Part shown: piece by piece, positions 1-64,000 of the stretch | Layout of the letters: the number at the start of each line of letters is the position of its first letter | How positions within the stretch are numbered: the stretch's first letter is position 1 | Assembly: GCA_028532985.1 (NCBI GenBank) | Contig: JANCIK010000007.1 | Span: 2,852,001 to 2,916,000, forward strand | Direction of reading: 5' to 3' | Length of the DNA: 64,000 nt | Source of the DNA: Stropharia rugosoannulata | Taxonomy: Eukaryota > Basidiomycota > Agaricomycetes > Agaricales > Strophariaceae | Translations under genes and position numbers: made by a program | The notes under the pieces: model-generated | What the model saw: the letters and a program-made list of their open reading frames with translations, nothing else | What the model was told of the DNA's origin: nothing | Database searches by the model: none

Positions 1-990
1 GTTTGGATAGAAATGCTTGACTTTCTGTGAGCCAAACGTACTCGCAACCAACCAGATGGAAGAAGCCATCGTTTAAGATCCGGGAAGATAATTCCGACGT
101 CATTCGTTATTTGAACGCGTCGTTCGGGTTCAGCCTCCTCCGTTTCTCCGCCTTTGAAATGAGATTTAGATAAAGCCTCAACAAACATTTAAATACGGGG
201 CGTTCGCAACAGGTTAGGCCTAGTATATCCGCCGATGTTTATGACTTTGTAAGTCATTTTACAAACTGCTTGAATATTGTGGTTATGAGTTCACACACAT
301 CCAAGCCTAGCTACATAGACGCCCTTCGCAGTGCGATTGTATGTTTTCTTTAACAACATTAGTGTCCCGATGTCTGTGATAGGTCGAAAGAAGAGGCCAT
401 ATATACTACCAACCCCGGATTCTCGTCGATAACGGGAGTTCATATCTCTATATACCGTTTCTCAGTATTTGAAAGCGACGTCGAAGTCGGAGCTGGCCCG
501 GTGACGGGCGACGTGATGCTGCATTCTAGCCTTACAACGTCTTGAACGTCGACGGCAGCCACGCCAGAGGTGTCAGGGTAGCCAGTTTTACTTTCGGAGG
601 CCTCAGGCGGTCACCAGGCGGTATGTCTGCCTACACATTCTGTAAAATTTCAATTGTCGTATTGCTGATATGATTTATATAAGGATAGTCTCTGAATGCT
701 CTTGGGAGTCAACTTATCAGTATATACATACTGATTGGCCTTTGACACCTCTACTGCATTCGAACTGGTACCACCCAATGGCGAGGGTGACCAATGTACG
801 GGACGAGCACCCTTATTGGCGCTCTCAATTGCAGTGTAAACAACTTCGTGAGTGGCCATTGGTTGTCGGTTGAAGATGGCGTGTAATGTGCAACTACTTG
901 CAGGGCATCGTCACGAACATCGCTATGCAGACTTTCCTCGAAACACAAGTCTGGGTTTGTGGGATACGCGCCTAGGCGAATTAATCAAAA
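1..990. other. Intergenic DNA, no gene seen
   Basis: No open frame here has family motifs, a plausible intron pattern or good coding character, and the ORFs of 60-70 codons overlap on both strands. I see no RNA gene or clear repeat before the block that starts near 991. Confidence 0.5.
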
Positions 991-1855
991 TCACTCCTCT
1001 GCATATACGTCTGCTTGCGCCGCCAGCAGAAAGTTAATGTTCATCCGTGACCCCAACGCCACCGACTCATCCCTACATCTCCGCAGCCATCTATCTCTTG
1101 ACCTCTATTTCACGATTGACCTGATTCCCCCGCTACAAACTTTCCTTGCTATTTTCTACTTCGGATATAAGGCTCGTTCTTTCACTTCACTTGTTCTAGC
1201 TTATCTAGCCAATGTTCCTGTTGGGTAGGTCCAAGTCGGCTTGTGCGTAGAATATCTCTTCTTATTGCGCATTTTCAGAGTCATCAGCGCTGTCTCTACC
1301 TGCTTACTCCCGAATTTCTGAATGCCATTCTCTTAACGACACGATCGTAAGTCCCAAACTTGATTAGCTGGATCAATCAGTACTAATGATTTTCCGAGTT
1401 TAGGGGAGCAAACTTGCCTTGAAGTCTGACGTGTTCATCTCCTCCGAAAGAACCATAGGCAGGACTTTCTAGTGTGGCGTTATATCCCAATTATGCTATG
1501 CGATCTAAGACAATCCCCTTTGCGCTATGTACGACAGGAACTGCTTGACCTCCCTGATCCTGAAGGCAGCTATTGATCCAACGAATCCGATGGGTTTAGC
1601 TGGAGGGCTTAGATTCTGATAATGTGCGTTCTTGGAGGCTGACCAGGATGGCTGACTATTGTGGGTGGCTAACTGCGAGTGCATGTTACTGGTCGAAAAA
1701 TTGTCAGCCACCTAGTCAGGCTGGTTGAATTCAACGCAACACTTAAAAAGGTTCTCTTGCACTCGTCCATGTATCTCAGCACATACCAAGTTATTTACTC
1801 TTCCGAGTACTTCATATCCAAACTCACTCTTATCAAGCTCTCTCCGACTCCGAAT
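991..1855 (+). repeat. Direct repeat, copy 1: 5' flank of the kinase gene
   Basis: This block matches 21899-22999 in the same orientation. The match starts at a shared TCACTCCTCTGCA and stops 9 bp before the kinase start codon, so it is the promoter and 5' UTR region of that gene. Copy 2 carries two extra blocks (about 22365-22500 and 22653-22772) that are missing here. Point differences are scattered through the rest. It could be a segmental duplication or part of an old mobile element; no terminal repeats are visible. Confidence 0.8.
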
Positions 1856-1863
1856 TATCCAAA

Positions 1864-4800
1864 ATGTCTATGACATACCTCAGAGGTGTTCTCTTCCCGA
1901 AGCAGGCTTCGCATCAGAAGAACCGTTCTTCTGCCATCGTCTCTGACAAGGTGAAGCTCTCCATCAAGGAGTTTTTCTCCAAAGAAAATAAAGTAAAATT
2001 TGTGGAGGTAATGTGTCGAATCTGATAGTCCCTGATGTTGAATTAACCCTGTCGTAGGCGATTGATAATGTCACTACCCCCCTACTACCGACCGATGCGG
2101 TCATTGCTAGGACACAGAAGGATTTGGCCAGCGTAACTGTCGTAAGTTGCCTTCTCTTCTCATGATAAGCGTATTCAGACTTTACTTCTCCGCTTGGCTA
2201 GGATCCTATAATAATCCGAGCTATGCAGAGCGTGTTCGACGCTCTGCATCACCCCTCCCTGCTAGACGCGCGACGGAGTATACGATATCGTCTGCACGCG
2301 CCATATTTTATATCCGCAAGAAAACTCGAGGTGAGCAAGGCAGCATGTTGCATTAAACATGTTACTTACGTATGTCTAAACCCAGATAATTAAGCATGGG
2401 TTGATGCGCACATACGGCACTACCCCTCTCCGCCAAATCGCCACTGCTCAGGCCCTCCAGACACGCGTGCCGCTCTTAGATACGTACGCTGCCGCAGAAC
2501 AGACTTCCGGCACCCTGGATGGCGACATAATGGAAGTGGCGCGTATCCTTCGCCTTGAGCGCGCTCCTGGCGCTCATAGCAGCACTATCGGCGAGTCCTC
2601 TGACAGATTTCAACTCGACTTGGCTGCGGTCGTTACCGCTCTGTCCCATCTCCCATCTCAGGACTCTCGGTCTTCCTGGGGCTCTTTCATGTCTGAGTCC
2701 CTTGGGACGGGCGCTATCCCATTGACTTCAAGGGAACGCGAGACTCCTAGCTTTATACGGGATGAGACCCGTATAGTGGCTACGGCGGATATGAAAATCA
2801 TCCGTTTTCTTGGGGAGGGCACTACTGGCAAGGTTTACCTCGCCAAGGACCAAATCTCGCGCGCCAAAGTCGCTCTTAAGGTCGTGGACAAGAGGGGCAA
2901 GAACGAGTATACCATCAGCACCATTGTCCAAGAGTGCGACTTACTCGACCGGCTTTCGGTTTCCCCTTGGTTCGTCCAGCTTTATGGCTCCTGGCACGAC
3001 CACGATTACATGTACATTGCAATGGTTGGTGTCTATCACACTTGTCTGCAATCACTGGCTTATAGGCAACTGTCAGACGCCATACCCAAGTGATCTCGAC
3101 AGCGAGCTCATTCGTCTGGTCAAGATGGAACCAGCCAGAGCTCGATTCTATATGGCCGAGATAGTGCGTTTTCCAAGCGTTTTTACTTGTTTAGGCATGC
3201 TTCAGGATAGCTCATATTGTTGCTCTAGATCATTGCTCTTACAGCGCTACACAAATGCGGGATCATCCACCGCGATGTGAAAGCCGCCAACATCCTTATC
3301 GACTGCGAGGGGCACATCGTCCTTGCGGACTTTGGGCTGTCGATGGACTTTTTCTACCCCCCGAGCTTCTCTGAGCGGGTGCATCAGCCCTACTGGCCGT
3401 ACTATACACATGAAACGGCAAACTCGAACACAAAAGAGAGAGATCCGAGGGAACTTTACTACGTCGCTTGGGACTATCGGGGCTCGGAGCTGGAGATGGC
3501 GCCTGAAATTCATTTTGGGCAGCCATACTCGTTCGGTGTTGATTTCTGGTCGGCGGCCGTTGTTCTCTACTGGATGCTTACGGGCAGGGTGTGTAAAATA
3601 TTCCACTTCCAAACTGGCGTTCGCTGTGCTAAATTTTAATTATGTTAGCCCCCGTGGTATGAGAAGGAAGACTGCATCGACCACAGCCTCGAGGTCGACG
3701 ACAAACCACTCAGGTACAAGATTGCCGAGGACGATCTTGTGTTCTTACCGTCAGACAATGTGGATGAGGTGGCCCAGAATTTTTTGCAGAGGGTAAGCAA
3801 AGAGACAGCAAACTTAACCGTACACTGATCCTATTTTTTATATGCAGATGCTCGAGAAAGATCCCAAGGCCCGTCTCACAATTGATCGTGACATGCCTGA
3901 GCACCCATACTTTGCCGGGGTGTAAGCAGTTTGATTTCCTGATAATCCTGGCAGCTGGGACTAACTCTACTGTTTTTCTTTAAGAAATTGGCCTTTAATG
4001 GAAGCAAGGAAAGTCGAAACTCCTTGGGTACCCAGCTATGGCATCTACCATGTCTACGAGCCGACTACGCCTGTTTTTACTCCAGGCAAACCTTATGCCG
4101 AGTACGAGGACCCATGGCCGGCATTCACCCACACCTCCAAGCAGGCGCAGATGTGCCTCGTCGATGCGGATTACGAAGACTCGGATTCCGATACAGACGA
4201 GGAGAGCCAGGGCCAGAGCGAAAGCGAGAGCGACATAGAGCTTCCACCCGACTATGAGGACTTCCATGGGAATGTAGGCCCCACCCCATCTAACAGCCTC
4301 GTTGGGCGTTCCCCGGAGATCGCCCCATGGAATGCCGCTTCGGGTCGGGGAGACTCCTCCCCGCTCTGCATCAACGTCGACATAAATGCGGCACTGGAGA
4401 CCACCTCAGACGCTACTACAGAGGTGTCAATATCGCGGGACAGCTCCGACACTCTTCCAGCCACCCCCATACGCGACTCGCACAGCGGATGGGAAGTCAC
4501 CATCATCTCGCCGCCCCCCAAGGCACCGTACAGCTCTGGTCACAAGCACTGGCTCCAGCCACAGGACATCATGCGCCTGCGCCCGAAGCTGCTGCTGACG
4601 ATGCCGAGCAGCACGACCTCGATCTCGTCGCTCGAGATTATGTGTGTGTCGGCCCACCCGCCAGGCCTTGGATCGAGTGCAACCTCGATTGCTCGCATTT
4701 CACAATCTTTCTCGTTGAAAAGTGACTCTGGCGACTCCAGTGGTATTCCGCAGGAGGCCGGGCTACTTGGCGATGGTTCGGGCCTTTTGTCAAAAGTGAG

Positions 4801-4873
4801 GACATGGTGGATGTCCCAGGTATGGACGCCTAAACCCAGACCAAACATGGGGGTGAAGCGCCTTTCTTGTTGA
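1864..4873 (+). CDS. Ser/Thr protein kinase, AGC-like, intact, 9 exons
   Basis: A protein kinase that should phosphorylate Ser/Thr of unknown targets. My exon model keeps frame throughout: 1864-2007, 2058-2141, 2202-2330, 2386-3024, 3077-3163, 3229-3588, 3649-3792, 3848-3921 and 3985-4873, giving 849 aa. The kinase fold begins after about 255 residues of family-specific N-terminus. It shows the Gly loop GEGTTGKVY (~262), the VALK lysine (~284), HRDVKAAN (catalytic Asp ~377), DFG (~395), a long activation segment and an APE motif. The C-terminal ~300 residues are acidic and Ser-rich, with low complexity. All catalytic residues are present, so it should be active. The boundary of the fourth intron (3025-3076) is the least certain, as a GTGTCT donor at 3029 also fits. 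The 5' flank is duplicated at 21.9 kb. Closest known type by motif: fungal AGC-like kinases; the exact family is unknown. Confidence 0.85.
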
Positions 4874-5418
4874 CTTCCTTGCTTCTCTTGTAATTCTCCA
4901 TTCCATAACTGTGGTTACCGCACATTCCTTCCTTTATTACATTTTTCCGCACATTCCTTACACTCCCAAAACCTTCCTTTCTTGTAATCCCCACACATTC
5001 CTTTATGTACTATTTCTTGCTTAATCACTTCTTGGATTAGGTTTGCTTATTTTTATTAGTATTTTATCAATTTATGTACTACTTGATTGGTGTTTGTAGA
5101 CTATTTCTTGTGAATATAAATCTCTCTTTATCTAAATGTACTGGGCCGCCTTGAGTATGTTAATGACAACGAGTGAAGTAACCATCAGTACTCTCAAACT
5201 TTGTGTGGCGTGTGAGAAGATGGTTTGCTTGGTATGTATATGATTTATATACATACATAACTACTTTCTTAAATGTCCTGATGTCTGTAGCCCTGCAACC
5301 TGCCTGCCTGAGCGTAACCGAATACAGACCGTGAGGCGGCAACGCTGTGGCTACTGGATCACGCTATGTCAGAATACAATCTGTTAAGCGGCTTTTGGTT
5401 TGTCCCATCACCATCTCG
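4874..5418. other. Intergenic, AT-rich, no gene seen
   Basis: Pyrimidine-rich and AT-rich DNA between the kinase stop and the P450 start. It should hold the kinase terminator and the P450 promoter, but I can assign no specific site. Confidence 0.5.
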
Positions 5419-7535
5419 ATGTTTGAATCACTCCAGTTCCTTGTAATCCTGCTTGCGATACCGGCCGTTGGAATTTACTTGAAGAGAAGGATCAACCGCC
5501 GACTTCCTTACCCTCCTGGACCGAAAAAGTGGCCTATCGTAGGCAATCTGCTTGACATTCCACGTAGTTGGGAGTGGAAGACGTACGCCGAATGGAGCAA
5601 GCAGTATAGTGCGTCTGAAAACTTATTATGCGTGTACCGCTCTAACTTAGTCTGTTTTCCATGTAGAGTCAGACATTATACACTTACAGGCCGCTGGTAA
5701 CGACTTGATAATTTTAAATAACCTCAAAATGGCGAAAGAATTATTCGAGAAGAGATCAGCGATTTATTCCAATCGGTATTTACAATAGTCTTTCGCGTTA
5801 GAGTCCTAAGCTAAAGAAGTGCAGTCCACAGTTTGCTGTGATAAACGAGCTGTAGGTACATTCTAAACGAAGCAAATATTACTCTTAGGTTTACTTATGA
5901 ACCGTGAAAAAATCTAGGATGGGCTGGAAGTGGCTGATGTCTGCCATGAGCTACGGAGATCCATGGAAAGAGCGCCGCCGGCACTTCCAGCAATATTTTC
6001 ATCCTGGAAACGCTGCACTATACCAACCCAGTCAACTTGAAGCAGTGCGCAAGATGTTACGAAGCATTTTGAATGAGCCCGAGGACCTTATGGCAATAAC
6101 ACGACAGTAAGTAATCACTACAGCCCCGGCACATCGATGGATTATTGAAGGCGATACCTTCCCGCATAAAGCACAATCGGTGGATTGGCAATATCCCTTG
6201 CATACGGGCTTAACATACGCGAAAAGGACGATCCATATATTGCAGTGGCTGAAAAGGCTGGCAGGTCAATCACCCAAGCAGCGGTTCCAGGTGCATTCTT
6301 AGTCGACTTTGTCCCTATACTTCGGTATGTTCCAGAGTGGTTTCCGGGTACTGGATGGAAGAAAACTATGCGCGAGTGGAAGAAGGTGCAAGAAGATTTC
6401 AGGGAGCTCCCCTTCGAGGCAGCACTTGCAGATATGGTGGGTTCTGAAGGCGGATGCAAGGGGTTTCTAACGATGAATGACCTGACTGTCGCAGGCATCA
6501 GGCAACGCACGCCCTTCCCTGGTTTCTGTGTCGATGGGGAAACTGGACCCTTCGACGGATTCGCTCCACAAACGAAATGTCATAAAGGACACGGCGGGTA
6601 TTGTCTTTGCAGGTGGGTCTCAATCGTATCTTCGTTTCCCTTGAACGTCCTTGTGACGGAACTGACATCAACTCCAGCAGGCTCCGATACGACCCTGGCG
6701 AGCGTATATGGTTTGTTCGCAGCTTTGCTCTGCTTCCCTGATGTACAAAAGAGAGCACAGGCTGAGTTGGATAGCGTGCTGCATGGACGTTTGCCGGAGT
6801 TTGAGGACACAGAAAACCTACCTTACATCTCAGCGTTGGTAAAGGAAGTTCTACGTTGGCAGCCGGCAACCCCAATATGTAGGTGCTTATTACCTGAAAG
6901 TGTGTTGATTTCGTCCGGGATTGATGCCTCCGGACAGCGGTGCCACATAGTACAAGCCAAGACGACGTGTATATGGGATATCATATTCCCAAAGACGCTA
7001 TAGTCATCGGAAACGTATGGTGAGAAGCCATCTGTTGTTCCTGCCGCGTCCACAGCTGACTTTGATGAAAGGGCAATGCTTCAGAATGAAGACGTCTATC
7101 CGGATCCAACCGTTTTCCGACCAGAGCGCTTCCTAAAGGACGGGAAGCTGGACGCAAGCGTGCAATATCCAGAAGAGATGGCCTTCGGGTTTGGACGACG
7201 GTGAGTACGCGTGATTTTGATGGCTTTCCCTTCGCTGAATCATGTCGAAGAGTCTGTCCAGGGGCGCACATCGCGATGTCCGTGTTGTGGCTCACTGCGG
7301 CGAGTTTCCTTTCCGTATTCAACATAAGCGCGGGCGTAGACGAAACAGGAGTCAGCGTGGAGCCAAAAGTTGAATGGAAAAGTGGACTGATTGTGTGAGT
7401 GTTTCCGCGGAATCTTAGCTGCTTCATCTAACAAGGACCGTGAATAGGCATCCTCACCCTTTTAAATATACGATTACGCCACGGTCAAAGACTGCAGAAG
7501 AGATCATTAAGGCGGGAGCCGATGATTACCAGTAG
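5419..7535 (+). CDS. Cytochrome P450 monooxygenase, intact, 11 exons
   Basis: Membrane-anchored haem monooxygenase of secondary or xenobiotic metabolism; the substrate cannot be read from the sequence. Exons that keep frame: 5419-5608, 5667-5775, 5825-5851 (a 27-nt micro-exon), 5918-6106, 6172-6436, 6495-6612, 6681-6878, 6938-7019, 7072-7200, 7251-7394, 7448-7535, giving 512 aa, normal for the family. Seen in order: a hydrophobic N-terminal anchor, the proline hinge YPPGPKKWPIVGN, the I-helix AGSDTT (~299-304), the ExxR motif as KEVLR (E355, R358), the PERF motif, and the haem loop FGFGRRVCPG with axial Cys ~438. The start chosen gives the anchor directly; an upstream in-frame codon region near 5347 has no function I can see. 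It resembles basidiomycete P450s annotated as O-methylsterigmatocystin oxidoreductase-like; that name would not prove the substrate. No neighbour suggests a biosynthetic cluster. Confidence 0.93.
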
Positions 7536-7912
7536 CTGAATTTGAGCCGAAGTTGAAGACTTGGGTACGGACGTTGAAGGATGGCGAAGGCAAGATGGAG
7601 GCTCTTATCCATTGTCCAGTGCGCGCGGCTGAAGGGGGTTTCCGCTACATATGGGATTAGTTCGCGAGGAATAAGAGCGTAAAATGAGAGCCATACGCCA
7701 GCGTCCGCTTGACGCATGCAGATAATTACAAATGTCGACTCCAGTATAATTTGTTCGAACGTGAAGCTAGGTGAAGTTGACGTGAAAGTCGAAAAATAAC
7801 AAAAATAGGTCAAATGATCACCGACGTAGGTGTTGCAGCCAATTACGGCCAAACAACCGCTTTTCTTCTCTTGTTACCGTCATCTAGAAAATTGAGCAGT
7901 CAACGCTTACCA
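7536..7912. other. Intergenic, no gene seen
   Basis: 377 bp between the P450 stop and the eIF3g start. No open frame with family features, and no clear TATA box. Confidence 0.5.
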
Positions 7913-9121
7913 ATGGCCACATCGTGAGTTGCATCTATAAGCTGTCTGCAATACAAGCTAAAGAAATTGAATTTGCTTAGAATTCCTAAAACGTCGTGGG
8001 CAGATGATGTCGACGATCTTGGTTAGACGTCCCGGCTTGCAGAAACGAACGTTGTATCTTACCATCCTTACCACCTTCAGAGCTGCCAAAAAACGAGGAG
8101 TACGTCGATGAGAACGGGATACGGACGATTGTTGAATACTCGGTGAACGAAGACGGAAAGAAGGTTAAGGTACGGCTCTGTTGTATTACCCCGGACATAC
8201 GTGACTCAAACGAAGGCTTGCGACCTGACAGATCACAAAACGCATCAAGCGCACACTGCAAAAATCTATCGTAGACCATGCTGTTGCAGAGAGACAGAAG
8301 TGGTCGAAATTCGGGCAGGAGAAAAATAGCAAACCTGGACCAGACCGCGCGACGACGACTGTTGGCGAGAACGTCACTTTGAAGCTTTCGGCCGGGAACA
8401 AGGTGCGTTTTTATACATCTTCCATCCTTCATCTCGTTCATGGATCTTTCTTCAGGCGTCCGAGGCGGAACAGGTCCCAGAAGACACCCTGAGGAAGAAG
8501 CCCATCGGTGCCGGAAAAGTGTCATGTCGTCTGTGCAAGGGCGACCATTTCACCGCCAAGTGCCCGTACAAAGACACCCTCGGAGGGCTCGAGAACACTG
8601 GTACGTCCACAGTCTCATCCATCCTTCCATGCTCCTCATCTATTGATTCCAGACACGGGCGCTGGACCTGACGATGACACCGGTGCCGGACCTGATATCC
8701 CTGCCGCTTCTTCATCGGGCGGGAAATACGTACCCCCTTCCATGCGCTCGGGCGCCCGCGGCCCAGGGGAGTCTATGCGCGGTCTGGGAGGCTCAACCAA
8801 CCGCGACGATCTGCCAACGCTGCGTGTCACGAACATCTCCGAAGATACCCAAGAGAACGATCTGCGAGACCTGTTCGGCGTGTTCGGGCGCGTTGCCCGC
8901 GTGTACGTGGGCCGCGACCGCGAGACGGGCGCTGGAAAAGGCTTCGCGTTCGTCAGCTTCGAGGACAAGGCGTGCGCGCAGAAGGCGATTGATAAGGTGC
9001 ACGGACGGGGATACGATAACTTGATTTTGAGTGTACAATGGAGCCGTACGTCGTTCCAGGCTTCGTGTTTTGTTACTCGGCTAACTTTTCTTCTTCAGAG
9101 CCCCGTCCGGACGGGCGATAG
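7913..9121 (+). CDS. TIF35: Translation initiation factor eIF3 subunit G, intact, 7 exons
   Basis: RNA-binding subunit of the eIF3 complex, acting in the cytoplasm in 43S recruitment, scanning and reinitiation. Exons that keep frame: 7913-7923, 7981-8021, 8081-8169, 8232-8402, 8456-8600, 8653-9045, 9099-9121, giving 290 aa, the usual length in fungi. The N-terminus has the conserved TSWADDVDDLEELP segment. It is followed by the TVGENV region, the family zinc knuckle CRLCKGDHFTAKCPYKDTL, the KYVPPSMR segment and a C-terminal RRM. The RRM has RNP2 (LRVTNI) and RNP1 (KGFAFVSF), and ends shortly after VQWS. The first exon is only 11 nt and the last adds 7 residues, so simple ORF calling misses both ends. 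The gene symbol follows the yeast ortholog. Confidence 0.95.
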
Positions 9122-10174
9122 ATGGAGTTCTGTAGTACTGCTTCATTCCCCAAGCTTCTTACTGAACTCCCTTCTTTGATTGATACATGTCATACAAATA
9201 TTGTACTTTCTGCATACCTGCTATCTTCCCATCTGAAACTAACAATGAAGCAGTATACTGTATGGATGCTCTGGAACTTGTGGCTATATTTCTTGCAGCT
9301 GACGAAGTAATGTTTCAAACGTACTAAACATCTGCTTTTTCGGAGTGAAGTCTTAATAGTTTGCAAGTATAATCAAAAATCAGTTCAATGAAGCTGACCT
9401 GGATTGACTTGTTCTAGTGCAGGGATTACAGGATCTATTTGAGTTTCCGAGTATAAAACTAAATATGTATTCCTATTTTATCATGGCATACTTTGACTAC
9501 TTATACGAGGTAAAGTCAATCGTGTTGTTGGTTTTCTTTTACGTATTAAATTCAATCTTTGAATAAAAATCATACACATTCCGGAAAGGCTTCATTATCT
9601 CAAGTCATTGTTGCTGTGCTTAGCCTACAAAGTTCTGATACTACTAATTGCTGTACTATCAATTTTATTTGCTGGTTTGCTTCCTAATAGTATATTTGCA
9701 GCTCGCCCCTAATAAGGCCTTGTAAGTTAACACATATTAATTGCACTGAATCCTTGCTGAAATCTAAACATAATATTGAGAAGAAAACTTTGGGAATATA
9801 AGTACATATATATGTGACTAGTTAGACTACAAAGTTAAAATAAATAAATATCAACTATTGAATACCCATTGCTCAAGAATTCAAGGATAGTTTATATCAA
9901 TTATGGAGAATAACATTCTGCCCAGTCAGGTCCGAGTTTGGCCTGAGTAAAGTCAACTTGGGGTACTGCTCCATAAGGAATTGTAAGAATATTGGAGTCA
10001 TCAGGCAGGCCCATGACAGGAGGAACAAACATAAGATAATCTTTAGAATTGTTGCAAAGAAGCCATCCAGTATACTGTGCAATGTCATTGGTGGGATAAT
10101 TGTGAATTGGTTGTCTTATATATCTAGGACTTTGAAATTTGCTGGACTGTATGCATCAGCAAATCCAACCATTT

Positions 10175-10267
10175 TCTCATAGCATGTCATAATAATACCA
10201 CATGATCTCATAGAACGGCATAGTAATACCGTACAATCTCATAGCATGTTATAGTAATTAGACTAGG
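10175..10267. repeat. 31-bp tandem repeat, 3 copies
   Basis: Three head-to-tail units begin with TCTCATAG at 10175, 10206 and 10237. They share the frame TCTCATAGnnnGnnATARTAAT but differ at several positions, so the array is old. No function is suggested. Confidence 0.7.
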
Positions 10268-10587
10268 CTTATAATGGCCCATAATCACGTAGCACTATAT
10301 AGTATAATTATAATCGTTATATAGCATGTTGTAGTACTCTATAATAGGCTCTGCAAGTCATGCCATAAATACTAATCTAATAACGACTATAGTTATAGCT
10401 TCAGCAGTTTTCAAAGTTCGTAGATCTTGTTATGTCTTTGGCTCATCTTTATATCTTTCCAGGCTTTCGAACCGCTATATACTAAGTTAAATAAAGTATA
10501 CTATGTGTAGATATAATGATATCGACATATCGTACAAGTTACAACCAGCAGTAAGCCAAATTTCATGTATGCTAACTTATTAAAAAA

Positions 10588-10671
10588 TGCGACCAGCAAG
10601 AATTGAACCCCAAACCTCAAGGGACTTATGTAGTAGAAGGCCGTAATAAACCACCTAGGCCATACCACCAT
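10588..10671 (-). ncRNA. tRNA-like segment, probably a decayed tRNA or tRNA-derived repeat
   Basis: On the minus strand there is a Pol III A-box-like TGGCCTAGGTGG and, about 45 nt later, a B-box-like GGTTCAATTCT, followed after the last stem by a T6 tract that could end Pol III transcription. The acceptor arms do not pair and the anticodon stem is weak, so I do not call a working tRNA. Confidence 0.35.
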
Positions 10672-10743
10672 TTATTTTGATTGAACTAAAGAATACATAT
10701 ACCGCTTTTTCTCGGCTATTTCCGAAGGCTGTGTCAAGGCTGT

Positions 10744-11403
10744 GTTATGGATATTTCTTGCCACGTTGCAGCCGTTCCCTCTTCATCCACTACCACCACC
10801 ATGCCGAACTCCCCTTCCCTCTCCCCCATAGTGCAACCACCCTAACAATGTTGACGACGCCAATGACGCCAATGACAAGATGACGATGAAGCTGCAGGGA
10901 GCAGGGAACAGGCACGAAAAGGGGTGAAGCATAGGTGAGTAACCAAATCCCCCAATCCGTCCATGCAGGTCCCACTGCCTCGTATGTCCCAACCACCCCA
11001 TGACCCTGCCACATTGAAAACCGACTACCACAAGACCCATGCCATGCCATATATGACCCCACTGCATCACGAAACAGCCCCTGTCTAGCCCGTGCTCTTA
11101 ATGTACTTACATATATATATATATAAGTTTAATATTATGTTGTTTGTAATAGACGTAAAGTGCGAATAAGTAATAAACAATATTATAGCCCTTGATCTAC
11201 CTAAATGCTGCTCGAATTTAAGTACTGGTACTGTACTATGTAATTCTACAGAGTGTTATATAATACTACATAATGTAGCCGAGTTACTATGTAGATATGA
11301 GCCTATGCTATGCTGTGCTAAATAGATAAGAACCCTTACTATGGTGCTATGGTATTATATAATGCTAGTAGGTACTATATAGTAAGTCCCAGATTTGCTG
11401 ATG
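10744..11403 (-). repeat. Inverted repeat, left copy (pairs with 63343-64000)
   Basis: About 660 bp are nearly identical to the reverse complement of the last 658 bp of the window, some 52 kb away. The block includes an (AT)n run near 11110 and the last ~9 codons plus stop of the NACHT-WD40 gene. The right-hand copy runs off the window, so the full repeat is longer. ORFs inside it exist in both copies but look like chance. Confidence 0.9.
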
Positions 11404-14400
11404 TGGGTGCAGAGGTTGGCAAATAATTACTGTTGGTGGAAATGGGAGACAACTTTGAGATATCCCATACTCGGATTGATTTATCATCTGACCCAGAGAC
11501 AATGTGACTGCCATCAGGTGAGAATGCAACTGATGTAACAGCACTAGTGTGGCCCAGAAGCACATGCAGCTCTTCACCAGTCAGAGCATCCCATACTCTG
11601 ACTGATTCTTCATCTGAGCCAGAGACAATGTGACTCCCATCAGGCGAGAATGCAACTGATGTAACCCACTGAGTGTGGCCCTGAAGTACATGCAGCTGTT
11701 GACCAGTCAGAGCATCCCATACTCGGACTGATGATTTATCACCTGACCCAGAGACAATGTGACTCCCATCAGGTGAGAATGCAACTGATTTAACAGCACT
11801 AGTGTGGCCCTGAAGTACATGCAGCTCTTCACCAGTCAGAGCATCCCATACTTGGACTGATTTATCAAATGACCCAGAGACAATGTGACTCCCATCAGGT
11901 GAGAATGCAACTGATGTAACAGCACTAGTGTGGCCCAGAAGCACATGTAGCTCTTCACCAGTCAGAGCATCCCATACTCGGACTGATGCATCATATGACC
12001 CAGAGACAATGTGACTCCCATCAGGTGAGAATGCAGCTGATGTAATAGCATCAGTGTGGCCCTGAAGTACATGCAGCTCTTCACCAGTCAGAGCATCCCA
12101 TACTCGGACTGATACATCATCTGACCCAGAGACAATGTGACTCCCATCAGGTGAGAATGCAACTGATGTAACAGCATCAGTGTGACCATATAAAGTCATT
12201 AGAACTTTGCTGCCAACCCTAGGATTTATAAATTGTGGAATCCTAGCAAAAATTGTTTTCCACTTCTTAATTGGTTCCAATTTTCCTGGCCAGGTTGCTA
12301 GTGCAGATATATATAAATGTGGAGTTGATGCAATAGCATTGCTTCCAGAAAAGTAGAGTGCAAAATTGCTAATTTCCAGTAGATAACTCCTAAGCATATT
12401 CTTTATCCAATTATTAATAGAAAATACTTTGAAACAGAAAGTTTTACTTACTTGAGACTTGTCTAACAAGTTGTATAGTTGCCTAAGTATCAAAGAGCAT
12501 TTTCCTGCACTCTGTAGCAGATTCATTGTCTCAACCCAAAACAATACAGGAAGATCAAGAAATTGTTGTAATTTCTGATATAGATTATGGAAAAGAGTAC
12601 TGCTTGTAGCCATGACATGATGACCCCAATGATGGCAGCAATAGCTTAATATAGGGGAGATTTGCTGTTTGATTTGGACTGGAAGCATATCATTGGATTT
12701 ATCAAGTATGAATGATGATTCAATATTGGCTATATTAAATTTCAATTGCTTCAATATTTTGAAACAAGATGCAGCAAGGCCACTATGGTAAAAAGCAGCC
12801 TCACAGGCAAAATTTCCAGATCTTTTAGAATCAAAGATAAAATCTGGAAAAGATTTATGATAGAAAAAAACTTTGTTATCCTTTGTATAAAGCACTGAAT
12901 GAAGACTTTTAAGAATATTTTCTGTGATAGAAATGCCAAGTGAGGTGTATGTACTATTGCTTTTGGAAACTAGCTCTGTGGCAACAGAAATAGATATAGG
13001 CTCTGCACTGCATAGAAATATATGAAGTATAGGCAGATAGAATCTACTTTTGCAGTTTTTGGATGCATCTGACAAAAGTTGACAATATAAAGTATCCAGC
13101 AGTGGTTTATCAGAGTAGCCTTGGTTTGTAGCATCAGATTTGAAAAGTGTGTCCAAATGCTCCTTGTACTCTTCAGCTGCATATCCTTCCACATACTTGA
13201 CAAGAGTGGCAGCATAAATGAATAGCCCTTGGGACTGGTTTTTAAGGATGTTAATTTCCTTGTCACTTAAAGAAGGAGAAAGACTAGCATAAAGGTATGT
13301 ATGCACATCTTGACTAGCCTCTTCTTCAGAAACATCCTGAAGCCTGTAGTAGTCTTTGTGGATAAGAGAATCTACATGCTTTACAAGTTTATCATCTGAC
13401 CGACTAGTGATAAAGAACTTGAGACCACTAGTGCGATTCTGAGTGTCATTATTAATAATATTAACAAGAACACGTAGAAATTCAGAGCCACCAATGCCTT
13501 CAACCTCATCAAGTGCATCAATAACAATGAGATAGTACTTTGGAATGGATTTATCCATTAGCCGGGCAGCCTGACAGTCATACCATGGTCCAAATAGAAG
13601 AAGATCAAGTTGGGTGTGAAGTGCATATGTAGTAACAGACTTTCCGCCTGTAGAGCGCTCCAAAGCATCCAAGAATGGTGGACATTTTAAAGCAAGTTGA
13701 TAAACAATTGTCCGGATAATAAACTTAGACAAGCGGGTTTCATCAAAGTGCTGTGAACAAAAGAAATCTCCTCCCAATATGATATTATCCCCAGATACAC
13801 TGTCAAAGGCAAAACGGCGGGCAATTGTAAAAGCAATAGTGCTTTTCCCAGATCCAGCATGACCAAATAGCCAATAAACACTTGGACAAGTTAATGAAGT
13901 GTCCTTGGCCCAGGATATAATAGCACCCATAATATTTTCACGGGTTCTTGGTGTACACATCTGACGATAAAGTAACTGTGCATCTTGACCTTCCAAGAGA
14001 TAGGCATGATGAGCAATTTGAGAAGGGCTAAGGCAGTCAAGCCATAAGTCCTAAATATTACTTTGAGATTTACTGAAAATAAGAGACAAAATATGATTTA
14101 TACCTTTACAGCTTGATTAATGTCATGCACCATTGTAAAGACTCTCATATCCAGTGCAATCTATGTATACTTGAGTATAAAGCTCAATTATAAACGAGAA
14201 GTATATACCTCAAACTGGATTCTTGCCTCATTGATGCGCACAAATGTATCTGCTATCTCACTTTGTTCATGCTCATGATCCAGAAATTTCTTGAACTTGG
14301 ATTTGTTCTTTAAAGCCTCTAGGCCACGTAACTCCTTCTCAAGAACACTATATGTATATGAGTATGCATCTATAACAAGTAGCACGGAGGAGCACTTACA

Positions 14401-16484
14401 ATTTAAAGTAATTAAGCCAATGCATATCCTCCTTTCTCCTGTACTCTGGTTTCCAGTTATCCAATGCCGTGACCAATGTCTTCAATTGCTCTCCAGTAGA
14501 AACTATCTGACGTGCAATGGCATCATTATTCTGATGTACTGTCTAAAGCCTGGTTAGTAAAAACCTAATTACCAAGCATATTCACTGACCTTTGCTACGT
14601 CAACAATGGCCTTGACCAGTCCTAGAGCAACCTTGGCAGGATTGGAATCCACAACGTCCGCAGCTTTAGTGACCAGAGTAATAAGGGCCTTGCCCGTGAG
14701 TTTGAGATTATCCTTGATGTTAGAGCGTGTAGCAGAAGCGGAAGGGCCCGAGTCCTGAGTCAAGTCATTCGAGCCACCAACATGCTCTTTAATGACGACA
14801 GTAAGTGAACTATGATGATGTTTTAAATCTAGTCTCACCTTGGGTAGCGGATATCCTTTCGGTCATAGTGTGCGGTGCCGGATGAATGACTTGGCCTGAG
14901 CATGGCAATGAGAAGAGCGTCTAACGAGGAATGGAGTATAAGCTCACCTTGCGTGCCTAACGGGGAATATAATCCCTGTGGTCCGGCCAACCCTACGCGT
15001 CCGGGGTTATCTACATGTGTCGATGAGTTTGTAGTTCTACAACGGTTCACCAATATATAAGATCGAGGCATACCTTCCTGGGCAGTGACTGGAGGATGAA
15101 TAACACGATTAGTACCGGGAATATTGGCGAAGAGAGTTTATGTTTACTTACCGGCAGGTGTCTCCATAGAACCATTATCATCGGACGGGATCATTGGCAG
15201 GTCCTTGTCCCTCAGAATGGGGGCCATAGTCACAACGGCAGCGCACGAGCCATCAGCGCGTCCTTAGGGTCAACTGTAAGTATACACCAATGTGCATTAG
15301 AGTTCCGGTGCTCTTACCGTGAGACCGAATAGCCTCAGCACTCTGGGGGACAGGCTGCAAACCCGGCTGAATGTCCTGGCCTGCTTAAATAACGAAGAAG
15401 AGGTGAGCTAATGATATGCTTGTGTACATCAGTATACTTACCACGGAATTGTCCAGCGGACGGGAGCTGAGTGGCGGCCTGTGGTCCTGGCTGCTTGAAG
15501 CCTTGTCCCCATAAAACAATGAGAAGAATGTCCGCGCGGAGACATATGTAGACTCACCCTCAGTGCCTGTAGCGGGTACCAATGTCTGTGGTGCATCCAA
15601 TTCTCTGCGTCCGCGGGCATCTAAGTATTTTAAAGGTGAGTGAACCGTCGATGAACATTATATTTTTGATGGGCCCTCACCTTGAGACTGAATGGCCGCA
15701 GCACTCTGAGTGACGGTCTGAAAAACCGGCTGATTGTCCTGGCCTGCCCACAATAAAGAGAAGAGGTGAGCCTGAAATATATTTGACTACAAATTTGATT
15801 ACTTACCACCGGATTGTCCAACGGACGAAACCTGAACGGTGGCAGCCTGTGGTCCTGGCTGCTTGCCTTGATCTGACAACGGCGATGGGAAACAGGTTTG
15901 AGCGGATTTGTGTAAACTCACCGCCTGCGGCTGGAGTGGAGGGCGATGCCTGGAATGCATCCAATCCTGCGCGTCTGTGGTTATCTAAATAATTTAATGA
16001 GCTTTCGGAATATCGAAGAATCCGGGAAACCATTAGGCGTACCCTCCTGGTTCGTAGCTAATAGAATAATAAGAAAATTGTCAAGATCGGCTAGCTGAAG
16101 AAGAGAATGCAGTTATTTACCAGCAAGTATTCTGATTGTATTATCCTGGGTGAGAGTCACTGGAAGAGACACAGTTGACTGGTTGATGGGCGCAGCATCC
16201 GCGTCCCCGCCTCCCTGTCCGCCCTCCAAAGCCAATCCCGCGGCCGATTCACCAAATCCCGCAGCACCAGGATCGACAGGGAGAGACGCAGTCGACTTGT
16301 TAAGCACCGCGCGCTTGAGGAATTGGGATAAAAGCCCTTTCCCAGAGGACTCCCTTGCAGTGCTCTGTCCAGGCTCAACCAAGTCAGCGCGCTGGGAGCT
16401 CTTGCCCGGCTTGTTGACCAGTTTCTTGAAAAAGTTCAATTTCTTGTATTCTTTATTGTTCTGTGCGTTGTTGTCGTTCTCCAT
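11375..16484 (-). CDS. NACHT-WD40 NLR-type receptor, ~18-20 exons, ~1,400 aa
   Basis: A STAND-family NTPase expected to act in non-self recognition or programmed cell death. The chosen start (16484) has a good AUG context and opens with a Lys/Asn-rich segment. Exon 1 is 16121-16484. An array of mini-exons follows (16057 down to 14839), then exons at 14590-14786, 14400-14542, 14209-14347, 14104-14160 and the long last exon 11375-14050. The last exon encodes a NACHT NTPase with Walker A GHAGSGKST and Walker B YLIVIDALDEVEG. It then encodes a helical region and six WD40 repeats of ~42 aa that are almost identical to each other. Exon phases agree from end to end except at 15152-15273, where I cannot place a clean splice and a stop is met. 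That point could be a wrong model or a mutation. The family resembles the Podospora het-d/het-e NWD genes by architecture. The target recognised is unknown. Confidence 0.85.
11466..12186 (-). repeat. Six near-identical WD40-coding units (~126 bp each)
   Basis: The units encode blocks of the form GHTxxVTSVAFSPDGSHIV, and their DNA is nearly identical between units. Differences cluster at a few codons after GHT and after SGS, the positions that form the variable face in high-identity WD40 arrays. One unit has an extra codon (GDKSSV). Such arrays change copy number easily by unequal crossing-over. Confidence 0.9.
14839..16057 (-). repeat. Array of symmetric phase-1 mini-exons in the NLR gene
   Basis: Resolved exons are 16043-16057 (15 nt), 15922-15984, 15807-15872, 15681-15743, 15558-15620, 15442-15501, 15318-15380, 15074-15088 (15 nt), 14948-15010 and 14839-14895. 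Each starts after a G left by the previous exon and ends in G, so every exon is phase 1-1. They fall into classes that recur in order: a 5-aa exon ending xTxQE, then a 'D..R..L' exon, a 'KQPGPQAAT' exon and a 'GQ..P' exon. Exons and introns are duplicated together. The encoded linker is rich in Gln, Pro, Ala and Ser. Confidence 0.75.
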
Positions 16485-19400
16485 GATGATGATGGTAAAA
16501 GACGCTGTTTGATTGTGGTAATCTGTCCTATCTGAGGTGTGCGCACAGTCGCTCCCACCCAGCCCACGTTTGGCACAACTCATGACCATGGAGCTGTGCA
16601 ACTCGCCGTGGTGCCGTACCTATTTTTCTCTTTGCCCTTGTCCCTCAACGTGATGAACGGAGTGCCAGATTCAGAGCAAAGTACGAATATCATTGCTGCT
16701 AGAGGCCAATGGCAGCTATGGATGTTCAAACTCAGACATACATTTCCTATAACACGACGCTGAACTTCGTCGTAACAAATGATTTAAGGCCTTCCATCTA
16801 ATAAGAGTGCCGAGCGCTGTGCGTGCCGTCCGGCACACTCCGAACCAACTCCGAACCGTTCGCTCTTTGAACTTGACCTCCAACACTGCCATGTCGCGCT
16901 CAGCCTCATCCCCGCAGAACCAGCCTCGGGAACACTGGGACCAAACTGAAACGATATATGTAACCTGAAATGGGGCCCTCCAAATCTGAATTTTGGATGC
17001 TCCTGTAGAGTACAACCACGGAGCTTTTTACGACCTGTAAGAGTCCCGAAGTAAGTTTCGTCTCTATCATGTTGTAGACGCGATTTACTGAACTATAAGT
17101 GACCAAGGACAAGCTAGCATGTACCAGGGGACGGCCATTTTTACCTGTTGACAAGGTTAATGAACGTTACAGCACTCAAAGTATTCCATTCAGGTGCGTT
17201 CCGTTTTGACCGCAGCGCAGCATACGTCTGATTTTATTTTATCAAGTCCTTGTCCACTCAGGCATATATACACCTACATAGCCCTAATCGGCTGCTGGTA
17301 ACGCTCTGGTCCTGAAACTCGTCTACCCCCTCTGTCTTCCCGCCCTGCCTCGTATCAGCTCTCGAACTGCGTCCGATTTCACCATAGCTGCCAAGCTCCT
17401 GGCTATGTACACATTGCTCGTGTCCAATATCTGTGGATACCACGTCAACGAGGGATCTCTCGCGATGTACCTGTCCTCAGATATCTAATGACGCGTCCTG
17501 CCCCGTATAGCGCACCGGAGAGGCAGTTTTAACTTGTCTGCACGCTCATGAATAGTTCGACACCCCCCTGCACTCCCCTGAACGCCTTTTCACCGACACT
17601 ACCCAATCACGTCAATTCCAGCCATCTAGTCTCCTAGTGAAGTGCTCGCCCACCCGCGCTCAAGCACAGAAATGAAGCTTGTTTCTGGATCTCTTTTATT
17701 GGTTCTGACGCTTCACCTCACTCGTTTATAACCGATCTTCTCGTGTTCGCTCCGCGCTTCAAGGCGAGGTAGCTGAGCCGTCCCCGTGGAAGGACACAGA
17801 AGAGCACTCGCACGTGTATGCCGCCTCAGTGACATTTTCTGAGAGACGAAACACCCCACTAAACATTGCGGCATCCTTCCGGTTGCTCGGCTCTAGTGCT
17901 GCAATGGCCATCTCTCACCTTCGCGTTACTTTAGTTTACAGAAACCGTCTGGATGGCATATTTGCCATTATATACTTGGATCCGCCTTCGACATGCATCC
18001 CACCACACCTGCGATTGCCCGTCGCGTTACGCTCGCCAGGCATACGAGTTTGGGCTCCTTTCTATAGCATGATTCATCATTGATCGTGCCCAGCGTTGGT
18101 TGGGACTCACCGGTGGTCGTCTCTACGGTTGGCCCGCTACCCAAACAGCTGCGTTTGCGTCTTCGGATTCTATGATCACGGACCGCCTTTTTTAGTGCAA
18201 GGTAGCAGGAAGACAATCATCTTGCTAGAACCCTGAAAGTCTGGGGCTCCTCTCGGCTCTATACAGGCTTACTTGCCCTCTATGCTCACCTGTCGTCCCG
18301 TACGGCTTCGACGGTGACGTTCATTCATTTGTCTTAGCTATCGCTCTCCACCCCGAGACACGAGGAGTCGTAGCCGTCTGCATCCGTCTGCATATTTTTC
18401 GCCCTCGTATTTTCGTCCCTTATTGGACACCTCAGTAATGTTTTCCACAGTCGTCTGCACCTCCGCTGTAGCGCAACACGGCTCCCATCCAGTGCAGGAA
18501 TGCCTCCTGGTCTAGAGCGTACCCATCCGTATGAGATACACATTACTCCAGTACAAACATTCTCCAGCTTTATGAAAGGGACGGAATGGTATACGCGAGC
18601 GGAGACCGCATGGACGATGGATGTTTCTAAGGTGCGGCTGTGGGTGGTGTCGGTGAGGGCGGGTTTGACCCCAGTACGTCGGTGAGCGATGCCTCAGTTT
18701 ACTCATCTCCAGCCGGCGATTTGACTAGGCTGTGCCGATAGAATCTACAAGACATCACCTGCGACTACTAGCACTACGCTTGCAGGTCAATCGGTCACAT
18801 ACCGCGCGTACTGCACTTTTATCTGGGCTCTGATACATTGGCTTCTGACTCTATGTCACTCTTTACGCCTGCGCATCTGTGTGTGAGGGCGTGGAGGTAT
18901 TATGGTGGGTTATATACAACGAAGGTCTCGAATACAATTGGCTGTCGACAGCTACTACAAGAATTATCAACATTTCCCCGGACCTTCAATATATTTCTGC
19001 TGTGCCTCGTGGAACGTACTTCTACGCCTTTTGCGCCTTAGGGCCGACCTTGACGACTTCTGCGCCTATTGTTTGCGTTGAATGGACGATTTTGGGCGAC
19101 TGAGGACTATTGAAGTCAGTCGAGCGCCAATTAGGCGGGCTTTACAATACGAGTGGATGGATGCTCATCCCAGTCTCCGTTTTATGGTTAACTAGATAGT
19201 TCATAGTGAGTTCTTTGTACGCTATGTTATTTTCATTATTGGCTTACTGTGATGGCGCTCCAGTGTCAGCGATAAGCTTGCTAGCACCTCAGCCTGTAAT
19301 GTTTCCTTGACCTTCGTGAATATGCTCTTCCGGCGGACGTAAATCACGATTTCTTCATCTTGCGTTGATGTACTGCTCGCCCCGGACATATGGTAAAGTT

Positions 19401-21898
19401 TTTATCCCTCGAGACAAAGGCAGAGGTTACGTGTATCATGACAGCTCGGGCTTCAAGCATATTGCAAGGGCCGATCGTATTTGGCTCGCAGCATGCCGTT
19501 GTTGCCGGAAAATGCATTCGAAGTATCATCGACGTCTTCGGATGGCTGTTGAGTGGATGACCGAGAGTTCAATACTCTGCTGTACGCGTCGGCAGGCTCT
19601 GAATCGTCCTTTCTTTGCTACTTTTTCCGACATGAAGTCGCGCCAGGTTTTGCGCAGCCTCAACTGAAATGGCCATCACTTCCACATCACCACCAATCTT
19701 TACTCGGTCTCATATCGCATATCTTTCGGAGAAAATCAATGTGTCGTACCACACATGTCGTTCGAGCTATTGCGTCGTAGTGGCCAATTGATGGACGTTT
19801 GGACCTTTGCCTGTTATCAAATGGCCTACTTCGATCCAGGCAGGTTACAGACATTCGCCCCGCGTTTGTGCACCAAATTGAATCCGAATAAGTGTAGCAG
19901 GAGTCGCGTTTGGACATCGCGACGCTACTGAAGCGAGCATGGGGTGATCTTTTGGCGAAAGCGACTACGGGCATGCATAGGTGCGTCTGTGTTTGATTGC
20001 GGTGTATTATACGTCTAATGTACTCAGGCCGTTGTTACCTCCGGCATGGCTCAGCGCTCCGTGACCCGGTACTCCTTGCATGTCGATCCTGCTTCACTTC
20101 TTATTGGAAAGATAGACGAATAAAAGGTTGTTTATTGGGTTGCCCTATGGGCGCTTAAATACACTACGGAGTATTTACTAGAAAATTCTGTACGTAGGTA
20201 GATTAGTAATCTAATTACTAATGTCCATTCCAATTAATGAGCTCCATCACCGATGCTGGCTTGGCCAACTCCAACACTTCTCCAAGGTCCACTCCCTTTG
20301 TCCTTCCGCGCTACCCCGGATTCCATTTCAATTCTTAGTGATGGCCAGCGACGGATCTGCTCTCCAATCTCCTGGACATCTTGGACGACACATTGCTCAT
20401 CCCCCTTCTACCAAGGTCAAATGGATCTGAATCTCGTCACCGATCCTCTCTCGCATATCCGACACCGACATGTCCCGCACCATGCTTGAGCATCCGCACG
20501 GCAGCTACATAGCTCATGGGCGCTTTATTGCGTTGGCACTCCGCCGACACTCGGCTTCCACACTACCCAGTCACACCGAGTGCTCTTACTCATCCGCGCC
20601 TGAACTACAGTAATGGAGGCACTCATTCCTTCTCTTCCTTCTCCGCCTTCCATGCGTATCTCCTCACCTCATCGACAATCTTACAGCACAGCTACTCTTA
20701 TTTGTCGTAATCGCCTGCGTGAAAGATTCCGCGAACACTCGAACATTTTTAAATATTCATCGGTACGCATTATCGTACGAATTTTCCAGGACCGAACGTG
20801 CAGAAGCACACTCCGATACGGTCTTCACGACCATGTTGCGCCAGGTCTTGCTCAGCCTCCGACTCGTCTGCAGAAGTAACGTCAAGGAAACTGGGACGAT
20901 ATATATGCATTGTGAATAGGCCCCTACAGTCTTCCGGCGTTCTGTACGACGAATTCCCGTGTGCCTCTAGATTTTCCGTGGCCAACAGTTGACCCCCCTT
21001 CCCTTCGAGCTTCGTCCGTCATCATTAGGTGAGTTTCACTGTTTAGATTATGATATAGATGTATATTCAGAGCCACGTTGTTCTATGCTCTTAGAACCCG
21101 TCATGTCTGTTGCTGTCTATGTTCAGCTTTTATCGGCCTCGCTCCTCGGTATTGAAAGGCATCGCCTGGCACTTAGTAGCCAATTTCTGGTCATATGACA
21201 CTGATGGACACCCATACTACCGTTGTGGCGTCAGTCGCGTATTCTTTATAAATGCTATGACTCTTTCTGCCCCATCTTGTACCAACGTTCAACGTTCAAC
21301 ACTCAACACCGATCCTACAGACCCAGGACGACATACGATGGATATCGTTGATTCACGCTTGAAGTAACAGTAACTTCCAGCACTTCGGACCGGATGTACG
21401 ACAATCAATGCATACGGACTTGATTATGGAGCAAATCGCCTCTGGACATGTAAGCACTTTGCACATATCTTCTGTGGGCGAATTAGCTGATGTAGTATAC
21501 GTTGATGATAGTGAACACCAGATCTACTGCCATTATATTTGGCGCGCTTCCGAACTATACCGCTGTGGTTTCTGTCACGGGCAAGGGGTGTTAATCGGAC
21601 ATCTCCCACAGAAGACAAGAACTATGCTGTTGTGGGGTAAGGCTGCGCATAGACGTATCAGATCTGTTGCTTTTCGTTTCTTCTTTGTGTATGAGCACGA
21701 GCGCCCTGATAATCTTTCAGTTCTTGATCTGTTCTCTGTCCCTGCTTGGGAGTATGCATGATGTGAGTTTCGTCAAAAAGTTCTCGCTCCGTATGCTCTA
21801 TCTTACCGAGACGACGAATAGCAGGGCGATAGAATCATCTACATCATGGAATCCAGGATGTTATGGCTCTGGTCGCTGGCTGTCGGCGCTCGGCTACT
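16485..21898. other. Long stretch without a recognised gene
   Basis: Six-frame reading gives only short ORFs without motifs or consistent codon use. The first few hundred bases should hold the NLR promoter. Short segments recur in diverged form, for example CATGTYGCGC with CAGCCTC nearby at about 16886, 19632 and 20830, and CACTACCCARTCAC at about 17599 and 20560. This suggests old, decayed repeats. Confidence 0.5.
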
Positions 21899-22999
21899 CA
21901 CTCCTCTGCACATACGTCTGCTTGCGTCGTCCAGCAGATAGTTAATGTTCATCAGCGACCCCAACGCCACCGACTCTTTTTTACATCTCCGCAGCCATCT
22001 ATCTCTTGACCTCTGTTTCACGGTTGACCTGATTCTCCCGCTGCAAACCTTCCTTGCTATTTTATACTTCGGATATAAGGCTCGTTCTTTCACTTTACTT
22101 GTCCTAGCTTATCTAGCCAGTGTTACTGTTGGGTAGGTGCAAGTAGGCTTGTGCATAGAATACCTCTTCTTATTGTGCATTTTCAGAGGAATCATCAGCG
22201 CTGTCTCTACCTGCTTACTCCCAAACTTCTGAATGCCATTCTCTTAACGATACAATCATGAGTCCCAAACTTGATTAGCTGGATCAGCCAGTACTAATGG
22301 TTTTCCGAGTTCAGAGGAGCAAGCTTTCCTTGAAATCCGACGTGTTCATGTCCTCTGAAAGTACCATACTTTTCAAACCCGGACACTACCGCCCTCCCGC
22401 TCGTCAGGTCTGTCGCTGTGTAACATCTACACATGGATCCCCGGGGTATTCGTGATGGCCTTTTAGCAAGAATGCGGTGTACTCGGGCTAGGCATGCCTT
22501 TCTAGTGCGGCGTTGTATCCCATTTCTGTGATCTATGACCACCCCCTTTGCGCTATGTACGACAGGAACTGCTTGACCTCCCTGATCCTCAGGGCAGCTA
22601 TTGATCCAACGAATCCGATGGGTTTAGCTGGAGGGCTTAGATTCTGATAATGTGACATAGCTGTCTACCCTACGAACTTGCTTTCGCATACATGACCCAA
22701 TCTGTATCATCCACTACTAGACGACATATATATTAAAGTCAGCCGCAGCGCATGGTGTGGTGGTTCTGCTCTTCGTTCTTGGAGGCTGACCAGGATGGCT
22801 GACTATTGTGGGTGGCTAACTGCGAGTGCATGTTACTGGTCGAAAAATTGTCAGCCACCCAGTCAGGCTGGTTGAATTCAACGAAACACTTAAAATGGTT
22901 CTCTTGCACTCGTCCATGTATCTCAGCACATACCAAGGTTATTTACTCTTCCGAGTACTTCATATCCAAACTCACTCTTATCAAGCTCTCTCCGACTCC
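21899..22999 (+). repeat. Direct repeat, copy 2 of the kinase 5' flank
   Basis: Same orientation as 991-1855 and clearly homologous, but here it runs into AT-rich DNA instead of a kinase gene. The match ends at CTCTCTCCGACTCCGA, within a few bases of where the kinase start codon lies in copy 1. Two blocks of ~110-135 bp are present only here. Confidence 0.8.
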
Positions 23000-24479
23000 G
23001 ACATCGGACACTTGGGATTAATCCTGTAAGGTTATACAAAGCAGTATAATAGCTATAAGGTGCTACCTCTGGTATCATATTGGCATAACGTTACAGCTGT
23101 GTTTGCATAAATATTATAGTATTTTCGGTAGGTGTCATAACTGGAATAATAACGCAGTAACTTTAATGCCTCTTTGTATACCCACGTAATATCTGGACGT
23201 GTTCTATATATATTATTTGGCATTCTAAATTTGACAATTCCTTACATCTTTGTAGGCCTGATATACGACAATATAGCTTGATATCTAACATATTCCGTGA
23301 TCCATTGAAAAATTATTCTGACTCTATAACGTATGGTAGTGTATCCAATGTTTTTATATAGGCATAAAATTTCTAGATTGCCTTTCACTTATATATAAAT
23401 TTTACAGAGTAATATATTACTCTATATTCTTCGACTGAATTATAACATTGCTTCATTACTAAATTACATATTTATGTACCACAAGTTAAGGCGTAGATTA
23501 TTTTAAGTATGATACCTTTTCTATCGATGAATCTCTTTACCAGTTTTCTAGCAGTGGTATTGTTGTGGAGAAGATTATAGCATGTTCCAAGCCTTCACAG
23601 ATATATAACATTATTGTATTTATAGGTGGTTGTGCAGCACGGCTCTCATATGCTCACATCTTGAAAGCCTGACTTAGGAGAGTCAATCTCCGGCCGGCCT
23701 TGTGGTCTTGGATAATACATATAATTTCTTAGAATGGCAGGCAGGAAGGATTATTGAGCTCTGATTCTTACATCCAAACAGCTCTTGATTCAGTAAGTGC
23801 TCGAGCTTAGAAAGTATCAGATGTTTTTTTTGAGCAAAATATTTTAAGAGTAGCATTATTCTATATATACAGGAGGGAATGCAGTAGGAGGCAACAACAG
23901 TGCAATTCATTATAACTCCTTATTTCTATGACTGCACTTAACACAATAATTTAACAGGGGACTGTAACAGATATAATTGCAGACTGTAAGTTCCATATGT
24001 GACATATAAAGTGTGGCTAGTAGCAAGAAAAGTATCAGCAGTGCGAACTAGCAAAGTCCAGTGGAAAAACATACTGGAAGTCTTTAAAGGCCTGGGCCAA
24101 CAGGGTCCTGCGACGCAAGTACGGATGTACGCGCATTTTTGCACTTGCCGCGTCGGCGCTTGAGTGCAGGCGGCGCTGGAAGTGAAGAGTCAGTTTTAGG
24201 AAGTTGAAGGCGCAAAAGAAGGTCGGGAGCGGTGAAGGAGAAGGAACATAATGTAGTAGAGTGGGGTGTGTCTAGCTGCCTCCCCTGGGACAGGCTGCCT
24301 CTCTGCCAGTAATCTTGTGAATGACCGCAGTGTAACAGCTTGTCCTCCCGCAAAGCGTCTGTGCACTGCCACTGCGTCTCGAAAGAGTGTTGAACAATAA
24401 TGATCTCGAAATTTCAACCAATAAATTAAACAACCACGCTCATTTGTGCGAAGGACGCGTTGAGGCGCTGCTGCCACGT
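23000..24479. other. AT-rich intergenic DNA up to the 5' end of element A
   Basis: 23.0-24.0 kb is very AT-rich without coding features. 24.1-24.48 kb has a more balanced base composition and some open frames on the minus strand, but I recognise nothing. The last bases before element A are CACGT. Confidence 0.5.
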
Positions 24480-25691
24480 TGATAGGGCTGCTTTTTGGCT
24501 ACGGGTGTAAACAGTCAGAAGGTTCGTTAGTGGGATAGCTGCGCGCGGGAAAATACAGAGAGACTAGAGTTGAGCCTGATTCGTAGTCCATAGCTATCAG
24601 CGCGCCTTATGACGATAAGCGCCTGCGCGCACCGTATTGCGAGAGGGATCGGTCGGCGAGCTGCACAGTCTAAAGTGCATAGTCTGCCCATCCGTGCGAG
24701 CGATTGAAGAGGCGTAGAACGGTTAAGCACCCGCGAAGTGTGGTATGAGTACAGCTGAGCGAATACCAAGGGCGGTGTGAAGGGCTGTGCGCGCATCTCA
24801 TGTGCACGCATCGCAAAGGCAGAATTTGTCTAAGTCCACACATCATGTGACCGTGGCGGCGCGCATCAAAAGACGCGCAAAAGCCCGAGGGAACGAACGA
24901 CGTACGTGCCGCGAATGCCAAGGGACCAGGACACTCAAAGGGGAACTCAGATGCGATGCGCGGGCCTTTGGCCGCACGTTGCTAGTATTTACTTTACCTT
25001 ATTATTAGTACACATGCATGCATCGTATATAAACCTGTATTCTGGTCTATAGTAATTTAAGCAATTGTCTACCCACTAGATCTGTGTGCTGGGTTCTGTC
25101 CCAGGCCGTCAGCAGGCTGTGTTTAGCTTTTGTTAGGGTTTTAACTGTGAAGTATTTGTGAATCATAGGAGTTTTGGATAGCTTCTGGCCACCGGGTCAT
25201 TTGGAGAGCTCAGTGAGGAGTCAGTACAACCGTGTACGGAAACTTGCACTGTAGTGTTTAGACTGTGAGACTGCACCGCCAGGTGAAAGACTTTGGAGAG
25301 TCTTGGATTGTTGGACTTTGGAGAGTCCGCACATTGCACGAGGTCACCGGACCCGGAAGTGCATGCAGCGAAGCTGTTCGCTAAAAACAACTTATTTCAT
25401 TTATCATTTTGCCTAGCGCACGCCACTAGCAACCAGGCTCTATCCGAGATTTACTAGAATTAAACCCCTCCTTACAAACGAACTTGCAGGCACTACTTGC
25501 TATTACAAAGACTAGAGGACACGAGGTGCGTGCATCGCACGCCCAGAACGGGAACCAGAGCAGAGCATAGATTATACTAGCCGTTTAGTTGAGGGCATTC
25601 GCTCAATCTAAGGGATAGGATCTCGCTCTGCTGGGTGTGTGTGTGTGTTGTGTTTCGCGATTTCGAGTCTAGCCATGCAGTAGACCTCTCA
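24480..25691 (+). repeat. 5' LTR of element A (1,212 bp)
   Basis: Starts TGATAGGG and ends CCTCTCA, two bases before the PBS. A TATATAAA box lies at 25026. Against the 3' LTR (56182 on), about 24780-25195 is almost identical, while the parts on either side differ at roughly one base in ten. A stretch of ~230 bp after the TATA box is also shared with the LTR of element B. Confidence 0.88.
25026..25033 (+). promoter_or_regulatory. TATA box of LTR A
   Basis: TATATAAA in the 5' LTR; the 3' LTR has CATATAAA at the same place. The LTR of B has a matching TATATAAA in its own orientation at about 40231-40238. The conserved block just downstream probably holds the transcript start. Confidence 0.6.
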
Positions 25692-25693
25692 TC

Positions 25694-25711
25694 TGGAGCC
25701 CACCACGAGGG
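25694..25711 (+). other. Primer binding site of element A
   Basis: Two bases after the LTR end lies TGGAGCCCACCACGAGGG, which begins with TGG as needed to pair with a tRNA CCA end. Element B has the same site with one change (TGGAGCCCACCGCGAGGG, minus strand 54101-54084). The primer tRNA would end in GGTGGGCTCCA; I cannot assign its amino acid. Confidence 0.7.
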
Positions 25712-25770
25712 GAAGGTTCAGAAATCTCACTTAGTGTTTCGGGAACTACGGCTTGCGCCTATTACAATAA

Positions 25771-27828
25771 ATTACAAAAATTTCAAATAAAACGGGGACG
25801 AGTAACAAGCGAGGCAAATTTCCTGCGCCTTCATCGCTCGCCGAGCCAGAAGAAGCCAGACCATCCTTTGGAACGGTGCCTTCACACGAGAGAACCACGA
25901 GGAGCAAGAAAGACGCTGAGCTGGTAGAGCCGTTGGTAATTACACCGACGCGAGACAGAAAAGCAAAGAAAAGAGCGAGGGAGGAAGCGCAGTTGCATAT
26001 CGAGACCCAGGGATTAGCGCAGCGCATCCCAGGTGCGCTCACCGAAAGCGACTCGGAATTAAGAATAGGGACTAGTGGATTTTGGGGACCACCATCTGGC
26101 ATCGAAATAGAAGACCAATTAGTGGACAGTGATATTACACTTGAAACCGCACCATTCGGTACTTCTGATAGCCAAGCTACCCAAGACACCCCTCCTCCAT
26201 TCTCGGAAGTATTTGGGACTGCTAAGACATCCGCGCAGCGCACGGCAGAAAATAGCGAAAGTGAAGCAGAGCGCGTAGCAAGAGATATATTTGGAGGAGA
26301 CTTGTCAGATCTCTCAGAAAGTGAACGAAATACACCCCCACGAGAATCAGAAGCTATGCCTAAGGACATGTCCATGCCAGTACACGGTGCGCGCCGTGCG
26401 CCGAGCTTCGATCCTGCTGCAGAGCGCGATGAGCTGCTGCGGTACTTCGAGGACCTGGAGGATTGGTTTAAGCGCGCGGAGGTGACAGAGGACGATGAGA
26501 AGAGGGGATATGTAATCAAATATGTACCCATGCAGACGGCGGAGGAGTGGAAGAATTTACCAGGTTATGATACCAAGGGGTACGCAGAGCTCAAGAAAAT
26601 GATTCTCAACGAGTACCCGGAGGTGATCAGCATTCAGACAGGGTCCATTGTGCGGCTCAAGAAGCTCTGCAAGGAGAATCAGCGCATCTCGGAGGAAGGC
26701 CTCCAGGTGTTGCTGGACTTCAAGCGCATGTTCTTGGCCGAGGCCGCTAAGCTCACAAAGGCGCCTACTCTGCTTGCGAATCATACCTTGGTGACTTACT
26801 TCACCAATAGTCTCACTGCAGGGTTCAGGGATCGATTATTTAATAAACTGGACATTGATTACACGATGCGCGCATCGTTCGACAAGTTCTTGACTGAGCG
26901 CAATATACAGTTCACTGCACCTACTGGGGTGACGGTAGAAGCGCGCACCGAGGACATGTACCCGCTCAAACAAGTAGCCGAGATGGCGGAACAAATGGCC
27001 CGTACCAAGAACCCAAGCACTACGCTGAGCCTAGGGCGCGAGAGCACTGATGGACTTATGCCGGTGCCCGCCATCAAGACTGAGGCCGCGGATGTTGGTT
27101 CGCTGCGCGGAGAGATTGAGGACCTGAAAGGGTTCGTCGCCTCCTTCAAGGATACCTTGTCGTTAGTGGAGAAGACAGTGGCGAAGTCAAAGGAGTCGAG
27201 TAAGAAAGAGTTAGAGGACATTATTCGCAATGTCATGGCTGCGTGCGCCACACCGATGTTGGTGCCTGTACAACCAGTAGCCCCCATGATGCCCATGAGC
27301 GCACTGAGCTTTGGTGGAGCGCCACCTAGGCCTTTCCAATACCAACAATGCCCGGAGCCCCGTTGCTTCTACTGCAAGCAGACGGGACATGTGGTTGCTG
27401 AGTGCATCGTACGGCAGCAAGACTTGTCAGCTGGAAGGATTGTCATCACAGAGGCGGGGCGCTTACAGTTACCTGACGGGTCATCGATACCTTGGGACCC
27501 TTCGCGCGCGATCAAAGAGCGCATCGACGAATGGCATAAGAAGAACGGGCCACCCGTGCAGCAAGCGTATATGGCACCTGTCCATCCGTCATACATGGGT
27601 ATGCCTCCTAGCATGGTATACTCGCAGATGTACCAACCGGCCAGTTCCTTGGACGAGACCTATGAGGAGCAGATACGCGCACTTCAACAAGAGTTGGAAA
27701 GTAAGAAGGCGTTCCTGAAGGAGCGCGCATTGGCGAAGATGCCTGAGGAAGTAATAGAGGAACAGCGCCAGTTAATAGCGACTATGAAAGCCGAATGCAA
27801 CGCTGCGCTCAGTCAGGGTTTCGATTGA
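25771..27828 (+). CDS. Gag of element A, start codon unclear
   Basis: Capsid and nucleocapsid protein that packages the element RNA. The frame is open from 25771 to a TGA at 27826. The N-terminal ~150 residues are conserved with B. A capsid-like helical region follows (starting near ERDELLRYFEDLEDWF), then a coiled segment and a CCHC zinc knuckle CFYCKQTGHVVAEC near the C-terminal third. No ATG occurs in frame before 26356, although residues upstream of it are conserved in both elements. The start is therefore a non-AUG codon, or an upstream exon I cannot see. The protease ATG follows 5 nt after the stop. Confidence 0.85.
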   Translation: MTKISNKTGTSNKRGKFPAPSSLAEPEEARPSFGTVPSHERTTRSKKDAELVEPLVITPTRDRKAKKRAREEAQLHIETQGLAQRIPGALTESDSELRIGTSGFWGPPSGIEIEDQLVDSDITLETAPFGTSDSQATQDTPPPFSEVFGTAKTSAQRTAENSESEAERVARDIFGGDLSDLSESERNTPPRESEAMPKDMSMPVHGARRAPSFDPAAERDELLRYFEDLEDWFKRAEVTEDDEKRGYVIKYVPMQTAEEWKNLPGYDTKGYAELKKMILNEYPEVISIQTGSIVRLKKLCKENQRISEEGLQVLLDFKRMFLAEAAKLTKAPTLLANHTLVTYFTNSLTAGFRDRLFNKLDIDYTMRASFDKFLTERNIQFTAPTGVTVEARTEDMYPLKQVAEMAEQMARTKNPSTTLSLGRESTDGLMPVPAIKTEAADVGSLRGEIEDLKGFVASFKDTLSLVEKTVAKSKESSKKELEDIIRNVMAACATPMLVPVQPVAPMMPMSALSFGGAPPRPFQYQQCPEPRCFYCKQTGHVVAECIVRQQDLSAGRIVITEAGRLQLPDGSSIPWDPSRAIKERIDEWHKKNGPPVQQAYMAPVHPSYMGMPPSMVYSQMYQPASSLDETYEEQIRALQQELESKKAFLKERALAKMPEEVIEEQRQLIATMKAECNAALSQGFD

Positions 27829-27833
27829 GTCTG

Positions 27834-29102
27834 ATGAAGGGAAACGCGGGCAGAGTTATGCGTAACAGCTCTGATAAACCCAAGAACCCGGAGGGCGCAA
27901 ATAAGAAGTTACCAATCAGAAATATACCCAGAGCATCGGTTGAGGACGCAAGTGACGATGAGGAGGATGAGTTGCGAGAGGTAGTGGAGGAGCAAGGTGC
28001 GCGCAGCGTACCAGTAAAGAAGAAAGTAGTATTTGAGGTTCCTACCAAGGCAGGGCCTAGCACACGGCCAGCAGCGGTGCCATATGTAATGGTACCTCCA
28101 CTGCGCGTACCAGAGAAAGTAAAGCCTAAAGTAAGGGAAGAACCCATACCTGTAGTAGAAAAGAGGAAGCCAGCCTATAAGCTGCGCGCACCTATCGAAG
28201 ATGAAGCGCAGGCTGACACAGTCCTCAAACACTTAGAAAATCAGAAGATTGAGATCACGCAGGGCCAGTTGTTAGGCATATCGACTGCAGGTTTCAGAAG
28301 AAAGTTCGTTGAGCGCATAGTACCGAGAAAGGTACCATTGGATCTGAATACGATGCGCATACTACAATTAGACTATGATGAGGAAGAGCGCGAAGTAGAT
28401 GAAGCTATCGTGCGGTTAGCAGAGGAAGAAGAGGAAGAGGAGTTTATGCAGATGGATGAGCTACCAGTGGCCACTTTCCTTACTTGCTCAGATGAGCGCA
28501 GCAGACTGCAACCGGGGACCATCATCATGGAAGACCCGTACGAGCAGTACGTCTCGACTCTGCAGCCGGGCGAAAAGCCTAAGGGACTTATAGTGGCACG
28601 CGAATCGCACCATCTAAAGGCGGTATTTCCGCTCATCAACGGCAAGGGACACGCGGAGACGTTGCTCGACAGTGGGTCGCAGATTGTGTCAATGGCACAG
28701 GACACCGCTGAGCGCTTAGGACTTAGTTGGGACCCGGACTTCACCATACGGATGCAGAGCACGAATAAGCAGGTGGAATCCACCAAGGGCTTAGCGCGCA
28801 ACGTACCGTTTGTGTTTAATGGACTGACAGTGTATTTACAAGTGCATGTCATCAGCGCAGCGGCTTACGAGGTGCTCTTGGGCCGGCCGTTCGAGATCCT
28901 CACGGAGAGCAATGTGAAGACGCGCGGCGATGGAACGGTTGAGCTTACGCTCACCGATCCCAACACACAGCGCAAACTGGTAGTACCCACCTATAACCGA
29001 GGGTGCGGTCCCAAGATAGTGCAGCGCGAACCTAAGTTACAGGGCCCTGGCACAATGGAAAACCCTAACGCAGATCAGGATTTTCAATCCTCGATGATTT
29101 GA
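27834..29102 (+). CDS. Aspartic protease polyprotein of element A
   Basis: A separate ORF with its own ATG six bases after the last base of the gag stop region. An acidic, Lys-rich N-terminal half precedes a retropepsin domain with the active-site triad LLDSGS (~residue 277) and the flap and ILLG-like segment VLLGRPFEI. Its stop overlaps the pol start as TGATG (29100-29104). Element B has the same layout. It should cleave Gag and Pol precursors. Confidence 0.88.
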   Translation: MKGNAGRVMRNSSDKPKNPEGANKKLPIRNIPRASVEDASDDEEDELREVVEEQGARSVPVKKKVVFEVPTKAGPSTRPAAVPYVMVPPLRVPEKVKPKVREEPIPVVEKRKPAYKLRAPIEDEAQADTVLKHLENQKIEITQGQLLGISTAGFRRKFVERIVPRKVPLDLNTMRILQLDYDEEEREVDEAIVRLAEEEEEEEFMQMDELPVATFLTCSDERSRLQPGTIIMEDPYEQYVSTLQPGEKPKGLIVARESHHLKAVFPLINGKGHAETLLDSGSQIVSMAQDTAERLGLSWDPDFTIRMQSTNKQVESTKGLARNVPFVFNGLTVYLQVHVISAAAYEVLLGRPFEILTESNVKTRGDGTVELTLTDPNTQRKLVVPTYNRGCGPKIVQREPKLQGPGTMENPNADQDFQSSMI

Positions 29103-32100
29103 TGCGTCAAGGAGAGGTTGCGTTGATGTTTGATAGAGATGATCGCACGGGGAAGATAGAGATAGCGGGGTACGCACTACCAAAGAATAAGAAGCGATTT
29201 GGGAGCGCTGAGCTCAGGGATGTATACATGGCTCAGGCAGTACATGAAGCTAAGATGGAGGATGATGAAAAAGAAAGAATATACAAATATTTTCAGCAGC
29301 ACGAATGGCGCAAAGAGGAAGTAGTCAAGGGAAAGCCTAGAGGGCAGTTCCGCGCCTCGCACGAGGAACAGGTCCCTAGTAAGAGACAAGGAGTAACGCG
29401 TAAGCGCTTGACTGGCAAGAATGCCACAACCGTTACGGTGCTCGCAGGAAAGAAGTATAAGCCAGTGGCTGAGAAAGTCAGGCCCGTTTATCATAATTTA
29501 CCAGAGAAGTTTAGAATAGTAAGGGAGATTAAAGGAGACCCACTAAAGGACATGCCGCAATTGTCACCACATCCGCCAGACTTCGTACCCGCAGGTCTGT
29601 ACACCGCTGAGTGCATGGAAGGGATTGACAAGGCGCATGAAGGGGATTTCCTGTGGTCCGAGGAGCGCAAGTTGGTGCATCAGGTTTTCATGCAGCAGAA
29701 CGAGGCATTCGCATGGGATGACACAGAGAAGGGTAGATTCCGTACGGACTTCTTCCCTCCAGTAGATATTCCCACTGTAGAGCACACGCCTTGGGTATTG
29801 AAAAACATTCTGATACCACCTGGGATGTATGAGCGCGTATGTGAATTCATCGCCACCAAGATTCGCGCAGGTACGTATGAGCCCTCGAGCTCGTCGTACC
29901 GGTCGCGCTGGTTTACAGTGACTAAGAAAGACGGGGTCTCGTTCAGAATTGTGCACAGTCTTGAACCGTTAAATGCAGTAACCATTGCACATTCAGGACT
30001 ACCTCCAGCAGCGGAGAGTCTAGCAGAACACTTTGCGGGGTGCGCATGTGGCGGCATCCTGGACTTGTATGTTGGGTACGATGAGCAGCTGTTAGCTGAG
30101 TCCTCTAGAGACCTGACTACATTCCAAACGCCGTTCGGTGCGCTGCGCTTAGTAACCCTACCTATGGGATGGACGAACTCCGTGCCCATCTTTCATGAGG
30201 ATGTTGCCTATATATTACGCGATGAAATACCCGAAGTTACAGAGCCCTACATAGATGATGTACCTATTAGGGGACCTAAAACACGCTATGAGTTAGAAGG
30301 AGGAGGATACGAGATGATACCGGAGAATAAAGGAATAAGGAGATTTGTGTGGGAGCATATGTTGAATGTCAACAGGATCGTGCAGCGCATGAAGTACTCA
30401 GGAGGAACATTTAGTGGAAAGAAGTCCATACTGTGCGCGGCTGAGATAGTAGTGGTGGGGCACTTGTGCACATACGAAGGGCGCAAGCCAGCACCTGATA
30501 AAGTGCATGCGATCCTCAATTGGGGACCCTGCAAGAATATCAGTGATGTGTGCGCATTCATGGGTACAATGGGTCTGCTACGGATTTACATCTCGGATTA
30601 CGCGAAGCGCGCAGAGCACATACAGCGGCTATTGCGTGGGAAAGAGCCCTTTGAGTGGGGGCCCGCTCAGCAAGCTAGCATGGACTCGCTGAAAGACAGT
30701 GCGTGCAACGCACATTGCGTGAAACCACTGGACTACACATTGCCAGGGCCGATTACTTTGGCTGTAGACACATCATGGCGAGCAGTAGGATTCTATATTT
30801 ACCAGCAGGACCCACAAGATTCGAAGAAGAGGGTATATGCGCGCTTCAGATCAATACTGTTAACGGAACGTGAGCAGCGCTTCTCACAGCCCAAACGGGA
30901 GTTGTATGGACTCTTACGTGCGCTACAAGCCTGTTATTATTGGCTCATCGGTGCGCGCAAGCTGGTGGTGGAGACGGATGCCAAATACTTGAAGGGCATG
31001 TTGGATAATCCGGGCATGGGCTCTAATGCGACTATTAATCGCTGGATAGATAAAATACTTATGTATCATTTCCAGTTGAAACATGTTGCGGGCAAGACCT
31101 TTGGTGCGGATGGTTTATCGCGTAGGGAAGGGCAACCTGGAGATGAGGCGTACGCGCACTCCGAAGAAGATGATGATCAGGAGGTGGGACCGCTCGAATA
31201 TGAGAAAGTCTATGAAGATGACCCAGATCCCCTGGACTTTGAAGAATTCAAAGAACAGATCGATGATCGTGGTGGGTATCTATACACCGGCCTCCTCAAT
31301 GAGTTGTTTGAAGGTCCCACGGCGTGCAAGTTACCAGAAGTGCGCTCTATAGGCTGTTTCCAGCAGGAGCTCGAGCGTGCACGGAAAGAGACGGAAGCGG
31401 ACAAGCGGGCCGTGCAGGACTTCATACAGAAAGAAAGTGTGCCGCTCGCGCAGCGCGAGTACTTAGAGAAATTCATACTAGCACACGCGATACCCGACTC
31501 CAGAATAGAGGATCTGGAGGATGAGGAGTACGATGAGCGCGACAGGACGTCGGCAGGAAAAGATATGGATGAGAAATTGCCGATGATACGCTACTGGTTG
31601 CAGAATCCAACCACTAGGCCTAAAGGCATGACGGAGCGAGAATATCAGAACTTTACGAGGAATGCTCGTAACTTCTTCTTAGACAAGGACGGGCGGATGT
31701 ACCGGAGATCCATAGATGACGCGCATAAGTTGGTGATAGATCAGGCGCAGCAGACACGCATGCTGCGCTCAGCGCATGACAGCTTGGGGCACAGAGGAGC
31801 GTATGCTACGCGCAAACTGCTAGCTGAGCGCTTCTGGTGGCCTGAGTTGGAAAGGGATGTCTGCTGGTATGTGAAAACATGTCATGTCTGTCAGTTAAGG
31901 CAGAAGACAATCATCCAGATCCCGCGCACTGAGACACACATGCCGTCTATCTTCCAGCAACTACACGCGGATACTATGCACATGTCCCCGGCCTCCAATG
32001 GGTACAATTACATAGTGCACGGAAGATGTGTGCTGAGCTCATGGGCAGAAGGGCGACCATTAAAGAAAGAGAATGCTCATGCAATAGTGCAGTGGATATT

Positions 32101-34006
32101 CGAGGACATTATCTGCCGTTGGGGCTGTCTGCAAGAAATCATCACAGATAATGGGGGACCATTCCGCGCAGCGCTCAAGTATTTAGAAAAGAAGTATGGG
32201 ATTACAGGGATTACTATCTCCGCGTACAACTCGCAAGCGAATGGAAAAATAGAGCGTCCCCATTGGGACATAAGACAGATGTTGTGGAAAGCGTGTGGGG
32301 GGACAGAAGGCGCGCACAAGCGTTGGAGTAGATTCTTCTACCATGTGTTGTGGGCTGATCGTATCACTGTGCGACGAGGATTCCGGTGTTCCCCATTCTT
32401 CATGGTAACGGGCGCGCACCCCATACTACCATTCGACATAGCAGAAGCGACTTGGCTGGTGAAACTACCAGATCGCGTACTGACTACGGAGGAGTTAGTA
32501 GGGTATCGTGTGCGCTGTGAGGGGCTGGGGCTGGCCCCTCGTGAAAACAAGAATAACCATAAGGTTTACAACATAGATACACAAGAAGCGACATATCTGC
32601 CATAACGATCAGAAACTACTATTGGAAACTGAAAGAACAAGAAGAAGCACGAAATATGAAGACTGAGATATGAAGATGCAAGTTTATTCGAAGATATGAA
32701 ATATGTACATGATGAAACAAGAAGACAAGCACAAGGAAGACTCAAGATGTTATTACAACTCAATGGCAGATCAAGAAAGACAACAGCATCAGAGCAATAT
32801 TGGACTTCTGATGCCGACAACATCAGATCAATATTAACAATCTGATGTAACTATGGACCCACAAGGAAGTCAATCACATGGAAATACTCATACATATGAC
32901 CTGGGACAAAAATGGTGACAGATTCCGACGATATGCAAGGGTTTCCGACAACATGCAGGCGTGTGGTAGCAGAAAGCAGAAGAATCTCGACACAAACACA
33001 AGGGACATAGGTGTGGAGAGAGGGTTGGAGGAGATGTATGTTCAGGGGTGAACATGGAGATGATCCGGCCACAGGAAGATTTCTTGTGCTTGGGCTTGGT
33101 TTCCGAAGATAAGGAAATTTGTGGCCAAGATATGAAGCATGCTGTAGTGCAGCATGGTTTCCGACGAGATAAAGTCAGCACGGGCGGTCGGATCTTCGTG
33201 GATGTATATGGTACGATCTGGGCATGGCAACCAGACGGGTATTTAAGGAGTAGAATATCTCTGTACTTCTCCAGCTTCCTTCAGGGTTAAATTCTACCTA
33301 CACACATCATACCAGTTCGCATCGGAAACTGTTGTTTAAACTTCGTACACTGGAAGCTCCTTGTTGTAAAACAAGTAAAACCTTTTCAATGTGCTATCGT
33401 TGTACACACATTGCCTTCGCACATTGTGAACTATAGAGACAGGCTTTTCAGACCAGTCCAACCCAACTTCGCACCTCACAGCGCGCACTAGCCAAACATC
33501 GCGACACTGTAGAGGAGATGCACGTGCGAGTATCAAAGACGAAAAGAGATGCGATCAGGGCATTTGAAAAGAAGCACTCGGCTAAAATCCGTGACTATGT
33601 GTTTAGGCCAGGAGATGTAGTGCTAATGAGGAACTCGGGCATAGAATCCAGTCTGAACCGTAAGATGCTCGCACGATGGAACGGGCCTTACATCGTTATT
33701 GCACGAAAAGACAGTGGAGCATACTTAGTGGCAGAGATGGATGGTTCTGTGTTGAAGGATAAGGTGGCGGCGTTCCGCCTCATTCCTTACTTTGCACGAA
33801 GGCAGCTGCGCTTACCGGACGGCTTGGATGATATAATTGATCAGACCAAGGAGAACCTCGCTAAAATGTTAGAAGCGCCGGATTACGAGCCAGCTATTCC
33901 CAAAGATTATATCTTTGATGAGCCCGGTGTGCCCTCGGGTAGCGGCGCGCTTACAGCAGAAGAAGATGAAGAAGACGATGATGACTGGGGCGAAGAAGAC
34001 CCTTAG
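29102..34006 (+). pseudogene. Pol (RT-RNaseH-integrase) of element A, interrupted by solo LTR C1
   Basis: The frame runs from the ATG in TGATG (29102) to 32515. After removal of LTR C1 and one copy of its GCGC duplication it continues at 33485 to the stop at 34006. RT carries PYIDD (~residue 382), followed by RNase H (AVDTSW and later VETDAK). The integrase has the HHCC finger (HDSLGH ... CHVCQ) and the D, D, E residues in LHADTMH, TDNGGPF and GKIERPH. The part after the insertion holds a GPY-type module (RWNGPYIVIA) and an acidic tail. No chromodomain is seen. As it stands, the protein would end in residues read from the LTR, before the GPY module. In element B the same gene lacks this insertion. 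Confidence 0.9.
32516..33480 (+). mobile_element. Solo LTR C1 of a third LTR-retrotransposon family
   Basis: 965 bp with TGTGAGG at the start and CCTCACA at the end, flanked by a GCGC duplication (32512-32515 and 33481-33484). Removing it restores the pol frame exactly as in element B. The same sequence in inverse orientation is at 57038-58002, and I saw only one difference by eye. The 5' end contains a GAGGGGC/GCCCCTC stem-loop. No internal region of this family is in the window. Confidence 0.93.
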
Positions 34007-34133
34007 ATGTGCGAGCACCGTAGGAAGAAAAGTGACCACAATATAATATATTGGGTAGAGAAGATGGTGAATACAAAGAGAACTCGCTACAGACGCCCCT
34101 TTAAGGCGCACAGCGCACATTGAGCCAGGCTAT

Positions 34134-35443
34134 CTACTGGGCAGGTTTGTCCTCGGTAGCAGTAACTCCAGTAACATCGAGGCTGCGCTGCAAGATGACA
34201 AGCTGTTCGACAAGGAGCGTGCGGCGCTTGAGAATGAAGTCAACCTTGTGGAGATCACAAATGATCTCAGCCTGTAAATCGCCAATGAGGCGGTGCGTCA
34301 CCAACTCGGAAGGGTTACCCGTGTTGAGGGGTTCCTTCAGGAGGTTAGCAGCGGCGTCAAGGCAAGCATTGACCTTGTCGTTGTCTAAAACGAGAGAAGT
34401 GCCTGAGGGAGAATAGTCAGGAGAGATCAGTAAGAAAGTGGTGCGGTGCGCGCACCTTGCATAATAAAAGGAGAGTCGGGGAATGTAGGAACGCCCTCTG
34501 AGCCCAACCTGGCTTTCTTAGGAGAGGCCTCACCTGCGGCGGCATCACGGAATGAGCGACGAAGCTCGGTCTGGCGATAAGTCATGCCTCGACCAAGGGG
34601 GCGAGAGCGGTAACCGGGAGTGTCTCCGCGCTCGCACTGGTATTTCTATAAGAATCTAAGTGCACGCAGCGGAGACAAGTCAAACACACACCTGCTTGGG
34701 AGTATCAGGTGGCGCGGCGCGCTTCTTGTTAGGACTCGGCTCGGGTGTATGCTGCCTGCTGGGAGGACCTCCCTCAGTCGCGGCTTCAACTTTATCGTCG
34801 AGGGCCATCTTTTTGAGGAGCATGTAAAGTTGCATGTTAGTGATGTCTGGTAAAGAAACTAAGGTTAGCCACACCTTGTCATCGTCAGAGTCAGGAGATG
34901 TAGTACCTCCCGGCGCAGAGGCGGTCTCAAGGTCCGCAGTTGCGGAACGCATAAGAACGCAAATGTTGCGCTGCGCGCACCAAAGGGGATTAAGTATAGA
35001 AAAGGGTTAGGAACGGAACATACCAGTCCAGTAGGGGTATGGGTGCGCTGACGAGAAGCGGCAGCCTTGGCCTTGAGGACTTGTTCATGCAAGTTGATAA
35101 ATGCATTGGCGGCAGGGGAGAAGGAGCGAATGTGGTGATCAGCCTCGAGCGACGTATATATGGCACGAGTCTCATTGAGGATCTTGATAGCTTCATTGTT
35201 GTTTATAATGCGAGTGATACCACCGTGCGCGTCGCGCCAGCGGTTCTGCAATCGTGCCAGACGAAGTCAGTGACATACAACAAAGGAACCGCGCGATGCG
35301 CGCACCAGATCGGCAGCAAGCAGCTCCAAGCTGCCAGTATAATTTGCAGGAGTGGCAGAGGCCAACCCACGAATGTCCTGGATCAGCGAGAGCTGATGCT
35401 TGGCATTGGTGAAGTTAAAAAGAGGAGCATGAGTAGTAGCCAT
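34134..35443 (-). CDS. ag4 of element A: antisense spliced gene, unknown function, ~362 aa
   Basis: Exons (minus): 35306-35443, 35024-35245, 34692-34970, 34636-34456, 34402-34134. The first, second, fourth and fifth have exactly the lengths of the B homolog exons, and phases agree. The protein opens with a conserved ~45-residue block containing HQLSLIQDIRGLASA. It continues with NRWRDAHGGITRI and a helical stretch, an acidic and Pro/Ser-rich middle with basic clusters (NKKRAAPP), and a very conserved C-terminal helical part (NTGNPSELVTHRLIGDLQ). I recognise no known domain. A TATA box (GCTATATAAGC on the minus strand, near 35500) lies ~60 bp before the ATG. It is tail-to-tail with pol, 127 bp apart. 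Confidence 0.82.
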
Positions 35444-35969
35444 AGTGGTGGTTGAGAAAGTAGGAATAAGATGCGATGCGCTCGTACAGAGACGGTGAGC
35501 GCTTATATAGCATTCACTGGGATGATCAGCGCTGCGCGCAGCTGGTGACCGACCGAACAGCAGGCCCAAGGAGTTAAGGAAGGAGGGACTTTACAAAAGG
35601 TCCAGATGGGTCATAGCACAGGGCTACACCTGTCTGACGTTACATTCACGGAGATTGAGTGGGATGGAGGGGACCTGAATACAAGAGCCCATATAGCAAC
35701 AAGAGGTGGGAGGATCGTGCGCGCATTGCAGCAAAAGAGTGCGCGCATCAAGGGAGATGCAGGTCTTTCCCCGTTTGGCAAAATGATGTCTGTTTTGGGA
35801 TTGATGCCGAAAATGCATAACAATGTTACCCGACAGTCTTATTTCAAATACAGGGTCATGACACATGTACCAAGGAATAGATGCGAGCTATGACTATAGA
35901 TAGTTATCAATGGAAAGACAGCAAAATGTCAGTTCGGGAATTAAACATCCTAAGAAGTGATTGTCAGGG
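35444..35969. other. Spacer between ag3 and ag4 of element A
   Basis: Holds the ag4 promoter at its left end (TATATAA near 35500). The rest has no coding features. The words TGCGCGCA or GTGCGCGCA appear at about 35532, 35717 and 35741. Confidence 0.5.
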
Positions 35970-36488
35970 TCAGCGCAGCACACGAGGAGAAAGACCCACA
36001 GGAAAGAATTCCTCCTGGTAAAAGACCTGGGCGGCATAGTGGAGTTGTTGGAAGTGTTCAGAGTGAGGGAGGGTGCTGTAGCGCTCAGCATCAGTAGTAC
36101 CACACAAGCGCAGGACGAGCTCGCTGTAGTGAAGCTGCACGCACAAGTGCGAGATACGGGGCGAGTGGCATGTAGCTTCGGTCAGCGCCAGAGCCCGCTA
36201 CAAAGATGTCAGAGCCGTGCACGAAAAGGCTAGAAAAAGGGGACATGTGCGCACCGCATGGTCTTGAACATGATGCATCATGTCTAGGCAGATGGTCATG
36301 GGAAGCAGCGGTTCAGTCGCAGCCTCAAGAATAAAATGAAGGGCGCCTATGTAGATGCGGCAGACGCGCTCATGGTCATCGAGCGGAATATCAGCTAGCA
36401 CCTGCTTGGGTAGAGCAGCTAAGCACAAGAAGGAAGGATCGGACCTTGCGCGTTGAAGGAGATTACTTTCGGTATCGAAGGAGGGCAT
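35970..36488 (-). CDS. ag3 of element A: antisense spliced gene, unknown function, 132 aa
   Basis: Exon 1 is 36255-36488 (78 codons, exactly as in B) and exon 2 is 35970-36134. The protein starts MPSFDTESNLL and has conserved blocks ERVCRIYIGALHFIL, HHVQDHA (at the splice), LCGTTDAERY and YAAQVFYQEEFFPV. It is small, mostly helical and without a known domain. A TATATAT box lies ~45 bp upstream of the ATG on the minus strand. The intron begins GTGCGCAC, containing the A-family word. Confidence 0.82.
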
Positions 36489-36558
36489 GATGATAAAAGA
36501 CAAGTTCATTGAGGGATCATATATATCACTAAACGATCCATCAGAAACACGCACGGGC

Positions 36559-37039
36559 TCAATCGTAGCTAATATCATCTACTACAAGGGCAGCGTCGGG
36601 ATCTACGTCTAGAAGGGCAGTCCCTGTTGGTTCCGAGGGTGGGAGATTGTGAAAAGGCATGCCAAGATGGCTGTACCGATCGAGAATGTGAAGAGCGGCG
36701 TTGCTGAGCAGGCGCGCATCGAAATGATCATCGCTGAATCTGCGCTGAGCGCGGCCTTCATAAAACACGATCGCCATGACTAAAGACAGGAATTGGCGAT
36801 TGAAATCGATAAAGCGCAAAGGCAGTGTAATGCGATCCTGGAGGAAAACGTCAGCAGAGGAAGCGTTTGCATGAACATAAGGACTTTACCAGTGCGCGCA
36901 CGAGGGACTGAGCAGACTGTAGAGGAAAGTGAAAAGGGCCGTTGTGGCAGTCCTCTGCAAGTTCTGCATGAATGGCGAGTTGCCTCAATAGCGCGGTAAA
37001 TTGGCGAGCAACAGCGGTGCGCTGATATCGGAGAGCCAT
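36559..37039 (-). CDS. ag2 of element A: antisense spliced gene, unknown function, 142 aa
   Basis: Exons 36890-37039 and 36559-36837. Exon 2 has the same 93 codons as in B, and the second exon is the best conserved part of the cassette (PLRFIDFNRQFL, SDDHF, LLSNAALHILDRYSHLGMPFH, DPDAALVVDDIS). No domain is recognised. The promoter is compact: TATAAAT, then the palindrome TCAACTG-TCCC-CAGTTGA, then the ATG about 20 bp further. Confidence 0.85.
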
Positions 37040-37059
37040 AGCAGAGAGTAAAGAAACTC

Positions 37060-37097
37060 TCAACTGGGGACAGTTGAATTTATAGTGGGGGGGAGAG
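37060..37097 (-). promoter_or_regulatory. ag2 promoter of element A with palindrome and PPT-like tract
   Basis: On the minus strand: CCCCCCC, CACTATAAATT (TATA), then a perfect inverted repeat TCAACTG/CAGTTGA with 4-nt spacer (37060-37077). On the plus strand the same place reads TATAGTGGGGGGGAGAG, closely matching the true PPT before the 3' LTR (TTAGTGGGGGGGAGA at 56167-56181). It may act as an operator, an internal PPT, or both. Confidence 0.7.
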
Positions 37098-37531
37098 ATG
37101 GCCTAGCCAAGCGGAGATAAACCTAGGTGCTTAAGGAGATACTGCAGGAAGAACAAGAGCTCAGGGCAGAAGTAAAAGCTGGCTGGCACATACACACATG
37201 CATGTCTTTCATATGCACGCATCGCACTTATACTCGCCCACTGTAAAAAGACAGGAGCAGAAGTTAGTGGGCAGTTACAAGCAAGTGGACACGGGTCATA
37301 TGCGCGCATGGCACTGGTAGCCGCTCAAAAGAAACCAGGCTAGTAGACATCTTAAAAAGGCAGAGAGAACTTAAGATCACACAGGAGGAAGATAAGAAGA
37401 TAATGATAATTCCAAAGCATATAATAGTAAACAAAAACTACTCTACATATGCTAGATAGAATAGTTAGGAAGGGAACAGGAAAGAAGTACAAAATGAAAA
37501 CAAGCGCCAAAATGCGCGCCCCGCAGCAAGA
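37098..37531. other. Spacer between ag1 and ag2 of element A
   Basis: No gene seen. Contains short words of the A family (ATGCGCGCATGG at about 37301, and CACGCATCGCAC). Confidence 0.5.
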
Positions 37532-39503
37532 CTAGGCCCCCATATTATCGCCATCCTCTTCCTCAGCGGAGACCTCGGGGCTCGAGTCGTCGACAACGAC
37601 GGGAGAGGACTTGTAAGACCGAACAGGAGCCTTGCCTTTGCCTTTGCCTTTACCCTTGCCTTTGGAAGTCGCAGGGCGGACTTTGGAAGCCTTAGAAGGC
37701 TGGGGAGCGTGAATAAAAGAAGAAGGATCTTGACAAGGATGGTCGGGGTGATAGAAAGAGGAAGAGGGCAGAGAATCAATTGAAGGGCGGGAGTCCAAGG
37801 GTTGGCAGAGCGCATTGTAAGAAGCACAGAGCTGCTTGAGGTCCATAGAACGAAGGGTGTCGAATGTTTCGCAGTCAGCGAAACGGGAGCCAATAATCAC
37901 ATTAGTGGGCAGGGTCACGGCCACAGCCTGCACGAGCTGCACAAGCTGGATGAGTTCAGCGAAATAGAGGCGCTGAAGGCCTCGACGAGCTTCCTCAGCG
38001 GCGCGCGCTTGCTGACTGAAAGCTTCAATACAGGCAAAAGAGGCATGTAATTCTAGAAAGAAGGAGAACCATAAGTAATAGAAGAAAAGAAGAAAAGGGA
38101 GATGCGCGCACCACGGGGAGAGGTGCGATACCAGCCAGAAGTACCCTCCAAGGCGCTGTCGAGCTCAGGGCCAGTCATGGTATGCAGGCAAGGGCCTTGG
38201 CCCCCTAGGCGGCAACCTGCGCATTTCCGGCCAGGACCGCGAAGGATGCAAAAGTGCTTCAGTGAGGGAGTGGTGGAAGAGTCGTCCTGCGGGCGGCTGC
38301 AAAGTGAGCAAGTAAAACCAGGCTAAGGAAGGAACAATAAATAAATGCTAAAAGAAGAAAAATGAAGGGACAAACGATGATCGCTTCGCGCAGAGCTTCC
38401 TCAGGTGGGAGTTGGGCCATGCTTAAGGTGTCTGGCAAGGGGTCGCCAGCCAGGGCCAGGGACGCATGATAGATGCCAGGCAGGAGGTTGTAGATGGGGT
38501 ATGTCGAGTGGTACTGCGACTTGGAGGAATCTATGCCTTTCAAGCGGGGCAGCTCTTCGAGGCCGCTGGGAATTGCCTCTAAGGAAACGACCTTGGTACG
38601 CGAGGTGCGTACCTGAGGAACAGGCGGAGAGGCGCGCACGGTGGAGGGCCCCGCTAACGCCTCCTGAATCACTAAAAACAAAAAGAAAAGAAGGGTGTCA
38701 AATAAAAGGGATAAAGCTGCAAAGAAAGAATACATACCAGCTGCTTTGCGGGTACGCTTGGCGATGGGAATAGCAGGGACAGGCAAGGTGGAGATGGGTA
38801 CGAGCGCAGCGCGCTTGCGTTCGGAAGGGGGAGCAGGCGCGGAATCGACAGCTGGAGGTAATACGAGGTCCGGAGAAGGAGGGGGAGGGGTTGGCGAAGG
38901 AGCGGCGCGCTTTCGTTTGGCGGGTGCGACAGGAAGGGGCTCGACTGGCAGGGGATCTGGAGAGGGAGGGGGTGGTGTGGGCGAAGGCGAGTCGCGCCTC
39001 TCTTCGACGGGAGGGGCGGGCGTTGAGTCAACAACTACCCCACTGGACTCCCCCATCTCCACGTCGGCGCTGGTAGACGCAATCGGCACATATTGGAGGC
39101 GAGGCTCGGGCTCGTCTCCGGGGGTCCAGAGCAAAGGGAAAGCCGTGGCGAAAGCCCCCCGGTATGAGAGAAGCTAAGACGCGGGGCGTGCAGCGCACAT
39201 AAGCAGTTGAAGGAGAAATAAAATAAAATAAAAGACATACCGGTTCGAGCAATGGCTCTGAGTACCAAGCCGGCCGTTTAGTCGGGTCCTGCGTGTCCCG
39301 ACCGAAGGAAGAGGTAGTGTCAGTCAGGCTCAAGATGGACAGGATGAGCGCGAGCTCGCAGATGCCGGCGTGGTGCGAAAGGTCCTGGGGAAAAGCTATC
39401 AGGTGGGCTTCGAGGCCCGCGGCAAGCGAGTCCCGATAGGTGTTGAAGAGGGTCGTTTGGGCGGTATCGAGAGTGTCGAGGTCACCAAGGTCCTCGAACG
39501 CGT
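37532..39503 (-). pseudogene. ag1 of element A, 3' part (split by insertion of element B)
   Basis: This is the larger part of a spliced gene whose 5' 110 bp now lie at 55511-55620. Exons here (minus): 39241-39503 (rest of exon 1), 38738-39173, 38376-38671, 38112-38322, 37532-38052. Counting the 4-bp duplication once, all phases agree and the gene would encode ~610 aa, against 611 in B. Visible parts: a helical N-terminal region, a long Pro-rich low-complexity stretch with basic NLS-like clusters (AKRKRAA, SERKRAA, AKRTRKA), and a conserved block before a Cys-rich module (CSLC, then C, C-x2-C and C). It ends in a C-terminal domain with ALCQP and NVIIGSRFADCETFDTL and a GK-repeat tail. The frame is open up to both insertion edges, so it was intact when B landed. 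Confidence 0.85.
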
Positions 39504-40912
39504 TGAGAGGTCTGCCGCGGGGCTAGACTCGAATCACAAGAAAACACAACACACACAACCCCAGCGGAGCGAGATCCTATCCCCTAGATCGAGCGACGCT
39601 CTTCAGCTAAGCGGATTATAGATGTCTACGCTTCTCCTGGTCCTCTCCGCTGAGCGGACTGTGATGTTTAAGAGTCTCATAAGTTTAGTCCAGATGTCCG
39701 CTGTACAGTGCCTGCAAGTTCGTTTTTAAGGAGGGGTTTAATTCTAGAAGTCTCAGATTAATGTCTGGGCGATCTCCGCTGAGCACAGGGTATCGATAGT
39801 AATGTATAGTTTTGATGGTGGCTCCGCGGGGCTTATTCCGCTGAGTGGGTTTGAGGTCCTGCAGATGCTCACACAAGCTGGTATTCCCAATTGTGCCTCG
39901 CTCCGCTGACTATCCAAAGTCGTTCCGCTGGGACTGTCCAAAGTCCTATTCCGCTGAGGCTATCCAGAACCTCGTTCACCCGGTGGTGCAGTCTCAATTC
40001 ACAAAACACTACAGCGCGAGTTTTCGTACACGGTTGCACTGACTCCCCGCTGAGCTCTCCAAATGACCCGGTGGCCAGAAGCTATCCAAAACTTCTATGA
40101 TTCACAATACACTTCACAGTAAAGACCCTAACAAAAGCTAAACACAGCCTGCTGATGGTCTGGGACGGAGCCCAACACACAGATCTAGTGGGTAGACAAT
40201 TGCTTAATTTCCGTAGTTACAATTACAAGTTTATATAGACGCGCGCTGTGTACTAATTTAGGTGGAGAGTAAATACTAGCAACGCCGGACCAAAGGTCCA
40301 CTGGGCGCATGTGCCTCCGCTGGGCGTTTTGATGACTACTCCGCTGAGCGCGACCTGACCCCGTTGTGTTGCCAGCCTCCGCCGAGAGACGTCATTAAAC
40401 TCCGCTGAGCGGTTCCTTCTTGGTTATTGAGGTCTGGTTACCGCTGCCAAAGTTCCCCAGCGGAGCCCGTGCTGTGTGCATTGTTCATTCCCTCGGGCAT
40501 CACACGCTCCAGCGTGCGCGCCACGGTCACCTGACGAGTGGACTTAGGCAAATTTCGCCTTCGTGATGTGTTCCGCTGGGCCCCTTTTGAGACACTGTCT
40601 ACACACAATCCTGCTCGTCGCCTTTGATATTTTTCTGCTCAGCTGTACTCCTGCCTTCCGCTGGGACGACAGTAACCGTTATGTGCTCCGCTGACGGCTA
40701 TTCCCGGTAATCCAACTGTGTACTTATGACTCGTACAGTCCGCTGAACCCCCACACAACCGCCCGCTGAGCACACGCGTGATGATTTGTGATGCACGCGC
40801 TGAGCACTGAGACGACTGACCAGGCTAGTCACCGCTCCGCTGTACCCCTGCACTCCAGCCCAAACCGCCCGCTGTGGCCACTTACAGCCTTGGTGTAAAC
40901 GCAGGCCTGTCA
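39504..40912 (-). repeat. 3' LTR of element B (1,409 bp)
   Basis: On the plus strand it runs from TGAGAGGTCTGCC to GGCCTGTCA. Against the other LTR I see only a 2-bp GC indel in a GCGCGC run (near 40241) and two single changes (near 40806 and 40901). By eye it contains more than 20 copies of CCGCTG or CAGCGG, where chance would give about one. The stretch ~39960-40212 is homologous to LTR A downstream of its TATA box. Confidence 0.95.
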
Positions 40913-40950
40913 TCTCCCCTTCACTAAAAATTTTGACTGTCCTCAGTCAA
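40913..40950 (+). promoter_or_regulatory. PPT of element B and adjoining palindrome upstream of ag1
   Basis: On the element sense strand (minus) AAGGGGAGA stands directly before the 3' LTR, a normal PPT. Next to it on the plus strand is the perfect inverted repeat TTGACTG-TCCT-CAGTCAA (40933-40950), preceded by CACTAAAAATT. Element A has the same palindrome at the same place (56145-56162). Confidence 0.75.
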
Positions 40951-41345
40951 GCTCTTCCTGTATTTTTAGACCTTAGTACTGTCCCCGCGTGCACTTTTAG
41001 TGCCTCATTTTCTATTTCCAGCTTCCTTGGGCGCCTATTTGCCTATCTTTAGCCCTCGGCCGTCTCCGATGGCCACTTTCATTGTTATCTGTTTCTCTCT
41101 CCGTTTAAGCATATTCTTTCCTTTTTCCAGTCTTGTGCCGCTGCTTCTAAACCCCGCTCTCTATGTAGGTCACCTGAAAGTTTATATGACGCCGCCACCC
41201 CGTATTTTATCTTCCAGAAAATTCCTCCGCTGGGCGAACATCTGCCTTATAAGCGTCTCGTAGGGCTTTCCCCTGCCTTTCATTCTTTCCCCCCCCTCCT
41301 TTTTCTACAGACCACCTGTGCCCTTCTCTTATCTTCCTTATCGCT
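40951..41345 (+). promoter_or_regulatory. Upstream region of ag1 in element B
   Basis: Pyrimidine-rich 5' region of ag1. A TTTATATGA near 41180 is the best TATA candidate. A 5' UTR intron cannot be excluded. Confidence 0.4.
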
Positions 41346-43357
41346 ATGTCCTTCAGGAACTTCGACCGCCGCCGCCGTGCGCAAGAATGCGCTGAGGCGG
41401 AGCTGGACGCCCAGGACCGCTTTCGTCGACTTCGCCCTGCGCTCGCTGTGTACCAAGAATTCGAAACCCTGGCCGGCGCTGCTAACCTGTCCGATGATGG
41501 GCTGGCGCGTTTGGAGGATCTTCGGGTGGTCATCGACGACGCTGTCGAAGACCACTTGAGCCTTCACTGTTCTGACGGTCTTTACCACAGCGGGGTTCGC
41601 AAGTTCTGCATCCTCCTCTCCGCTGTGGCTGGCATGCTCATCACGGACGACCCCTCCCTGGCTCCGACGCTGCAAGCGCGTCGCTGGTTCACGAGCAGTC
41701 ACCAGCCGCTAGCCTCCTATATTCATTTTTTTGCGACCGCCTTCCCCGCTCAGTGGGATGGCTCTTCCACTCCAGGCCCTCGCCCACTGTTGGGTTCCGC
41801 TCCGCACCCCTCCCCAGATCCCATTTCGCTTAGCGCTGCCCCCACGGTGGAGGATATTATTATGATTTCCGACGACGAAGTTCAGCGGCCCTCGTCTCCT
41901 TCGCCCGCTGTGCGCAAGGATAAGCGAAAGCGCCTTCCCACTCCCCCTGTCGTCGTCGTCCCTCCCACGCCGCTCCCCAAGCCTACCAAACGTCAGCGCC
42001 CCGCCGCACTTGCTGCCAGTGCCGCTATTGCTGGTATGTCTCTGCTTGACACCCTGCTCGCCCTTTTCTTCACTGACCTTTCCACAGCCCAGGCAGATCT
42101 CGAGTCCCCAGCGGGGAGTTCTTTTGTCCGCTCCGCTGGCGGCCCTCCTTTGGCCCTGACTGACAGCGGAATTGAGGAGATCACGAATACTCGTCCCGAC
42201 AGTAACAAGGTCGCCTACAAGTCTACCTACCCGATTCTCGATGTCCTGCCTCCTGTGTTTTCTGCTAAGCTCGCCCTGGCTGGTGCCCCTCTCCCCGACG
42301 CTATTGATATGAGCATGCTCCCTTCCGAGTCCCGCCTCGAAGGCGCGATTATCGTACATGTTTGATCTCCCGCTGTGGCTTCTTATTTTATTTTATTTTT
42401 ATTGACTTGTTTTCTCTTCCTCAGAGAGGAATGGTGTGCAACCACTGCGCGCGTCCCTTCAACGCTCGTATAAACGAAGGCCTCCATCAGTGCATCTGCC
42501 GTGGGTGGGCACGGAATTGCTGCACTTGCAGTACCCAGCAAAAGGGGAAATGTCTCTTCTGTTGCGAGCCCGCGGAGGTCGACAAGACTATTGAAGACTC
42601 CTCCCTGTGGCATCGCACATCCTTGACTAGTAAGTCTACTTTCTATCCCATCTATTATTCTGACTTATGATCTTCTTTCTTTCTAGGCCTTCTGTCTGGC
42701 TTCGCTCGCCTCAGCGCCTACACAGAGCAGGCTCGCGTGGCTGAAGAGCAGCGCCGCTCCGCGGAGCGCATGTTCTTTGGTCAACTAATTGAACTTTCCC
42801 AGCTGGCGCGCGCCATGGCGCTCACTCTTCCCACCGGGATTATTATTGGCCCGCGCTTCCACGATTGCGAAACATTCGACGTGCTCCGCTGCCTTGACCT
42901 CGACCGCCTCCACGAGGCCTACGCCTCTCTTTGTGCCCCCGCCGTCGTGGACGATCCTCTCATCGTTGCCCCCGCCGCCTCTTTCTATGACCCAAAGCAC
43001 CCGTGCTTTGATCCTACCACCTTCATTCCCGCCCCCCAGCCTGATCAGGCTATAACTCTAGAGGCCTTCAATGCGGCCGAATCTCAAGCTTTCGAGGACG
43101 CGACCCTCCGCCAAGCTGAAGAGGCCGACGCTATCATCGCAGCGGAGAAGCTCAAACGCTCGCGCGATCGTTCGTCCAAAAGAGGAACTCCCGCGGAAAG
43201 CTCTCTTCCCACCACTCCGTTCGCCAGTACTTCGCGCCTCGAGCCCTTCACCGCTGCTTCCAAAGGCAAGGCCCCCGCTGTGGTTCGCACCTTCCTGACT
43301 CCTTCGCGCGTCCCTAGCGAGGTAGACGCTGCCGAGGTTCCCGCGGAGGGGGATTGA
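41346..43357 (+). CDS. ag1 of element B: antisense spliced gene with Cys-rich module, 611 aa
   Basis: Exons 41346-42033, 42088-42359, 42425-42629 and 42687-43357 are in phase. The protein has a charged helical N-terminus (MSFRNFDRRRRAQE), a conserved ASYIHFFATAFPAQW block, and an acidic hydrophobic stretch VEDIIMISDDE that resembles a SUMO-interacting motif. Basic clusters KDKRKR and KPTKRQRP look like nuclear signals. The Cys-rich module in exon 3 (CNHC, CIC, CCTC, CLFCC) probably binds zinc. It closes with a conserved C-terminal domain (TGIIIGPRFHDCETFDVL) and a low-complexity tail. Same order of parts and three shared intron positions as in A; A has one extra intron. I do not recognise the family. 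A nuclear nucleic-acid-binding protein is an inference from the basic clusters and cysteines. Confidence 0.83.
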
Positions 43358-43730
43358 GGTCAGGCGCACGCTTCCGCTGGTTGTCAGGCCTTGGGGCCTT
43401 TATTTCTCTTTTCTACACTTCTTGTTCCTCTGCTCCTTATTACTTTATCTGGCATATGTAAAGTAATTAGATCTTGCTATAATTAAATATGCCTGTTTGT
43501 TCCCGTCTTCTTTGTGTGAGTCTGAACCTTCCTAAGTCCTTAGCTATAGACTCCGCCCAGCTGAGAAACTTGCAGACCTCTGAAGAGGTGTCCTAATTGT
43601 TGGCCGGGTTCTCCTACAGCTGACTCTCTTCTGCTAAGTGTTTGCTGGTATACTTTCTCTTCTTCTCAGGTCCGCTCAGCGGACTTCTTTTTCCCCACAC
43701 GTGCTCCGCGGCCATATTTTTGCGGGCTCT
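43358..43730 (+). other. Spacer between ag1 and ag2 of element B
   Basis: No gene seen. Holds the end of ag1, with a TC-rich segment and then AT-rich DNA, and a CCGCTCAGCGG palindrome near 43672. Confidence 0.5.
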
Positions 43731-43766
43731 CTCCCCTTCACTATAAAATCAACTGTCCTCAGTTGA
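43731..43766 (+). promoter_or_regulatory. ag2 promoter of element B with palindrome and PPT-like tract
   Basis: CTCCCCTTCACTATAAAA (TATA at 43742) is followed at once by the perfect inverted repeat TCAACTG-TCCT-CAGTTGA (43749-43766), 31 bp before the ag2 ATG. The other strand reads TTTTATAGTGAAGGGGAG, nearly the PPT of this element. Same arrangement as 37060-37097 in A. Confidence 0.75.
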
Positions 43767-43797
43767 CCGGCTCTTTATTCCTTTTCCTCCTTTAGAC

Positions 43798-44269
43798 ATG
43801 CAACGCTACCAGCGCACCAATGTCGTGCTCCAGTTCACCTCCCTCCTCAAACAGCTGGCTGTCCATGCTGAGCTCACCGAAGACTCCGCTGAAACTACGA
43901 TTCACCTGCCTTTGCAGTCAGCGCCGGCCGTTGTCCGCGCGCTGGTAAGGCTCAGTTTTGTAGATTCCCCTCCGCTGACCATCTCCACAGGACCGCATTG
44001 CCCTTCCGCTGAGATTCATCGACTTTAATCGCCAGTTTCTGGCGTTCCTCATGACCATCGTGTTTTACGAGGCCCGCGCTCAGCGGAAGTTCAGCGATGA
44101 TCATTTCGATCCTCGCTTACTCAGTAATGCCGCTCTACGCATTCTTGACCGATACAGTCATCTGGGCATGCCCTTCCACCCGCTGCTTTCTTCCGAACGA
44201 AATGAGGCCGAAATTCGCGAAGTCGATCCTGATGCCGCGCTTGTCGTAGACGACATCAGCTCTGATTAG
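43798..44269 (+). CDS. ag2 of element B: antisense spliced gene, unknown function, 141 aa
   Basis: Exons 43798-43944 and 43991-44269. It begins MQRYQRTNVV and contains LLKQLAVHAELTED, LPLRFIDFNRQFL, SDDHFDPRLLSNAAL, LDRYSHLGMPFH and a DPDAALVVDDIS end. Roughly 60-70 percent of aligned residues match A by eye, and the second exon has the same length. It looks like a compact helical protein without any known domain. Confidence 0.85.
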
Positions 44270-44332
44270 GATGTCCCGCTGCGCTGGCACTCTGCGTATA
44301 TAATTCTATCCCTTGTATTCCTATACGTAAAC

Positions 44333-44877
44333 ATGCCCTCTTTGTCTGCTGAGAGTAACCTCTTGTTAGTTGCCCATTCAGATCCTTGCATCCTTCGTCT
44401 CGACGCTCTGCCCAGGCGTCTGCTGAGTGCTATCCTTCCCATCGACCTAGCTCGAGTCTGCCGAATATATGTAACTGCCCTTCATTATATCCTGGACTCC
44501 GCTGTGGAGGAACAGCTACCTATGAGTGTCTGCCTCCCACTGCTTAACCGAGTTCAAGATCACGCCGTAAGCCCCTTTTCTGCTGTCCATGCACTCCCAC
44601 TGAGTAGTCCGCGCAGCGCGGCCTAGAGCTGACCGAGTCCACCTGTCATTCACCGCTTCTTTCTCATCTCTGTGCTCAGCTGTATTACACCGAACTTGTG
44701 CTACATCTGTGTGGTACCAACGATGCTGAGCGCTACGGCATTCTTAATCACACCGAACACTTTCAACGCCTCCATTACGCCGCCCAGCATTTCTACCAGG
44801 AGGACTTCTTCCCCGTCTGTCCCCTTTTCTCTTCCTTCCCCGCTGCGCTGAGACCAAGATTATGTCAGGATGTTTGA
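44333..44877 (+). CDS. ag3 of element B: antisense spliced gene, unknown function, 143 aa
   Basis: Exons 44333-44566 and 44680-44877. Exon 1 is the same 78 codons as in A, with SAESNLL, RVCRIYVTALHYIL and RVQDHA at the splice. Exon 2 has YYTELVLHLCGTNDAERY and FYQEDFFPVC. A TATATAA box lies ~35 bp before the ATG. The C-terminus runs about 11 residues beyond that of A. Confidence 0.82.
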
Positions 44878-45328
44878 GGTATTGCGCCCCTTCCTTGGTT
44901 TACTCCGTAGGGTACCCTTGTTACAGTAACCAGAGTAAATGGCTATTACATGTGGTGCCTCCTTTGCTATTTGAAATGACAAGTATCTAGTTAGGCACTA
45001 TGTATTGTCGGTGCCAATACCTGATTCGGACATAATTTTCCCATATGCGGTAATCACGATCAGCCTCCGCTGAGCGCTTTCAGCTAGGCGCGCTTCTCCG
45101 CTGGATCTCATTTCGTCTATCAACTGCTCCCGCTCTGCACCCCGTTTTATGCGAGCGTGCATGTGGTGGTCTGTCTCTACCTCCAGCGTTCATACCATAA
45201 CTCCGCTGGGAGTCTGGTCCGCTGGGATGCCACATTCCTCACCGCTGGCCGCCCCTCATTAGGTCCTCTGCGCTCCGCTGAGCCTATATATATGCCCTAC
45301 TCTCCTACTTTGAATCACTCAGCTACTA
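44878..45328 (+). other. Spacer between ag3 and ag4 of element B
   Basis: No gene seen. TATATATAT near 45286, about 40 bp before the ag4 ATG, is its likely TATA box. CCGCTG words are frequent. Confidence 0.5.
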
Positions 45329-46642
45329 ATGTCCAACGCACCCGCTCTGCTGTACAACTTCAGTAATGTCAAGCACCAGCTGGCATTAATCCAAGATATC
45401 AGAGGCTTGGCTTCTGCCATGCCTTCCAACTATACCGGGAGCCTCGAGCTTCTGGCTATTGACTTAGTACGCACAGCACTTAGCTGGTCTGCTGGGTCTT
45501 TTACTCCGCTGACCACTCGAACTTTTTAGAACCGCTGGCGTGATCCCCACGGCGGCATTACTCGTATCATTAATAACAGCGAGGCTGTTGATATTCTCAA
45601 CGAGACGCATGCCATCTACACCTCCTTGGAGGCGGATCACCACTTCCGCACTTTCTCTCCCGCTGCCAACACTTTTATCACTCTGCATGAGCAAGTTTTA
45701 AAAGCGAAAGCCGCTGCTTCGCGCCAGCGCATGCATACTCCCACTGGACCAGTACACTGTGTGCTTGCTGCCTTTCTTTATCTTTTTAATCGTCTGCTCA
45801 GCGCAACGTTCGCCTCCTCTCGCGCTCCGCTGCCGATCCTGAGACGGTCTCTGCCCCCGGAGGTACCTCCTCCCCCGATTCTGATGACGACAAGGTGTGA
45901 CTGACTTCCTCACCCTTTTAGATATTACTAACATGCAGCTGTACCTCCTCCTTAAAAAGATGGCCCTCGATGACAAGGTCGAGGCTGCCACTGAGGGCGG
46001 AGTACCTAGCCGCCAGAATACCCCAGAGCCTAGTCCTTCGAAGAAGCGCTCAGCGCCTCCTCCCGACACTCCTCGTCAGGTTCGTTCTGTTGCGTTTTCC
46101 CTCCCTCGTTACTTTCTTACTTCTATGTCAGCGGGAGCGCACTGAGGCCAGCGGACATCGCACTCGTGCGCTTGGCCGCGGCATGACACTCCGCTCCTCT
46201 GACAACCGGCGCTCTCCGCGCGACACACTGTTCCACGACGCTTCCTCTAAGAAGGCCCGTCTCGGCGCTGACAGCGTTCCTACTTTCGCTGATTCTCCTT
46301 TCATTGTACAAGGTGCGCTTTTTGCCCTTATTCTTCTCTGTTGCGTCCGCTGAGCTCTTTCATTTTCTTTTAGGTACCAATCTTACTCTCTCGAACGACA
46401 AGGTCAATGCCTGTCTCGACGCTGCTACCAACCTCATTAAGGAACCGCTGAACACGGGGAACCCATCCGAGCTCGTCACTCGCCGTCTCATCGGAGACTT
46501 GCAAGCTGAGATCATCTGTGACTTGCACAAGATTGACTTCATCCTAAAGTGCCGCGCTCTGCTCGTTAAAGAGTTAGAGACTTTACAGCACAGCTTGGAT
46601 TTGACAGGGACCAGCCCCGCTGAGGAGCCCGCGCCACAGTGA
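45329..46642 (+). CDS. ag4 of element B: antisense spliced gene, unknown function, 347 aa
   Basis: Exons 45329-45466, 45530-45751, 45802-45894, 45939-46079, 46132-46312, 46374-46642. The third intron is only 44 bp but has a perfect TACTAAC branch site before its CAG. In A the same stretch reads through without a stop. Conserved parts: HQLALIQDIRGLASA, NRWRDPHGGITRI, LYLLLKKMALDDKVEAATEGG, the acidic and basic middle (PSKKRSAPPP), and the C-terminal NTGNPSELVTRRLIGDLQAE. No known domain. Convergent with pol, 120 bp apart. Confidence 0.82.
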
Positions 46643-46762
46643 CGGCCTTCTTAATTACTCCGCTGAGCGCCTCAAAGTGGTCCTTAGCTAGTTTCTTTTG
46701 TACCTTTCTCCTTTAGTTTACCCAATATATTCTATTGTGGTCTCCTTTTCTACTTTGTGCCT

Positions 46763-49700
46763 CTAAGCATCGGGCTCCGCCCACCCATCCTCATCATCAT
46801 CTTCTTCGTCCGCTGAGACTTGGCCACTGCCTGAAACCACTCCTGGTTCATCAAATATGTAGTCTTTAGGTATGGCCGGCTCGTAGTCTGGCGCTGACAT
46901 CATCTTGTTGAGGTTCTCGCGCGTTTGATCAATGATATTGTCTAAGTCCGCTGGCAGCTTTAGCTGACGCCTGGCAAAGTAGGGTATTAAACGGAATGCT
47001 GCGACTTTGTCTTTCAGCACCGACCCATCCAGCTCAGCGACTAGATAAGCGCCTCCTTCCTTCCGCGCGATGACAATGTATGGTCCATTCCAGCGCGCCA
47101 ACATTTTGCGATTTAAGCTGGACTCAATGCCAGAGTTACGCATCAGTATGACATCGCCAGGTTTGAACGCATAGTCCCTAATCTTAGCGGAGTGTTTTCG
47201 CTCAAACTCTCTGATAGCATCCCGCTTTATCCTTGACACCCGCTGACGCATTTCCTCCACTGTGTCCCTATGCTTGGCCAGCACGCGCGCACGATACCCT
47301 ACTAACTCCTCTGTGGTAAGTACACGATCTGGTAACTTGACCAGCCACGTCGCCTCAGCGATGTCCAGCGGTAGTATCGGGTGCGCGCCAGTGACCATGA
47401 AGAAGGGTGAACACCCAAATCCGCGGCGCACTGTAACGCGGTCTGCCCACAGCACATGGTAGAAGAACTTGCTCCAGCGCTTATGTGCGCCCTCGGTACC
47501 ACCACACGCTTTCCACAACATTTGTCTGATGTCCCAATGGGGCCGCTCTATCTTTCCGTTCGCCTGAGAGTTGTACGCTGAGATGGTAATCCCTGTAATA
47601 CCATACTTCTTTTCTAAGTACTTGAGCGCTGCGCGGAACGGTCCACCGTTATCTGTGATTATCTCTCTAAGACATCCCCAGCGGCAGATAATATCCTCAA
47701 ACATCCACTGCGCTATCGCCCTTGCATTCTCTTTCTTCAGCGGACGACCTTCCACCCATGAGCTCAGCGCACACCGTCCGTGCACTATGTAGTTATACCC
47801 ATTTGAGGCAGGTGACATGTGCATAGTGTCCGCGTGTAGCTGCTGGAAGATGGAAGGCGTATGTGTCTCTGTCCGCGGAATCTGGATAATCGTCTTTTGC
47901 CTTAGCTGACACACATGGCATGTCTTGACATACCAGTAGACGTCCCGCTCCAGCTCTGGCCACCAGAAGCGCTCCATCAACAGTTTGCGCGTGGCGTATG
48001 CGCCTCTGTGCCCCAGACTGTCATGCGCGGCACGCAACATACGCGTCCGCTGAGCGGGATCAACTACTAGTTTATGTGCCTCGTCCACTGAGCGCCGGTA
48101 CATCCGCCCATCCTTGTCTAAGAAGAAGTTTCGTGCGTTACGGATGAAATTCTGATACTCCCGCTCGCTCATATCCTTGGGTCTTGTACTGGGATTTTGC
48201 AGCCAATACCTTATCATTGGCAGCTTATCATCCATGTCCTTCCCCGCTGACGTTCGGTTCCGCTCATTGTACTCTTCGTCTTCCAACTCATCTATCTTTG
48301 ACTCTGGAATTACATGTGCCAGAACAAATTTCTCTAAGTATGCCCGCTGAGCGGGCGACACCTCCTCTGTCTGTAGGAAGTTACGCACTGTCCACTGTTC
48401 TTCTCTCGTCTCTTTTCTCGCCCGCTCCAGTTCTAACTGGAAACAGTCAACCGAATGTGCCTCCGTTCTAGCTGGCTCAGCGGGACCATCAAACAACTCG
48501 TTGAGGAATCCAGCTTGTAGATATCCTCCGCGGTCGTCAATCTGGTCCTTGAACTCTTCTAAACTCAGCGGATCGGGATCCTCTTCATACACTTTCTCGT
48601 ACTCCAGCGGACCTACTTCTTGGTCATCATCCTCCGCTGAGTGCTCATACTCTTCATCTCCTGGTTGTCCTTCTCATCGCGACAGGCCGTCCGCGCCAAA
48701 CGTTTTGCCTGCTACATGCTTCAGCTGAAAGTGGTACATAAGGATCTTGTCTATCCAGCGGTTAATGGTAGCGTTAGGTCCCATGCCCGGATTATCCAAC
48801 ATCCCTTTGAGATATTTGGCATCCGTTTCCACTACCAACTTCCGCGCTCCGATGAGCCAGTAATAGCACGCCTGCAGCGCTCGCAATAGCCCATATAGCT
48901 CTCTCTTTGGTTGTGAGAACCGCTGTTCCCTCTCAGTTAACAGAATTGACCCAAAGCGGGCGTACACACGCTTCTTCGCGCTCAGCGGATCTTGCTGGTA
49001 GATATAAAATCCTACAGCACGCCAAGACGTATCTACTGCCAGCGTGATCGGTCCTGGCAGTGTATAGTCCAGCGGCTTGACACAGTGTGCGTTCCGCGCT
49101 CCATCCTTCAGTGCATCCATACTGGCTTGCTGCGCTGGCCCCCACTCGAAGGGTTCTTTCCCACGCAACAATCGCTGTATGTGCTCCGCTCGCTTAGCGT
49201 AGTCTGAGATGTAAATACGCAGGAGCCCCATTGTACCCATGAAGGCGCGCACATCGCTGACATTCTTACACGGTCCCCAGTTGAGGATAGCGTGCACTTT
49301 ATCTGGCGCTGGCTTTCGACCTTCGTAGGTACATAAGTGTCCCACCACCACAATCTCCGCTGCGCACAATATGGATTTCTTTCCGCTGAAAGTCCCTCCT
49401 GAGTACTTCATCCGCTGAACTATCCTATTCACATTCTGCATGTGTTCCCACACGAAACGCCTGATTCCGCTGTTCTCTGGAATCGTCTCGTACCCTCCAT
49501 CCTCTAATTCATACCGTGTCTTCGGTCTGCGGATAGGCACATCGTCAATGTACGGCTCCGTGACGTCTGGTATTTCATCGCGGAGAATATAAGTCACATC
49601 TTCATGAAAGATGGGTACAGAATTGGTCCAGCCCATTGGTAAGGTTACTAAGCGGAGCGCACCAAACGGTGTCTGGAATGTTGTCAAGTCGCGAGACGAC

Positions 49701-50698
49701 TCCGCTAAGAGTCGCTCGTCGTAGCCGACATACAAGTCCAGTATTCCGCCGCACGCACGCCCAGCGAAGTGTTCTGCCAGACTCTCCGCTGCCGGTGGCA
49801 ATCCTGAGTGCGCGATGGTAACAGCGTTCAGCGGCTCTAAGCTATGTACTATTCTAAAGGACACCCCGTCTTTCTTTGTTACTGTGAACCAGCGCGACCG
49901 GTATGATGAACTGGATGGTTCATAAGTCCCAGCACGGATCTTAGTAGCGATGAACTCGCACACCCGCTCGTACATGCCTGGCGGAATGGGTATATTTTTC
50001 AGTACCCACGGCGTATGTTCTACCGTTGGAATATCTACCGGCGGGAAGAAGTCTGTTCTAAACCTCCCCTTTTCCGTGTCATCCCACGCGAACGCCTCAT
50101 TCTGCTGCATGAACACCTGATGTACTAGCTTGTGCTCTTCTGGCCACAGGAAATCTCCTCCGTGCACTTTATCTATTTCCTCCTTCCGCTCCGCTGTGTA
50201 CCTTCCCGTGGGTACGAACTCTGGTGGGTGTACCGTCAGCGGAGGCATTTCCTTCAGCGGATCTCCCTTTATCTCTCTCACTATTCTGAATTTCTCTGGC
50301 AGCTCTTGATAAACAGGCCTGACCTTGTCAGCGACTGGTTTATATTTCTTTCCTGCAAAGACGGTTACGGTAGTGGCATTCTTACCAGTTAACCGCTTTC
50401 TAGTTACTCCTTTCCGCGCTGACTGGCCTTGCTCGGGGTCTGCTGAGCGGAATTGCCCCCTAGGCTCTCCTTTCACCGTCTCTTTTTCTCGCCATTCTTT
50501 TTGCTGAAAGTACTTATAAATTGATGCTTTCTCTTTATCCTCCATCTTAGCCTCGTGCACAGCTTGAGCCATGTACACATCTCTCAGCTCAGCGGAGCCA
50601 AATCTCCCTCCCTTCTTTGGCAACGCATACACCGCTATCTCTATCTTTTCAGTCCTATCATCCCGCTCGAACATTAACGCGACCTCTCCTTGACGCAT
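46763..50698 (-). pseudogene. Pol (RT-RNaseH-integrase) of element B with one in-frame stop
   Basis: Starts at the ATG overlapping the protease stop (TGATG at 50696-50700) and ends at 46763. RT with PYIDD, RNase H, HHCC integrase finger, the D, D, E residues (LHADTMH, TDNGGPF, GKIERPH) and a GPY module are all present in one frame. The only break is a TGA at 48674-48676, between RNase H and integrase, where A has AGG. The codon before it is CGA, so a CGA-to-TGA type change or a small rearrangement is possible. Readthrough would restore the whole protein. Without it, RT-RNaseH and integrase are separated. Confidence 0.9.
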
Positions 50699-51963
50699 CA
50701 AATCATCGAGGACTGAAAATCCTGGTCGGCGTGCAGCTCCTCCGCTGCGCTGGAGTCCTGCACATCTGGCTCCCGCTGAAGTATCTTCGGCCCGCACCCT
50801 CGATTATACGTAGGTACCACTAGCTTCCGCTGAGTGTTTGGGTCCGTCAGCGTAAGTTCCACTGTGCCATCCCCGCGCGTCTTCACATTGCTTTCAGTGA
50901 GAATCTCGAACGGCTTCCCCAACAGAACCTCATAGGCGGCCGCGCTGATAACGTGCACTTGTAGGTACACTGTCAGTCCGCTGAACACAAAAGGTACATT
51001 CCGCGCTAAGCCCTTAGTCGACTCGACTTGTTTGTTAGCGCTCTGCATCCTAATGGTAAAGTCAGGATCCCAGCTTAAGCCTAGTCGCTCCGCGGTATCT
51101 TGCGCCATGGACACTATTTGCGATCCGCTGTCGAGCAGAGTCTCTGCACGGCCTTTCCCATTGATCAGCGGAAATACCGCCTTGAGATGGTGCGATTCTC
51201 GTGCCACAATTAATCCCTTTGGCTTTTCTCCGGGTTGTAGCGTCGAGATGTATTGCTCATAAGGATCCTCCATGATTATTGTGCCGGGTTGTAAGCCACC
51301 GCGCTCCTCCGCGCAAGTGAGGAATGTCGCCGCTGGGAGCTCGTCCATTCGCATGAACTCTTCTTCGTTCTCCTGTTTCAGCTGGGCGATGGCCTCGTCC
51401 ATCTCCCACTCCTCTGCCTCATAATCCAGCTGCAAAACCTGCATGGTATTTACATCCAGCGGAACCTTGCGCGGTATGATGCGCTCAACAAACTTCCTCC
51501 TAAACCCCGCTGTAGAGATCCCCAATAATTGTCCTTGAGTGATCTCTATTTTCTGGCTCTCTAAACGCTTAAGGACTTCGTCCGCTTGCGCTTCATCCTC
51601 AATGGCCGCGCGCAACTTATACGCTGGCTTCCTCTTCTCTATTACTGGCATCGGCACCTCTCTTACAGGCGGCCGACTCTTTTCTGGTACGCGCAGCGGA
51701 GGAACCATTACATATGGCACCTGCGCTGGCTTTTTATTCTCCCCAATTTTCTGCGCTGGCGCTGCGAAGCTTACTTTCTTTTTCTCCGCTCCGCTGGGCG
51801 CTTGTCTACTGATCTCTTCTATAAACTCTTCCTCGTCTCCGCTGTCGACCTCCTCGATAGTTGTCCTTGGTGTACTTCTTACTGGTAGCTTCTTATTTAC
51901 GTCTTCCGGGTTCTTGGGTTTATCAGAGCCGCTACGCTGAACTCTGCCCGCGCTTCCCTTCAT
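50698..51963 (-). CDS. Aspartic protease polyprotein of element B
   Basis: ATG five bases after the gag stop, and its own stop overlapping the pol start as TGATG. Acidic N-terminal half, then retropepsin with LLDSGSQIVS and VLLGKPFEI. Colinear with the protease ORF of A and highly similar in the C-terminal half. Confidence 0.9.
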   Translation of the reverse strand: MKGSAGRVQRSGSDKPKNPEDVNKKLPVRSTPRTTIEEVDSGDEEEFIEEISRQAPSGAEKKKVSFAAPAQKIGENKKPAQVPYVMVPPLRVPEKSRPPVREVPMPVIEKRKPAYKLRAAIEDEAQADEVLKRLESQKIEITQGQLLGISTAGFRRKFVERIIPRKVPLDVNTMQVLQLDYEAEEWEMDEAIAQLKQENEEEFMRMDELPAATFLTCAEERGGLQPGTIIMEDPYEQYISTLQPGEKPKGLIVARESHHLKAVFPLINGKGRAETLLDSGSQIVSMAQDTAERLGLSWDPDFTIRMQSANKQVESTKGLARNVPFVFSGLTVYLQVHVISAAAYEVLLGKPFEILTESNVKTRGDGTVELTLTDPNTQRKLVVPTYNRGCGPKILQREPDVQDSSAAEELHADQDFQSSMI

Positions 51964-51968
51964 CAGAC

Positions 51969-54038
51969 TCAATCGAAACCCTGGCTCAGCGCTGCATCCC
52001 GCTCCGCTTTCATGGTCGCGATCAGCTGCCGCTGTTCCTCTATCACCTCCTCTGGCGTCTTGACCGCTGAGCGCTCCTTTAAGAACGCCTTCCGACTGTC
52101 CAGCTCCTGTTGCAGCGTTCGAATTTGCTCTTCATAAGTCTCATCGAGAGAGCTGGCCGGTTGGTAGACCTGGGCGTACACCATGCTCGGCGGAGTCCCC
52201 ATGTACGCTGGGTGTACCGGCGCCATGTAGGTCTGCTGCGCTGGCGGCCCATTCTTCTTATGCCACTTGTCTACACGTTCTTTGATAGCGCGCAAAGGGT
52301 CCCAAGGTAATGACGATCCGTCTGGCAGCTGGAGCCTTCCAGCTTCCGTGATGATTATCTTTCCAGCGGACAGATCCTGTTGCCTCACAATACACTCCGC
52401 TACGATGTGTCCCGTCTGTTTACAATAGAAGCACCTCGGTTCAGGTCGCTGTTGGTATTGAAACGGACGCGGCGGCGCTCTGCTGAAACCTGGTCCTCCC
52501 ATTGGCATCATAGGTACCGCTGGCTGGACTGGCGCAGCGACAGGCGCCGCCCGCGACGACATTACATTGCGCAGGATATCTTCCAACTCCTTCTTATTGG
52601 TCTCCTTTGACTTCGACACCGTCTTTTCTACCAGCGACAACGTATCTTTAAACGACGCTACAAAACCCTTCAAGTCCTCAATTTCCCCGCGCAGCGTATG
52701 CACCTCCGCTGACTCGGTCTTGATAGCAGGCACAGGCATGAGCCCGTCTGCTGAGTCCCGACTCAAGCTGAGCGAAGTGCTAGGATTCTTGGTGTGCGCC
52801 ATCTGCTCTGCCATTTCCGCCACCTGTTTCAGCGGATACATGTCCTCAGTCCGCGCTTCCACCTGAATCCCCGCTGGCGCCGTAAAGGGTATATTGCGTT
52901 CCTTTAGGTACTTGTCAAACGACGTCCTCGTAGTGTAGTCAATATCCAGCTTGTTAAACAACCTCTCCCTGAACCCCGCTGTGAGACTGTTGGTGAAGTA
53001 GGTCACCAGCATATGATTGGCCAGCAAGGTAGGCGCCTTGGTCAACTTCGCTGCCTCCGCTAAGAATGCCCGCTTGAAGTCCAACAGCACCTGGAGTTCT
53101 TCCTCCGAGATGCGCTGGTTCTCCTTGCACAGCTTCTTTAGGCGCGCGATGGACCCCGTCTGAATACTGATCACCTCAGGATATTCATTGAGGATCATCT
53201 TCTTCAGCTCAGCGTAACTCTTGGTGTCATAGCCTGGTAAATTCTTCCACTCCTCTGCTGTCTGCATGGGTACATATTTGATTACATATCCTCTCCTCTC
53301 ATCATCCTCCGTCACCTCAGCGCGCTTGAACCAGTCCTCTAAGTCCTCGAAGTAGCGTGGGAGTTCATCACGCTCCGCGGTGGGGTCGAAGCTTGGTGCA
53401 CCGCGCGCTCCGCGCACAGGCATAGATGTTTCCTTAGGCATGGTGATAATTTCCGGGGGCGGTTCGTGTTCACTTGTGGAAAAGTCTGATAATTCCCCTT
53501 CAAATATATCTCTGGCCACGCGCTCGGCCTCGCTCTCACTATTATCTGTCGTCTGCTGAGCGGATCTCTTAGCAGTCTCGAATACTTCCGAAAACGGAGG
53601 AGGTGTGTCTTGAGTAGCTTGGCTATCTGATGAGCCAAATGGTGCAGCTTCAAGCATAATGTCTCTGTCCGCTGAGCGGTCGTCTGTTTCAATTCCAGAA
53701 GGCGGTCCCCAGAATCCGCTGGGCCCGTCCTCCCGCTCTGAGTCACTCTCTGTAAGCGCTCCTGGTATGCGCTGAGCAAGATCCTGCGTTTCTATCTGTA
53801 GCCACGCCTCTTCCCTTGCTTTCCTCTTCGCTTTTCTATCTCGAGTAGGTGTAATCACCAATGGTTCCACAAGCTCGGCGTCTTTCTTGCTCCTAGTTGA
53901 TCGCCCGCTCGGAGGTAGTATACCAAATGATGGTCTAGCCTCCGCTGGTTCTGCTAGCGACGACGGTGCAGGAAATTTGCCTCGCTTGTTACTCGTCCCT
54001 GTTGTATTTGAAATTTTTGAAATGTTTTGTAATAGGCG
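51969..54038 (-). CDS. Gag of element B, start codon unclear
   Basis: Open from 54038 down to the TGA at 51969. Capsid-like region (ERDELPRYFEDLEDWFKRAEV), coiled region and CCHC knuckle CFYCKQTGHIVAEC. As in A, no ATG lies at the N-terminus although the sequence upstream is conserved. The first methionines are internal: DIMLEA, and ITMPKE at 53441, the latter conserved with A. Confidence 0.87.
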   Translation of the reverse strand, partial: RLLQNISKISNTTGTSNKRGKFPAPSSLAEPAEARPSFGILPPSGRSTRSKKDAELVEPLVITPTRDRKAKRKAREEAWLQIETQDLAQRIPGALTESDSEREDGPSGFWGPPSGIETDDRSADRDIMLEAAPFGSSDSQATQDTPPPFSEVFETAKRSAQQTTDNSESEAERVARDIFEGELSDFSTSEHEPPPEIITMPKETSMPVRGARGAPSFDPTAERDELPRYFEDLEDWFKRAEVTEDDERRGYVIKYVPMQTAEEWKNLPGYDTKSYAELKKMILNEYPEVISIQTGSIARLKKLCKENQRISEEELQVLLDFKRAFLAEAAKLTKAPTLLANHMLVTYFTNSLTAGFRERLFNKLDIDYTTRTSFDKYLKERNIPFTAPAGIQVEARTEDMYPLKQVAEMAEQMAHTKNPSTSLSLSRDSADGLMPVPAIKTESAEVHTLRGEIEDLKGFVASFKDTLSLVEKTVSKSKETNKKELEDILRNVMSSRAAPVAAPVQPAVPMMPMGGPGFSRAPPRPFQYQQRPEPRCFYCKQTGHIVAECIVRQQDLSAGKIIITEAGRLQLPDGSSLPWDPLRAIKERVDKWHKKNGPPAQQTYMAPVHPAYMGTPPSMVYAQVYQPASSLDETYEEQIRTLQQELDSRKAFLKERSAVKTPEEVIEEQRQLIATMKAERDAALSQGFD

Positions 54039-54083
54039 CTAAGCCGTGGTCCCCGAAACACTATATGAGATTTCTGAACCTAC

Positions 54084-54101
54084 CCCTCGCGGTGGGCTCC
54101 A
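54084..54101 (-). other. Primer binding site of element B
   Basis: Two bases after the end of the 5' LTR on the minus strand: TGGAGCCCACCGCGAGGG. Differs from the A site at one base. Confidence 0.7.
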
Positions 54102-54103
54102 GA

Positions 54104-55510
54104 TGAGAGGTCTGCCGCGGGGCTAGACTCGAATCACAAGAAAACACAACACACACAACCCCAGCGGAGCGAGATCCTATCCCCTAGATCGAGCGACGCT
54201 CTTCAGCTAAGCGGATTATAGATGTCTACGCTTCTCCTGGTCCTCTCCGCTGAGCGGACTGTGATGTTTAAGAGTCTCATAAGTTTAGTCCAGATGTCCG
54301 CTGTACAGTGCCTGCAAGTTCGTTTTTAAGGAGGGGTTTAATTCTAGAAGTCTCAGATTAATGTCTGGGCGATCTCCGCTGAGCACAGGGTATCGATAGT
54401 AATGTATAGTTTTGATGGTGGCTCCGCGGGGCTTATTCCGCTGAGTGGGTTTGAGGTCCTGCAGATGCTCACACAAGCTGGTATTCCCAATTGTGCCTCG
54501 CTCCGCTGACTATCCAAAGTCGTTCCGCTGGGACTGTCCAAAGTCCTATTCCGCTGAGGCTATCCAGAACCTCGTTCACCCGGTGGTGCAGTCTCAATTC
54601 ACAAAACACTACAGCGCGAGTTTTCGTACACGGTTGCACTGACTCCCCGCTGAGCTCTCCAAATGACCCGGTGGCCAGAAGCTATCCAAAACTTCTATGA
54701 TTCACAATACACTTCACAGTAAAGACCCTAACAAAAGCTAAACACAGCCTGCTGATGGTCTGGGACGGAGCCCAACACACAGATCTAGTGGGTAGACAAT
54801 TGCTTAATTTCCGTAGTTACAATTACAAGTTTATATAGACGCGCTGTGTACTAATTTAGGTGGAGAGTAAATACTAGCAACGCCGGACCAAAGGTCCACT
54901 GGGCGCATGTGCCTCCGCTGGGCGTTTTGATGACTACTCCGCTGAGCGCGACCTGACCCCGTTGTGTTGCCAGCCTCCGCCGAGAGACGTCATTAAACTC
55001 CGCTGAGCGGTTCCTTCTTGGTTATTGAGGTCTGGTTACCGCTGCCAAAGTTCCCCAGCGGAGCCCGTGCTGTGTGCATTGTTCATTCCCTCGGGCATCA
55101 CACGCTCCAGCGTGCGCGCCACGGTCACCTGACGAGTGGACTTAGGCAAATTTCGCCTTCGTGATGTGTTCCGCTGGGCCCCTTTTGAGACACTGTCTAC
55201 ACACAATCCTGCTCGTCGCCTTTGATATTTTTCTGCTCAGCTGTACTCCTGCCTTCCGCTGGGACGACAGTAACCGTTATGTGCTCCGCTGACGGCTATT
55301 CCCGGTAATCCAACTGTGTACTTATGACTCGTACAGTCCGCTGAACCCCCACACAACCGCCCGCTGAGCACACGCGTGATGATTTGTGATGCACGCGCTG
55401 AGCGCTGAGACGACTGACCAGGCTAGTCACCGCTCCGCTGTACCCCTGCACTCCAGCCCAAACCGCCCGCTGTGGCCACTTACAGCCTTGGTGTAAACAC
55501 AGGCCTGTCA
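54104..55510 (-). repeat. 5' LTR of element B (1,407 bp)
   Basis: Nearly identical to 39504-40912. TATATAAA lies in LTR sense near 54830. Its outer end (TGACAGGC in sense) abuts the GCGT target duplication at 55511. Confidence 0.95.
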
Positions 55511-55620
55511 GCGTGGAAGTCGGCCAGTGCCGAGCACAGGAGGTGGAAGCGATCAACGAGGCCTTGCTCGCAATCCTCGGTGCGCTGCCGGATGGACGAA
55601 AAAGCCTTGCGGAATCCCAT
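55511..55620 (-). pseudogene. ag1 of element A, 5' part (separated by element B)
   Basis: Start codon and the first ~35 codons of A ag1 (MGFRKAFSSIRQRTE), homologous to MSFRNFDRRRRAQE in B. It runs in frame up to the GCGT duplication and continues at 39499 on the far side of element B. Confidence 0.85.
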
Positions 55621-56181
55621 GAAAGTTTTGTGGTCCAGGTTGGGAAGTAGAAAATAAAGAAAGCAGTAAGGGTTGGGTAGAGAGAGAGGATGAGAAGGAA
55701 GAAAGGAAAGTAGTGTGAATGGCTGCTTTATATATGGCAGGGAGGAATAGCAAAAAGAAAATTCTGGAGTATGGGAGAAGTCGCGCCGCGAGGAGCGCAT
55801 GTCGAATAAGCTTACCAGCAATAAACTAAAACAGCACGCTGCCCGCAAGATGAAGGCCCAGTAGGGTCCAGGAAGGAAAAAGAAAAGCCTGATTAGGAAG
55901 GTGACCCAAGAAGGAATTAGGCAGGAAATACGGTGTCCGTAAGGGTGCGGTGGCGGTTGCCTAAAAATAAGCTAGTCGAGAAAAGTTGGGCGGGGATACC
56001 GGAAAAGGAAGCAAAGAGGGTGGATAGAGATAGTGACTCAGGCGGAAGCGCTGTATTGACCGCATAAGGCAGTAGTTGAGCCGTAGGGCAGGAAAATAGG
56101 AAAGTGGTGAACTGCTATCAAAGAAGCGATGTGCGCATCTGGAATTGACTGAGGACAGTCAAGATTTTAGTGGGGGGGAGA
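55621..56181 (-). promoter_or_regulatory. ag1 upstream region, palindrome and PPT of element A
   Basis: A TATATAAA box on the minus strand (55727-55734) lies ~105 bp before the ag1 ATG. Next to the 3' LTR is the palindrome TTGACTG/CAGTCAA (56145-56162), and then the PPT TTAGTGGGGGGGAGA on the plus strand ending at 56181. The rest is noncoding. Confidence 0.65.
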
Positions 56182-57037
56182 TGACAGGGCTGCTTTTCGG
56201 CTACGGATGTAAACAGTCAGAAGTTCCATTAATGGGATAGCTGCGCGTGGGAAACATAGAGGGACTAGAGTGGAGCCTGACTTGTAGTCTATAGCTATCA
56301 GCGCGCGAGCATCATGCCTATAAGCGCCTGTGCGCTCCGTATCACAAGAGGGATTGGTCAGCGAGCTGCACAGTCTAAAAGTGCATAGTTTGGCCATCCG
56401 TGCGAGCGATCAGGTGTGCATAGAACGGTTAAGCACCGGCCAAGTGTGGTGTGAGTACAGCTGAGCAAGTACCAAGGGTGGTGTGAAGGGCTGTGCGCGC
56501 ATCTCATGTGCACGCATCGCAAAGGCAGAATTTGTCTAAGTCCACACATCATGTGACCGTGGCGGCGCGCATCAAAAGACGCGCAAAAGCCCGAGGGAAC
56601 GAACGACGTACGTGCCGCGAATGCCAAGGGACCAGGACACTCAAAGGGGAACTCAGATGCGATGCGCGGGCCTTTGGCCGCACGTTGCTAGTATTTACTT
56701 TACCTTATTATTAGTACACATGCATGCATCGCATATAAACCTGTATTCTGGTCTATAGTAATTTAAGCAATTGTCTACCCACTAGATCTGTGTGCTGGGT
56801 TCTGTCCCAGGCCGTCAGCAGGCTGTGTTTAGCTTTTGTTAGGGTTTTAACTGTGAAGTATTTGTGAATCATAGGAGTTTTGGATAGCTTCTGGCCACCG
56901 GGTCATTTGGGAGAGCTCAGTGGGGAGTCAGTGCAACCGTGTACGGAAACTCGTACTGTAGTGTTTAGACTGCAAGACTGCACTGCCGGGTGAAAGACTT
57001 TGGAGAGTCTTGGATTGTTGGACTTTGGAGAGTCTGC
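56182..57037 (+). repeat. 3' LTR of element A, truncated
   Basis: Starts TGACAGGG after the PPT and follows the 5' LTR to the position equivalent to ~25332, where LTR C2 begins. About 360 bp of the LTR end are gone. Similarity to the 5' LTR is patchy: ~10 percent difference at both sides, almost none from about 56486 to 56905. Confidence 0.9.
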
Positions 57038-58002
57038 TGTGAGGTGCGAAGTTGGGTTGGACTGGTCTGAAAAGCCTGTCTCTATAGTTCACAATGTGCG
57101 AAGGCAATGTGTGTACAACGATAGCACATTGAAAAGGTTTTACTTGTTTTACAACAAGGAGCTTCCAGTGTACGAAGTTTAAACAACAGTTTCCGATGCG
57201 AACTGGTATGATGTGTGTAGGTAGAATTTAACCCTAAAGGAAGCTGGAGAAGTACAGAGATATTCTACTCCTTAAATACCCGTCTGGTTGCCATGCCCAG
57301 ATCGTACCATATACATCCACGAAGATCCGACCGCCCGTGCTGACTTTATCTCGTCGGAAACCATGCTGCACTACAGCATGCTTCATATCTTGGCCACAAA
57401 TTTCCTTATCTTCGGAAACCAAGCCCAAGCACAAGAAATCTTCCTGTGGCCGGATCATCTCCATGTTCACCCCTGAACATACATCTCCTCCAACCCTCTC
57501 TCCACACCTATGTCCCTTGTGTTTGTGTCGAGATTCTTCTGCTTTCTGCTACCACACGCCTGCATGTTGTCGGAAACCCTTGCATATCGTCGGAATCTGT
57601 CACCATTTTTGTCCCAGGTCATATGTATGAGTATTTCCATGTGATTGACTTCCTTGTGGGTCCATAGTTACATCAGATTGTTAATATTGATCTGATGTTG
57701 TCGGCATCAGAAGTCCAATATTGCTCTGATGCTGTTGTCTTTCTTGATCTGCCATTGAGTTGTAATAACATCTTGAGTCTTCCTTGTGCTTGTCTTCTTG
57801 TTTCATCATGTACATATTTCATATCTTCGAATAAACTTGCATCTTCATATCTCAGTCTTCATATTTCGTGCTTCTTCTTGTTCTTTCAGTTTCCAATAGT
57901 AGTTTCTGATCGTTATGGCAGATATGTCGCTTCTTGTGTATCTATGTTGTAAACCTTATGGTTATTCTTGTTTTCACGAGGGGCCAGCCCCAGCCCCTCA
58001 CA
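57038..58002 (-). mobile_element. Solo LTR C2, at the junction of elements A and D
   Basis: 965 bp, the reverse complement of C1 with one difference seen. The left flank is LTR A (GTCTGC) and the right flank is element D pol (GCGGTAGG). The flanks do not form a target duplication, unlike C1. An insertion alone cannot explain this junction. Confidence 0.9.
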
Positions 58003-58507
58003 GCGGTAGGGCAGGTCATCACGAGGGAAAGCCAGAATGGGAGCCGAGGTCACTGCAGTGCGCAGCATGTCAAAGGCGGCCTGAGCATTGGAGGACCAGG
58101 ACCAGGGGGTGTCCTTGCGTGTCAGGTCAAACAGCGGACGCGCGTGGTGAGAGAAGTCCTCAATGAAGCGACAGTAGAAGTTGACAAAGCCCAAGAAGCT
58201 CTGTACCTCCTTGCGTGTCTTGGGTACTGGCCACTCTGCCACACCTGCGATCTTGACGGGATCCATCTCCACCTGGCCCTCCGAAATAATGAGCCCCAGG
58301 TACTCAATACGGCGTTTCTCGAACTCGCACTTCTCCGGCTTGAGATACAGCCGATGAAGCCGGAGACGCTCCATGACCAGGTGTGTCACCCGACGATGTT
58401 CCTCGAGGGTCTTGGTGTAGATGAGGATGTTGTCCAGGTAGACACAGACCACACCTTCAAGGATGAGATCACTGAAGATCTCGTTCATCATTGTCTGGAA
58501 GGTGGCA

Positions 58508-59549
58508 CATCAGGAAAACCACTTTTTTGAAAAGAGACTTTTTGAGACATCTATGTGTCTCTTGGGAAATTTAGTGTCTTTTTGAGACATCAATATGTCT
58601 TTTGGTGAATTTTATGTCTTTTTTATACTTTTAAAGGTCTCCTAGAGACTTTAGGGAAATATGTAATTCTTCCAATGTCTTTTTAGGTCTTTTTATGTCT
58701 TTTAAAGTCTTTCAATTTTTTTAAGTATTTAAATGTATTGATGTAATTGTATAAATCTTTTTATGTCTCTGAAAGATTTTAAAAATGTCTCATAAAGTGT
58801 ATTAAAAAGCTACAAAAAGACTCAAAAAGACATTTAAAGACATAAGAACCTGGGAAAAAATTGACTTATAAATAGCTATTGTCAACTATTACTTGTAATC
58901 TAAATTGTAGGTCTTATATAAAATACATCTGAACATGACTGAATTCAGTGACTTGTGATGTAATAAATTAATGTAGTCTAGAGCATTCCCATCATATTTG
59001 ACCTGCAGTTGAATTATATACACAGGCACATGGTGTAGGGGAAAGTATGCTGGTTTTAAGTCATGCATGAAGCTGTTGGTTCAATTCCTGGCAAATGCAA
59101 ATTATTTCCACAACATAAGTTCCCCTTCTCATTGTACCCAAGTTAATGTTATGGTTTATTTGCCATTGTATGTTTATGTAAAGTGCTGACTAATATAGTT
59201 ACTTCATGACAAATCTTAAGTACATTTAAGTATACCTAATTACCTACTTACAAATACAATCTAATCTATGTAGTAGTGATCTGGTTAAGATGAGGTCATG
59301 TTTTTAATGTTTTTATAAAGCAAAAATGTAACATTAAAAGACATTTAGAGACATCTAGAGACATTATGAACACATAAAAAGACATTAAAGAGACTCCTAG
59401 AGACATAAAAAAGTCTTTAAAAGTTTGATACCTGGAGACTTTGCTTTAAAAGTCTCCTAGAGACCCAGGTCTCCTGGGGTCTTTTTGAGTCTTTTTGAGT
59501 CTTTTTAAAAAATTAAAAGACTTTTTTCAAAAAAGTCTTTTTCCTGATG
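58508..59549. mobile_element. 1,042-bp TIR element (MITE-like) inside element D
   Basis: Ends are CATCAGGAAAA and its complement; the inverted ends stay alike for ~30 bp (ACTTTTTTGAAAA). It is flanked by CA on both sides (58506-58507, 59550-59551), and removing it with one CA restores the RT codons. Subterminal regions are full of AGACAT/GTCT words in both orientations. No ORF is credible, so it is non-autonomous. It contains a tRNA-like segment (59026-59098). Confidence 0.85.
59026..59098 (+). ncRNA. tRNA-like segment inside the TIR element
   Basis: A-box-like TGGTGTAGGGG and B-box-like GGTTCAATTCC at tRNA spacing, with a weak anticodon arm. Acceptor and T stems do not pair fully. Probably a captured, decayed tRNA or an internal Pol III promoter. 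Confidence 0.4.
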
Positions 59550-60286
59550 CAGGCGAGTTGGTGAGACCAAAGAACATAACTGTAGGCTCGAACAGACCGC
59601 GGTTCGTCCGGAATGCAGCCTTCCACTTGTCTCCCTCCTTGATGCGCACATTATTGTATCCCCACCGCACGTCAAGTTTGGTGAAGTAACTAGCACCACG
59701 GAGTTGCTGGATAAGGTCAGAGACGAGAGGAAGTGGATAGCGGTTCTTGATGGTCACAGCATTCAGCACACGGTAGTCCTGGATGAGGCACAGTGAACCA
59801 TCCTTCTTCTTGATGAAGAACATGGGGGATGCCATCGGAGACTTAGAGGGACGAATGCGGCCAGTGGCGAGGTTCTCCTGTAAGAACATGTCGAGCTCCT
59901 TCTGCTCAGGAAGCATCATGGGGTACACCTTGCAGTTGCTGGGGGTCACTCCAAGTTCAAGTTCAATCATGTGATCCCAGGGCCGACATTCCAGCAAGAC
60001 ATCAAAGGCCTCCTTGGAAAAGACATCCTCGAAGTCATGCAAATGGTTGGGAACATCATCACGGAAGTCCTTCTGTCCAGAGTTGGATGCAAAGGCTTCT
60101 GCAAGCCGCTGGGACACAGTAGAGGTGGATTGAATGAACTGAGACTCAGGGGGTAGTGACGCCACAAACATCCAGTTGTCGTCATCCTCCCAGACAGAAT
60201 AAAGGGCCTCTAGTAAGCTGCAAGCGTCCTTAGGAGCAGGCAGCGGTTCAACTTCCTCCAGTTCCATCTCGGGGACTTCGTCGTCG

Positions 60287-60934
60287 TCATCCTCTGGCTC
60301 CAGGCCTCTGCTCTGATCTGATCTCCGTACGCAACAGAGCCTTCTCCGCACAGATCTCATCCCGGCATGTAGAGCATCTCCGTGGGCATCGTGACATCTT
60401 CACCTCTCCGGTGCTCCAGTCCACCTCAGGGTTGTGTTCCTGGAGCCAAGCATGGCCCAGAAGCATATCCTGACGTCCAAGATTGGTGACAGGGAAGACA
60501 GCACGTTCAGTGTGGTCCTTGTAACGAAGGATAAGTTCCACAACTGAGGTGATAGAGCCATCTTCATTGAGGGAACTGTCAACATTGTGGACTGGAATAG
60601 GAACCAGGAGGGGGCGTTCCGTCAGCCGGTGTTTCTGGACATACTTGCGATTGATGAAGCATTGGTCAGCGCCACAATCAACCAGGGGGTTGAGACAAAA
60701 ACGCTGGCCTGTGTCCATGGTCTCAATTTCCACCGGCAGGTGAAGAGAGTTGGGGCTAGGAGTGGCAGCAATAGTGTAATGAGTGGGGAGGGCGTGTTCC
60801 CAACGGCGAGCATGGGCCTGAGAGCGTAGCGCAGAGATGGAGAAGGGTCTGGGGAGGGGGGTTTTAGGCATGTCAGGCAGTCGTGAGGGCAGGTCTGGAA
60901 CTGAGATAGATTCACAGGGTTCTACCAACAACAC
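60287..60934 (-). pseudogene. Protease region of element D
   Basis: Retropepsin with the active site LVDCGADQCFI and the LLGHAWL segment, followed by a Cys-rich stretch. The RT continues in another frame from about 60300-60360, so one indel (or a programmed shift) separates them. The reading of EIRSEQ into the acidic linker suggests a single-base change. Confidence 0.75.
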
Positions 60935-60972
60935 ATTGTATCAACTGCCATGCGCGAACGAGGGCATGCCAG

Positions 60973-62178
60973 TCACTCATCGCAATGCACAAAATCCTCC
61001 TCCAGGTCTCCATCCTCCTTCCTCTCATCCACCAGGGCGGCGTCTTCCGGACTCTCCACAGCATGCATATGCTCGAGCTGCTCCTGGAGCTCTGCAATGG
61101 TCATGTGGCGGATGTCGAAGGACTGGGGACATTCCCGAGAGATGTGACCAGGCTTACCGCAGCGGTAACAGGTAGGGGGTGTCTTCCGGGTGCTGCGGGT
61201 ACGATCAATGTCCATGGGGGTACCCAGAGGGAGAGTGGGGACCGCTGGCGCACAAGGAGCAGGAGCAACAGGGAGTGAAGGCCGTGGGGTGGTCGCAGGG
61301 GTGGCGGAGAAATGCGAAGCCGCAGGAAGACCAGAGGGCACTGGGTGAGCCGTGCGGAAGAGCTGATTGGTCTCACGGTTACGGGCAACCTCCACAGCCC
61401 GTTCGTACCATCCCTGGAGCGAGGCAGGTCAACTTTCCGAAGGCAGGTTGGCAACCTGGCTATCCAGTGAGGGGGACAGACCACGACAGAACTTCATGAT
61501 CAATGCCTTCTCATCTATGTACCCAGACTTGAGGACGAGATCCTTGAAGGCATCGACATACTCCTCAGCAGAGCGGCGGCCCTGGTAGTAGGCAGTGCTC
61601 TCCAAAGCGAGCTGAGCGTGCTCGGCTTCGTGCTGCTCGCAAAAGTCACGCACAAAGACAGCTTGAAAAGCATCCCAGCTGCGAAGGTCGAAGTCAGAGA
61701 AGCCTGGCATCATAGCACGCTTGGAAAACTGAGCGGCACGGCCCTCGTTCATGAATGAGAGGGCCCAGAGGACGTGGGAGTACTCGTCAGGGAACTGGGA
61801 GCCAGCCAGGGCGAAGTAGATGGTGCAGGAGTTAAGGAAAGAGCGGCCCTTCTCACGCAAACCATCGAACGGCTTGGGGGACGCAGGTTTGAGGCGAGAG
61901 AGCGAGGGCGCAGCAGCTGCGTGAGCCGTGAGAGCGTCGAGATGAGGAGGAGGATCACGAGGCGTAGGGGCAGGCGCAGGCACAGGATGGGAGCTAGCAA
62001 GCGTGGTCTCGAGAAGGGTACGGATGGTGTGAAGGGAGCTCGAAACATCCGTTAATTCCTTGCGAAAAACAGCGTTGTGGTGGTCGACATACTCCAGAAG
62101 CGACGTGAGGGTAAGGGAGGCGCCGGCGGTGTCGATTCGCTCTTCTGGGTTCACGGGGGCGTCTGTTTGCATTGACAT
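60973..62178 (-). pseudogene. Gag of element D with an in-frame stop
   Basis: ATG at 62178 (MSMQTD). Capsid region (PKPFDGLREKGRSFL, FVRDFCEQHEAE, SAEEYVDAFKDLV), a TGA at 61429-61431, then the same frame continues with the CCHC knuckle CYRCGKPGHISREC and an acidic end. Typical of basidiomycete gypsy Gag. Confidence 0.88.
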
Positions 62179-62263
62179 AACTGCAGGGAGAGGTGTTGGA
62201 GTTCTAGGCCGGGTTACTGTGGCTGTAGGCGTCCAAACCGGTCCCAAAAGGAAGCTTTTGTAC

Positions 62264-62650
62264 TGTAAGGGCGACTCTGCGCACCGTCGTACTCAGACGA
62301 GATCTAGCAGAGGGAATCCGAAGGTTTATTAAAGTAAATACAAAGCATACAAAGAGGCACACCTAGCAGAGGGAATCTGAAGACAAAAGCTTAAGGAAAC
62401 CCACTGCGAGGTGCGCAGTACATAATAGCCGTGTTGATTTGCAGCGTGGGAATCAGCTGTATAGTTGATCAGCCACATGCATGCCGCATCAACAAGTCAC
62501 GTGGCCGTAGAGCGCGCACGCCCGTGCTCAAGCACACATGCTCTCTGGAGAGCATGGTGTGCTGTGCACAGGCCGTGTGCGGTCATAGAAAATAAACTAA
62601 AATAGAATAAAATAGACAAAATAAAGGGTGATGCACAGTGTCCCCTTACA
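62264..62650 (-). repeat. 5' LTR of element D (387 bp)
   Basis: In sense it starts TGTAAGGGGACAC and ends GTCGCCCTTACA. A repeated CTAGCAGAGGGAATC occurs twice inside (near 62304 and 62366). Only one LTR remains. Confidence 0.8.
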
Positions 62651-62735
62651 ACTTCCTGTTCTTTGCATTTAACAAAGACGACATTTCCAGATTGTTGGTC
62701 TTCTAGTTACTCTTGTTGTTATACAGACACTGTGC

Positions 62736-63351
62736 TCATGTCAAAGCACCCACCTCATGACCAATCTCATACCAGGAAGGTGCAATTGTTACAGTTCCTG
62801 ACGTGATCTGTGGAATGTCATGCGATGCCAATTCCCGACCGGATGCCGAGCTCAATTCCTGACCGGACTCTGTGCTCAATTCCCGACTGGACTCCAATGC
62901 TGATCTTGTGGCATAGTATGTTGGCCCACTTCTTGAATTGTTAGATTTGTTTGCAACTTTTATGAATGACCCCATGGATGCTACACCTTCCCATATCATA
63001 CTCTGTCACTATTTTTAGTTATTGTTATAAGGACAAGGTGGAACACCCAACCTCTCTTGATTTTGTTAGAGTATTTGGGAGATACCACAACAGTGTATTG
63101 CCAGATAAGTCTGTGATCAGACATGCCTCAGTGATAAGGCTTTCGCTACTTTGTAATCCTCCAAATTTTTTGGACATAGCTGTCTCCAGTTCTTGATTTT
63201 GACCATTCTGTTTTTGAGTTAAACAAGAAACATAATCTTCAACATTCCAGGATGTCTCTTCTATTAGAAATGGTAAGCAAGTCATCCACCAAATAGCAGT
63301 CCTTATCTCACTGCGGTTATGAAATGCTGTTACGACCTCATCCATCAGCAA
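62736..63351 (-). pseudogene. Unrecognised gene fragment, two probable exons
   Basis: Two minus-strand ORFs (63025-63351 and 62736-62999) could be joined by an intron whose acceptor lies near 63010. The first encodes an acidic, aromatic segment with WWMTCLPFLIEETSW and LLWYLPNTLTKSRE; the second is Ser-rich. The coding look is fair, but there is no start of its own: the first ATG lies at the edge of the inverted repeat. I do not recognise the family. It may be the 3' end of a gene cut by a rearrangement. Confidence 0.45.
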
Positions 63352-64000
63352 ATCTGGGACTTACTATATAGTACCTACTAGCATTATATAATACCATAGC
63401 ACCATAGTAAGGGTTCTTATCTATTTAGCACGGCATAGCATAGGCTCATATCTACATAGTAACTGGGCTACATTATGTAGTATTATATAACACTCTGTAG
63501 AATTACATAGTACAGTACCAGTACTTAAATTCGAGCAGCATTTAGGTAGATCAAGGGCTATAATATTGTTTATTACTTATTCACACTTTACGTCTATTAC
63601 AAACAACATAATATTAAACTTATATATATATATGTAAGTACATTAAGAGCACAGGCTAGACAGGGGCTGTTTCGTGATGCAGTGGGGTCGTATATGGCAT
63701 GGCATGGGTCTCATGGTAGTCGTTTTTCAATGTGGCAGAGTCATGGGGTGGTTGGGACATACGAGGCAGTGGGACCTGCATGGACAGATTGGAGGATTCG
63801 GTTACTCACCTATGCTTCACCCCTTTTCGTGCCTGTTCCCTGCTCCCTACAGCTTCATCGTCATCTTGTCATTGGCGTCATTGGCGTCGTCAACATTGTT
63901 AGGGTGGTTGCACTATGGGGGAGAGGGAAGGGGAATTCGGCATGGTGGTGGTAGTGGATGAAGAGGGAACGGCTGCGACGTGGCAAGAAATATCCATAAC
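63343..64000 (+). repeat. Inverted repeat, right copy (pairs with 10744-11403)
   Basis: Reverse complement of the segment downstream of the NACHT-WD40 gene, with few differences. It begins inside the last NLR codons (minus strand reading ...AGCAAATCTGGGAC) and reaches the window end without a break. No gene is seen in it. Confidence 0.9.

Follow-up and report, generated by a model that had tools for sequence, protein, structure and literature searches.

What antisense genes do in LTR retrotransposons is called an open question in the passages of PMC7264820 that concern them, and a 64,000-nt window of the Stropharia rugosoannulata genome (contig JANCIK010000007.1, positions 2,852,001–2,916,000) poses it twice over. 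Two Ty3/gypsy-type elements of ~16 kb each, A on the plus strand and B on the minus strand, both carry four antisense genes, ag1–ag4, and B (39504–55510) is nested within ag1 of A. What might these genes do?

Two nested elements and their antisense genes

B is bordered by a 4-bp target-site duplication (GCGT), and its LTRs are 99.9% identical to each other. With this LTR pair, the 4-bp duplication, gag, protease and RT-RNaseH ahead of integrase, it is a Metaviridae-type LTR retrotransposon. Pfam recognized protease, RNaseH and Integrase_H2C2 domains in the element proteins, and the RT-RH of B matched the Ty3 chains 4ol8 and 7q5b (E 5e-22 and 6e-21). The features are as follows.

24480–25694, plus strand: A 5' LTR, 1215 bp
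25771–32512, plus strand: A gag, protease ORF and RT-RNaseH-integrase ORF, in overlapping frames
32513–33482, no strand assigned: unrelated 970-bp repeat, inserted into A pol
33483–34060, plus strand: C-terminal part of A pol (end approximate)
34134–35443, minus strand: A ag4, six exons (138, 222, 64, 155, 190, 269 nt)
35941–36488, minus strand: A ag3, three exons (234, 198, 9 nt)
36559–37039, minus strand: A ag2, two exons (150, 279 nt)
37532–39503, minus strand: A ag1, portion on the 3' side of the inserted B (five pieces, 263, 436, 296, 175, 521 nt; cysteine-cluster exon 38112–38286)
39504–40912, minus strand: B 3' LTR, rich in sense-oriented CAGCGGA
40936–40947, plus strand: palindrome core (TTGACTG-TCCT-CAGTCAA), adjoining the B polypurine tract
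41346–43357, plus strand: B ag1, four exons (688, 266, 205, 671 nt; cysteine-cluster exon 42425–42629)
43752–43763, plus strand: second palindrome core (TCAACTG-TCCT-CAGTTGA), directly 5' of B ag2, with a TATA-like box adjacent
43798–44269, plus strand: B ag2, two exons (147, 279 nt)
44333–44877, plus strand: B ag3, three exons (234, 198, 9 nt)
45329–46642, plus strand: B ag4, six exons (138, 222, 61, 158, 181, 269 nt)
46763–54038, minus strand: B gag-pol, four ORFs, overlapping or abutting
54104–55510, minus strand: B 5' LTR
55511–55620, minus strand: start of A ag1 exon 1, severed by the B insertion
56182–57035, plus strand: A 3' LTR, interrupted by the 970-bp repeat

An inverted second copy of the 970-bp repeat occupies 57036–58005 (99.9% identity). 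The initial annotation had proposed that A and B share four spliced genes and their order, opposite in strand to gag-pol and between pol and the 3' LTR, and all four could be modelled in both elements. The exon lengths reported as shared also hold: ag3 exon 1 (234 nt) and ag2 exon 2 (279 nt) are identical in A and B, and the ag4 series of 138, 222, 181 and 269 nt is present in B and is reached in A when the 190-nt exon is shortened to 181 nt by an acceptor 9 nt downstream. The interval 34134–46642 had been given as the cassette span; it does contain the genes, but the start of A ag1 (55511–55620) lies outside it, because B sits inserted in that gene, and the B 3' LTR (39504–40912) lies inside. 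The introns, modelled from sequence, are all GT-AG and 46–89 nt long, and a TATA-like box precedes each B ag gene. No Pfam family was matched by B ag1–4 at E ≤ 1. An env-like transmembrane segment is absent from ag1–4 of A and B (maximum 19-residue hydropathy 1.64), which rules out an envelope function.

Linkage, selection and distribution of the cassette

Genome-wide searches covered this one genome, and counts are taken from the matches listed. Its fungal nature is borne out by 46 hydrophobin matches, a protein type with no match in 14 control genomes. Occurrence as unlinked host genes, which would have counted against the cassette, is dispelled: all 93 ag4 loci listed are antisense to pol and at most 1.5 kb from it, which excludes host-gene capture. 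Conversely, ag4 is present antisense at 93 of the 95 A/B-type pol loci found among the matches listed, and its last exon is stop-free in 95 of the 97 matches listed in the genome. Seven further cassette loci were examined, with one 285-bp stretch left out. Six retain all four genes in order, with single genes decayed (ag2 and ag3 at L041, ag4 at L042, and ag3, by a deletion, at L044); at L045, the remaining locus, ag1 has given way to B-type sequence that includes LTR and gag (95.7% over 4138 bp), and ag2 and ag3 have one stop each.

Purifying selection appears in the within-family comparisons, where dN/dS was 0.07–0.36 in 40 of 41 pairs, pol included, values far below 1 and comparable to pol; L041 ag3 and L045 ag1, ag2 and ag3 were left out for stops or a missing gene. 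For ag2, ag3, ag4 and pol, dS has reached saturation between the two elements A and B, so dN/dS is of little information there. The pol linkage of all 93 ag4 loci listed and the low within-family dN/dS support the earlier proposal that the genes serve the element. The cassette is confirmed as real and recurrent rather than a one-off.

A third family, C, has a pol ~51% identical and its own antisense genes, and four of its ag1 exons gave dN/dS of 0.05–0.07. HMMs of A/B ag1 miss family C ag1, but profile comparison of the two gave E 0.029 and a score of 25.3 (best of 10 shuffles, 21.7), suggesting that they are probably homologous. The corresponding comparison of ag4 with an ag4-like C protein gave E 0.14 and a score of 17.2 versus 15.2 for shuffles, and ag2 and ag3 compared with the C antisense genes stayed at chance level; the remaining C genes are therefore termed syntenic, since only the ag1 profile comparison supports homology. 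Five sister pol lineages appear to be without antisense genes. HMMs of ag1–4 found nothing significant in the flanks of L047–L053 (best E 0.11) or in L054–L058 (best E 0.073).

Searches beyond this genome gave pol and the cassette different reach. Of 7995 proteins scored against pol, 1251 matched at E ≤ 1e-5, all as proteins without contig context, and the pol clade is frequent in metagenomes; no relative turned up among viral contigs or among bacterial and archaeal contigs. In the protein database, the ag1 alignment had no match at E ≤ 0.01 and ag4 a single one (P0001, 41% identity across 52% of the query); ag1 matched no solved structure.

Family-specific words and the divergence of Ag1

Family-specific words are the first lead to cassette function. 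A private short DNA word is scattered along the elements of each family and near-absent from the other two: family A has TGCGCGCA, family B CAGCGGA and family C WACCGGGY. The words were chosen in the A and B elements of the window and in L054, the remaining copies being relatives of those three, and the comparison rests on three families, hence three words at most. TGCGCGCA occurs at 10–22 sites in six of six A elements and at none in five B or C elements; CAGCGGA occurs 48/9 and 35/5 times (sense/antisense) in two B elements and at most twice in A and C; WACCGGGY occurs 16/3, 15/2 and 11/2 times in three C elements and never in A and B. Top-word z reached 12.4–29.8 in A and B sequences and 8.4–10.7 in C, against 5.6–7.2 for the best of 60 shuffles each. 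One of eight control sequences (L055) has a strong word (z 17), inside a repeat, and four others slightly exceed their shuffles (z up to 8.0), near the weaker C values. The repeated words of L051, from pol lineage 7, are 23-bp tandem arrays. A KDZ transposon in L053 carries a word of its own, GTCATGCATAAC; it was rejected as a fourth family, because the pol element stops at 1383 and the word belongs to the neighbouring transposon (KDZ, CxC2 by Pfam). L045 was likewise rejected as a two-word intermediate, its B-type stretch occupying the ag1 position.

CAGCGG is densest in the B LTRs (14.9/kb) and non-coding cassette DNA (7.8/kb), compared with 0.43/kb elsewhere in the window. It is also sense-biased (38:4 in the LTRs, 16:1 in non-coding cassette DNA; 54:5 combined, counting both LTR copies), as is WACCGGGY in family C. 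In all four B gag-pol ORFs it exceeded 500 synonymous-codon permutations, which preserve codon usage and leave codon-pair bias free. The A word, a perfect palindrome, is found in introns (5.6/kb) and spacers (3.5/kb) and far less in ag exons (0.28/kb); it is barely enriched in A coding DNA (P 0.14, 0.02, 0.19), where the shorter GCGCGCA is enriched. Each of the words includes CGG or GCG, and their gaps are irregular and non-tandem (16–520 bp in B, 22–1153 in A, 25–1699 in C).

The divergence of cassette proteins between A and B that had been noted earlier is real and uneven. Identity is 91% for RT-RH, 83% for Gag (zinc knuckle almost unchanged) and 78% for the protease ORF, then 76% for ag4, 72% for ag2, 64% for ag3 and 36.5% for ag1. 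Strong change is confined to the cassette proteins, chiefly cysteine-rich Ag1, and Gag and RT are conserved. Four Ag1 cysteines align in all three families (C-x8-C-x2-C-x7-C in A and B, with x9 before the last in C), followed by a Q/R/E-rich stretch; an additional C-x2-C precedes the cluster in B, C and L044 Ag1 and is missing from part of the A-type models. Among A elements with one common word, the cysteine-cluster exon is 56–91% identical to that of A. Zinc-cluster proteins prefer CGG and follow the Zn(II)2Cys6 pattern C-x2-C-x6-C-x5-12-C-x2-C-x6-8-C. Ag1 departs from it, reading C-x2-C-x8-C-x8-C-x2-C-x9-C in family C and having Cys 2 and Cys 3 separated by 14 residues in B, and Pfam found no zinc-cluster domain in Ag1.

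A possible self-recognition system and its rivals

We consider it quite possible, if short of probable, that the cassette is the accessory gene set of a Ty3/gypsy clade and lets each family recognize itself in a sequence-specific way, with anti-silencing as the likeliest purpose. Ag1, alone or within an Ag complex, would bind the word accumulated by its own family (TGCGCGCA, CAGCGGA or WACCGGGY), binding across the element would keep the DNA open for gag-pol and ag transcription, and Ag1 of one family would ignore the others. The ag mRNAs would be made from the DNA copy, separately from genomic RNA, of which they could be independent because the genes are spliced and, in B, have TATA-like boxes upstream. 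What the sequence shows is the genes and their order, selection, pol linkage, the family words with their excess at synonymous positions in B, and the far stronger divergence of ag1 than of gag-pol; from these we infer that Ag1 may be the word reader, bind DNA and counter silencing.

Several observations were counted on either side. CGG or GCG in all words, the aligned Ag1 cysteines and ag1 divergence against conserved Gag and RT count for the Ag1 reading, and matches to DNA methyltransferases encoded by the host for anti-silencing. Counted against were the variation of the Ag1 cysteine cluster among A elements with one word, the missing zinc-cluster domain, the weak C ag1 homology, the bare enrichment of TGCGCGCA in A coding DNA, the scattered words in controls and the KDZ transposon, which are not exclusive to families A–C, and a pol clade common in metagenomes yet accompanied by one ag4 match and no ag1 match. 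The sense-oriented B and C words, also counted against, fit a role at the RNA level at least equally well.

That role, in which the words would be packaging, export or stability signals of genomic RNA read by a Rev-like Ag protein or by Gag, seems to us rather unlikely. It is favoured by the predominant sense orientation of CAGCGG in B and of WACCGGGY in C, and by accessory genes encoded separately from gag-pol, but the palindromic A word suits a dimer site on DNA, and Gag is an unlikely reader because Gag and its zinc knuckle barely differ between A and B while the words do. The peak of CAGCGG density in LTRs, the TATA-like boxes 5' of B ag genes and the cysteine cluster with its Q/R/E-rich stretch could come from a plain, Tat-like activator or repressor of transcription, for which LTR and promoter words would matter and the others be by-products; enrichment distant from promoters, including synonymous sites all along B gag-pol, speaks against this, and we judge it unlikely. 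It is more improbable still that the words are unselected, spread within a family by slippage, template switching or gene conversion, with an unrelated role for the cassette: other repeats of this genome have scattered words, one-strand copying could yield sense bias and the permutation test did not hold codon-pair bias constant, but the B gaps are irregular (16–520 bp) with no tandem array, and synonymous enrichment extends across four B ORFs.

Self-recognition through Ag1 would have a counterpart in VANDAL/VANC of Arabidopsis. As described in the relevant parts of PMC5735166 and PMC10398659, these transposons encode anti-silencing proteins, VANC21 has the word YAGTATTAY in non-coding DNA, words vary among related families and VANC diverges faster than transposase. 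The cassette resembles them in a TE-borne accessory protein that diverges fastest and in short family-specific words dense in non-coding DNA. It differs in belonging to a retrotransposon of a fungus rather than plant DNA transposons, in comprising several genes of putative function, in words that are dispersed rather than tandem and in B Ag1–4 proteins with no Pfam domain found. The plant LTR elements Grande, RIRE2 and Retand carry additional antisense ORFs (aORF-3R), likened here by description, and the sections of PMC7264820 on them mention no family-specific word. The initial annotation knew of no fungal gypsy with a spliced four-gene antisense set; this stands for four genes, but one antisense gene, brtn, is described in Boty of Botrytis (Zhao 2011, as cited in PMC7264820 and PMC8365987), and Boty-like elements are likened here by description, with one gene named against four. 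Fungal transposons with TET/JBP dioxygenase genes, thought in the account of PMC12730594 to counter DNA methylation, are likewise fungal mobile elements with a presumed anti-methylation gene, as proposed here, but the genes encode enzymes and sit on DNA transposons.

Three families with three diverged Ag1 proteins and three private words give a specific binding prediction for each family. Should the self-recognition reading hold, we know of no earlier system of this kind in any retroelement. More speculatively, and on the doubtful side, a fungal LTR clade may have arrived at self-recognition separately from plant VANDALs, using proteins unrelated to theirs. Ag1 would read the private word, written along the whole element and in B through synonymous gag-pol codons too, word and protein would change together, which would limit the protection given by each family to its own elements, and divergent, recombining Ag1 variants would be maintained by an arms race with the host. 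If this is true, sequence-specific anti-silencing by mobile elements would have evolved at least twice, and word-reading proteins of changeable specificity would exist in fungi, within a protein family that lacks a known domain.

Element anatomy and the antisense cassette

The genome searched, fungal judging by its hydrophobin genes, comprises 48 Mb in 20 contigs, and the window lies in contig C7. It holds two ~16-kb Ty3/gypsy-type LTR retrotransposons, A and B:

39504–55510, − strand: element B, LTRs 99.9% identical, flanked by a 4-bp duplication (GCGT)
24480 onward, resuming at 55511 after B, + strand: element A, up to its 3′ LTR

B is inserted in ag1 of A. The LTR pair of A is 93.9% identical (848 comparable positions), indicating that A is older than B, and its 3′ LTR is interrupted at 57036 by a 970-bp repeat. 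Pfam identified protease, RNaseH and integrase zinc-binding domains, the gag zinc knuckle matched only below the cut-off, and RT-RH matched Ty3 structures. The 970-bp repeat occurs as two inverted copies with 99.9% identity, at 32513–33482 (in A pol) and 57036–58005 (in the A 3′ LTR); a 660-bp inverted pair (97%; 10744–11403 in the left part, 63343–64000 at the right end) was also observed, as was a tandem array spaced at 126 bp (11462–12239). In both elements the gag-pol sense strand is purine-rich over nearly its full length (24001–54000), so that the antisense genes are pyrimidine-rich.

Exons and GT–AG introns of the cassette genes ag1–ag4 were derived from sequence. The order ag1-ag2-ag3-ag4 on the strand opposite gag-pol, proposed in the initial annotation, was confirmed in both elements; the exon lengths given there stand, with two qualifications: ag4 comprises six exons, and the fifth exon of A measures 190 or 181 nt depending on acceptor choice. 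None of the four B cassette proteins matched Pfam at E ≤ 1. The third intron of ag4 (45863–45921 in B, 34847–34906 in A) encodes TSSPDSDDDK / TTSPDSDDDK, with A–B differences mainly at third positions; it may be alternatively spliced, since the unspliced form stays in frame in A and reaches a stop in B. A 220-residue metagenomic protein (P0001) shares 41% identity with ag4 over half of its length, a match suggesting that ag4 is also present in another organism.

Querying the genome with the final ag4 exon of A (89 residues) returned 97 matches, stop-free in 95, which split by identity into A-like (mostly 90–100%) and B-like (mostly 72–80%) groups and collapse to 93 loci. The proposed linkage to pol was borne out at 93/93 loci, with the pol C-terminus on the opposite strand ≤1.5 kb away, and ag4 was present at 93 of 95 A/B-type pol loci (best 150 of 192 pol candidates scored). 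All four genes, partly decayed, were found in six of seven additional cassette loci (L040–L046); L045 keeps ag2–ag4, with a B-type stretch replacing ag1.

A palindrome (TTGACTG-TCCT-CAGTCAA) adjoins the polypurine tract in A, B and a more distant pol family, C. In A and B, a second copy lies immediately upstream of ag2, together with a polypurine stretch and a TATA-like box. Copies map to 40936–40947 and 43752–43763 in the window; both are found in A, L040–L044 and L046, the ag2 copy in L045, and the LTR-edge copy in L054 and L058. The arms vary with compensation (TTG/CAA, TCA/TGA, TCG/CGA), and the palindrome may form a hairpin or serve as a central polypurine tract.

Selection, ag1 divergence and related lineages

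Nei–Gojobori analysis of within-family pairs agreed with the earlier proposal that selection keeps the cassette genes: dN/dS was low in ag1 (0.10–0.21, 8 pairs), ag2 (0.10–0.36, 8 pairs), ag3 (0.11–0.18 in six of seven pairs; 0.48 for A versus the partly deleted L044) and ag4 (0.07–0.18, 9 pairs), like the pol C-terminus (0.07–0.20, 9 pairs). The A–B comparison was left out because synonymous sites are saturated or close to saturated.

In the A family, dS reached 0.80–2.15 in ag1, whereas the other genes and pol gave 0.08–0.57 in the same pairs. A-type cassettes are 87–98% identical in ag2–ag4 and 52–84% in ag1 at the nucleotide level, with a minimum near the ag1 start, and L043 ag1 is a mosaic whose first part resembles L044 and second part L040. 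These contrasts indicate that old ag1 variants have been exchanged between elements that are alike elsewhere, which would fit a gene engaged in an arms race. The single B pair displayed a dS gradient from ag1 to ag4 (0.55, 0.50, 0.30, 0.09; pol 0.14), and in family C ag1 exons ranged from 0.46 to saturation versus 0.02–0.21 in other gene pieces.

A pol search of the genome also recovered more distant lineages. Family C (pol ~51% identity; L047, L054, L057, L058) has a 1845-bp LTR-like repeat, ~6 kb between pol and LTR, and an element of ~16.4 kb (C10:1889404–1905818), provided that both repeat copies there are its LTRs. It carries an antisense ag1-like gene in five pieces matching the five A ag1 exons (3/4 junction not placed). 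Two copies gave dN/dS of 0.05–0.07 in four pieces, with dS saturated in exon 1, where the L058 copy has a stop. The last four cysteines and the stretch after them align to A and B (overall identity to B ag1, 23%), but HMMs of A/B ag1 did not detect the gene; homology is thus probable, not certain. Three more sets of open frames occupy the positions of ag2–ag4 and are treated as syntenic with them. In lineages 4, 5, 6, 8 and 9 (two copies each in 4 and 5, some 20 in 9), between-copy similarity stops 1.1–1.9 kb into the 3′ flank examined, so the cassette looks like an acquisition by one branch. An LTR-like repeat was observed in lineages 6 and 8, and a lineage-7 pol is followed by arrays of a 23-bp tandem repeat (CCTGTTTTCTCGGCTCTCGAGTG) on both strands (L051:2779–4661).

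Family-specific words

K-mer counts disclosed a private short word scattered over each family. TGCGCGCA has 10–22 sites in six A elements, with none in the five elements examined from B or C; CAGCGGA occurs 48/9 and 35/5 times (sense/antisense) in two B elements and ≤2 times in A and C; WACCGGGY occurs 16/3, 15/2 and 11/2 times in three C elements and is absent from A and B. Eight controls, comprising the remaining 30 kb of the window plus seven flanks (~8.5 kb each) that are mostly neighbouring DNA rather than cassette-free element, contained 0–3 per strand. Against 60 dinucleotide shuffles per sequence (maximum 5.6–7.2), top-word z was 12.4–29.8 for five sequences from A and B, and 8.4–10.7 for two from C. 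Of the eight sequences serving as controls in the shuffle comparison, three fell inside the shuffle range, four lay slightly above it (z 7.0–8.0; e.g., poly-C, CGCGCGC, TCCTACGA), and L055 far above (z 17; CCGCCGG, in a repeat beside a pol element). The words therefore stand out clearly in A and B and moderately in C. The L055 repeat (L055:1222–6340) has proline-rich open frames and 26 CCGCCGG, both strands summed; a word particular to a KDZ DNA transposon (L053:1384–7121; Pfam KDZ, CxC2), ATGCATGAC / GTCATGCATAAC, is likewise scattered along it.

On both strands of B, CAGCGG density per kb was 14.9 across both LTRs, 7.8 in cassette DNA outside coding sequence, 6.4 in ag coding sequence and 6.9 in gag-pol, versus a background of 0.43 elsewhere in the window; a separate count gave 8.1 for introns and 8.0 for spacers. 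Non-coding sites were oriented 54 sense versus 5 antisense, identical LTR copies each counted. TGCGCGCA in A reached 5.6 in introns, 3.5 in spacers and 0.28 in ag exons. When synonymous codons were permuted 500 times, ~1/5–1/4 of the observed CAGCGG was kept in all four B gag-pol ORFs and 0/500 permutations reached the observed count; among B ag genes, ag1, ag2 and ag4 were enriched and ag3 was not. In A gag-pol, GCGCGCA was enriched in three ORFs (P ≤ 0.016) and TGCGCGCA itself in one of three. TGCATGCA and TGCACGCA, abundant in L044, look like deaminated TGCGCGCA, which suggests CpG methylation of old copies. DNA-methyltransferase matches were found at four places in the genome.

A candidate reader of the words

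Despite their different words, A and B remain similar in RT-RH (91%), Gag (83%, knuckle almost identical) and the protease ORF (78%). Cassette proteins share 76% (Ag4), 72% (Ag2), 64% (Ag3) and 36.5% (Ag1) identity. Ag1, which contains a cysteine cluster preceded by basic stretches, changes between families as a word reader should; however, its cluster exon is 56–91% identical within A, where the word is nevertheless shared, and this counts against such a role.

A comparable logic, a family word paired with an element-encoded protein, is described for Arabidopsis VANC, which counters silencing of VANDAL transposons through short non-coding words with which it co-evolves (PMC5735166; PMC10398659). 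The likeness is of logic only, with no protein relationship shown, and VANDAL words are tandem, whereas those of A, B and C are dispersed. The reference list of PMC7264820 names brtn, an antisense gene of Boty in Botrytis, and a 2025 paper on TET/JBP genes of fungal transposons reports none in a retrotransposon (PMC12730594). In the mainly open-access literature searched, we recognised no report of a fungal gypsy element with several antisense genes or of a retrotransposon-encoded anti-silencing factor.

Since the words of B and C are mainly sense-oriented, they may also act at the RNA level. Most likely, Ag1 with other Ag proteins as partners would bind its own family's word across the whole element, and this binding would protect the element from silencing.
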